Positions 1 to 36,781 of a DNA stretch of 36,781 nt are shown here, one piece after another (the first letter of the stretch is position 1; each line of letters opens with the position of its first letter). The position numbers and the translations under genes are program-made. A model generated the notes under the pieces. That model had not been told where the DNA came from, ran no database searches, and saw only the letters and a list, made by a program, of their open reading frames with translations. Source of the stretch: Myxococcales bacterium (lineage in GTDB: Bacteria; Myxococcota; Myxococcia; Myxococcales; Anaeromyxobacteraceae); NCBI GenBank assembly GCA_021818285.1, contig JAKAEO010000014.1, forward strand, positions 1-36,781. Reading direction: 5' to 3'.

Positions 1-513
1 CGGCGGGATCGCGACCTCCTCGCCCGGGCCGCCCGGATCCGGCTCCTGCTCCTCGACGTGGACGGCGTCCTCACCGACGGGCGGATCTGGTACGGGCCGG
101 ACGGGGAGGCGCTCAAGGCCTTCGACGTGCAGGACGGGCACGGCCTGGTCCTCATCCGCGACCGGGTCCAGCTCGGCGTCATCTCCGGCCGCCCGGGCAA
201 GGCCTCGGAGGCCCGGCTGCGCGAGCTGCGCTTCTCGCACCTGGTCTTCGGCCAGCGCGACAAGCTCGCCGGCTACGCGGCGCTCGCCCACCTCGGCATC
301 CCCGACGAGGAGGTCGCCTACATGGGCGACGACGTGAACGACCTGCCGCTGCTGCGCCGGGTGGGGCTCCCGGCGGCGCCGGCCGACGCCCGGCCCGAGG
401 TGCGCGCCGCGGTGCGCTTCGTCTCCGCCGCCCCGGGCGGCCGCGGCGCGGTGCGGGAGCTGTGCGACCTCATCGCCCGCGCCCAGGGCATCCCGGTCCT
501 CCCCGCCCCGTAG
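1..513 (+). CDS. kdsC: KDO-8-phosphate phosphatase KdsC, 5' end cut by the window
   Basis: HAD-superfamily phosphatase that removes phosphate from 3-deoxy-D-manno-octulosonate 8-phosphate, a cytoplasmic step in making the KDO of the LPS inner core. The frame is open from base 1, and 170 residues are visible. The HAD nucleophile motif DVDGVLTD lies at visible residues 19-26, followed by a GDDVNDLPLL motif (the HAD acidic metal-binding loop) and no cap domain, as in the small KdsC tetramer family. A GTG at 58 lies inside the catalytic motif, so the true start must be upstream of the window. The family is usually about 170-190 residues, so little is missing. Placement just ahead of an LPS acyltransferase and lptCAB supports KdsC over other small HAD phosphatases. 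Confidence 0.9.
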   Translation, partial: RRDRDLLARAARIRLLLLDVDGVLTDGRIWYGPDGEALKAFDVQDGHGLVLIRDRVQLGVISGRPGKASEARLRELRFSHLVFGQRDKLAGYAALAHLGIPDEEVAYMGDDVNDLPLLRRVGLPAAPADARPEVRAAVRFVSAAPGGRGAVRELCDLIARAQGIPVLPAP

Positions 514-567
514 CGCCCCGGGGGCGCGCGGCGCCGGCGCGGCGCCCGATCCGCGCCCCCGGATCCC

Positions 568-1548
568 GTGCTAGCGTCCGCCGCGGTGACGGTCCCGCTC
601 CGCAAGCGCCTGAAGCGCGAGCTGCGCTCCCTCTTCCTCCAGGGGGTGGTCCGGACGCTCGCCCTGCTCCCGCTGCCCGCCGCCCTGGCGCTCGGGTCGC
701 TGCTCGGCCGGCTGGCCTGGCCCCTGGCGCGGGAGACCCGCCGCCAGGCGCTCGCCTCGCTGGCCGTCGCCTTCCCGGAGCGGACCCCGGAGGAGCGCGA
801 GGCCATCGGCCGCCGCAGCCTCACGCACCTCGCCTGGCTCGCCGCCGAGGTGATCACCCTGCGCCGCTACCGGCGGCGCTTCGACGCCTACGTGACCTTC
901 GCCGGCGACGGCGAGCGGCTGCTGCGCGAGGCCATCGGCCGCGGCCGGGGCCTGGTCTTCGCGACCGGCCACGTCGGCAACTGGGAGCTGATGGCGCGGC
1001 GGGTGGCCCGGGCCGGCATCCCCAACGCCGGCATCGCCAAGCTGGGCAACGACCCCCGCATGAACCGGACCATGGCCCGGGTCCGGGCCGAGGGGGGGGT
1101 CACCACCCTCTGGCGAGAGGACGCCGGCACCGGACGCGCCATGATCCGGATCTTCAAGGAGGGCAAGGCCCTCGGCCTGCTCATCGACCAGGACACCAGC
1201 GTCCAGGGGCAGTTCGTCCCCTTCTTCGGCCGCCTGGCGTACACGCCCCGCGCCGTCGGCGACCTGGCGCTGCGCTTCGGGGCGCCGGTGGTGGTCGCCT
1301 GGTGCCGCCGCCGCGGGCCGCGCGCCGGAGACGGCCACGAGGTCTGCGTCGTCGAGGTGCCCTACGACCCGGCGCCGGCCGACCGGGAGGCGGAGGCGCT
1401 GCGCATCACCGCCGCCTGCACCGCCCGGCTCGAGGAGGCCATCCGCGCCCGGCCCGAGGAGTGGGTCTGGATGCACGAGCGGTGGAAGACGCAGCCACCA
1501 CCCGAAAGCGGCAGGCAGCCCACGGCAAGTTCGGTGCCGAATTCCTGA
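568..1548 (+). CDS. LpxL/HtrB-type lipid A acyltransferase
   Basis: Predicted inner-membrane acyltransferase of 326 residues, in the family that adds secondary acyl chains to KDO-lipid A from acyl-ACP. A hydrophobic N-terminal stretch at about residues 27-50 is a likely membrane anchor. The catalytic HX4E motif is HVGNWE at residues 135-140. Later blocks (LLIDQD near 210, FFGRLAYTPRAVGDLAL) match the family's conserved regions. The GTG at 568 is used here; another in-frame GTG at 586 would remove six residues, and neither has a clear Shine-Dalgarno sequence. It sits 54 bases after kdsC and before lptC, so it joins an LPS synthesis-export cluster. I cannot tell from sequence whether it is LpxL- or LpxM-like, or which acyl chain it uses. 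Confidence 0.85.
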   Translation: MLASAAVTVPLRKRLKRELRSLFLQGVVRTLALLPLPAALALGSLLGRLAWPLARETRRQALASLAVAFPERTPEEREAIGRRSLTHLAWLAAEVITLRRYRRRFDAYVTFAGDGERLLREAIGRGRGLVFATGHVGNWELMARRVARAGIPNAGIAKLGNDPRMNRTMARVRAEGGVTTLWREDAGTGRAMIRIFKEGKALGLLIDQDTSVQGQFVPFFGRLAYTPRAVGDLALRFGAPVVVAWCRRRGPRAGDGHEVCVVEVPYDPAPADREAEALRITAACTARLEEAIRARPEEWVWMHERWKTQPPPESGRQPTASSVPNS

Positions 1549-1638
1549 GAGCTTACCGGAGCATGGGATGACGCCTCGCGGGGCTAGCCAAGCAAGGGAT
1601 GTGCCATTAGAATGATGGTCGGAAATTCTGCTATATTC

Positions 1639-2157
1639 ATGAGGATTTCAGCCACCATTGCCCTCCTCGTCGCGCTGGCCGCATGCGGCGCCGAGAAGGG
1701 CCGGGAGATCGAGGACGTGCCGCCAGGCATCACGTTCGACGGACTGCGTTTCCGGGCCTACAAGGGCTCCGCGCTCGCCGCCACGGGCCAGGCGGCCCAC
1801 GCCTCCTTCCGCCGCGACACCACCGGTCTCTGGGCGGAAACCGCGCAGGTGACCCTTCCCGGACGGTCCGGCGAGCAGGCGGTGGTGGTCGCCGCGCCCC
1901 GCGTCGACGGGAACCTCCGCGGCCGGGAGTTCGCGGCCTCCGGCGGCGTCACCGCCACCCGCGGTCCGGTGACGGCGACGACCGAGCGCGTCCGCTGGGA
2001 TCCCGCCGCCGGCCGGGTGGTGGGCGAGGAGCCGGTGGCGCTGCGCGGTCCCGGCTACGCCCTCGACGGCCCGGGCTTCCTCCTCGACCCGGCGGACGCC
2101 ACGGTGCGCATCACCGGGAAGGGCACGCTGCGGGCCGGGCGGGGCGTGGGGCGGTGA
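1639..2157 (+). CDS. lptC: LptC-like LPS export protein, predicted lipoprotein
   Basis: Predicted LptC, the periplasmic-facing protein that passes LPS from the LptBFG transporter to LptA. It has 172 residues from the ATG at 1639. A short signal sequence starting MRIS ends in a lipobox ALAAC with Cys16, so the protein looks lipid-anchored, whereas well-studied LptC proteins keep an N-terminal transmembrane helix. The rest is beta-rich with repeated short strands, fitting an OstA/LptC jellyroll. An in-frame ATG pair at 1612/1615 would add nine residues in an AT-rich stretch of unusual codons. I prefer 1639 because it puts Arg next to Met and gives a normal-length lipoprotein signal. The stop overlaps the next start (TGATG). 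Identity rests on fold-like features and position before lptA-lptB. Confidence 0.75.
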
Positions 2158-2648
2158 TGTGGACCGCCCTGGTGCTCGCCGCGGCGCTGCACGCGCCGCA
2201 ACCGGCCGCTCCGGCGCCGGCGGTGCCGCCCGGCCCGCCCATTCGCGTGCAGTACGACGCCGCCGAGTACCTCGACCGGGAGCACCGGACGGTGATGACC
2301 GGGAAGCCGGTGGTCCTCACCCGCGGCGACGCGGTGCTGGACTGCCGCACCCTCACCTTCGAGAACGACGAGCGGGGCGAGCTGCAGCGGGCCACCTGCG
2401 AGGGGGACGTGAAGCTGACCCGGGGCGACCGGGTGGTGACCTGCCGGACCGCGGTCTACGAGGCGGCGGCGGCGCGGGTGACCTGCCGGGGCGAGGTGAC
2501 CATCGTCGACGGCCGCTCCACCATGACCGCCGAGGAGCTGGCCTACGACCTCGACGAGAACCGGGTGACGCTCACCCGGGGCAAGGGCTCGCTGTACGAG
2601 GAGCCGGGCCGGGCGCTGCCGGTGGGCCGGCGCGGGGCGAAGCCGTGA
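2157..2648 (+). CDS. lptA: LptA-like periplasmic LPS transport protein
   Basis: Predicted OstA/LptA-family protein of 163 residues, which would form the periplasmic bridge carrying LPS to the outer membrane. An N-terminal hydrophobic Ala/Leu stretch followed by a Pro/Ala-rich spacer looks like a signal peptide. The body repeats short polar/hydrophobic strands in patterns such as [17 protein letters not shown] and [13 protein letters not shown]-like segments, which is typical of the OstA_N jellyroll. Four cysteines occur in the central strands (DCRTL, TCEGD, TCRTA, TCRGE), and could form disulfides in the periplasm. The start ATG overlaps the lptC stop by one base, and the stop overlaps the lptB GTG by four bases (GTGA), so translation is probably coupled. 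Confidence 0.8.
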
Positions 2649-3403
2649 GCGCGGGCGACGGGCTGCTGGCCGCCGAGGGGCTGGTGAAGAGCTACCGCCG
2701 CCGCCGGGTGGTGGACGAGGTCTCCTTCCACGTGCGGCCCGGCGAGGTGGTGGGGCTGCTCGGGCCCAACGGCGCCGGCAAGACCACCAGCTTCAACATG
2801 GTGGTGGGGCTGGTGGCGCCCGACGCCGGCGTGGTCCGGCTCGGGGACCGGGACCTGACGCGGCTGCCCATGCACCGGCGGGCCCGGCGCGGCGTCGGCT
2901 ACCTGCCGCAGGAGGCCTCCATCTTCCGCAAGCTCACGGTGCGGCAGAACTTCACCGCCGTGCTGGAGGCCCTGGGCACCGGGCGGGCCGAGCGGGAGCG
3001 GCGGGCCGACGAGCTGCTGGCCGAGTTCCGGCTGGAGAAGGTCGCGGACAGCAAGGGCGAGACCCTCTCCGGCGGCGAGCGGCGCCGCGCCGAGGTGGCC
3101 CGCAGCCTGCTCGCCGGCCCGCGCTTCATCCTCTTCGACGAGCCCTTCGCCGGCGTGGACCCCATCGCCGTCGGGGAGCTGCAGCGGCTCATCGGCGCCC
3201 TGAAGGAGAAGGGGATCGGCGTGCTGCTCACCGACCACAACGTGCGCGAGGCCCTCGGCATCTGCGACCGGGCCTACATCCTCTCCGCCGGACGCATCCT
3301 CGAGGAGGGCACCCCCGCCCAGATCGCCGGCAGCGTCCGGGCCCGCGCCGTCTACCTGGGCGAGCGCTTCAAGCTCGACGACGCGAACGAGGCGCGGCCA
3401 TGA
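2645..3403 (+). CDS. lptB: LPS export ABC transporter ATPase LptB
   Basis: ATP-binding subunit of the LptB2FG complex that extracts LPS from the inner membrane. It has 252 residues. Walker A is GPNGAGKTT at residues 40-48. The Q-loop is in [13 protein letters not shown], the signature motif is LSGGERRR, Walker B is FILFDEP and the switch His is in LLTDHN. The [13 protein letters not shown] block is characteristic of LptB and not of amino-acid transporter ATPases. The GTG start overlaps the lptA stop, and the stop overlaps the rpoN ATG (ATGA). The permease genes lptF and lptG are not in this window, as is common. Confidence 0.95.
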
Positions 3404-4905
3404 GCCTGGAGCTGAAGCAGAGCCTGCGCATGACGCAGCAGCTGGTGATGACCCCCCAGCTGCAGCAGGCCATCAAGCTCCTCCAGCTCTCCCGGATGGA
3501 GCTGGTGGAGCTGGTCCGCACCGAGATGACGGAGAACCCGCTCCTCGAGGACTCCGGCGACGCCGACGACGACCGGCCGGCCGAGGGGGCGAGCCCCGCC
3601 GAGCAGCAGGAGGCGGAGGCGGCGCCCCAGCCCAAGGAGCCGGACCGGTCCGAGGAGGTGAAGGGCGAGGAGGGCCAGAACGAGATCGACTGGGACCAGT
3701 ACCTGGAGCACTACCAGCTCCAGGGCCACACCGCCCCCTCCAACCGCGGCCTGGCCGACGACGAGCTGCCCGGCTACGAGGCCACGCTGACCAAGAAGGG
3801 CGACCTGGTCGACCACCTCACCTGGCAGCTGCGCCTCTCCCGCTTCACGCCCGAGGAGGAGCAGGTCGCGATGCTGATCATCGGCAACCTCGACCCGGAC
3901 GGCTACTTCAAGATGCCGGCGGTGGAGGGGGAGCCGGAGGAGTCGGTCCAGCGCGACCCGCTGGTGCGGGTGGCCTTCGAGGCCGGGGTGGGGCTGGAGT
4001 TCGCCGAGAAGGTGCTGCGGAAGGTCCAGGCCCTGGATCCGATCGGCGTCGCGGCGCGCGACCTGCGCGAGTGCCTGCTCCTGCAGGTCCGCCACCTGAA
4101 CGCCGACACGCCGGAGATCGTGGCCATCGTCGAGCGCCACCTGAAGCACCTCGAGTCCAAGAACTACCAGGCCATCGCCCGGGACCTGAAGGTGTCGCTC
4201 GAGGAGGTGGTGAAGGCGGTCCGGCTGATCTCGCGCCTCGAGCCCAAGCCGGGCCGCGCCTTCACCGGCGAGGAGGCGCAGTACATCACCCCCGACGTCT
4301 ACGTGCACAAGATGGGGGACCGCTACGTCACCGTGCTGAACGACGACGGCCTCTCCAAGCTGCGCATCAGCGGGATGTACCGGGCGGCGCTGAAGAGCGG
4401 CGACGCCGGCAAGGCCAAGGAGTACATCCAGGACAAGCTGCGCAGCGCGGTGTGGCTGATCCGCTCCATCCACCAGCGGCAGCGGACCATCTACAAGGTC
4501 ACCGAGTCGATCGTGAAGTTCCAGCGGGACTTCCTCGACAAGGGCATCGCCCACCTCAAGCCGCTGATCCTGCGCGACGTGGCCGAGGACATCGGCATGC
4601 ACGAGTCCACCGTCTCGCGGGTCACCACCAACAAGTACGTCCACACGCCGCAGGGCATCTACGAGCTGAAGTTCTTCTTCAACTCCGCCATCAACAAGAC
4701 CGGCGGCGACGAGATCGCCAGCGAGGCGGTGAAGAACCACATCCGGCAGCTGGTGGCGGCCGAGGACCCGAAGCACCCCCACTCCGACCAGCGCATCGTG
4801 GAGCTGCTGCGCGCCCAGGGGATCGAGATCGCGCGGCGCACCGTGGCCAAGTACCGCGAGGTGCTCGGCCTCCTCCCGTCCTCCAAGCGCAAGAAGTTCT
4901 TCTGA
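3400..4905 (+). CDS. rpoN: RNA polymerase sigma-54 factor RpoN
   Basis: Sigma-54, the alternative sigma factor that recognises -24/-12 promoters and needs AAA+ activators to open DNA. It has 501 residues. Region I (about 1-50) is Gln/Leu-rich and starts [23 protein letters not shown] in pieces typical of the family. An acidic region II follows at about 50-110. A core-binding region and a helix-turn-helix around [17 protein letters not shown] come next. The RpoN box [10 protein letters not shown] lies at residues 478-487, close to the C-terminus. The length matches full-size sigma-54. Its ATG overlaps the lptB stop by four bases, so it is made from the lpt transcript. Myxobacteria use many sigma-54 activators, but none is encoded in this window. 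Confidence 0.97.
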
Positions 4906-5059
4906 TCGCGTCCCGCGACCGCCGGGCACCCGCGAGAGGCGACCTTTTCCTTTGCGGTCGGGCGACACACCCGTTAGGACCGATCGTGCAACTCCCGGGA
5001 ATCAGGGGATTCTCCGGGGGCGTCCGGCGTCGGGGGACAGGGTCCGGCGCGGGAGCCGG

Positions 5060-5068
5060 TGCTAAGAT
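5060..5068 (+). promoter_or_regulatory. Extended -10 promoter element upstream of hpf
   Basis: In the 283-base gap between rpoN and hpf the sequence TGCTAAGAT fits a TGn extended -10 element plus a TAAGAT hexamer (five of six to TATAAT). No good -35 box lies 16-18 bases upstream, which extended -10 promoters can tolerate. Transcription would start near 5075, leaving about 114 bases of leader. Besides this element the gap holds nothing I can name: a short T-rich run at 4943-4954 has no clear hairpin before it, so I do not call a terminator. Confidence 0.35.
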
Positions 5069-5188
5069 GAGATCGGGCATGAGGCCCAGCTTCACAGCGG
5101 CCGCGGCAGGCGCCGCTCCCGGAGACGGGGGCGCGCGGGCCGCGGCCGAATCGTGCAGAGCGGTTCCACCCGCGAGGAGGCGGCAGAC

Positions 5189-5734
5189 ATGCAGGTGAAC
5201 ATCACCTTCAGGCACCTCGAGCCGACCGAAGCCCTCAAGTCGCACGCCCGGGAGAAGGTGGAGCACGTGCAGCGCTACGTCGATCGGCCCAGCGGGGCCC
5301 ACGTGGTGCTCTACGTGGAGAACCTGGAGCACCACGCCGACATCACCGTGAAGGCCGGCACCTTCCTGGTCCGAGGCCAGGCCAAGAGCCCGGACATGTA
5401 CGCCTCCATCGACCTCGCCGCCGAGAAGATCGAGCGGCAGCTGAAGAAGCACAAGGAGAAGCTCAAGGACCACAAGGCCCCGGCGCCGGCCGCCGGCTGG
5501 AAGCCGGTCGAGGTCCGCCACGACGTGCTGGCGGTGGAGGAGCTTCCCAGCGACCGGGTGGTGAAGAGCACCAGCTTCCAGACCAAGCCCATGTCGCTGG
5601 ACGAGGCCATCCTCCAGCTCGACCTGCTGGAGTCGAAGTTCTTCGTCTTCCAGAACGCCCGCGACCACGCCATCAACGTCGTCTACCGGCGCGACGACGG
5701 GAAGCTGGGGCTCATCGAGGCGCGCGCCGGCTAG
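5189..5734 (+). CDS. hpf: Long-form ribosome hibernation promoting factor
   Basis: Ribosome-binding protein that pairs 70S ribosomes into inactive 100S dimers during slow growth. It has 181 residues. The N-terminal S30AE/YfiA-like domain covers about 1-100 (MQVNITFRHLEPTEALKSH opening, Lys-rich helix near 85-97). A linker follows, and then a C-terminal dimerisation domain at about 122-178 with KSTSFQTKPMSLDEAILQL and FFVFQNARD segments. This two-domain layout is the long HPF form, so no separate RMF is needed. The ATG at 5189 is chosen because GAGGAGG ends eight bases before it; an upstream GTG at 5153 lacks this. Position after rpoN matches the usual rpoN-hpf-ptsN order. Confidence 0.93.
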   Translation: MQVNITFRHLEPTEALKSHAREKVEHVQRYVDRPSGAHVVLYVENLEHHADITVKAGTFLVRGQAKSPDMYASIDLAAEKIERQLKKHKEKLKDHKAPAPAAGWKPVEVRHDVLAVEELPSDRVVKSTSFQTKPMSLDEAILQLDLLESKFFVFQNARDHAINVVYRRDDGKLGLIEARAG

Positions 5735-5815
5735 CCGCGCCGCCCCGGAGGCGGACGTCGCCGGGCCGGCTTCGCCTTGCCCGCGTCCCGGGTGCGTGCT
5801 TCACTCCTCGGTCGC

Positions 5816-6271
5816 ATGCGCATCGCCGACCTGCTCGCGCCCGGGGGCGTGGTGGAGCTCGCCGGCACCGCCCCGGGGGCGGTGCTGGCGGAGCTGGCGG
5901 CGCCGGTGGCGCGCGCCCTGGGCCTGGACGCCGCGCAGTTGGCGGCGGCGCTGGCGGCGCGGGAGAAGCTCTCCTCCACCGGCGTCGGCGACGGGGTGGC
6001 CATCCCCCACGCCCGGGTGAAGGGGCTGGCGCAGCTGGTCTGCTGCCTGGGGCGGGCCCGCGAGGGCGTGGAGTTCCACGCCATCGACGGCCGGCCGGTG
6101 CGCCTCTTCCTGGCGCTCTTCGCCCCCGAGGGTGGCGCCGGGGCGCACCTGCAGGCCCTCTCCAGGGTCTCCCGGATCTTCAAGGGCGCCGGCTTCCGCG
6201 AGGCGGCGCTGGCCGCGCCCGACGCCGAGGCGCTGCGCGCGCTGTTCCTGGCCGAGGACGCGAAGGGCTGA
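5816..6271 (+). CDS. ptsN: PTS EIIA-type regulatory protein PtsN
   Basis: EIIA domain of the fructose/mannitol class, probably the nitrogen-PTS regulator EIIA-Ntr. It has 151 residues. The phosphorylated His is His65 in GVAIPHAR, and the LSSTGVGDG motif just before it is typical of PtsN. It would accept phosphate from an NPr/HPr-type carrier and control partners such as potassium transport and kinases in the cytoplasm; no EI or NPr gene is seen here. The ATG at 5816 gives the standard MRIADLL start. An in-frame TTG at 5777 would add a 13-residue extension unlike the family. There is no clear ribosome-binding site. It converges with lepB, four bases away. Confidence 0.88.
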   Translation: MRIADLLAPGGVVELAGTAPGAVLAELAAPVARALGLDAAQLAAALAAREKLSSTGVGDGVAIPHARVKGLAQLVCCLGRAREGVEFHAIDGRPVRLFLALFAPEGGAGAHLQALSRVSRIFKGAGFREAALAAPDAEALRALFLAEDAKG

Positions 6272-6275
6272 CCGT

Positions 6276-6965
6276 TCAGTGCTTCACGCCGTGGAAGAGC
6301 CGGTTCCAGCGCGGGCCGTCCGGCCCCCAGGAGACCAGCGCCACCCAGGCCCGCCCCTTGATGCGCCCCACCGGCACCGGGCCGAAGACGCGGCTGTCGG
6401 CGGAGTGGTCGCGGTGGTCGCCCGCCAGCCAGACGGTGCCGGCCGGGACCACCGCGGGCGGGACGTCGCCGCAGGGCAGGAAGGGGGTGCAGTAGGTCCG
6501 GTAGACGTGGGCGTCGAGCCGCTCCTCGTAGGCGACGCAGGGCTCCTCGTGCCAGTCGCCGCTCTCGGACCGGTCCTGGTAGTTGCAGGCGCCCCCCAGC
6601 CGGCGCCGCGGCACCGGCTTGCCGTTGAGGATGAGGGCACCGTCCTGGATCTCGACGGTGTCGCCCCCCACCGCCACCACCCGCTTGATGAGGTCGTCGC
6701 CGCGGGCGTTGCCGGGCGGGGCCAGGAGCACCACGATGTCGCCGCGCCGGGGGGTGGACCACATGAGCTGCGCCGACGGGGTGAAGGGCAGGCGGGCGCC
6801 GTAGGCCCACTTCTCCACCACCACGTAGTCGCCGATCTGCAGCGTCGGGATCATCGAGCCCGACGGGATGTAGACGGCCTCGTAGAGGAAGGTGCGGAAG
6901 GCGAGCACGGCCAGGATGGTGAGGGCCCAGCCCCGGATTTCCTTCATCAGCTTCTGGCGGTCCAC
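6276..6965 (-). CDS. lepB: Signal peptidase I
   Basis: Inner-membrane serine protease that removes signal peptides from exported proteins. It has 229 residues from a GTG start with GAGG just upstream; ATG at residue 7 is the alternative. One N-terminal transmembrane segment (about 11-30) precedes the catalytic block IPSGSMIPTL with nucleophile Ser37. The general base is Lys94 in DDLIKRVVAVGGD. The conserved GDHRDHSADSR box appears near residues 182-192. A Cys-containing insert of about 45 residues (GACNY to PFLPCGD) separates the conserved boxes, as in many Gram-negative enzymes. The many exported proteins encoded nearby are plausible substrates, but nothing here ties it to the efflux operon upstream of it. 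Confidence 0.95.
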   Translation of the reverse strand: MDRQKLMKEIRGWALTILAVLAFRTFLYEAVYIPSGSMIPTLQIGDYVVVEKWAYGARLPFTPSAQLMWSTPRRGDIVVLLAPPGNARGDDLIKRVVAVGGDTVEIQDGALILNGKPVPRRRLGGACNYQDRSESGDWHEEPCVAYEERLDAHVYRTYCTPFLPCGDVPPAVVPAGTVWLAGDHRDHSADSRVFGPVPVGRIKGRAWVALVSWGPDGPRWNRLFHGVKH

Positions 6966-6987
6966 GCGACCTCGCTGGGAGGGGGTC

Positions 6988-8220
6988 CTACTCCGTCCGC
7001 ATCGCCTCGACCGGGTCGAGCTTGCTGGCGCGGGCGGCGGGGTAGATGCCGAAGAGCAGCCCGCTGCCGGACGCGGAGACGAGGGAGAGTACCACCGCCC
7101 AGGCCGGGATGCTCGACGGAACCTGCCAGATCTCGCGCGCGGCGACCGCCACCGCCGCGCCGAGCAGGACCCCCCCGACGCCCCCCAGGGCCGCCAGCAC
7201 CGTGGACTCGACCACGAACTGGGCCAGGATGCGGGCGCGGCGGGCCCCCAGCGCCATGCGGACGCCGATCTCCCGGGTCCGCTCGGTCACCGACACCAGC
7301 ATGATGTTCATGATGCCGATGCCGCCCACCAGCAGGGCCAGGGCGCAGACGCCGAAGGTGGCGGCGGCCACCACCGCCGCCAGGCTGTTGAAGCTCTCGG
7401 AGACCGAGTCGTTGGTGAAGATCTCGAAGTCGTTCTCGTCGCCCGGCTTCACGTTGCGCAGGCGGCGCAGCGTGGCCACCGTCTCGTCGATGGCCTTGCC
7501 CACGTCCTCCGGGCTGGTGGCCTGGATGGCGAGGTTGTGGTTCAGGGGCCGGCCCAGCGCCTGGTCGAAGACGTTGATGGGGATGACCGCGAACCCGTCG
7601 CGCGACTCGATCCCCAGGGCCGTCCCCATCCGCTCGGCCACCCCGATGACGGTGAAGGGGGTGGAGCGGATGCGCAGCTCCTTGCCGACCGGGTCCTCGC
7701 CGGGGAAGAGCAGGTCGGCGACGTCCGCCCCGATGAACACCACCCGCCGGCCGAGCTGCAGGTCGACGTCGGAGAGGAAGCGCCCCTGCGCCACCACCAC
7801 GTAGTTGGCGAACTGGTAGTCGGGCAGGCCGCCGGCCACCTGGACGTTGGGCTTGGTGGCCCGCTCGCGCGTCCAGAGCTTCTCGCCGCCCGGGTTCCAG
7901 GCCTCGATGGAGACGTGGGCCACGTGCGGCAGGTCCCGCAGCGCCTCGCCCTGCTCGCGGGTGAGGTTCTTGCGCCGGGCGTACTTCTGCCAGTCGACGT
8001 GGCCGAAGCTCATCACCGGCCACTTCTGCACCTGGAAGGAGCCGGCCCCGAGCTGCGCCAGGTCCTTGGTCACCTTGAGCCGGAAGCCCTCGGTGAGCGA
8101 CATCATCGCCACCACCGTGGAGGCGCCGATGACGATGCCGAGCAGGGTGAGCAGCGACCGCAGCGGGTTGGCCCGCAGCGTGGAGAGCGCCATCGAGACG
8201 GTGTCGAGCAGGGAGGTCAT
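6988..8220 (-). CDS. MacB-type ABC permease (second of two)
   Basis: FtsX-like permease of 410 residues without a fused ATPase. The layout is one N-terminal transmembrane helix (about 20-45, LTLLGIVIGASTVVAM), a large periplasmic MacB_PCD domain (about 50-275), and three C-terminal helices. The conserved cytoplasmic block [16 protein letters not shown] follows the second helix. Unlike enterobacterial MacB, the nucleotide-binding domain is a separate protein encoded two genes upstream. Its ATG overlaps the end of the first permease gene by four bases. The two permeases share the same domain layout and the same helix motifs but differ clearly in the periplasmic domain, so they may form a heterodimer. 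The substrate cannot be read from sequence. Confidence 0.88.
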   Translation of the reverse strand: MTSLLDTVSMALSTLRANPLRSLLTLLGIVIGASTVVAMMSLTEGFRLKVTKDLAQLGAGSFQVQKWPVMSFGHVDWQKYARRKNLTREQGEALRDLPHVAHVSIEAWNPGGEKLWTRERATKPNVQVAGGLPDYQFANYVVVAQGRFLSDVDLQLGRRVVFIGADVADLLFPGEDPVGKELRIRSTPFTVIGVAERMGTALGIESRDGFAVIPINVFDQALGRPLNHNLAIQATSPEDVGKAIDETVATLRRLRNVKPGDENDFEIFTNDSVSESFNSLAAVVAAATFGVCALALLVGGIGIMNIMLVSVTERTREIGVRMALGARRARILAQFVVESTVLAALGGVGGVLLGAAVAVAAREIWQVPSSIPAWAVVLSLVSASGSGLLFGIYPAARASKLDPVEAMRTE

Positions 8221-9464
8221 TCGTAGCGCAGCGCCTCCACCGGGTCGAGGTTGGCGGCCTGCCAGGCCGGCCAGGAGCCGAAGATCAGCCCGGTGGCCGC
8301 GCTGAAGCCGAGCCCCAGCGCCACCGCCTGCCAGGTGACGGCGGCGGCCAGCGGCGAGGCCAGGGCGATGACCTGCGCCACGCCCAGGCCGAGGGCGGTG
8401 CCGATGGCGCCGCCCAGCGCCGCCACCACCGCCGACTCCACCAGGAACTGGGCCAGGATGGTGGAGCGCCGCGCCCCGATCGCTCGCCGCACCCCGATCT
8501 CCCGGGTCCGCTCGTGCACCGAGACCATCATGATGTTCATGATGCCGATGCCGCCGACCACCAGGGTGATGAGGCCGACGCCCAGCACCACGCCGTAGAG
8601 CGCGGTGGTGAGCCCCCGGTAGACCTTGAGGAGCTGGTCCTGCTTGTTCAGGGTGAAGTCGTCGGGCTTGCCGGGGGGCACCCGCCGGACGCGGCGGAGG
8701 ATGCTGGTGAGCTCGTCCTCGAGCTCGCCGAGCCGCCCCGGCGGCGCCGCCACCGCGATGGAGATGGAGCGGCGGGCGCCGAAGAAGCGCTGGAAGGTGG
8801 TGTAGGGGATGAGCACCAGGTTGTCGAGCGACTGGCCGAGGAACTTGCCGCGCCGCTCCAGCAGCCCCACCACCGAGAAGGGGTGGCCCGCCACCAGCAC
8901 GCGCTGGCCGACGATCGCCGGGGCGGGCTGGCCCGGGAAGAGCTGATCGGCGATGTCGTACCCCAGCACCACCGCGGGGCGCGCCAGGTCCACGTCGCTC
9001 TCCACCAGGAAGCGCCCCTCGCGGACCCCGCCGCCGTTGGCGGCCAGGTAGTCGCCGCTGGTGCCGTTCACCGAGACGCCGGTGAGCTCCTTGTCGAGCC
9101 GGTCCACCCGGGCCCGGATCCAGACGCTGGGGGCGGCCGCCACCGCCACCTGCGAGTCGCGCAGGATGGCCTTCAGCTCCCGCACGCCGATGGGCTGGCG
9201 GTTCCGGTAGATCCACCAGTCGCCCTCCAGGTTCAGGTACTTCCACTTGTCCACGTAGAGGGTGTTGGTGCCGAGCACCTGGACCTGGCGCTCGAAGCTG
9301 CGGTTCAGCCCCTGGATGATGGCCACGATGGCGATCACCGTGGTGACGCCGATGACGATCCCCAGGGTGGTGAGGCCGCTGCGCAGCCGGTTGCCGGTGA
9401 GCGCGCCGAGGGCGATGCGCACGCTCTCCTGCAGCTCCGCCAGCGCTCGCCGGACCGGCTTCAC
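8217..9464 (-). CDS. MacB-type ABC permease (first of two)
   Basis: FtsX-like permease of 415 residues. An N-terminal helix (about 26-50, [16 protein letters not shown]) is followed by a MacB_PCD-type periplasmic domain and three C-terminal helices with the block [16 protein letters not shown] between helices two and three. The GTG start overlaps the stop of the ATPase gene (GTGA), and the protein ends in the same DPVEALRYE-type tail seen in the other permease (DPVEAMRTE). The periplasmic domain contains a long basic and aromatic segment ([18 protein letters not shown] region) absent from the second permease. In MacAB-type machines this domain contacts the adaptor protein and couples ATP use to periplasmic substrate movement. 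Confidence 0.88.
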
Positions 9465-10195
9465 GCGGTCACCACCGGGGCGGTGCCGAAGGCCGCCACC
9501 TCGCGCCCCGGGCCGTCGGCGACGATCCGGCCGTCCATGAGCCGGATGGCCCGCGGGCAGCGGGCGGCGAGGCGCGGCTCGTGGGTGACGAGCAGCAGGG
9601 TGTGGCCGCGGGAGTGCAGCTCCTCGAAGAGGCGGATGATCTCCTCGCCGGTGGCGCTGTCCAGGTTGCCGGTGGGCTCGTCGGCGAGCAGCAGCGACGG
9701 CTCGCCCACCAGCGCCCGGGCGATGGCCACCCGCTGGCGCTGGCCACCCGAGAGCTCGTTGGGCCGGTGGTGCATCCGATCGCCGAGCCCCACCGCCCGC
9801 AGCGCCGCCTCGGCGCGCAGCCGCCGCTCCCGGCGCGGCAGGCCCCGGTAGACGAGCGGCAGCTCGACGTTGGCCAGCGCGCTGGAGCGGGGCAGCAGCT
9901 GGAAGGTCTGGAAGACGAAGCCGATCTCGCGGTTGCGCAGGTCGGCGAGGGCGTCGTCGGCCATCCCGCGGACGTCGTGGCCGTTGACGCGGTAGGTGCC
10001 GCCGCTGGGGGTGTCGAGGCAGCCGATGATGTTCATCAGCGTCGACTTCCCGGAGCCCGACTGGCCCACCACCGCGAGCCACTCGCCGCGCTGGACCTCG
10101 AAGGAGACGCCGTCGAGGGCGCGCACCACCTCCGAGCCCACCTGGTAGAGGCGGGAGATGCCGTCGAGCGAGAGCAGGGCGCCGTCGGGCGTCAT
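9461..10195 (-). CDS. MacB/LolD-type ABC transporter ATPase
   Basis: Cytoplasmic ATPase of 244 residues that would power the two adjacent permeases. Walker A is GQSGSGKST (about residues 44-52). The Q-loop is [11 protein letters not shown], the signature is [15 protein letters not shown], Walker B is [12 protein letters not shown] and the switch His is in LLVTHE. The [10 protein letters not shown] form is characteristic of the MacB/LolD/FtsE group. It stands alone, whereas MacB of enteric bacteria carries this domain fused to the permease. The ATG overlaps the adaptor stop by four bases, and the stop overlaps the permease GTG. LolD-type lipoprotein release is a possible alternative, but the adaptor and TolC genes in the same operon favour efflux. 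Confidence 0.92.
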
Positions 10196-11553
10196 GGGAG
10201 CTTCGCGCCCTCGCCCGGCTTCAGCGCCCGGATGGTCTTGCCGTCGGCCAGCTCGCGGGCCAGCACCTTGTACGGCCCCTCCACCACCGTCTCGCCCTCC
10301 TTGAGCCCCTCGACGATCTCCACCTCGTTCTCGCTGGCGAGCCCGAGCTCCACCGGGCGGGGGTGGGCCACGTCCTTCTCCACCACGAAGACCACCTTGC
10401 GCTGCAGCTCGCGCCGGGGCTTGGCCGCGCCCGGCGGGGCCGGCGTGCCGGCGGCCGGCGCCTGCTCCTGCGGGGGCTTGGCCCCGGGCCCGCCCTTCAG
10501 CTCCTTCTCGGTGCGGACCGTCACCGCCTGGAGCGGCACCACCAGGGTGTTGTCGTGGGTCTCGGTGGAGATGGAGGCCTGGGCGCTCATCCCCGGCAGC
10601 GCCCCGGGCACCGGCACCGTCAGCGCCAGCCGGACGGGGAAGGTGGTCACCTCCTGCTCGGTGCCGGCGTTGCGCACCGTGGCGTTCTTGGCGATCTCCA
10701 CCACCTGGGCCGGCCACTTCTTGTCGGGGATGGCGTCGATCTCGACGTCGGCCCGGTCGCCCAGGTGCAGGTAGATCACCTCCTGCTCGCCCACCTCCAC
10801 CTTGACCTCCATGTTGGAGAGGGTGGCGATGATGACGATGGGGTCCTCCTGCAGCTCGCCGCCGCGCACCCGCTCGCCCACCTGCTTCTGGCGGGAGGTC
10901 ACCACCCCGTCGATGGGCGAGGTGATGGTGGTGTAGGCCAGCATCTGCCGGGCGTCGGCGAGGAGCGCGTCGGCCTGGGCGATGCGCTCCTGGGCCGCCT
11001 GGGAGCGGGCCTCGGCGGCCTGCAGGTCCTGCTGCGCCTTGTCCAGCTCGGCGGCGCTGGCGTTGCCGCCGGCGGCCAGCCTCTGCACCCGCTGCAGCTC
11101 GTTGCCGAGGCGCGCCACCTCCACCTTGGCGGCGGAGGCGTCGGCGACGGCGGTGGCGCGGTTCGCCTCCTGCTGCCGCACCTGGGCGGCGTAGCGCCGG
11201 GAGTCGATGCGGGCGATGAACTGCCCCTTCTTCACCACGTCGCCCTCGCGCACCGGCAGCTCCAGCAGGTCGCCGGAGATGTTGGAGGAGAGCTTCACCT
11301 GGGTGGCCGCCTGCAGCTTGCCGGCGGCCACCACCTTGCGGGTGATGGAGGCGCGGCGCACCGTGGTGGTCTGCACGCCGATGGGCGGCTCCTGCTTGGG
11401 CTTGAGCGAGGCCCAGACCATCCCGGCGACGACCAGCACCACCGCCGCCGCGGCGATGCGGCGGCCCCATCCCATGCGGGCTTCGGGCGGCGGCGGGAGG
11501 GCGGCGACGGGGGCGGGGGACTGGGCCGCGGGGGTCTGGCGGGCGGTTTCCAT
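10192..11553 (-). CDS. MacA-like periplasmic adaptor (membrane fusion) protein
   Basis: HlyD/RND-type adaptor of 453 residues that would link the ABC permeases to the TolC channel. After a Pro/Ala-rich cytoplasmic tail comes a single transmembrane anchor at about residues 31-49. A split lipoyl domain follows ([35 protein letters not shown]), then a coiled-coil hairpin at about 125-185 rich in Ala, Gln and Glu, and beta-barrel and membrane-proximal domains. A Pro/Gly/Ala-rich insert at about 350-385 ([10 protein letters not shown] to GAAKPRR) interrupts the C-terminal part and is unusual for MacA. The ATG lies nine bases beyond the TolC-like gene's stop. Confidence 0.9.
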
Positions 11554-11562
11554 GGCGTTCCT

Positions 11563-12945
11563 CTAGAGCGAGCCGCCCACGGCCCGGTTCAGGTCGGCGC
11601 GGGCGACGGCGTGATCGACGAGGGAGGAGGTGAGCGCCAGCTGCGCCTCCGCCAGCTTCTGGGTGGCGTCGCGGACCTCGAGCTGGCTCGCGGCCCCGGC
11701 CTCGAGCCGCTCCCGGGCCAGCTTCAGCCCCTGCTCCGCGGACTGCAGGGCGTCCTGGGCCAGGGCCGCGGACCGGGCCAGGGTGATCACCGCGGCGCGG
11801 GCCCGGGCGATCTCGGAGGAGACCAGCTGCTCCGCCTGGGCGGCGTCCACCCGGGCGCGCCAGGCCTGGACGTCGGCCTTCTGCTGCGCCGCCAGGGTCT
11901 GGCCTCCCTGGTACAGGTTCCAGGTGAGCGTCACCTGGGCCTGGGCCACGTACTGGTAGGAGAGGTCGCCGAAGACGCCGCGGCTGCCGCCGAGGTCCGC
12001 GCCCTGGCGGCCGTAGCTGCCGAGCAGCCCGAGCACCGGCCACCAGGCCCCGCGGGCCTGCGCCGCCAGGGCCTCGGCCGCCTCGATGGAGCCCTGCCGG
12101 GCCGCGATCAGCGGGCGCGCCTGCCGGGCGCGCGCCATCAGCGCCTCCAGCGGCGGCGGCTCGGCGAGCGACGGCAGCCCGGCGCCGTCGAGCCCGGCCG
12201 GCGGCACCACCTCGAGGTCCGGATCGGTGACGCGCCCCAGCGCCACCGCCAGGTCGCTGCGGGCCCCGACCAGCCGGGCCCGCTGGGCCTCGACCGCGAT
12301 CCGGTCGTTGCCCAGGTTGACGCGGGCGGCGAAGGTGTCGGCGCGGGTGCCGCGCCCGGCCGCGTACAGGGCGTCGGCGGTCCGGACCAGCTGCTCGGAG
12401 CGGGCGGCCGACTCCTCGCGCACCTTGAGGATCCGCTCCTGCTTCACCACCTCGTAGAAGCGGCTGGTGACGAGGAAGGAGACCTGGAGCCCCGCCTCGT
12501 CGAGCGAGCGGTCGGCCGCGCGCGCCGCCGACCGCGCCGCGCTGATGGCCCGCCAGGAGGAGAGCCCGTCGAAGATCGTCCAGCGCAGGGTGAGGCCCAG
12601 CTGGTTGGCGCCGTAGTGGGTGGCCGGGATGGTGACGGCCTGCTGCGCGAAGCCGGTCAGCGTCCCGGTGCCGTCGAAGGTCGGCACGGTGTAGACCGAG
12701 TCCTGCCTGGCCACCCACTGCTCGCCGAAGGAGCCGGCGAGGTCGAGGCGCGGCAGCACCCCGGACCAGCTGCCGGACGCGTCCACCGCGGCGGAGTCGC
12801 GGGTGGCGCGCGCGGCGGCGAGGTCGGCGTTCTGGCGCGCGGCCAGGGCCAGCGCCTCGTCGAGGGTGAGCGGGGTGGCGGCGGCCGGCCGCGGCGAGGC
12901 GGCGGCCGTCACGGCGGCGGCGAGCAGGGCGAGGGTCGTTCGCAT
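11563..12945 (-). CDS. TolC-like outer membrane efflux channel
   Basis: Outer-membrane efflux protein of 460 residues with a Sec signal peptide (about 1-23, ending RPAAA). Two homologous halves of the OEP type follow: each has a beta-barrel strand pair (e.g. [53 protein letters not shown]) and long Ala/Leu/Glu-rich helices for the periplasmic tunnel. The [10 protein letters not shown] and [12 protein letters not shown] motifs are typical of the TolC superfamily. The product would give the adjacent ABC exporter an exit through the outer membrane. It follows the Yip1 gene by 11 bases, without a visible ribosome-binding site. Confidence 0.9.
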
Positions 12946-12956
12946 GGGAGGGGCGG

Positions 12957-13667
12957 TCAGGCTCCGGCGGCGCCGGCCGCGCCGGCGGCCAGCATCTGCA
13001 GCGCGGTGGCCAGCGCCCAGAGCACGCCCACCACCGTCCCGGCCCGCGCCCGCGACACCTGGGCGACGTGGGCCATGCCGATGGCGAGCAGCACGGCGAT
13101 CCAGAGGCTGAAGAGGTTCGCCGAGGTGGCGAGGGCCATGAGCTGCGGCTTCGTCCCCGCGGGGAGGAACCAGGCGACGCTCCACGGGGCCATCGCCCCC
13201 ACCTGGCGCGGGTCCACCGCCGGGTGGGCGAGGAGCGCCGGCACGAGCAGCAGGCGCGCCAGGGCCCCGGGGAGCAGGCTCCAGGAGGCGACGGCGAGCG
13301 TCGGGAGGAAGCCGGGCCGCGAGCCGGCGAGGCGCAGCCCCATCCACAGGAAGAAGGCGGCGATCACCGCCATGGCGGCGCTCCCCACCGCGGCGCCGCC
13401 GTAAGTGGAGACGGCCCCGAGCTTGCGCACCGTCGCCACCTTCTCCTCCACCTCGTGGGGCGTGAGCTGCGCCGAGCCGGGGACCATGTCGAGCTGCGTT
13501 CGCGCCACGCTCTCCCAGTCCACGCGCGGCACCAGCACGGCGGCGAAGAGGATCGAGACCACCGTCAAGACGAGGATCGGCGGCAGGATGCTCTTCCGCT
13601 CGGCGGCGGCGGCGAGGCCGCGCGCCGGCGACACGAAGACGTCGGCGAAGATGCGGGAAGTGGACAT
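12957..13667 (-). CDS. Yip1-family multi-pass membrane protein
   Basis: Membrane protein of 236 residues with about five hydrophobic segments (near 28-48, 92-112, 118-145, 180-200 and 210-230). The N-terminal pattern ([30 protein letters not shown], given here in pieces as SPARGL and [11 protein letters not shown]) and the layout fit the Yip1/DUF1282-like family. It is the first gene of the efflux operon, with AGGAGA six bases before the ATG and a promoter upstream. The Bacillus exporter YknWXYZ also pairs a Yip1 protein (YknW) with an adaptor, an ATPase and a permease, so a role in assembling or gating the transporter is a fair inference. Family assignment is from hydropathy and local motifs only. 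Confidence 0.7.
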
Positions 13668-13708
13668 GGATCTCCTGTCGAGCCCTTCAACGCAGCCGGG
13701 CGGGCGCT

Positions 13709-13736
13709 ATTTCACGCGCCGCGAGCCGGGTGTCAA
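13709..13736 (-). promoter_or_regulatory. Sigma-70-type promoter of the efflux operon
   Basis: Read on the minus strand, a perfect TTGACA (-35, 13736-13731) is followed after 16 bases by TGAAAT (-10, 13714-13709; four of six to TATAAT). Transcription would start near 13702, about 35 bases before the ATG of the Yip1 gene, which has its own AGGAGA. This is the best -35 match in the window and would drive the Yip1-TolC-MacA-ATPase-permease-permease operon. Confidence 0.6.
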
Positions 13737-13873
13737 CGAAGTAACCCGGGTCCGGCGGCTCGCCGTAAATCCCTAGTAGCGGCAGGCGCTTGAGTGGCTC
13801 GCGGAGATGGGGCGTCGCGCGCGTCCGGACGTCCGCGGCGCGGCCCCGGGGCGCCCGGGACCCCTCACCGAGG

Positions 13874-13910
13874 GCAAAAAAGAACCGGCCGCGGTCGCCC
13901 GCGGCCGGCC
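13874..13910 (-). terminator. Rho-independent terminator of the Lys-rich peptide gene
   Basis: On the minus strand a perfect 10-base-pair GC stem (CCGGCCGCGG pairing across a GCGA loop, arms at 13908-13899 and 13894-13885) runs directly into TTCTTTTTT at 13884-13876. It lies about 32 bases past the stop of the Lys/Ala-rich peptide gene and isolates it from the efflux operon further along the same strand. The stem and T-run are seen directly; function is by the standard intrinsic-terminator model. Confidence 0.88.
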
Positions 13911-13941
13911 CGTGAGATGCGTGAAGCGAGAAGCGGGGGAG

Positions 13942-14136
13942 TTACTTCTTCTCCTCGGCCTTCTTCTCGGCCTTCTTGGCGGCCTTCTTGTGCGCCTTCT
14001 TGACGGCCTTCTTCTTCTCGACCTTCTTCTCCTCCTTCTTGGCGGCGGCGGCCGGAGCGGCGGCAGCGGCCTTCTCCTCGGCGAAGGTCGGGGCGACGAA
14101 GGCGAGGGCGATGAGGGCGGCGAGCAGCTTCTTCAT
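13942..14136 (-). CDS. Small secreted Lys/Ala-rich peptide, function unknown
   Basis: A 64-residue protein with a clear Sec signal peptide (residues 1-19, MKKLL start, APTFA end). The mature part has 45 residues, of which 18 are Lys and 8 Glu, the rest mostly Ala; it is net strongly basic. The Lys pairs recur every 3-5 residues, so a long amphipathic or uniformly charged helix is likely. I do not recognise a family. The ATG at 14136 is chosen because AGGGAG lies seven bases upstream and it gives a normal signal peptide; upstream in-frame starts add non-signal sequence. It has its own terminator and a hairpin in its leader. Its neighbours are exopolyphosphatase and polyphosphate kinase genes, which may or may not be relevant. 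Confidence 0.75.
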   Translation of the reverse strand: MKKLLAALIALAFVAPTFAEEKAAAAAPAAAAKKEEKKVEKKKAVKKAHKKAAKKAEKKAEEKK

Positions 14137-14157
14137 GTGTGGACTCCCTTTGGTCAT

Positions 14158-14177
14158 GCGGGCAGTCCGCTGCCCGC
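14158..14177 (-). promoter_or_regulatory. Leader hairpin upstream of the Lys-rich peptide gene
   Basis: A perfect 8-base-pair inverted repeat (GCGGGCAG / CTGCCCGC) with a four-base loop sits 21 bases upstream of the start codon, just before the ribosome-binding site on the minus strand. It is not followed by a T-run. It could be an mRNA stability element or an operator. The rest of the 184-base gap up to ppx (14137-14320) shows no convincing promoter, although some promoter must exist or the gene is read from ppx. Confidence 0.4.
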
Positions 14178-14320
14178 TTCTGCATGCACGTCGAGCAATC
14201 GGCGTGCCCGGATGGCAACCTTGCAAAATCGGCATGTTGCGCCGTTTCGGCCGGCCGGGACCGTGGAAATGTGCCCCACCAGACCCATCCGTGTCCCAAT
14301 CTTCCGCGACAGTTCGCCGC

Positions 14321-15847
14321 TCACCGCCTGGCGGCGCCGACCTCGAGCCGCTTGCGGAAGACGCGCCGGAACGGCTCCGCCTCGCGAGCCAGGTCCCACA
14401 GCTCGAGGTCGAGCGGCGCGCGGCTGCGCAGCGCGAGGTTCACCTTCCCGCCCCGGACGGTGGCCGCCACCGACCGCACCGCCCGCTGGTGCGAGGCGTC
14501 GAGGGCGTTGGCCACCCGGAGCAGCGAGGCCAGCTTGCGGAGCGCGAGCAGCTCGGCGTCCGGGAGGTGGCGCAGGTCCTCGCGCCGCCGCTCCGGGAAG
14601 CTGCGCCGGTGGAAGCGCGCCACCAGCGCCGCCAGCGCCCGCTCCCGCTCGTCCAGGCCCGGCAGGTCGGCGTGGGCCATGAGGTACCAGGTGTGCTTGT
14701 GGTGGCGGTGGAAGCTCACCGCGTTGCCGACGTCGTGGAGCACCGCCGCCGCCTCCAGGACCCGGCGCGCGGCGGCCGGGAGCCGGTGGAGGGGGGCGAG
14801 GTCCTCGAAGAGCGTCACCGCCAGCGCCCCGACCTGGAGGGCGTGCGCCTCGTCGAAGCCCAGGCGACGCCCCAGCGCCAGCGCCGCCTCGGCCGCGGTG
14901 TGGTCCTGCCGCGCCGCGGCCCCGCGCAGGAGGTCGAGGAGCACGCCGTTGCGCAGGCCGGTGTCCACCGCCGCCACCGCGTCGAGGCGGAGGTGGCGCA
15001 TCGCCCCCTCGAGGATCACCGCGCCCGCGGCGACGATCTCGGCGCGCCGGGGGTCGAAGTGGCGGCGCCGCTCCGCCGGGGTCATCCGCGCCACCGCCTC
15101 GGCGGCGCGGCGCACCTCCCGGAAGGTGGCCCGCCTCCCGCCGCCGGCGGCGAAGCCCACCACCGCCCCGATGGTCCCGGAGCTGCCGAGCGCGGCGCGC
15201 GGATGGGGGAAGCGCGGCGGCAGCGCCTCGCGGAAGGCCTCGGCGGTGAAGGCCCGCATCGCCGCCAGCCGTGCCTTCCGGAGCCGCCCCGCCGACCCGA
15301 AGATCTCGGTGAGCCGCACCGCGCCCACCGAGACGCTCCAGAGCGCGTCGGGCTCCTCGCCCCGGGCGGTGGCCACCTCGGTGGAGCCTCCGCCGATGTC
15401 CAGGACCAGCGAGCGGACGCCCCGCGGGCGCCCGCGGAGCACGCCCAGGCAGATGAGCCGCGCCTCCTCCCGCCCCGAGATCACCTCCAGCTCGAGCCCG
15501 GCCTCGCGGCGCACCCGGCGCAGCACCTCGGCCTGGTTGCGCGCCTCGCGCAGGGCGCTGGTGGCCACCGCACGCACGCGGGCGCCGTCGCGCCGGCACA
15601 GGGCCGCGTACCGGCGCATGACCGCCACCAGCCGGTCGGCCACCGGCCGCGGCATGGCCCCGCCCTCGAACACCCCCTCGCCGGGCCGGATGGGGTCGCG
15701 CTCCTGGTGCAGGGTCTCGAGCGAGCCGTCGGAGAGGGGCCGGGCGATCTCCAGCCGGACGGCGTTGGTGCCGACGTCGATCGCCGCGAGGTGCTCCGGC
15801 CGGGACGTCGAGGCGGTGGTGGCGGAGGGTGCGGCGATCTTTCGCAC
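14321..15847 (-). CDS. ppx: Exopolyphosphatase/pppGpp phosphohydrolase (Ppx/GppA)
   Basis: ASKHA-fold enzyme of 508 residues that releases phosphate from the ends of polyphosphate or converts pppGpp to ppGpp. The N-terminal phosphate loop is AAIDVGTNAVRLEIA (about 21-35). The catalytic acidic segment is ISGREEARL (123-131). The second phosphate motif is LDIGGGSTEV (149-158), and a GSSGTIGAV motif lies at 221-229. A C-terminal HD-type domain has His371-Asp372 in AVLHDVGNAVSFH, making this the two-domain form. The start is a GTG with no ribosome-binding site. Divergent ppk1 next door makes polyphosphate turnover the likely role; GppA activity cannot be ruled out. Confidence 0.88.
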   Translation of the reverse strand: MRKIAAPSATTASTSRPEHLAAIDVGTNAVRLEIARPLSDGSLETLHQERDPIRPGEGVFEGGAMPRPVADRLVAVMRRYAALCRRDGARVRAVATSALREARNQAEVLRRVRREAGLELEVISGREEARLICLGVLRGRPRGVRSLVLDIGGGSTEVATARGEEPDALWSVSVGAVRLTEIFGSAGRLRKARLAAMRAFTAEAFREALPPRFPHPRAALGSSGTIGAVVGFAAGGGRRATFREVRRAAEAVARMTPAERRRHFDPRRAEIVAAGAVILEGAMRHLRLDAVAAVDTGLRNGVLLDLLRGAAARQDHTAAEAALALGRRLGFDEAHALQVGALAVTLFEDLAPLHRLPAAARRVLEAAAVLHDVGNAVSFHRHHKHTWYLMAHADLPGLDERERALAALVARFHRRSFPERRREDLRHLPDAELLALRKLASLLRVANALDASHQRAVRSVAATVRGGKVNLALRSRAPLDLELWDLAREAEPFRRVFRKRLEVGAARR

Positions 15848-15853
15848 GGCGCG

Positions 15854-15881
15854 AGTGTATGCCCAGTGCGAGCGAAGTCAC
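15854..15881 (-). promoter_or_regulatory. ppx: Candidate ppx promoter
   Basis: On the minus strand GTGACT (15881-15876; four of six to TTGACA) is followed after 16 bases by TACACT (15859-15854; four of six to TATAAT). Transcription would start about six bases later, at or next to the GTG start codon at 15847. That would make the ppx message leaderless, consistent with the absence of a ribosome-binding site. Both hexamers are imperfect, so this is tentative. Confidence 0.35.
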
Positions 15882-15976
15882 CAGGTAGTTCAACGGGTTG
15901 CGGACAGTGGCCCGCAGGCCCCTGGAGGGACGCCTCCTCCGCGAGCAGGTTTCACGGAGCGGGTTCCGCCAGGCAC

Positions 15977-15982
15977 TACAAT
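15977..15982 (+). promoter_or_regulatory. ppk1: Candidate -10 element for ppk1
   Basis: TACAAT (five of six to TATAAT) lies 21 bases upstream of the TTG start of ppk1. The only -35-like sequence nearby (TTCACG at 15951) is 20 bases away, which is too far for a standard promoter. The start near 15989 would leave a short leader that still contains the GGAG at 15991-15994. The 155-base ppx/ppk1 gap would thus hold back-to-back promoters. Confidence 0.35.
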
Positions 15983-16002
15983 GGCCGACCGGAGCCCGCA
16001 CC

Positions 16003-18198
16003 TTGGCCAGCGCACCCCCGACCCCCTCCGCCCCGCCCGGCGACGCGCTCCCCGCGCCGGAGCCGCACCGCGCCCTGGAGCTCTTCGACCCTAGGCTCTT
16101 CGTCAACCGGGAGCTCTCCTGGCTGGAGTTCAACCAGCGGGTGCTGGACGAGGCGGCCGACCCCTCGCTCCCCTCCTACGAGCGGCTCAAGTTCCTGAGC
16201 ATCACCGCCTCGAACCTGGACGAGTTCTTCATGGTCCGGGTGGCGGGCCTGAAGACGCAGATCGACGAGGGGGTCACCGAGACGCCGGCCGACGGGATGC
16301 TGCCCGAGGAGCAGCTGGCGGCGGTGAGCCGGCGGGCCCACCGGCAGGTGGCCGACCAGTACCGGCTCTGGCGCGACGAGATCCAGCCGGCGCTGGAGAA
16401 GGAGCACGGCATCCGGCTGCTGCGGCCCCGCGAGCTGACGCCGGCGCAGCAGGCGGCGGTGCGCGACCACTTCCACGCCCGGGTCTTCCCGGTGCTGACG
16501 CCGCTCGCCAACGACCGCTCCCACCCCTTCCCGCAGCTGCGCAACAAGTCGCTGACCATCGCCCTGCACCTGCCGCAGGGGAAGGGGAAGCGGCGCGCCG
16601 GCGCCGCCACCTCGCTGGTGGGCGTCCCCGGCGGCCTGCCGCGGCTGGTGCCGGTGGGGGACGGCCGCACCTTCGTCCTGCTCGAGGACCTGGTGGCCGA
16701 GCACGTCGGCGAGCTCTTCCCGGGCAGCCCGGTGGTGAAGACCGCCGCCTTCCGCGTCACCCGGAACTGGGACCTGGAGGTGGACGAGGAGGAGTGGGGG
16801 GACCTGCTCACCGCCATCCAGGCCGGGGTGCGCGAGCGCGACAAGGGGGACCCGGTGCGGCTCGAGCTGGCGGCCGGGGCGCCGGTGGAGGTGACCGGCC
16901 CGCTGGTCGCGCAGCTCCAGCTCGCCGAGCCGGACGTCTACGCGGTGGACGGCCCGCTGCAGCTCCAGGACCTCGGCGCCCTGGTGGAGCTGACGCGCGG
17001 GGACCGGCGGCGCGAGACCCGCCTCGGGCTGCCGCCGCCGCCGCCGGCGGTGGCCCAGGCCTCGGACATCTTCGAGGCGGTGGCCCGGCGCGACATCCTG
17101 CTGCACACGCCCTACGAGTCCTACGAGCCGGTGGTGGCGCTGATCGACCAGGCCGCCGACGACCCGGAGGTGAAGGCCATCAAGCAGGTGCTCTACCGCA
17201 CCGGCTCCGACAGCCCCTTCGTGAAGGCGCTGCTCCGCGCCGCCGAGAGCGGCAAGGAGGTCACCGTCTTCCTGGAGATCCAGGCCCGCTTCGACGAGAA
17301 GAACAACATCGGCTGGGTGCGGGCGCTGCGCGACGCCGGCGCCACCGTGGTCTACGGCTACGACGCCTGCAAGACCCACTGCAAGGTGGCGCTGGTGGTG
17401 CGCAGCGAGGGGGGCGTGCCGCGGCGCTACGTGCACCTCGGCACCGGCAACTACAACCCGGTGACCGCGCGGATCTACACCGACGTCTCGCTGCTCACCG
17501 CCCGGCCCGACGTCGCCGAGGAGGTGGGGGCGCTCTTCAACATGCTCACCGCCAACACCACCTCGGCCGAGATCACCGGCGGCGCCGAGGCGCGCTGGCC
17601 CTGGAAGCGGCTGGGGGTGGCGCCCCACGGGCTCAAGGAGCGGATGCTGGACCTCATCGCCGAGGAGACGGCGCAGGCGGCGGCCGGCAAGCCGGCCCGC
17701 ATCCTCGCCAAGATGAACTCGCTGGTGGACAAGGACGTGATCCGGGCGCTCTACGCCGCCAGCCAGGCCGGGGTGCGCATCGACCTGCTGGTGCGGGGCA
17801 TCTGCTGCCTGCGCCCGGGCAAGCCCGGGGTGTCGGAGAACGTCCGGGTGCACCAGGTGGTGGACCGCTACCTGGAGCACAGCCGCATCTTCGTCTTCGG
17901 CGAGGGGAAGCGCGCCCGGACCTTCATCTCCTCGGCCGACTGGATGCCGCGCAACTTCAACCGCCGGGTCGAGCTGCTGGTGCCCATCGACGACCCCGAG
18001 GCGCGGGCCCGCCTCGCCGAGATCGTCGAGCTGGGCATGGCGGACGACGTGAAGGGGAGCGAGCTCCGGGCCGACGGGAGCTACGCGCGGCTGCGGCCGC
18101 CGGAGGGGCAGCCCGGCCTGCGCAGCCAGGACGCGCTCGACCCGGCGCGGCGCGGCCGCGGCGAGCCGGAGCTGCGGCCGGTGCCGGACCGCGGCTGA
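16003..18198 (+). CDS. ppk1: Polyphosphate kinase 1
   Basis: Enzyme of 731 residues that reversibly polymerises the gamma phosphate of ATP into polyphosphate. The N-domain begins LFDPRLFVNRELSWLEFNQRVLDEA (given here as RELSWLEFNQRVLDEA at about 36-51), the hallmark of PPK1. The autophosphorylated His is His459 in KTHCK, inside the first phospholipase-D-like domain (FLEIQARFDEKNNI ahead of it). The second domain carries SSADWMPRNFNRRVE near 645. A TTG at 16003 is chosen as the start because GGAG precedes it by eight bases and the conserved N-terminus begins shortly after; an upstream TTG at 15898 adds 35 residues that overlap the putative promoter. A C-terminal tail of about 40 residues is poorly conserved and Arg-rich. 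Confidence 0.94.
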   Translation: MASAPPTPSAPPGDALPAPEPHRALELFDPRLFVNRELSWLEFNQRVLDEAADPSLPSYERLKFLSITASNLDEFFMVRVAGLKTQIDEGVTETPADGMLPEEQLAAVSRRAHRQVADQYRLWRDEIQPALEKEHGIRLLRPRELTPAQQAAVRDHFHARVFPVLTPLANDRSHPFPQLRNKSLTIALHLPQGKGKRRAGAATSLVGVPGGLPRLVPVGDGRTFVLLEDLVAEHVGELFPGSPVVKTAAFRVTRNWDLEVDEEEWGDLLTAIQAGVRERDKGDPVRLELAAGAPVEVTGPLVAQLQLAEPDVYAVDGPLQLQDLGALVELTRGDRRRETRLGLPPPPPAVAQASDIFEAVARRDILLHTPYESYEPVVALIDQAADDPEVKAIKQVLYRTGSDSPFVKALLRAAESGKEVTVFLEIQARFDEKNNIGWVRALRDAGATVVYGYDACKTHCKVALVVRSEGGVPRRYVHLGTGNYNPVTARIYTDVSLLTARPDVAEEVGALFNMLTANTTSAEITGGAEARWPWKRLGVAPHGLKERMLDLIAEETAQAAAGKPARILAKMNSLVDKDVIRALYAASQAGVRIDLLVRGICCLRPGKPGVSENVRVHQVVDRYLEHSRIFVFGEGKRARTFISSADWMPRNFNRRVELLVPIDDPEARARLAEIVELGMADDVKGSELRADGSYARLRPPEGQPGLRSQDALDPARRGRGEPELRPVPDRG

Positions 18199-18218
18199 CC
18201 GGCCGGCCCGGCGGTCAG
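18195..18218. terminator. Hairpin formed by the stop regions of ppk1 and the porin gene
   Basis: A 7-base-pair inverted repeat (CTGACCG / CGGTCAG) with a ten-base loop fills the space between two convergent genes. The stop codon of ppk1 lies in the left arm and that of the porin gene in the right arm. There is no T-run on either side, so at best it is a bidirectional, non-canonical terminator or transcript-end stabiliser. Confidence 0.35.
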
Positions 18219-19915
18219 TACCGCGCCTCGAGCGAGGCCATCACCGACCCGCCCCAGCCCGTGGTGGCGCCCGCGCCCTGCGGGATCTCGACCCGCCCCA
18301 GCCCGGTGAGCCGGAAGCGCAGCCAGGCGGCGAGGTCGGAGACCGCCGCCAGGGAGAGGCCGGCGGCGTGCTCGGCCGGGAGCGGCGAGGTGCGGTCGTC
18401 CATGGTCCAGCTCAGCCGGGCGAGCAGCCGGGTGCGGCGGCCGAGGTCCAGGTCGCCCTGCAGCCAGGCGTTGCGGCCGGCGTAGCTGCCCAGCTCCTCG
18501 GCGTAGCCGGCCGAGGCGCCGCCGAAGCGGCCGAGCAGCCGCGGCGCCGCCACCTCGGGCCCGGCCCAGGTGTGGGAGAGGCCCGAGTCGAGGTCCCGCC
18601 CGGTCCCGCCGGTGGCGCGCAGCACCAGCCAGCCGATGCGGTCCCAGGAGAAGCTCCCGGTGGCCTGGCGGGTCCGGCCCGGCCAGAGCGAGGGGGCCGC
18701 CACGTCGGGCAGCCGCGAGTCGTCGTAGCGGAAGCCGCCGTGGAAGGAGAAGAGGCCGGGCTGGAACCAGCCCAGGTCGGCGCGCGCCGCGTCCAGCTTG
18801 CCCGGCGCCGCGTAGTCGCCGGTGCCGAAGCGGGCCTGGAGCCCGACGTCGAGCCGGCGCGCCACCCACGCCTGGGCGGTGGTCTCGGCCTCGATCCGGC
18901 TCTTCGACCCCGGGAGCCGCACCCAGGCGACGCGCCCCTCGTTGCGCAGCTGCGTGCTCCCGCCGGCGACGCCGTCCACCGCCCAGTAGGCGCCGCCGGT
19001 GGCCCGGTCGGTCCCGGGGGCGGTGGTGAGCGGGTCGGGCACGGCGCCGCCGAAGAGGCCGAGCTCCGCGCCGCGCCGCGGCCGCCAGCCGGCCTGGATG
19101 CCGTCGAAGGAGGAGCCGCCCGGCACGAGCCAGGGGAGCACGCGGCCGGCGGCGAAGCGGTAGCGGGAGCCGGGCTCGGCGAAGGAGAGGGAGGCCTCCC
19201 GCACCCAGAGCTGCGCCTTCCGCCCCGGCTCGAAGCGCTCGGTGGGCGAGGCGGCCGAGCGGGCCATGGCGGTGAGGTCGAGGTCGAGCCGCGCCCCGCG
19301 CCAGACCTCGGCGCCGTGGGACTGGGCATAGACCTGCTCCTGGTGGACCGCCTGGGCGTCGGAGGAGAGCCAGGCGAAGTGGGCGTAGCCGACGTCGTTG
19401 CGCCGCAGCCGGTCGAGCGGCTCCACCACCCGGGTGGAGGTGAAGTCCACCGGGACGAAGGCCACCGCCTGCGAGGCCGCGAGGCGGCGCGCCTCCTCGG
19501 CGGCGGAGGGGATGGGGGGGAGCCGGGCCGGGAGCGAGCCCGCGGCCCTCGGGCTCACCGGGAAGGTGTCGCCGGGCCGCATCCCCTGGCCGGTGCAGGT
19601 GGCGTTGCGGTCGGCGAGCAGCTCGACGGTGCAGCTGCCGGCCGGCTCCCCCTTGCGCCGCAGGGCGACCACCTGCCCGGCGCGCAGGCCGTCGAGCGCG
19701 CCGGCGTCGAGCCAGGCGCGGCCGCGCTGGACGGTCCGCACCGTGCCCACCTCGTCGAGCGGCCGCAGCGGCGCGGCGCGGGCCGCGAAGGGCGCCGCGG
19801 CGCCGGGCTGGAGGCCGGCCAGCGAGGCGATCCCCCGCTTGCCGGCCGCGAGCGCCGGGGCGGCGGCGAGCAGCAGGGCGGCCACGAGGAGGAGGCCGAT
19901 GGTCTCGCGGCTCAT
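18215..19915 (-). CDS. Outer-membrane beta-barrel of a porin-cytochrome conduit
   Basis: Predicted outer-membrane protein of 566 residues. A signal peptide (about 1-24, ending PALAA) precedes an N-terminal soluble part (about 50-125) with an SH3-like pattern (GTVRTVQRGRAWLDAG, LRAGQVVALRRKG) and two Cys. The remaining 400 or so residues alternate hydrophobic and polar positions, with many aromatic strand ends (YRFAAGRVLPW, LGLFGGAVPD, FSFHGGFRYDD, RLLARLSWTMDD), and end in the aromatic Tyr expected of an outer-membrane barrel. No CxxCH haem motif is present. It is the last gene of the cytochrome operon, one base overlapping the octahaem gene, so it probably holds a cytochrome across the membrane as MtrB or OmbB porins do. 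It shows no sequence I recognise as MtrB itself. Confidence 0.7.
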   Translation of the reverse strand: MSRETIGLLLVAALLLAAAPALAAGKRGIASLAGLQPGAAAPFAARAAPLRPLDEVGTVRTVQRGRAWLDAGALDGLRAGQVVALRRKGEPAGSCTVELLADRNATCTGQGMRPGDTFPVSPRAAGSLPARLPPIPSAAEEARRLAASQAVAFVPVDFTSTRVVEPLDRLRRNDVGYAHFAWLSSDAQAVHQEQVYAQSHGAEVWRGARLDLDLTAMARSAASPTERFEPGRKAQLWVREASLSFAEPGSRYRFAAGRVLPWLVPGGSSFDGIQAGWRPRRGAELGLFGGAVPDPLTTAPGTDRATGGAYWAVDGVAGGSTQLRNEGRVAWVRLPGSKSRIEAETTAQAWVARRLDVGLQARFGTGDYAAPGKLDAARADLGWFQPGLFSFHGGFRYDDSRLPDVAAPSLWPGRTRQATGSFSWDRIGWLVLRATGGTGRDLDSGLSHTWAGPEVAAPRLLGRFGGASAGYAEELGSYAGRNAWLQGDLDLGRRTRLLARLSWTMDDRTSPLPAEHAAGLSLAAVSDLAAWLRFRLTGLGRVEIPQGAGATTGWGGSVMASLEARY

Positions 19916-20901
19916 CAGTTCTTCACTCCGTGGCAGTCGGTGCAGCAGCTGACCTGGCTGGAGCCCGCGGGCTTCGGGTAGGTGCAGGCGTTGGCCGGCG
20001 GCCCCACCGACCAGTCCTGGGCCCAGGGGCCCGCGGTGCCGGAGGGGCCGACGGCGTTCGGGAAGAGCGGCGGGACGCTGCCGTGGCAGCTCCAGCAGCG
20101 CACCGCCGAGCCGGCGTTCCCGTGCTTGCCGTCCCAGGGCCCCGCCGAGGCGAAGCCCGGCGGGCCGGGGCGGGAGCCGTGGTCGACCACGTGGAGCACC
20201 AGGTTGCCGGCGCCCGCCGAGGGGGCCATCGCCGTCGGGTCGTGGCAGCGCATGCAGTCCCTGGGCGCGGGGGAGGCCGGGTAGTCGAGCACCAGGGCGT
20301 GCCGGGTGGCGAGGTCGGGCGGCGGGAACACCCCGACGAAGGGTGGCGTGTTGGTGTGGCAGGCGACACAGGCCAGCTGGTCGTACCGCACCGCGTTGCT
20401 CCGGCTGGTGGTGATCGTGATGTCGGTGGTGGCCGGCCCGGAGGTGAGGTGGCAGACGCTGCAGGCCCGGTTGTGCTTGGTGCCGGCGCCGATCGGGAAC
20501 TTGGTGTGGTTGAGCGCGCTGTAGGCCATGCCCTGCGGGTGGCACTGGATGCAGAAGTCGGTCCGGGGCGGGACGGCGTCCCGGCTGGCGACGTAGGCGG
20601 CGTTCCCGGTGTGCGGCGCCATGTCGTCGGGGGACGGGGCCAAGGGGTCCCAGGCATGGGCGAAGTGGCAGCTCCGGCAGTCCACCATCTTCCGGAACGC
20701 ATCGGCGACGTGGCACGACGCGCAGTAGATCGCCTGTCCGCTGGCGATGGAGCCGACCGGCGTCGGCTCGTGGGCGGTGCCGGCCAGCGGGAACCAGGTG
20801 TGGCCGGCGATGCCCGGGTCGGTGTTCCAGGGAGCGGCGTCCTTCCCGGCGCCGCAGGCCGCGGCCAGGAGCAGCGGAAGCAGGAGGGGGAGTGGTCTCA
20901 T
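19915..20901 (-). CDS. Octahaem c-type cytochrome lipoprotein
   Basis: Exported cytochrome of 328 residues with a lipoprotein signal (lipobox LAAAC, lipidated Cys16). Eight CxxCH haem sites have first Cys at residues 60, 75, 117, 147, 178, 216, 269 and 320; the last is four residues before the C-terminus. Many extra His residues could serve as distal ligands. The spacing between haems is wide (15-53 residues) with Pro/Gly/Ala-rich loops, unlike compact periplasmic cytochromes, and resembles surface cytochromes of metal reducers. Lipidation and co-transcription with the barrel gene suggest it sits at the outer membrane, on the periplasmic or outer face. ATG overlaps the decahaem gene stop by four bases. 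Confidence 0.88.
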   Translation of the reverse strand: MRPLPLLLPLLLAAACGAGKDAAPWNTDPGIAGHTWFPLAGTAHEPTPVGSIASGQAIYCASCHVADAFRKMVDCRSCHFAHAWDPLAPSPDDMAPHTGNAAYVASRDAVPPRTDFCIQCHPQGMAYSALNHTKFPIGAGTKHNRACSVCHLTSGPATTDITITTSRSNAVRYDQLACVACHTNTPPFVGVFPPPDLATRHALVLDYPASPAPRDCMRCHDPTAMAPSAGAGNLVLHVVDHGSRPGPPGFASAGPWDGKHGNAGSAVRCWSCHGSVPPLFPNAVGPSGTAGPWAQDWSVGPPANACTYPKPAGSSQVSCCTDCHGVKN

Positions 20902-21809
20902 CGGGTGCTCCTCGCCCCCCTCAGGGCGCCGGTCGCGGTCGAGAACCGGTGGCATTCGTAGCACTTCAGCTCGCCGTTCGGCTGGCAGGCGGTGGAGTCC
21001 ATGCCGAGCACCGGCGGGTGCCCTCCCGGGCAGTTCCCGCCGAAGTGGCAGTCGGTGCAGGAGAGCGGCGGCGTCGAGCAGGTGGCGATGGCCCGGGGCA
21101 CGCTGGCGCGGCCGGAGTGGCACCTGGCGCAGGCGATCCCGGCGTGGGGCCCGGTGGCGATGGAGAAGCACTGCTCGTGGGCCGGGAAGAAGCCGTTGGC
21201 GAAGCGCCAGGGCGTGTGGCACTCCTTGCAGTCGGCGGTGAAGCCGGTGTGGTCGAGCACCGCCTGCGCCCGCGCCAGGTCGCCGGAGTGGCAGTCGCGG
21301 CACTGCTTCACCGACCGCGCGAAGCCGCGGTTCAGCTGGTTCCCGTGGCACTCCTCGCAGGCGATGAAGGCGTGGCGCCCCACCAGCGGGAAGCCCACCC
21401 GGCGGTGGGCGTCGGCGTCGAAGCGGCTCCGCCAGGAGCGCTCGTCGTGGCAGCCCTGGCAGCGGCTGCCGAGCGTCCCGCGGTGCGGGTCGCGGTGGCA
21501 GGCGTCGCAGGCGTGGGAGAGCGGTCGCTCGAAGTCGACCGGGTGGCACTGCTTGCAGCCCACCGTGCGGTGCTCGCCGGCGAGCGGGAAGCCGGTCCGC
21601 TCGTGGGCGAAGGCCACGTCGCCCCAGCGCTCGGTGGTGTGGCAGCGGTCGCAGCGCGTGTCGCCGCCGTGGCCGGCCGGCGCGGCCGGCCGCAGGTCCA
21701 GGGGGCGGGCGGCCGGCGCCGCGGCGCGGGCCGGGCCGGCGGCGAGGGCCAGCAGGAGGATCGCGGGGAGCGCGGCCGGGGCCGCGCCAGCGGTGGCAGG
21801 CGTTCTCAC
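20898..21809 (-). CDS. Decahaem c-type cytochrome
   Basis: Exported cytochrome of 303 residues. The N-terminal signal peptide spans about 1-31 (ending ARAAA). Ten CxxCH sites start at Cys 53, 85, 101, 117, 151, 170, 194, 227, 251 and 283. The first five haems follow the same repeat as the 20-haem protein encoded just upstream (F-x-H...FPL-x-G-x-H...C-x-x-CH, and CxxCHRDPHRG). Further Cys near 244, 260 and 275 lie outside haem motifs and may form disulfides. The GTG start overlaps the previous stop (GTGA). No anchor is visible, so it is probably soluble in the periplasm or bound to the porin, carrying electrons between the 20-haem protein and the lipoprotein. Confidence 0.88.
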   Translation of the reverse strand: MRTPATAGAAPAALPAILLLALAAGPARAAAPAARPLDLRPAAPAGHGGDTRCDRCHTTERWGDVAFAHERTGFPLAGEHRTVGCKQCHPVDFERPLSHACDACHRDPHRGTLGSRCQGCHDERSWRSRFDADAHRRVGFPLVGRHAFIACEECHGNQLNRGFARSVKQCRDCHSGDLARAQAVLDHTGFTADCKECHTPWRFANGFFPAHEQCFSIATGPHAGIACARCHSGRASVPRAIATCSTPPLSCTDCHFGGNCPGGHPPVLGMDSTACQPNGELKCYECHRFSTATGALRGARSTR

Positions 21810-23617
21810 GGCTCGAACCCCCGGAAGGCGCCCCGGTGGAAGTCCACGTGGCAGCCCTGGCAGGCGCGCGGGACGCCCCGCCAGCGCCGCAGCACCGCGC
21901 CGTCCGCCAGCCTCACGCCCGGGACCTCGGGGTGGCAGGCCCGGCACTCGAGCTTCGCGTGCTTGCCGGTGAGGCGGAAGTCGGTGAAGGGCGGGGCGTG
22001 GACGAACTTCGTCCGCTTCTTCCAGTCGTCGGTCCCGTGGCAGCGGGCGCAGTCGGTCGGCCGGGCCGGCCCGGCGGCGAACTGGGCGGCGTGCGGGTCG
22101 GCGTGGCAGCCGGCGCAGGTGACCGGCACCCCGGCGTAGCGGACCACCGGCGGGCCGCGCGGCCCCTTCTGCGAGGGGTGGCAGGAGGCGCAGGCGGTGC
22201 TGGCGTGCTTCCCCTCCAGCGGGAACTTCGTGTCCCGGGCGTGGTCGAAGCGGGTCCGGGCGAAGCTCGAGGTCTCGTGGCAGCCGGCGCAGCCCTTCGC
22301 GCCCGCCCGCACGTCGAACTGGCCGCCGTGCGGGTCCAGGTGGCAGGTGTCGCAGCGCGAGAGGTCGCCCGAGAAGGCGTAGACCGCGAGCGAGAGGCGC
22401 ACCGGCCGGCCGCGCCGGTGGAGCTCCGCGCGCGCCGCCGCCGGGAAGCGGTCGGCCACGCGGGGATCGCTGCGGTGGCAGGCGGGGCAGGCCACCGCCC
22501 GGTGCGCCCCCTCCAGCGGGTAGCGGGTGTGCTGGTGGTCCTCGAGCGAGAAGCCGGAGACCTCGAAGGTGGCGACGGTGTGGCAGCGGTCGCAGTGGTT
22601 CCCGTCGGCCCGGGCGCGCCGCATCTGGCCGGCGTGGGCGTCGGCGTGGCAGTCGGTGCAGGCGCCGAAGGGGAGGCCGCGGAACTGCGCGGGCGTGCCG
22701 GGGAAGGGGCCGTGGCAGGCCTGGCACTTCACCAGCGCGTGCGCGCCCTCCAGCCGGTAGCGGGTCCTGTCGTGGAAGGCCCGGCTCTCGCCGCCGGCGG
22801 CGCGGACCGTCTTCCAGTCGGCCTCGGTGTGGCACCTCGCGCAGCTCTCGCCGAAGCGGCCCTGGTGCGGGTCCTTGTGGCAGTCGGCGCAGGATCCGTG
22901 CTGCACCGGCTTGAAGCGCAGGTAGGAGGGGAGCTTCGGCTGCAGGCCGACGTGCTCCACCTGGTCCACCGTCCGGGGGTGGCACTTCTCGCAGGCCACC
23001 CGGGCGTGCTTGCCGAGGAGCGGGTAGGGCGTCTTGGCGTGGTCGAAGCCGGGCGCCGGCTTGAAGCCCCGCTCGTCGTGGCACTTCTGGCAGTCGGTCC
23101 CCACCTGGCCGCGGTGCTCGTCGAAGTGGCAGGCGGCGCAGGCGGTGGGCGCGCCCAGGAAGGTGCGCCGCGCCGGGTGCTTGTCGAGCAGCGCCCGGAT
23201 GGCCGGCTCCTGGACCAGCCGCCGCTCGTGGCACTTCCCGCAGGCCACGGCGGCGTGCTTGCCCCGGAGCGGCACGCCGGTCCGGGCGTGGTCGAAGCCC
23301 CTCTCGCCGCCCGGCCCCCAGTCCACCAGGGCGAAGCCACGGCCCTGGTGCTCGTGGTGGCAGGTCCAGCAGTCGCGCTCCTTCCCCTGGAGCCGCCCGT
23401 GCAGCCCCTTGCCGGACGCCAGGCGCCCCTGCAGCTCCTCGTGGCAGCCCAGGCAGGCCGACTGGGCCAGCTGCTGCCCCTTGGGGTGGCACCTGGTGCA
23501 GTTGGAGATCCCCTCCAGGCCGGCGTGGGCCCGGGTCAGCTCGCCGGGCGAGAAGAGGTCGGCCCGGGCGGCCGGGGCGAGCGCCAGCAGGGCGGCGGCG
23601 AGGGCGGCCCGGGCCAT
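21806..23617 (-). CDS. 20-haem c-type cytochrome with tandem trihaem repeats
   Basis: Large exported cytochrome of 603 residues with a signal peptide cleaved near residue 19 (ARA). Twenty CxxCH sites begin at Cys 40, 55, 83, 126, 160, 176, 209, 243, 259, 298, 320, 342, 377, 422, 443, 476, 501, 523, 558 and 586. From residue 160 the pattern repeats about every 80-100 residues as three haems: CxxCH-x-D-x-H-x-G, then CxxCH...(F/W), then F-x-H...(Y/F)-x-L-x-G-x-H-A...C-x-x-CH. Five full copies are visible and a sixth starts at 586. This suggests a linear nanowire-like haem chain through the periplasm. Its ATG overlaps the oxidoreductase stop by one base (TGATG). Confidence 0.92.
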   Translation of the reverse strand: MARAALAAALLALAPAARADLFSPGELTRAHAGLEGISNCTRCHPKGQQLAQSACLGCHEELQGRLASGKGLHGRLQGKERDCWTCHHEHQGRGFALVDWGPGGERGFDHARTGVPLRGKHAAVACGKCHERRLVQEPAIRALLDKHPARRTFLGAPTACAACHFDEHRGQVGTDCQKCHDERGFKPAPGFDHAKTPYPLLGKHARVACEKCHPRTVDQVEHVGLQPKLPSYLRFKPVQHGSCADCHKDPHQGRFGESCARCHTEADWKTVRAAGGESRAFHDRTRYRLEGAHALVKCQACHGPFPGTPAQFRGLPFGACTDCHADAHAGQMRRARADGNHCDRCHTVATFEVSGFSLEDHQHTRYPLEGAHRAVACPACHRSDPRVADRFPAAARAELHRRGRPVRLSLAVYAFSGDLSRCDTCHLDPHGGQFDVRAGAKGCAGCHETSSFARTRFDHARDTKFPLEGKHASTACASCHPSQKGPRGPPVVRYAGVPVTCAGCHADPHAAQFAAGPARPTDCARCHGTDDWKKRTKFVHAPPFTDFRLTGKHAKLECRACHPEVPGVRLADGAVLRRWRGVPRACQGCHVDFHRGAFRGFEP

Positions 23618-25836
23618 CACTTGAGACCGTACCCCAGGTAGAGCGAGAAGCCGATGTGGGCGGCGATGGCCAGCACCAGGAAGCCCGCCAGGGAGGCGTG
23701 GAAGATCCGCCAGGCCCGCATCAGCGACTTCAGCGACCGGAAGAACGCGATCTGCAGCCGCAGCCGCTCGCAGACCCTGAAGTCCTCCCGGAAGGCGCGG
23801 CGCGACTCCTGGTCCGGGAACAGGGAGGCCACGCGGCGCAGCGCCAGGCGCGAGCGCAGCGACTGCAGCGGCAGCGTCACCAGCGAGTGGAGCAGCGAGC
23901 CCGGCGGCAGCGGCGCCGTCACCGAGGCGAAGAGCCGCTTCACCGGGACGGGGTTCTCGACCATCTCCAGCAGCGGCTCCACCTCGGCGCGGGCCCGCAC
24001 GAAGCTGGCCTGCAGGTCCTCCAGCTCCAGGGCGTGTTCGGCGGCCGCCGGCACCAGGCTGAAGATGTACCGGCCGACGATGCCGGTGGCGACCACCACG
24101 GCCAGCGCGGCGGTGGTCCCGGTGGCGAGCAGGTTCCGCGACTGGAAGGCGGCGTGGAAGGCGATCACCAGGGGGCTCATGAAGCCGACGAAGACGTGGA
24201 AGGCCAGCCAGATCCGCATGTCCCCGACTCCCGAGAGCCAGCGCACCCGCTTGCGCGCCGCGTAGAGGAAGTTGGAGAGCATGAAGGCGGTGGCGGCGAT
24301 GCCCACCCCGTGGCCCCAGTGGCTGGCCGGCTTCAGGAGGGGGTGGAGCGGCGAGCGGAACCGCTCGGCCTGCGGCAGCAGGTAGTACCGCCAGCCGTGG
24401 AGCGCCAGGAGCACCAGGATGGCCGCGCCCAGCACCGCGAAGAGCGTCTCGATCCGGTGCTCCTTGCGCTTCGCGGCCATCTCCCGGTCGAGGGCGTGCG
24501 ACCGGGTGGCGCCCTTCCGCGGCGACCCGGGCGCCTCGCCGTGGTAGCGGCGCATGCCCACCCCGGCCTTCTCCAGGAACTCGGTGGGCAGCTCGCCGCC
24601 GGCGCACACCACCACGAAGTCGTTGGGGACGCGCAGCGGCTTCCCCCCCGCCTCCAGCTCCACCTCCTGCTCGCCGATCCGCTTCACCTGCGACCCGGGG
24701 AGCAGGGTGAGCCGCCGCTTCGCCGCCTGCGCCTCCATGTCCACCCGGTTCGGCTCGCGGCACTTCGGGGCGTCGCCGCGGAAGGAGAGCCACACCTGGG
24801 CGTCCGACTCCCGCGCCAGCTGGCAGGCGGCCTCCACCCCGGCGTCGCCGGCGCCGACCACCAGCACCTTCGAGCCGGCGTACTGCTCCGGCTCGATGAG
24901 CCGGTAGACCACCTTGGCCTGCTCCTCGCCGGGCACTTGCAGCTTGCGGGGCGAGCCGCGGCGGCCGATGGCCAGCACCACCTTGGCGGCCCGCACCGGC
25001 CCGGCGGTGCTCTGCACCGTGAAGTCGCCGTCGCGGCCCTCGATCCCGGTGACCTTGACCTTCTCCTCCACCCGCAGCGAGGCCTTCTGGATGACCTTGT
25101 CCAGCGTGGCGAGCAGGTCCTCCTTGGAGATGCGCCGCTTCCCGAACTTGCCCCAGAACGGCAGGTTCACCGTCTCGGTCATCACCACCTTGCGGCGCGG
25201 GAAGTGGAAGATGGTCCCACCCACCGAATCCTGCTCCAGCAGCCGGTAGGTGAGCCCGTGGTGCGCGAGCCCGAGGGCGGCGGCGATGCCTGCCGGTCCC
25301 GCCCCCACCACGCAGACGTCCACCCCGCCCGCCGGCGCGGCCGGCTTCCCCCGCGCCAGGTGGTCGGCCACCTGCAGCCCCTGGCGGATGGCGTTCTTGA
25401 TGAGCCCCATCCCGCCGAGCTCGCCCACCACGTGGACGCCGGGGCGCGAGGACTCGAAGACCTCGTTCACCTCCGGCAGGTCGATGCCCCGCTTGGCGGT
25501 GCCGAAGACCAGGGTGATGGCCGACACCGGGCACTCGGCGGCGCAGCGGCCGTGGCCGACGCAGTGCTGGCCGTGGACCAGCGCGGCGGTGCCGTTGACG
25601 ATCCCCAGGATGTCCCCCTCCGGGCAGGACTTCAGGCAGGCCAGGCTGCCGATGCAGATGTCCGGGTCGATGATCGGGTGGAGCGAGCGCGGCAGGTTGC
25701 GCTCCAGCTCCTCGGCCTCGCGGAGCGCCTCGGCGTCGGCGCGCTGGCGGCGCCAGCGGTTCACCGCGTAGCCGCCGGCGAAGAGCGCGGCCGAGCTCAC
25801 GGCCGCCGAGGCGATGATGGTCTGGCTGAAGTCCAA
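23617..25836 (-). CDS. Inner-membrane FAD/NAD(P)-Fe-S oxidoreductase with cytochrome-b-like C-terminus
   Basis: A 739-residue fusion. A short N-terminal membrane helix (about 6-24) precedes a ferredoxin-like domain with C61-x5-C67-x3-C71-P and C92-x5-C98-x3-C102-P. A pyridine nucleotide-disulfide-type flavoprotein follows, with a GAGPAG FAD loop at 178-183 and a GAGDAG nucleotide loop at 328-333. The C-terminal 280 residues have about five membrane helices (464-482, 506-527, 541-562, 574-594, 710-735) carrying His 480, 506, 509, 547, 561, 713 and 727, candidates for b-haem ligands. It could pass electrons from cytoplasmic NAD(P)H to the periplasmic cytochromes encoded next. The TTG start has AGGGA nine bases upstream; the frame stays open to 26004, with other possible starts. 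I know no named homologue with this exact use. Confidence 0.8.
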   Translation of the reverse strand: MDFSQTIIASAAVSSAALFAGGYAVNRWRRQRADAEALREAEELERNLPRSLHPIIDPDICIGSLACLKSCPEGDILGIVNGTAALVHGQHCVGHGRCAAECPVSAITLVFGTAKRGIDLPEVNEVFESSRPGVHVVGELGGMGLIKNAIRQGLQVADHLARGKPAAPAGGVDVCVVGAGPAGIAAALGLAHHGLTYRLLEQDSVGGTIFHFPRRKVVMTETVNLPFWGKFGKRRISKEDLLATLDKVIQKASLRVEEKVKVTGIEGRDGDFTVQSTAGPVRAAKVVLAIGRRGSPRKLQVPGEEQAKVVYRLIEPEQYAGSKVLVVGAGDAGVEAACQLARESDAQVWLSFRGDAPKCREPNRVDMEAQAAKRRLTLLPGSQVKRIGEQEVELEAGGKPLRVPNDFVVVCAGGELPTEFLEKAGVGMRRYHGEAPGSPRKGATRSHALDREMAAKRKEHRIETLFAVLGAAILVLLALHGWRYYLLPQAERFRSPLHPLLKPASHWGHGVGIAATAFMLSNFLYAARKRVRWLSGVGDMRIWLAFHVFVGFMSPLVIAFHAAFQSRNLLATGTTAALAVVVATGIVGRYIFSLVPAAAEHALELEDLQASFVRARAEVEPLLEMVENPVPVKRLFASVTAPLPPGSLLHSLVTLPLQSLRSRLALRRVASLFPDQESRRAFREDFRVCERLRLQIAFFRSLKSLMRAWRIFHASLAGFLVLAIAAHIGFSLYLGYGLK

Positions 25837-26308
25837 GGTGTCGCGTCCCTGCTGCCCGTGGGTTCGAGGGTCGCACGCCGTCTTCCGGACCGGAAGCACC
25901 CAAACCTGCCTATCTGCGGGGGGATCGGACAAGCTCTGCTTGGGTCGTCGTACATCGCGCGCGCTGTGGGGAATCCGACTCCGCGTGCGGGTCGGGCGCG
26001 CCACGCGGAATCCTCCCTCAGTGAAATCGGTCCAGCGCCGGCGCCGGACCCGGTCGCGCGCGGGCGGCCCTCGCGCCGCGCCAACCTCCTGGGATCACGC
26101 GCTGCGTTGTGTTAGGAAGTGCCGTTTTCACGCGGGGACCCGTACGGGGAGCCGGGTCGCGCGCCGGTGGGCCGCCGTCTTGCAGCGGCAGCGGATTCCA
26201 AAGCACCACCTGACGGCCAGAACGCAAAAACCGCGTTTTCGGATTGATGGCGCGCAAGTCTGACCAGCCGGGGAGGAAGCGCTTCCCCGGTGTACAAGGG
26301 AGCGGACC
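25837..26308. other. 472-base divergent control region
   Basis: This gap lies between the divergent oxidoreductase and activase/reductase fusion genes, and is somewhat richer in A/T than its surroundings. It contains an interrupted palindrome CAAGC-TCT-GCTTG (25930-25942), a perfect 10-base palindrome CCCGTACGGG (26139-26148), a short A-run/T-run pair (26225-26239) and the hairpin at 26268-26290. I see no convincing -35/-10 pair or -24/-12 sigma-54 site on either strand. An alternative start for the oxidoreductase could use up to 168 bases of it. No tRNA or small RNA is evident. Confidence 0.5.
26268..26290 (+). promoter_or_regulatory. Palindromic hairpin in the leader of the activase/reductase fusion gene
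   Basis: A perfect 12-base palindrome GGAAGCGCTTCC (26275-26286) lies within a larger repeat with flanks CCGGGGA (26268-26274) and TCCCCGG (26284-26290). It ends 18 bases before the ATG at 26309, directly ahead of the ribosome-binding site AAGGGAG. It could be an operator dyad, or an mRNA hairpin controlling translation. There is no T-run, so it is not an intrinsic terminator. Confidence 0.45.
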
Positions 26309-29300
26309 ATGGCCCGATTCATCGGGATCGACGTCGGCGCCGAGACCATCAAGGTGGTCGAGCTGGCCCAGCAGGGGCGCGAGCTGGTCTGCGCACGGCG
26401 CGAGGTCGTCGACCACCACAAGGACCCGGGCGCCGCGCTCCTCGGCCTGCTCCGCGGCTGGTCGTGGGAGACGGTGGAGGGCGCCGCCGTCTGCGGGCGG
26501 CTGGGCCGGCAGGTGGCGCTGATGCGGGTCCCCGCCAAGCAGGCGCAGGCCGCCGGCTACCGCTTCCTCCACGGCCCGGACCCGGCCACCGTGGTCTCGA
26601 TCGGCAGCCACGGCTTCTCGGTGCTGGAGCTGCGCGAGGGCGGCACCGAGGTGTTCCGCGAGAACTCGCGCTGCGCCCAGGGCACCGGCAACTTCCTGCG
26701 GCAGCTGGTGGAGCGCTTCGACCTCACCGTGGAGCAGGCGGCCGAGCTGGCGGCCGGCGTCGACGAGGCGGCGCCGCTCTCGGGCCGCTGCCCGGTGATC
26801 CTGAAGACCGACATGACCCACCTCGCCAACAAGGGCGAGGGCAAGGACCGGATCCTGGCGGGGCTGCTCGACGCCATCGCCGAGAACGTCCAGGTGCTGG
26901 TGAAGCCGGCGGTGGCCCCGAAGCGCATCGTGCTGGCCGGCGGCGTCTGCCGCTCGCAGCGGGTGCGGGAGCACTTCCGGCGCTTCGCCGAGCGGCAGGG
27001 GATGGCGCTGCTCCCCGGCACCGCCGAGGACGGGCTGTTCCTCGAGGCCCTGGGCGCGGCGGTGACCGCCTCGGAGCACGGGCTGCGGGTCCCGTCGCTG
27101 GAGCGGCTCCTCGAGCCGGCGCACGACCACGCGCTGGAGAAGATCCCGGCCCTCTCCGCGGCGCTGGCCCGGGTGCGGCGCATGCCGGCGCCCCCGGCCC
27201 GCGAGCGGGAGGGCGCCCGCGACGTGCTGCTGGGCTTCGACATCGGCTCCACCGGCTCCAAGGCGGTGGCCCTGGACCTCGAGACCCGGGAGGCGCTGTG
27301 GGAGGGGTACCTGCGCACCAACGGCGACCCGGTGGGCGCGGCCCAGGCGCTGATGAAGCAGTTCCTCGACGGGCCGGCGGCGCTGCACCGGGTGCGCGGC
27401 TTCGGGGCCACCGGCTCGGGGCGCGAGATCGTCGGCTCCCTGCTCGCCACCTGCTACGGGCGCGACGCCGTCTACGTGCTCAACGAGATCGCCGCCCACG
27501 CCACCGGGGCGCTGCACCTCGAGCCGCGGGTCGACACCATCTTCGAGATCGGCGGCCAGGACGCGAAGTACATCCGGCTGGCCGAGGGCAGGGTGGTGGA
27601 CGCGGCCATGAACGAGGCCTGCTCCGCCGGCACCGGCTCCTTCATCGAGGAGCAGGGCAAGCGCTTCAGCGGCGTGGAGAGCGTGGTGCAGCTCGGCCAG
27701 CTGGCGCTCCAGAGCGACTCGGGCGTGGCGCTGGGCCAACACTGCTCCATCTTCATGGCCGAGATCATCGACGAGGCGGTGGCCTCGGGCGTGGAGCGCG
27801 AGCGCATCGTCGCCGGCATCTACGACTCGGTGATCGCCAACTACCTGAACCGGGTGAAGGGCAGCCGCTCGGTGGGCCAGGTGATCTTCTGCCAGGGGAT
27901 GCCCTTCGCCTCCGACGCGCTGGCCGCGGCGGTGGCGCGGCAGACCGGCGCCGAGGTCATCGTCCCGCCCAAGCCCGGGCTGATGGGGGCCATCGGCATC
28001 GCCCTGCTGGCCATCGAGGACCTGCCGCTCGCCGGGCGGGAGCCGGCCGACGGCCGCACCTTCCTCGCCGCCCGGGTGGAGAAGAAGGACAACTTCGTCT
28101 GCAACTCGACCCAGGGCTGCGGCGGCGCCGGCAACAAGTGCCGCATCGACCGGCTCACCACCGTGGTGGCCGGCGAGAAGCAGCGCTTCACCTGGGGCGG
28201 CGGCTGCTCCCTCTACGACAAGGGCACCCGCAAGAAGAAGCTGCCCGACCTCTCGCCCGACCCCTTCCGGGAGCGGGCCGAGGCGGTGCAGCGCATCATC
28301 GAGCAGGTGAGCGTCCGCCGCGGCAACCCGGTGGTGGCGATCACCGACGAGTTCCAGCTCAAGGGGCTCTTCCCCTTCTTCGCCACCTACCTGCACCGGA
28401 TGGGGTTCGACGTCACCGTGGCCACCGGCGCCGACCGCAAGGCGCTGAAGCGCGGCATCGAGGAGGCCAACGTCCCCTTCTGCGCGCCGATGCAGCAGTA
28501 CCACGGGCTGGTGGCCGACATGGCCGGCGGCAAGCCCGACTACCTGTTCCTGCCCATGCTCCGGGAGATCCCCCGGGTGCGCCAGGAGCGCTACTCGACG
28601 GTCTGCCCCATCGTGCAGGGCGCGCCCGACATGCTGAAGTGGGACCTGGGCGCGGGCCTGGCGCCGAAGATCGTCTCGCCGGTGGTGGACATGGGCGAGG
28701 GGATGCTCGAGTCCCCGATCTTCCTCCAGGCCTGCGAGAAGCTGGCCGCCGAGCTGGGCGTGAAGCGCGAGACCACCTGGCGCGAGGCCTGGGCGGCGGC
28801 GCGCGCGGCCCAGCTCTCCTTCGACGCCGCGCTGCTGGCGTCGGGCCGGCGCGCCCTCGACTTCTGCGCCGACAAGGGCGTCACCCCGGTGGTGGTGCTG
28901 GGGCGCAGCTACACCATCCACAACGACGTGCTGAACTCCAACGTCCCGGCCATCCTCCGCGAGCAGGGCTCCATCGCCATCCCGGTGGACTGCCTGCCGC
29001 TGCCGGACGACGCGCCGGTCTTCGACGACGTCTTCTGGGGGTACAGCCAGCGCATCCTGCGCGCCGCCTGGCACGTGCGCCGGGTGCCGGGCCTCTACAG
29101 CATCTTCTGCTCCAACTACTCCTGCGGCCCGGACAGCTTCACCGTCCACACCTACGCCTGGCTCATGGAGGGGAAGCCCTTCGCCATCATCGAGACCGAC
29201 GGCCACTCCGGCGACGCCGGCACCAAGACCCGGGTCGAGGCCTTCCTCCACTGCGTGCGCGAGGACCTGCGGGCCGCCTCGCGCCAGGAGCCCAAGGACC

Positions 29301-30628
29301 ACCGCCGGCTCCACGTCCGGCCGCAGCGCATCACCGACATCGTCCGGCGCAAGGAGCGGGTGCTGATCCCGCCCATGGGGCCGGAGACCCACGCCGCCGC
29401 CGCCGCCATCCGCGGCCTGGGCGTGCCGGCCGAGGTGCTTCCGCTGCCCACCCGGGACACGCTGCGCCAGGGGCGGCGCCACACCTCGGGCAAGGAGTGC
29501 CTGCCGCTCACCGTGACGCTGGGGAGCGTGCTGGAGCGGCTGGAGGCGTCGAAGGACACCGACGAGAAGTTCCTGTTCCTGATGCCGGGCTCCTGCGGCC
29601 CCTGCCGCTTCGGCGCCTACCGCGACCTGCACCACCTGATCCTCGACCGGCTGGGCTGGGGGAGCCGCGTCGGCATCTGGTCGCCCCCCTTCGGCGACTA
29701 CTTCGCCGGCCTGCCCTCCGGCTTCTCGGCCATCGTCTTCACCGGCCTCACCGCCCTCGGCATCCTCGAGGACGCGCTCCACGACGTCCGGCCGGTGGAG
29801 ACCGCGGAGGGGGCGGCCGAGGCGATCCACGCCCGCTACTCCGCCCAGCTGGTCCGCCTCATCGAGACCGCGGCCGCGGGCGACCTGTCGCCGGCCAAGG
29901 TGCTCTACGAGGCGGCCACCGGCCGGGGCTACGGCATCCCGGCGCTGGTGGGGCGCTTCGCCCGCGAGCTGGCGCTGGTGAAGGGGAAGCGCGAGGTGCC
30001 GAACGTCCTGGTGGTGGGCGAGATCTACGTGCGCTCCGACCCCTTCGCCAACGACTTCGTCGCCCGGGCGCTGGAGAAGCGGGGCATCCGCGCCAAGCTG
30101 GAGCCGGTCTCCGAGTACCTCCAGTACTCCGACTACATCGCCCACAAGCGCGGGCTGAAGTCGGGGATCCCCGACCGCGTCGAGCACTGGGTGCGCAAGC
30201 GGCTCTTCGCCGTGACCCACCACGAGGCCGCCGGGCCGCTGGGCTGGCCGGCCCACGCCACCATCCCCGAGGTCTTCCAGGCCGCCTCCGACTACGTCCG
30301 CGAGGAGCTGGAGGTGGAGACCCCGCTCACCATCGGCGTGCCGGTCCGCGCCTGGCGCAACAAGGAGATCGACGCCACGGTGAGCGTGGGGCCGCTGGAG
30401 TGCATGCCCAACAAGATCGCCGAGGCCCAGTTCTGCCACGTGGCCGAGAAGGAGGGGCTGCTCTCGCTCTCCCTCTCCCTGAACGGCGACCCCATCGACC
30501 CCGAGGTGCTGGACAACTTCGCCTTCGAGGTCCACCAGCGCTTCAAGCGGCGCCGCGCCGCCGCCGCCGCGCCGCCCCCGGCGGTCCCGTCCGAGGGGGA
30601 GGAGCTGGTGCCGGCCACCGAGGGCTGA
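26309..30628 (+). CDS. Fused dehydratase-activator (BadF/HgdC-type) ATPases and HgdB-like reductase
   Basis: A 1,439-residue cytoplasmic protein. Two ASKHA ATPase modules of the 2-hydroxyacyl-CoA dehydratase activator type lie at about 1-265 (GIDVGAETIK) and 308-575 (GFDIGSTGSK). Each has the two Fe-S ligand Cys of HgdC: C122 and C161 in the first, C438 (ACSAGTGSF) and C479 in the second. A linker follows with C598, C604, C611 and C633. The C-terminal 750 residues resemble the DUF2229/HgdB-like reductase region, with Cys in PFCAPMQQ, STVCPIVQG, CSNYSC, KECLPL and GSCGPC. By family knowledge this is an ATP-driven machine that lowers the potential of an electron for a hard reduction. The substrate is unknown. 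Fused proteins of this kind occur in other anaerobes. GGGAG lies seven or eight bases before the ATG. Confidence 0.9.
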   Translation: MARFIGIDVGAETIKVVELAQQGRELVCARREVVDHHKDPGAALLGLLRGWSWETVEGAAVCGRLGRQVALMRVPAKQAQAAGYRFLHGPDPATVVSIGSHGFSVLELREGGTEVFRENSRCAQGTGNFLRQLVERFDLTVEQAAELAAGVDEAAPLSGRCPVILKTDMTHLANKGEGKDRILAGLLDAIAENVQVLVKPAVAPKRIVLAGGVCRSQRVREHFRRFAERQGMALLPGTAEDGLFLEALGAAVTASEHGLRVPSLERLLEPAHDHALEKIPALSAALARVRRMPAPPAREREGARDVLLGFDIGSTGSKAVALDLETREALWEGYLRTNGDPVGAAQALMKQFLDGPAALHRVRGFGATGSGREIVGSLLATCYGRDAVYVLNEIAAHATGALHLEPRVDTIFEIGGQDAKYIRLAEGRVVDAAMNEACSAGTGSFIEEQGKRFSGVESVVQLGQLALQSDSGVALGQHCSIFMAEIIDEAVASGVERERIVAGIYDSVIANYLNRVKGSRSVGQVIFCQGMPFASDALAAAVARQTGAEVIVPPKPGLMGAIGIALLAIEDLPLAGREPADGRTFLAARVEKKDNFVCNSTQGCGGAGNKCRIDRLTTVVAGEKQRFTWGGGCSLYDKGTRKKKLPDLSPDPFRERAEAVQRIIEQVSVRRGNPVVAITDEFQLKGLFPFFATYLHRMGFDVTVATGADRKALKRGIEEANVPFCAPMQQYHGLVADMAGGKPDYLFLPMLREIPRVRQERYSTVCPIVQGAPDMLKWDLGAGLAPKIVSPVVDMGEGMLESPIFLQACEKLAAELGVKRETTWREAWAAARAAQLSFDAALLASGRRALDFCADKGVTPVVVLGRSYTIHNDVLNSNVPAILREQGSIAIPVDCLPLPDDAPVFDDVFWGYSQRILRAAWHVRRVPGLYSIFCSNYSCGPDSFTVHTYAWLMEGKPFAIIETDGHSGDAGTKTRVEAFLHCVREDLRAASRQEPKDHRRLHVRPQRITDIVRRKERVLIPPMGPETHAAAAAIRGLGVPAEVLPLPTRDTLRQGRRHTSGKECLPLTVTLGSVLERLEASKDTDEKFLFLMPGSCGPCRFGAYRDLHHLILDRLGWGSRVGIWSPPFGDYFAGLPSGFSAIVFTGLTALGILEDALHDVRPVETAEGAAEAIHARYSAQLVRLIETAAAGDLSPAKVLYEAATGRGYGIPALVGRFARELALVKGKREVPNVLVVGEIYVRSDPFANDFVARALEKRGIRAKLEPVSEYLQYSDYIAHKRGLKSGIPDRVEHWVRKRLFAVTHHEAAGPLGWPAHATIPEVFQAASDYVREELEVETPLTIGVPVRAWRNKEIDATVSVGPLECMPNKIAEAQFCHVAEKEGLLSLSLSLNGDPIDPEVLDNFAFEVHQRFKRRRAAAAAPPPAVPSEGEELVPATEG

Positions 30629-30660
30629 GCGCCCGGTCCCGTCCAGGCCACGTCCGCGGC

Positions 30661-30674
30661 CCGCCCGCGGGCGG
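30661..30674. repeat. 14-base GC palindrome between convergent genes
   Basis: CCGCCCGCGGGCGG is a perfect palindrome lying just before the stop of the TauE gene and 32 bases after the stop of the large fusion gene. It can form a 5-base-pair stem with a tight loop. Without a T-run it is at most a weak, bidirectional transcript end. Confidence 0.3.
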
Positions 30675-30676
30675 CG

Positions 30677-31447
30677 TCAGCGGGCCAGCCACAGGTCGCG
30701 GGCCAGCTTCGCCACCAGGGCCAGCACCACCAGCAGCACCACCCGCCGCACCAGCACGTCGCCGCGCCGCACCGCCAGGTGGGCGCCGAGGTGCCCGCCG
30801 ACGAGCTGCGCCGCCGCCATGGGCAGGGCCAGGCGCCAGAGGACGGTGCCCTTCCAGGCGAAGAGCAGCATGGCCGCGAGGTTGGAGGCGAAGTTCACCA
30901 CCTTGGCGGCGGCCGAGGCCCGGGTGAGCGGGTCGCCGAGCAGCCCGACGAAGCCGACGATGAGGAAGGTGCCGGTGCCGGGGCCGAAGAAGCCGTCGTA
31001 GGCGCCGAGGAGGAAGGACCAGGCGGCGGCGGCCGGGAGGAGCCAGGCCGCGGGGAGCCGCGCCTCGGCGCGGGGCGGCCCGCGCCGCAGCCCGACGAAC
31101 AGCGCCGCCCCGGCCAGCATCAGGAGCACCAGCGGCCGCAGCACCTCCGGGCGGATCAGCAGCACCAGCCCGGCGCCGAGCAGCGAGCCCACGAAGCCCG
31201 CCGGGAAGCTCACCCGCGCCCGGCGCGGCTCGACCATCCCGGCGCGCCGGAAGGCGAGCAGCGCGGAGAAGGCGCCGAAGACCGACTGCCCCTTGTTGGT
31301 CCCGATCACCAGGTGGGGCGGCAGCCCGGCGGCCACCAGGAAGGGGACCGTCACCAGCCCGCCGCCGCCGGCGATGGCGTCCACCACCCCGGCGACCAGC
31401 GCCACCCCCGCCAGCAGCAGGATCTCGGCGAGGCCGGGCGCGCTCAC
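30677..31447 (-). CDS. TauE/SafE-family anion permease
   Basis: Inner-membrane protein of 256 residues with about seven or eight hydrophobic helices. The N-terminal half has the family pattern GVVDAIAGGGGLVTVPFL and VIGTNKGQ, and the second half repeats it as GAYDGFFGPGTGTFLIVGF and ASAAAKVVNFASN. This internal duplication is diagnostic of TauE/SafE (sulfite/sulfonate or organoanion export). The GTG start overlaps the stop of the M64 peptidase gene by four bases (GTGA), so the two are co-translated, though no shared function is obvious. The substrate cannot be told from sequence. Confidence 0.9.
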   Translation of the reverse strand: MSAPGLAEILLLAGVALVAGVVDAIAGGGGLVTVPFLVAAGLPPHLVIGTNKGQSVFGAFSALLAFRRAGMVEPRRARVSFPAGFVGSLLGAGLVLLIRPEVLRPLVLLMLAGAALFVGLRRGPPRAEARLPAAWLLPAAAAWSFLLGAYDGFFGPGTGTFLIVGFVGLLGDPLTRASAAAKVVNFASNLAAMLLFAWKGTVLWRLALPMAAAQLVGGHLGAHLAVRRGDVLVRRVVLLVVLALVAKLARDLWLAR

Positions 31448-32835
31448 CTCCCGCCCGCCCGCGGGCCGGCGTAGAGGTCGATGAGCCGGTCCAGGGCCGA
31501 GCGGCACACGGCGCAGAAGGGGACGTCGTCCCGGCTGAACATCACGCAGTCCACCTGCGGCCGGTAGAAGCCCTTGGCGGCGTAGTTCGCCCCCTCGAAG
31601 GCGCCGACCTGCCCGGCGTGGGGCTCGGCGCCGAGGCGCGCCGTCTCCTCCTGCTTCTGCTGCAGGAAGAGCGCGTCCATCTCCGCCTCCGGCGCGTTGC
31701 GGGCCCGGATGGCCTTGCGCCTCTCCCCGAAGGCCTTGCCGCGCCTCTCGTACCCCTCCTCGTCCCAGGGGGTGGGCAGCGGGACCCCGGGCGTCGCCAG
31801 CGCCTTCCACTTCAGCGCCGCCGGGTCGAGGAGGGCGGTGACGTTCGGCTCCCAGGGCTCGACGCGCTCGGCGGGGAGGTAGGCGGTGTCGGAGGTGAAG
31901 TACTCGTCGGCCAGCCCGGCCAGGTGGTGGCCCAGCTCGTGGACGAAGACGTAGGGGGCCCAGAGGCTCCCGGCGGCCACGGTGGCGTACTGGCCGAAGA
32001 TGCCGCCGCCGCCGTAGGTCTCGCCGTCCACCAGGATGGCCAGCGCGTCGTACGGGGCCCGGCTGGCGACCTCGCGCAGCCGCCGGTTCTCGAAGGTGAG
32101 GACGTAGCGCTCGCTGCCGAAGGCGTCGTAGGTCGCGCCCAGGGGGCTGGCCCGGTGGAGGCCGGTGGAGGGGCGGGAGACGCCCGGCTCGGCCGCCGGC
32201 GGGCAGATGGCCCGGACGGCGATGGCGTCGGCGCGGGAGCGGAAGGGCTCGACCGCGAGCAGCGCCGCGGTGAGGCGGCGCGCCTGGGCCTCGAAGGTGC
32301 GGCAGCCGGCGGCGGTGTAGCCGTCGCCGAGCAGCAGCAGGTCGAGCGCCCGCTCCGGCGGCCGCTTCACGTGGATCTCCACCACCGGCGCCGGCGCCGG
32401 AGGCAGCGAGGGGTCGACGGTGGGGTCCTTCGGGTCCACCAGCAGCGACCAGACCTCGCGGAAGGCGTTGTGCCGGTCGCGCTTCTTCACGATCACCTGC
32501 ACCGGCCCGGCCGGCGCCGGGAAGCGCAGCGACTCGGAGAATGTCCGGGTCGCCTCCCGGGCCTCGGCGGTGGTCTCCCACTCGCCGTAGATCGAGGAGA
32601 AGCCGCGCGAGTAGAGGAGCCGGTTGGTGCCGCGCTCCCGGACCTCGAAGAGGTACTTCCCGAGGTCGAGGTCGTCCACCGGCCGGTCGGGGTTGCCGGG
32701 GAAGGGCAGCGGCTCCAGCACCAGCCGGTCGAGCGCGAAGCGCTCCTCGGTGGCGCTGCCGGTGTGGAAGTAGTCCACGCGGAAGGTGCGCGGCGGGGCG
32801 GCGAGCGCCAGGGCGGCCAGGATCAGGGCGTTCAT
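31444..32835 (-). CDS. M64-family (IgA peptidase-like) secreted zinc metallopeptidase
   Basis: Protein of 463 residues with a short signal peptide (about 1-13). An N-terminal beta-rich domain (about 18-150) with YGEWETTAEA-type sequence precedes a catalytic domain with LLLLGDGYTAAG (167-177), as in M64 enzymes. The zinc site is H299-E300-L-G-H303, followed by D310-E311, in the family form HELGHHLAGLADEY. A Met-turn-like DCVMFS lies near the C-terminus, with FCAVC after it. M64 members cleave extracellular proteins, and in myxobacteria such enzymes could serve predation or nutrition. The gene ends inside the TauE start codon. Confidence 0.85.
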   Translation of the reverse strand: MNALILAALALAAPPRTFRVDYFHTGSATEERFALDRLVLEPLPFPGNPDRPVDDLDLGKYLFEVRERGTNRLLYSRGFSSIYGEWETTAEAREATRTFSESLRFPAPAGPVQVIVKKRDRHNAFREVWSLLVDPKDPTVDPSLPPAPAPVVEIHVKRPPERALDLLLLGDGYTAAGCRTFEAQARRLTAALLAVEPFRSRADAIAVRAICPPAAEPGVSRPSTGLHRASPLGATYDAFGSERYVLTFENRRLREVASRAPYDALAILVDGETYGGGGIFGQYATVAAGSLWAPYVFVHELGHHLAGLADEYFTSDTAYLPAERVEPWEPNVTALLDPAALKWKALATPGVPLPTPWDEEGYERRGKAFGERRKAIRARNAPEAEMDALFLQQKQEETARLGAEPHAGQVGAFEGANYAAKGFYRPQVDCVMFSRDDVPFCAVCRSALDRLIDLYAGPRAGGR

Positions 32836-32892
32836 CGCCGGGAGGCTACACCAGCCGGGCCGCGGGCGGGCGCGGAGCGGGAGGCGTCCGGC

Positions 32893-33546
32893 CTACTGCT
32901 GGAATCGCAGGGGGACGAGGACCCAGATCGAGGCAATCTTCCCGTCGAACGTGCCCGGGATCCAGCGGCAGGAGGTGACGGCCTCGATGACCGCATTCGT
33001 CAAGGGCTCCGGGAGCCCGGCGGGCGCGAAGGACCAGGCCTGCGGGACGCCGCGCGGCGAGACGAAGAACTTGACGACGATCGTCCCGCGCACTCCTCGC
33101 ATCGACGCGGGGAGGCGAACCGACCGGGGCACGCAGTCCGGGATCTCCGTTCGCGGGGGCGTCGCGCGGGGATGATTGTCGGGGGGCGCGCTCGCCGGGC
33201 GGGGCCGGGACCCGCAGCGGCCCTCCCGGCACGCGCCGGCGGCGGGCGCGCAAGCCGGCCGGAAGCTCCAGCGCGCGCAGGCGTCCTCCAGCGCCGGGCC
33301 CAGCTCTCCGATCGAGACGGCGCTCGGTGCCCAGCTGTCGCAGCCGAGGAAGTGCTGCAGGAACGGCTCGCAGTCGGCGTCCGAGGCGCACCGCAGCGGG
33401 GAGGATGCGACGGCGGCGCGCGCCCGATCCTCCAGGGCGAGGCAGGCGGCGGGGACTTCCGGGTCGCGCCGGTCGCGGGCCACGGGCGCGTCGGCGCAGC
33501 CGGCCGCGAGGAGGAGGAGGGGGAGGACTCGGGCGGGCGACCACAC
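32893..33546 (-). CDS. Cys-rich lipoprotein with TonB-like C-terminal domain
   Basis: Predicted lipoprotein of 217 residues: signal with lipobox LAAGC (lipidated Cys17). The middle section has seven or more Cys in the style of myxobacterial Cys-rich proteins (RCASDADCEPF, GCDSW, DACARW, PACAPAAGACREGRC). A Pro-rich spacer at about 115-135 leads to a C-terminal domain (about 140-217) with the pattern of TonB_C (VRGTIVVKFFVSPRGVPQAW, NAVIEAVTSCRW, PLRF). TonB itself is anchored in the inner membrane, so the lipid anchor here is odd. The start is a GTG. I do not know its role; scaffold or envelope-binding functions are possible. Confidence 0.65.
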   Translation of the reverse strand: MWSPARVLPLLLLAAGCADAPVARDRRDPEVPAACLALEDRARAAVASSPLRCASDADCEPFLQHFLGCDSWAPSAVSIGELGPALEDACARWSFRPACAPAAGACREGRCGSRPRPASAPPDNHPRATPPRTEIPDCVPRSVRLPASMRGVRGTIVVKFFVSPRGVPQAWSFAPAGLPEPLTNAVIEAVTSCRWIPGTFDGKIASIWVLVPLRFQQ

Positions 33547-33647
33547 CCGGGCAGCCTAGCACGCTCAGCAAAAAAGCGAGGACCGCCCCACGCCAGGGTT
33601 GCCGGCCCGCCCCGCCCGCGGGAATGATGGAAGCCGAGGAGGCGTCC

Positions 33648-34598
33648 ATGCGCTTCGTGATGGTCGGCGCCGGCGGCGTCGGCGGGCTGGTCGGCGGGCT
33701 GCTGCAGCGCGCCGGCGAGGAGGTGGCCTTCCTGTGCCGCGGCCGCCAGCTCGCCGCGCTGCGGGAGAAGGGGCTCGCGGTGGAGAGCCCGCGCGGCACC
33801 TTCCACCTGCCGCGGGTCGAGGCCTCCGACGACCCGGCGGCGCTCGCGCCGGCCGACGTGGTGCTGGTCGCGGTGAAGGGCTGGCAGGTGGCGGAGATCG
33901 CGCCCCGGCTCGCCCCGCTGCTCCGCCCCGGGGGCTTCGCGGTGCCGCTGGAGAACGGCGTCGAGTCGGCCGGCCACCTGGCCGCGGCGCTGGGCGAGGA
34001 GCGGGTCGCCGGCGGCCTCTGCTTCCTGCTCTCGCGCATCGAGGAGCCGGGGCGCATCGTCCACGCCGGCGAGAGCCTGAAGGTGACGGTGGGGGAGCGG
34101 CGCGGCCCCACCGGGAGCCCGCGGCTCGAGGCCCTCTGCGCGGTCCTCCGGGCGGCGAAGGTGGACGCGGTGATCGCCCCGGACATCGACGCGGCCACCT
34201 GGGAGAAGTTCCTCTTCATCGAGCCCTTCGGCGCGGTCGGCGCCGTCACCCGCGCGCCGCTGGGCGTCCTCCGCCGGGGGCGCGAGAGCCGCGAGTTGCT
34301 CGTCGCCGCGATGGAGGAGGTCGCCTCGCTGGCGCGGGCGCGGGGGGCGCGCCTCGCCGGCGGGGCGGTCGCCCGGGCGCTGGAGGCGATCGACCGGATG
34401 CAGGAGGGGGCCACCGCGTCGATGCAGCGCGACCTCGTGGCCGGGCGCCCCTCGGAGCTGTTCGACCAGACCGGCGCGGTGGTCCGGCTGGCGCGCGAGG
34501 CCGGGCTGCCGGTCCCGGTCCACGCCTTCCTCTGGGCGGCGCTCTCGCCCCAGGAGGAGGCGGCCCGCCGCGCCGCCGGCCTCCCCGCGGCGCCCTGA
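33648..34598 (+). CDS. panE: Ketopantoate reductase family protein (ApbA/PanE)
   Basis: NADPH-dependent reductase of 316 residues, probably making pantoate from 2-dehydropantoate for coenzyme A synthesis. The N-terminal Rossmann motif is GAGGVGG (residues 7-13). A PLENGVESAG segment takes the place of the usual QNG motif. The substrate-domain Lys is in TWEKFLFIEPFGAVGA, with a family-like TRAPLGVL following. GAGGAGG ends five bases before the ATG at 33648. The deviations at the QNG and catalytic Lys/Asn region mean that a paralogue acting on another 2-oxo acid is possible, so the symbol is tentative. Confidence 0.75.
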   Translation: MRFVMVGAGGVGGLVGGLLQRAGEEVAFLCRGRQLAALREKGLAVESPRGTFHLPRVEASDDPAALAPADVVLVAVKGWQVAEIAPRLAPLLRPGGFAVPLENGVESAGHLAAALGEERVAGGLCFLLSRIEEPGRIVHAGESLKVTVGERRGPTGSPRLEALCAVLRAAKVDAVIAPDIDAATWEKFLFIEPFGAVGAVTRAPLGVLRRGRESRELLVAAMEEVASLARARGARLAGGAVARALEAIDRMQEGATASMQRDLVAGRPSELFDQTGAVVRLAREAGLPVPVHAFLWAALSPQEEAARRAAGLPAAP

Positions 34599-34685
34599 AT
34601 CGGGACCGGCCGGCTCCGCCTTTCCCGCGCCCTTCCGGCCCGGCCGGTGGATCTCCCACCCCGGAACGTGCGAGAAGCCTGCCCC

Positions 34686-35453
34686 GTGCTCCGCAAGATC
34701 ATCGAGATCGACGAGTCGAGGTGCGACGGCTGCGGCGACTGCATCCCCTCCTGCGCCGAGGGCGCCCTGGCGGTCGTGGACGGCAAGGTGAAGCTGGTCC
34801 GCGACCTCTTCTGCGACGGCCTGGGCGCCTGCCTGGGCACCTGCGAGAAGGGGGCGCTGAAGGTGGTGGAGCGGGAGGCCGAGGCCTTCGACGAGGACGC
34901 GGTCCACGCGCACCTCGCCACCCGCGAGCGCCACCCACGGCCCGGCCTGCGGGCGCTCCCGGTGGACCCGGGCGGCCCCGGCGCCGGCTGCGCCGGCACG
35001 CGGCCGGTGGAGCTCGCCCCGCGGCGCGGCCTCACGGTGGTGCCGAACGTGCCGGTCGCCCTGCCGGCGCGGCCCGCCCGGGGCGGCAGCCGGCTCGGGC
35101 AGTGGCCGGTGCAGCTCGCCCTGGTGAGCCCCGGCGCGCCGTACTTCCGCGACGCCGACCTGCTCGTCGCCGCCGACTGCGTCCCCTTCGCCTACGCGCG
35201 GTTCCACGACGACTTCCTGGCCGGGAAGCGGCTGGTGGTCGGTTGCCCCAAGCTCGACGACAACCGGGGCTACGTGGCGAAGCTCACCGAGATCCTGCGG
35301 CACGGCACCGTCCGCAGCGTCACGGTGGTGAAGATGGTGGTGCCCTGCTGCGGCGGCATCGCCATGGCGGCCCGCCAGGCCATCGCGCAGTCGGGCAAGC
35401 CGGTGCCGTACCGCGAGATCACCGTCGGGATCGACGGCGGCGTCGTCGCCTGA
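34686..35453 (+). CDS. Ferredoxin-like 4Fe-4S protein of unknown role
   Basis: Soluble protein of 255 residues. The N-terminal ferredoxin domain has one full motif C13-x2-C16-x2-C19-x3-C23 and one incomplete motif C43-x5-C49-x3-C53, in which the second Cys is Leu46 (FCDGLGACLGTC). The C-terminal half has conserved-looking Cys in ADCVPFAY, GCPKLDDN and MVVPCCGG, which might bind another metal centre. It resembles a widespread, uncharacterised ferredoxin family in anaerobes. The GTG at 34686 is chosen for the start MLRKIIEID and a GAGAAG sequence upstream; GTGs at 34647 and 34668 are less likely. The Fur-family regulator follows after 86 bases. Confidence 0.75.
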   Translation: MLRKIIEIDESRCDGCGDCIPSCAEGALAVVDGKVKLVRDLFCDGLGACLGTCEKGALKVVEREAEAFDEDAVHAHLATRERHPRPGLRALPVDPGGPGAGCAGTRPVELAPRRGLTVVPNVPVALPARPARGGSRLGQWPVQLALVSPGAPYFRDADLLVAADCVPFAYARFHDDFLAGKRLVVGCPKLDDNRGYVAKLTEILRHGTVRSVTVVKMVVPCCGGIAMAARQAIAQSGKPVPYREITVGIDGGVVA

Positions 35454-35503
35454 GGCGCGCCGTGGAGGCGGGAGCGGCGGTCGTGCCCCCTTCGGGGCAG
35501 CAC

Positions 35504-35525
35504 TTGACACCGTCGATGTCTAGAC
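35504..35525 (+). promoter_or_regulatory. Palindromic operator overlapping a -35 box before the Fur-family gene
   Basis: TTGACA (35504-35509) is a perfect -35 hexamer, although no strong -10 lies 16-18 bases downstream. It overlaps a 15-base palindrome GACACCGTCGATGTC (35506-35520) with a single mismatched pair, and a second short palindrome GTCTAGAC (35518-35525). A repressor bound here would block transcription of the Fur-like gene. The overlap with the only clear promoter box in the gap suggests autoregulation. Confidence 0.45.
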
Positions 35526-35539
35526 TTAGTCCAAATGCC

Positions 35540-35950
35540 GTGAACGGGAAGCTCTCCGAGCGGCTGCGCGAGGCCGGCATCCAGCCCTCCGCCCAGCGGC
35601 TGGCGGTCGCGGCGTACGTCCTCGACACCGTGGACCACCCCTCGGCCGACCAGGTCTGGGCCGAGGTGAAGCTGCGCCTGCCGATGATCTCGCGCGCCAC
35701 CGTCTACAACACGCTGAACCTCTTCGTCGGCCACGGGCTGCTGCGCCAGCACCTGCTCGCCGAGGGGCGCGTGGTCTTCGACCCGAACACCGCCCCGCAC
35801 CACCACTTCGTGGACGACGCCACCGGCGCCATCCTCGACGTCCCCTGGGAGGCGGTGGACGTGCGCCGGGTGGACGACCTCCGGGGACTCGACGTCCGCG
35901 AGTACCAGGTGGTGATGCGCGGGCGGAAGAGGGGGCGCGGCCCGGCCTGA
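35540..35950 (+). CDS. Fur-family transcriptional repressor lacking Cys (PerR/Irr-like)
   Basis: Winged-helix regulator of 136 residues from the GTG at 35540. The N-terminal helices include LREAGIQPSAQRLAVAAYV and the recognition region SRATVYNTLNLFVGHGLL, the usual Fur HTH. The regulatory metal site is represented by APHHHFVDD. There is not a single Cys, so the structural-zinc CxxC pairs of classical Fur are absent, as in Irr-like and some PerR-like proteins; iron, haem or peroxide sensing are all possible. An ATG at 35516 in the same frame would add eight residues but lies inside the putative operator, so the GTG is preferred. No ribosome-binding site precedes either. Confidence 0.85.
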   Translation: MNGKLSERLREAGIQPSAQRLAVAAYVLDTVDHPSADQVWAEVKLRLPMISRATVYNTLNLFVGHGLLRQHLLAEGRVVFDPNTAPHHHFVDDATGAILDVPWEAVDVRRVDDLRGLDVREYQVVMRGRKRGRGPA

Positions 35951-36009
35951 CCGGCCGCTCCCGCGAGGCGTGAGCCGCCGGCGCCGCCCGGGGTAGACTC
36001 GCCCCGCCC

Positions 36010-36588
36010 ATGCCCGCCCCCCTCGCCGACTTCCGGCCGCCGCTCGAGGTCGAAGCCTTCCACGCGCTGAACTTCGACGGCGGGCCGCTGCTGGACGCCG
36101 CGGCGCGCCTCCTCTCCGCGCACCTCTTCGGCGTCGCGGCCGGGCTGGGGCTGGCCCTGCTGCTGTGGCGCTCGCTGGGGCGCTTCGCGCTGCGCGGCAT
36201 CGTCGCGCTGGGGCTCGCCGTCGTCATCGCCGACGCGGGGGGCTCGCAGCTCATCCGGCCGCTCTTCGGCCGGCGCCGCCCCTGCTACCTGCTCCCGGCC
36301 CGGGAGGTGCGCTGGCTGCTCCACGCCGCCGACGTGCCGTCGATGCCCAGCCTTCACGCCGCCAACTTCTTCGCGCTGGCGATGGTGGCGAGCCTCGCCG
36401 ACTACCGGATGGCGCCGCTCGCCTACGCCCTCGCCACCGCGGTCGCCTGGTCGCGCGTCTACGGCGGGGTCCACTGGCCGCTCGACGTGGTCGCCGGGGC
36501 CGCCTGGGGCTCGCTCGCCGGCCTCGTCGCCTGGGCGATCGTCTCGCGGCTCCTGCGGGACCGGCTCGCGGACCGCCGGAGCCCCTGA
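36010..36588 (+). CDS. PAP2-family membrane phosphatase
   Basis: Membrane phosphatase of 192 residues of the phosphatidic-acid-phosphatase 2 type. All three active-site motifs are present: RRRPC (near 89-93), PSMPSLHAANFF (with SLHA in place of the usual SGHA, about 111-122) and SRVYGGVHWPLDV (about 148-160) holding the catalytic His. Five or six hydrophobic helices surround them. Substrates could be undecaprenyl pyrophosphate, phosphatidate or LPS phosphate. The stop is six bases from the convergent partial H1-like gene. The SLHA variant keeps the essential His. Confidence 0.85.
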   Translation: MPAPLADFRPPLEVEAFHALNFDGGPLLDAAARLLSAHLFGVAAGLGLALLLWRSLGRFALRGIVALGLAVVIADAGGSQLIRPLFGRRRPCYLLPAREVRWLLHAADVPSMPSLHAANFFALAMVASLADYRMAPLAYALATAVAWSRVYGGVHWPLDVVAGAAWGSLAGLVAWAIVSRLLRDRLADRRSP

Positions 36589-36594
36589 CGCCGA

Positions 36595-36781
36595 TCAGCG
36601 CCGGCGCCGCGGGGCGCGGCGCGCCGGCTTCCGCGCCCCCTTCCCCGGCGCCTTCCCCGCGACCTTGCGGGTCGCGACCTTGCGCGTCGCGGCCCGGGTG
36701 GCCGCCCGGGACGCCGCCTTGCGGGCGGCCGGCCTCCTCGCGGGCCTCGCGGCGGCCTTGCGGGGCGCGGCCGCCGCGGCG
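36595..36781 (-). CDS. Histone H1-like Lys/Arg/Ala-rich C-terminal tail, partial
   Basis: On the minus strand an open frame enters from the window end and runs 61 codons to a TGA at 36597-36595. It reads as an Ala/Lys/Arg-rich tail with repeats such as ARKAA, ATRAATRKV and ATRKVAGK, ending in a run of Arg. Such tails occur in bacterial histone H1-like and AlgP-like DNA-binding proteins. The N-terminal part lies outside the window, so neither start nor full domain can be seen. It converges with the PAP2 gene. Confidence 0.6.
   Translation of the reverse strand, partial: AAAAAPRKAAARPARRPAARKAASRAATRAATRKVATRKVAGKAPGKGARKPARRAPRRRR
36659..36688 (-). repeat. 15-base direct repeat in the H1-like tail
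   Basis: Two adjacent copies of GCGACCTTGCGNGTC (36659-36673 and 36674-36688) differ at one base and encode two copies of a five-residue unit containing ATRKV. Expansion of such units is a likely way in which the basic tail has grown. Confidence 0.65.

Follow-up and report, generated by a model that had tools for sequence, protein, structure and literature searches.

A probable single-chain activator-reductase of the DUF2229 family encoded in a Myxococcales genome

The locus and its neighbours

The window (the whole stretch of DNA analysed here, 36,781 nucleotides) carries on its forward strand an ORF at 26309..30628 that encodes a protein of 1439 aa (ATG start, stop codon included). The ORF has a third-position GC of ~1.00 and the top coding score in the window, and a Shine-Dalgarno-like AAGGGAG, read from the sequence at 26296..26302 (+), has its 3' end 6 nt before the ATG. 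Full-length orthologues of the protein in relatives share 56–85% identity. Pfam identified two stretches of BcrAD_BadFG (E 7.8e-41), and its DUF2229 match covers aa 677–895 (E 1.4e-37). From the N- to the C-terminus, the layout comprises two ATPase modules, a four-Cys linker, and two HgdA/HgdB-like halves. The original prediction of an activator pseudo-dimer and a reductase in one chain is borne out by homology, conservation and structure prediction.

The divergent neighbour at 23617..26004 (-) encodes, according to Pfam, a ferredoxin-like 2x[4Fe-4S] and FAD/NAD(P) oxidoreductase with membrane segments, and downstream of it lies a 20-haem c-type cytochrome gene (21806..23617, -; 20 CxxCH motifs, Cytochrome_C7). 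The oxidoreductase is a possible but unproven electron partner. The FAD/FeS oxidoreductase and the haem cytochrome recur beside the gene of the window clade only in three close genomes, and no electron-donor gene conserved beside the activator-reductase gene was found. A dedicated partner gene was also considered and set aside, as support was wanting: the flanking ORF clusters that recur vary in distance and strand. Dehydratase and acyl-CoA genes, as had been stated for this locus, were absent among the window genes scanned, and so were thiolase-type, CoA-ligase and hydratase genes. A role in anti-phage defence was discarded after PADLOC returned no match.

Activator modules and conserved cysteines

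Activator module 1 (HgdC/BcrD-like; aa 1–262, 26309..27094, +) and module 2 (HgdC/BcrA-like; aa 300–578, 27206..28042, +) both matched the profiles of solved activators, namely 4eht, 1hux, DCCP-R 7yyl, and MbdQ/MbdP 9gai, with E-values of 1e-32 to 1e-54. Specifically, module 1 matched 4eht and 1hux at E 2.7e-50 and 2.1e-42, and module 2 at E 1.6e-54 and 2.5e-50. The two modules are homologous to each other (hhalign E 1.1e-40), and their matches include methanogenesis marker 15 (TIGR03286, E 8.8e-26). An AF2 model of aa 1–660 (pLDDT 88.6, pTM 0.85) aligned with solved activators in Foldseek at a TM of 0.82–0.88 of the target; this fold match and the motifs of module 2 indicate the ASKHA ATPase fold of HgdC/BadF activators.

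The phosphate-1 (GxDxGSTxxK) and phosphate-2 (GGQDxK) motifs of module 2 are canonical (GFDIGSTGSK and EIGGQDAK). Its GGQDxK was kept in 83/83 sequences, and so was GxDxGS, with few departures in the residues subsequent to it. In module 1, phosphate-1 is present (GIDVGAETIK), and GGQD is degenerate (SIGSHGFSV). A loss of ATP-binding residues from both modules, which would have spoken against the original prediction, was hence not found, given that module 2 is intact and GGQD has gone from module 1 alone. Since module 1 has no GGQD phosphate motif, ATP turnover may occur at one site only. The GGQD region is likewise altered (IGGQTMK) in MbdP of the proven MbdPQ heterodimer.

Conservation was evaluated by aligning the protein along all of its 1439 aa to 82 homologues (83 aligned members from many phyla). 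Half of the Cys (13/26) were invariant, compared with 40/1413 of the other residues (Fisher p = 3.6e-13), and this enrichment argues that the Cys pattern is not due to chance. A 14th conserved Cys, the second of the linker, is found in 83/83 sequences at variable spacing, and the 14 conserved Cys fall into four groups (4+4+3+3). Cys 122, 161, 438, 479, 598, 604, 611 and 633, listed in the original prediction, all lie exactly where they had been placed.

The first Cys pair (26672..26791, +) consists of C122 (26672–26674) and C161 (26789–26791), and the second (27620..27745, +) of C438 (27620–27622) and C479 (27743–27745); both were invariant in 83/83 sequences. Profile alignment of module 1 with HgdC (1HUX) placed C122/C161 on Cys127/Cys166 and upheld the equal spacing of 39 that had been noted, and C438/C479 of module 2 align with the same HgdC residues at a spacing of 41. 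From the homologous dimers of HgdC and MbdPQ, we infer that C122, C161, C438 and C479 hold one bridging [4Fe-4S].

The linker (aa 590–640, 28076..28228, +), also anticipated ahead of the HgdB-like part, contains C598, C604, C611 and C633 as a predicted metal or [4Fe-4S] site, with four Cys in 83/83 sequences. Its spacing is C-x5-C-x6-C in the window clade and C-x2-C-x3-C or C-x6-C-x3-C elsewhere. The linker of the window protein had no match to Pfam domains, and assignment to a known Pfam domain was rejected because the matches of relatives were weak and mutually inconsistent (Fer4_16, Molybdop_Fe4S4, Zn ribbon).

The reductase halves

With regard to the "HgdB-like part" of the original prediction, its reductase character was retained, but instead of a single part we found a fused pair of HgdA/B-like halves. 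Half 1 (aa 665–1012, 28301..29344, +) comprises DUF2229 (E 2.8e-36) and an HGD-D-like end; it carries C725, C766 and C939. Half 2 (aa 1013–1415, 29345..30553, +; HgdA/B-like by hhalign) carries C1064, C1099 and C1365. The halves are homologous to each other (hhalign E 1.4e-11), and both aligned with HGD-D (hhalign E 2.6e-4 for half 1 and 1e-5 for half 2), with the resemblance located at the segment of the third Cys. Sequence similarity to proven reductases is weak and limited to ~50–65 residues. The HGD-D profile (PF06050, cut-off 28.4 bits) gave 16.6 bits (E 0.006) for half 1 and no match for half 2. The top reductase-only PDB matches, to DCCP (7yyl_C, 6eno) and the HadC chain, were weak (E 0.05–0.07), and a sequence-only PDB search with each half alone returned only chance matches. 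An AF2 model of aa 293–1419 was obtained with a pLDDT of 89.8 and a pTM of 0.90. Foldseek left the reductase fold unconfirmed for this model, as its best 50 matches were all activators or other ATPase folds.

The six reductase Cys (positions 433, 474, 647, 772, 807 and 1073 of the aa 293–1419 model) are invariant, and each lies one residue before a predicted helix. Both halves thus show the three Cys at helix N-termini of an HGD-D subunit, a predicted [4Fe-4S] site, and the cluster ligands of BzdN likewise sit just before helix starts. An order of alpha/beta, helical and alpha/beta, as in BzdN/BzdO, is also predicted in each half (PMC11971306).

Proposed mechanism and rival explanations

Because the HgdB-like part consists of two homologous HgdA/HgdB-like halves, the chain, as judged by sequence, unites in one piece the plan that benzoyl-CoA reductase distributes over four subunits. 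Class I benzoyl-CoA reductases (BcrCBAD; BzdNOPQ; MbdONPQ, 9gai/9gba, 8s02) likewise combine two activator-type ATPases with two homologous reductase subunits; one of their activators (MbdP) is GGQD-altered, and the catalytic subunit holds a three-Cys [4Fe-4S], as predicted here. They differ in being four chains, whereas the present protein is one chain with a four-Cys linker and without the six-Cys double-cubane set. The HgdC Cys pair, the ASKHA fold and three Cys per half (as in HadBC) are shared with HgdC/HgdAB and HadI/HadBC (1hux, 4eht, 3o3m), in which the 2-hydroxyacyl-CoA dehydratase activator is a separate homodimer rather than fused modules. The dehydration of 2-hydroxyacyl-CoA is redox-neutral and requires a 2-hydroxyacyl-CoA. 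DCCP and DCCP-R (6eno, 7yyl) also pair an activator with an HgdB-like reductase, but DCCP is a homodimer with six Cys and [8Fe-9S] per subunit, a set that is absent here.

We favour, with a probability of about 0.72, a single-chain ATP-driven iron-sulfur reductase from the superfamily of HgdC/BadF activators and HgdAB/BcrBC/DCCP reductases, with predicted clusters. Modules 1 and 2 would pair intramolecularly, like the HgdC homodimer or the MbdPQ heterodimer, and a ferredoxin or flavodoxin, as an external donor of low potential, would load the bridging cluster, possibly via the metal site of the linker. When ATP is bound and hydrolysed, mostly at the site that is intact in module 2, the module geometry would change and thereby drive single electrons of strongly negative potential to the three-Cys [4Fe-4S] clusters of the two halves. 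One of these clusters would bind and reduce the substrate. The fusion would give a fixed 1:1 stoichiometry and make a docking step between separate components unnecessary. Considering that the gene has no conserved partners, a small molecule or a CoA ester made elsewhere is a more likely substrate than a pathway-dedicated intermediate.

One rival reading is that the host uses the protein in a CoA pathway, as a benzoyl-CoA-type reductase or a 2-hydroxyacyl-CoA dehydratase in fused form. The overall plan is that of BcrA-D plus BcrB-C, and module 1 does match BcrD (TIGR02261, aa 6–252) and module 2 BcrA (TIGR02259). We nonetheless consider this reading unlikely, since the scores are far below the equivalog cut-offs (83.6/578 bits for TIGR02259, 77.0/312.85 for TIGR02261 and 52.0/380.2 for TIGR03192), CoA-pathway genes are lacking among the window genes scanned, and relatives are scattered over very diverse lineages. 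Other contigs of the same genome carry conventional HGD-D/activator sets with separate subunits, and these point both ways: they provide a CoA-ester context, but such sets are then already present. It is also conceivable, though improbable, that the protein serves another metalloenzyme as its reductive activator, the target being a protein or cofactor instead of a small molecule, in the manner of RACE/Ram acting on corrinoids or of the activase-type component in the MCR activation complex. The missing conserved neighbours would allow such a general housekeeping role, the modules match methanogenesis marker 15, and DUF2229 occurs in organisms as dissimilar in metabolism as Lactococcus lactis and Thermotoga maritima; yet two reductase halves of its own, with conserved cluster ligands, would be superfluous for a pure activator.

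A DCCP-like [8Fe-9S] reductase for acetylene, azide, hydrazine or other small molecules, fused to its own activator, would agree with DCCP as the best, albeit weak, reductase-only PDB match, with DCCP-R among the activator matches, and with C895 of half 1 (18/21 in the window clade), an extra Cys that visual comparison places at the fifth Cys of MbdN. A double cubane draws six Cys from one subunit (PMC11971306), whereas each half here has three invariant Cys, and MbdN-like Cys positions are filled at no more than 4/6 in half 1 and 3/6 in half 2; such a single-chain double-cubane enzyme is very unlikely.

Returning to the favoured ATP-driven reductase, a bolder version can be put forward only tentatively, and we lean against it: a self-contained one-polypeptide super-reductase that would house a site for electron entry, an activator cluster gated by ATP, and a pair of catalytic clusters. 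It would act on a substrate beyond known benzoyl-CoA, hydroxyacyl-CoA and DCCP chemistry, as a minimal functional counterpart, in many phyla, to nitrogenase with its Fe protein and MoFe protein. To the best of our knowledge, few systems use ATP to activate electrons to a very low potential, and the known ones depend on separate components that have to find each other. A one-chain version would fix the ratio of donor, gate and acceptor, and with one purified protein, stoichiometry, gating and cluster-to-cluster electron flow become directly testable.

Our literature search found no functional study or biochemical assay of any family member, and no relative of the protein was found in viral contigs. 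We regard the observation as real, and the protein as a single-chain, as yet uncharacterised version of a mechanism that is already known. Its sequence, in which DUF2229 comes after two BcrAD_BadFG modules of the same chain and 14 Cys are conserved, places it in the DUF2229/TIGR00241 family of large single-chain activase-reductases of ~1400 aa; NCBIfam names TIGR00241 "acyl-CoA dehydratase activase". With at least 587 loci in GTDB genomes, this family is common; it has been annotated for a long time and is not unique to the window. It is widespread in anaerobic lineages, and the substrate of so widespread a family is a tractable question. The window clade itself is monophyletic (support 100), and is marked by a module 1 whose GGQD is degenerate, a module 2 with QGM in place of QGG, and the clade-specific C528 and C982.

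Modules, ATP sites and conserved cysteines

The single-chain activator-reductase gene (26309-30628 (+)) starts at an ATG that, on reading the sequence, is preceded by AAGGGAG. It encodes 1439 aa and has the top coding score in the window, with a third-position GC of ~1.0. The genome is incomplete (318 contigs, 87% complete) and falls in the family containing Anaeromyxobacter. Two ATPase modules in one chain, as originally predicted, were recovered by Pfam (BcrAD_BadFG twice, DUF2229 once) and NCBIfam (TIGR00241 twice). The BcrD-type match lay in module 1 (aa 1-262) and the BcrA-type match in module 2 (aa 300-578), with all equivalog scores far under the cut-off. Either module profile picked out activators of solved structure, namely 4eht, 1hux, 7yyl and chains C and D of 9gai (E 1e-32 to 1e-54), and the modules are homologous to each other (E 1.1e-40). 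The eight cysteines named in the prediction were all at their positions. C122/C161 of module 1 align with HgdC Cys127/Cys166, and the profile alignment bore out the proposed common spacing of 39; C438/C479 of module 2 align with the same pair at a spacing of 41. The AlphaFold model of aa 1-660 (65 sequences; pLDDT 88.6, pTM 0.85) matched activators in Foldseek with TM of 0.82-0.88 of the target.

Loss of the ATP-binding residues from both modules, which the original prediction had named as its refutation, was checked for and not found: module 2 retains intact GFDIGSTGSK and EIGGQDAK motifs, and its residues G415, G416, Q417, D418 and K420 do not vary across the 83 homologues. Module 1 (26309-27094 (+)) retains GIDVGAETIK and has SIGSHGFSV at the expected GGQDxK position. 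Because the GGQD phosphate-2 motif is gone from module 1 throughout the window clade and kept in module 2, the proposed pseudo-dimer is probably functionally asymmetric. A like asymmetry is seen in the heterodimeric activator of 3-methylbenzoyl-CoA reductase, where MbdP has IGGQTMK and MbdQ has GGQD. A homologue on a long branch (L101, Deltaproteobacteria HGW-15) carries a canonical DIGGQDAK in module 1 and may represent the ancestral symmetric form.

An alignment of 83 full-length homologues drawn from many phyla showed 13 invariant cysteine columns (122, 161, 438, 479, 598, 611, 633, 725, 766, 939, 1064, 1099 and 1365), that is 13/26 Cys vs. 40/1413 other residues (Fisher p 3.6e-13). Together with the second linker Cys (604 here), found in 83/83 at varying spacing, these give conserved sets of four activator, four linker and three plus three reductase cysteines, and the extra four-Cys linker of the prediction thus holds in every homologue. 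Its spacing is C-x2-C-x3-C in 31 sequences, C-x6-C-x3-C in 23, C-x5-C-x6-C in 21 (the number of window-clade members) and other in eight. The linkers of relatives gave weak, mutually inconsistent Fe-S or zinc-ribbon matches.

Reductase halves and proposed electron transfer

The HgdA/B-like homology of the part described as HgdB-like stood, but this part is not single: hhalign resolved two homologous halves, aa 665-1012 and 1013-1415 (285 columns, probability 97.4, E 1.4e-11), pairing C725 with C1064 and C939 with C1365. In half 1, DUF2229 is followed at the end by a weak HGD-D match (E 0.006), and a conventional HGD-D protein profile aligns at the third-Cys segment of half 1 (E 2.6e-4) and half 2 (E 1e-5). 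By sequence alone, the best reductase matches in the PDB were weak (DCCP and a HadC chain, E 0.05-0.07). In the AlphaFold model of aa 293-1419 (pLDDT 89.8, pTM 0.90), each half runs from a four-stranded alpha/beta unit through helices to another four-stranded alpha/beta unit, the element order described for BzdN/BzdO (PMC11971306). The six reductase cysteines each sit one residue ahead of a predicted helix, in agreement with the BzdN cluster site, which is lined by helix N-termini. Since the best 50 Foldseek matches of this model were to activators or other ATPase folds, with no reductase fold among them, the modelled reductase fold is supported through element order and Cys placement and not through a fold match.

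With its parts, their order and homology, the conserved ligands and one intact ATP site established, the protein would pair modules 1 and 2 intramolecularly around one bridging [4Fe-4S] cluster. A ferredoxin-like donor would load this cluster, perhaps via the linker site, and ATP at module 2 would gate single electrons to [4Fe-4S] clusters of both halves, one of which would be catalytic. A double cubane in the window protein is unlikely, as it requires six Cys within one subunit (PMC11971306) and only three per half are conserved here. Nor is the protein simply this genome's benzoyl-CoA reductase, because conventional HGD-D reductases, several adjoining activator genes, occur on three other contigs of the same genome (C114, C243 and C283). 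The protein's class of mechanism, that of HAD/BCR/DCCP with activator, is already known, and the four-in-one chain is an existing, uncharacterised annotation family. Our literature search, which covered DUF2229, COG3580/3581, activases and double-cubane proteins, found no functional study of this family; the two primary DCCP papers lay outside its reach and may mention it earlier.

Gene neighbourhood and distribution

The activator-reductase gene stands alone. As predicted, the window genes that were scanned include no acyl-CoA gene. The sole recurrent neighbour in the window clade is a divergent FAD/2x[4Fe-4S] membrane oxidoreductase with a 20-haem cytochrome (21806-23617 (-)). It lies near the activator-reductase gene in the genomes of three close relatives; in other relatives, the flanks that were examined lack it. 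Further CxxCH-rich stretches lie downstream of the cytochrome gene (~19.9-21.8 kb), and together with it they suggest that a cluster of multihaem cytochrome genes (18215-23617 (-)) follows the oxidoreductase, perhaps serving extracellular electron transfer. A possible low-potential electron carrier is encoded 4 kb past the activator-reductase gene (34647-35453 (+)): a 268-aa protein whose N-terminal part bears two [4Fe-4S] ferredoxin motifs. Within 30677-32835 (-), a TauE-family transporter gene lies beside the gene of an IgA peptidase-like metallopeptidase of family M64 (31444-32835).

The related loci found in one scan of GTDB genomes number at least 587, and hosts include Myxococcota, Spirochaetota, Bacillota, Thermotogota, Actinomycetota, Ignavibacteriota, Thermodesulfobacteriota, Acidobacteriota and Verrucomicrobiota. 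A search of the phylum gave strong matches in 39/174 genomes, and DUF2229 matches also occur in Thermotoga maritima, Lactococcus lactis, Thermus composti and Deinobacterium chartae. The window clade (21 proteins, ~50-85% identity) is monophyletic with support of 100 and comes mostly from Anaeromyxobacteraceae and other Myxococcota, with two members from Acidobacteriota and one from Verrucomicrobiota. Some genomes, e.g., A. oryzae, hold both a window-clade protein and a distant paralogue. All 21 members carry C528 and C982; the latter belongs to the extra cysteines of half 1 (28301-29344 (+)), with C853 (20/21) and C895 (18/21), which are mostly missing from distant homologues. By eye, C895 matches the fifth double-cubane Cys of MbdN. 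A sister clade of the window clade (L116, L095, L089, L122, L103 and L118, from Myxococcota, Thermodesulfobacteriota and Actinomycetota) has odd third-Cys motifs in half 2 (e.g., SCWGCDN) and QGK in place of QGG in module 2, and possibly acts on a different substrate.
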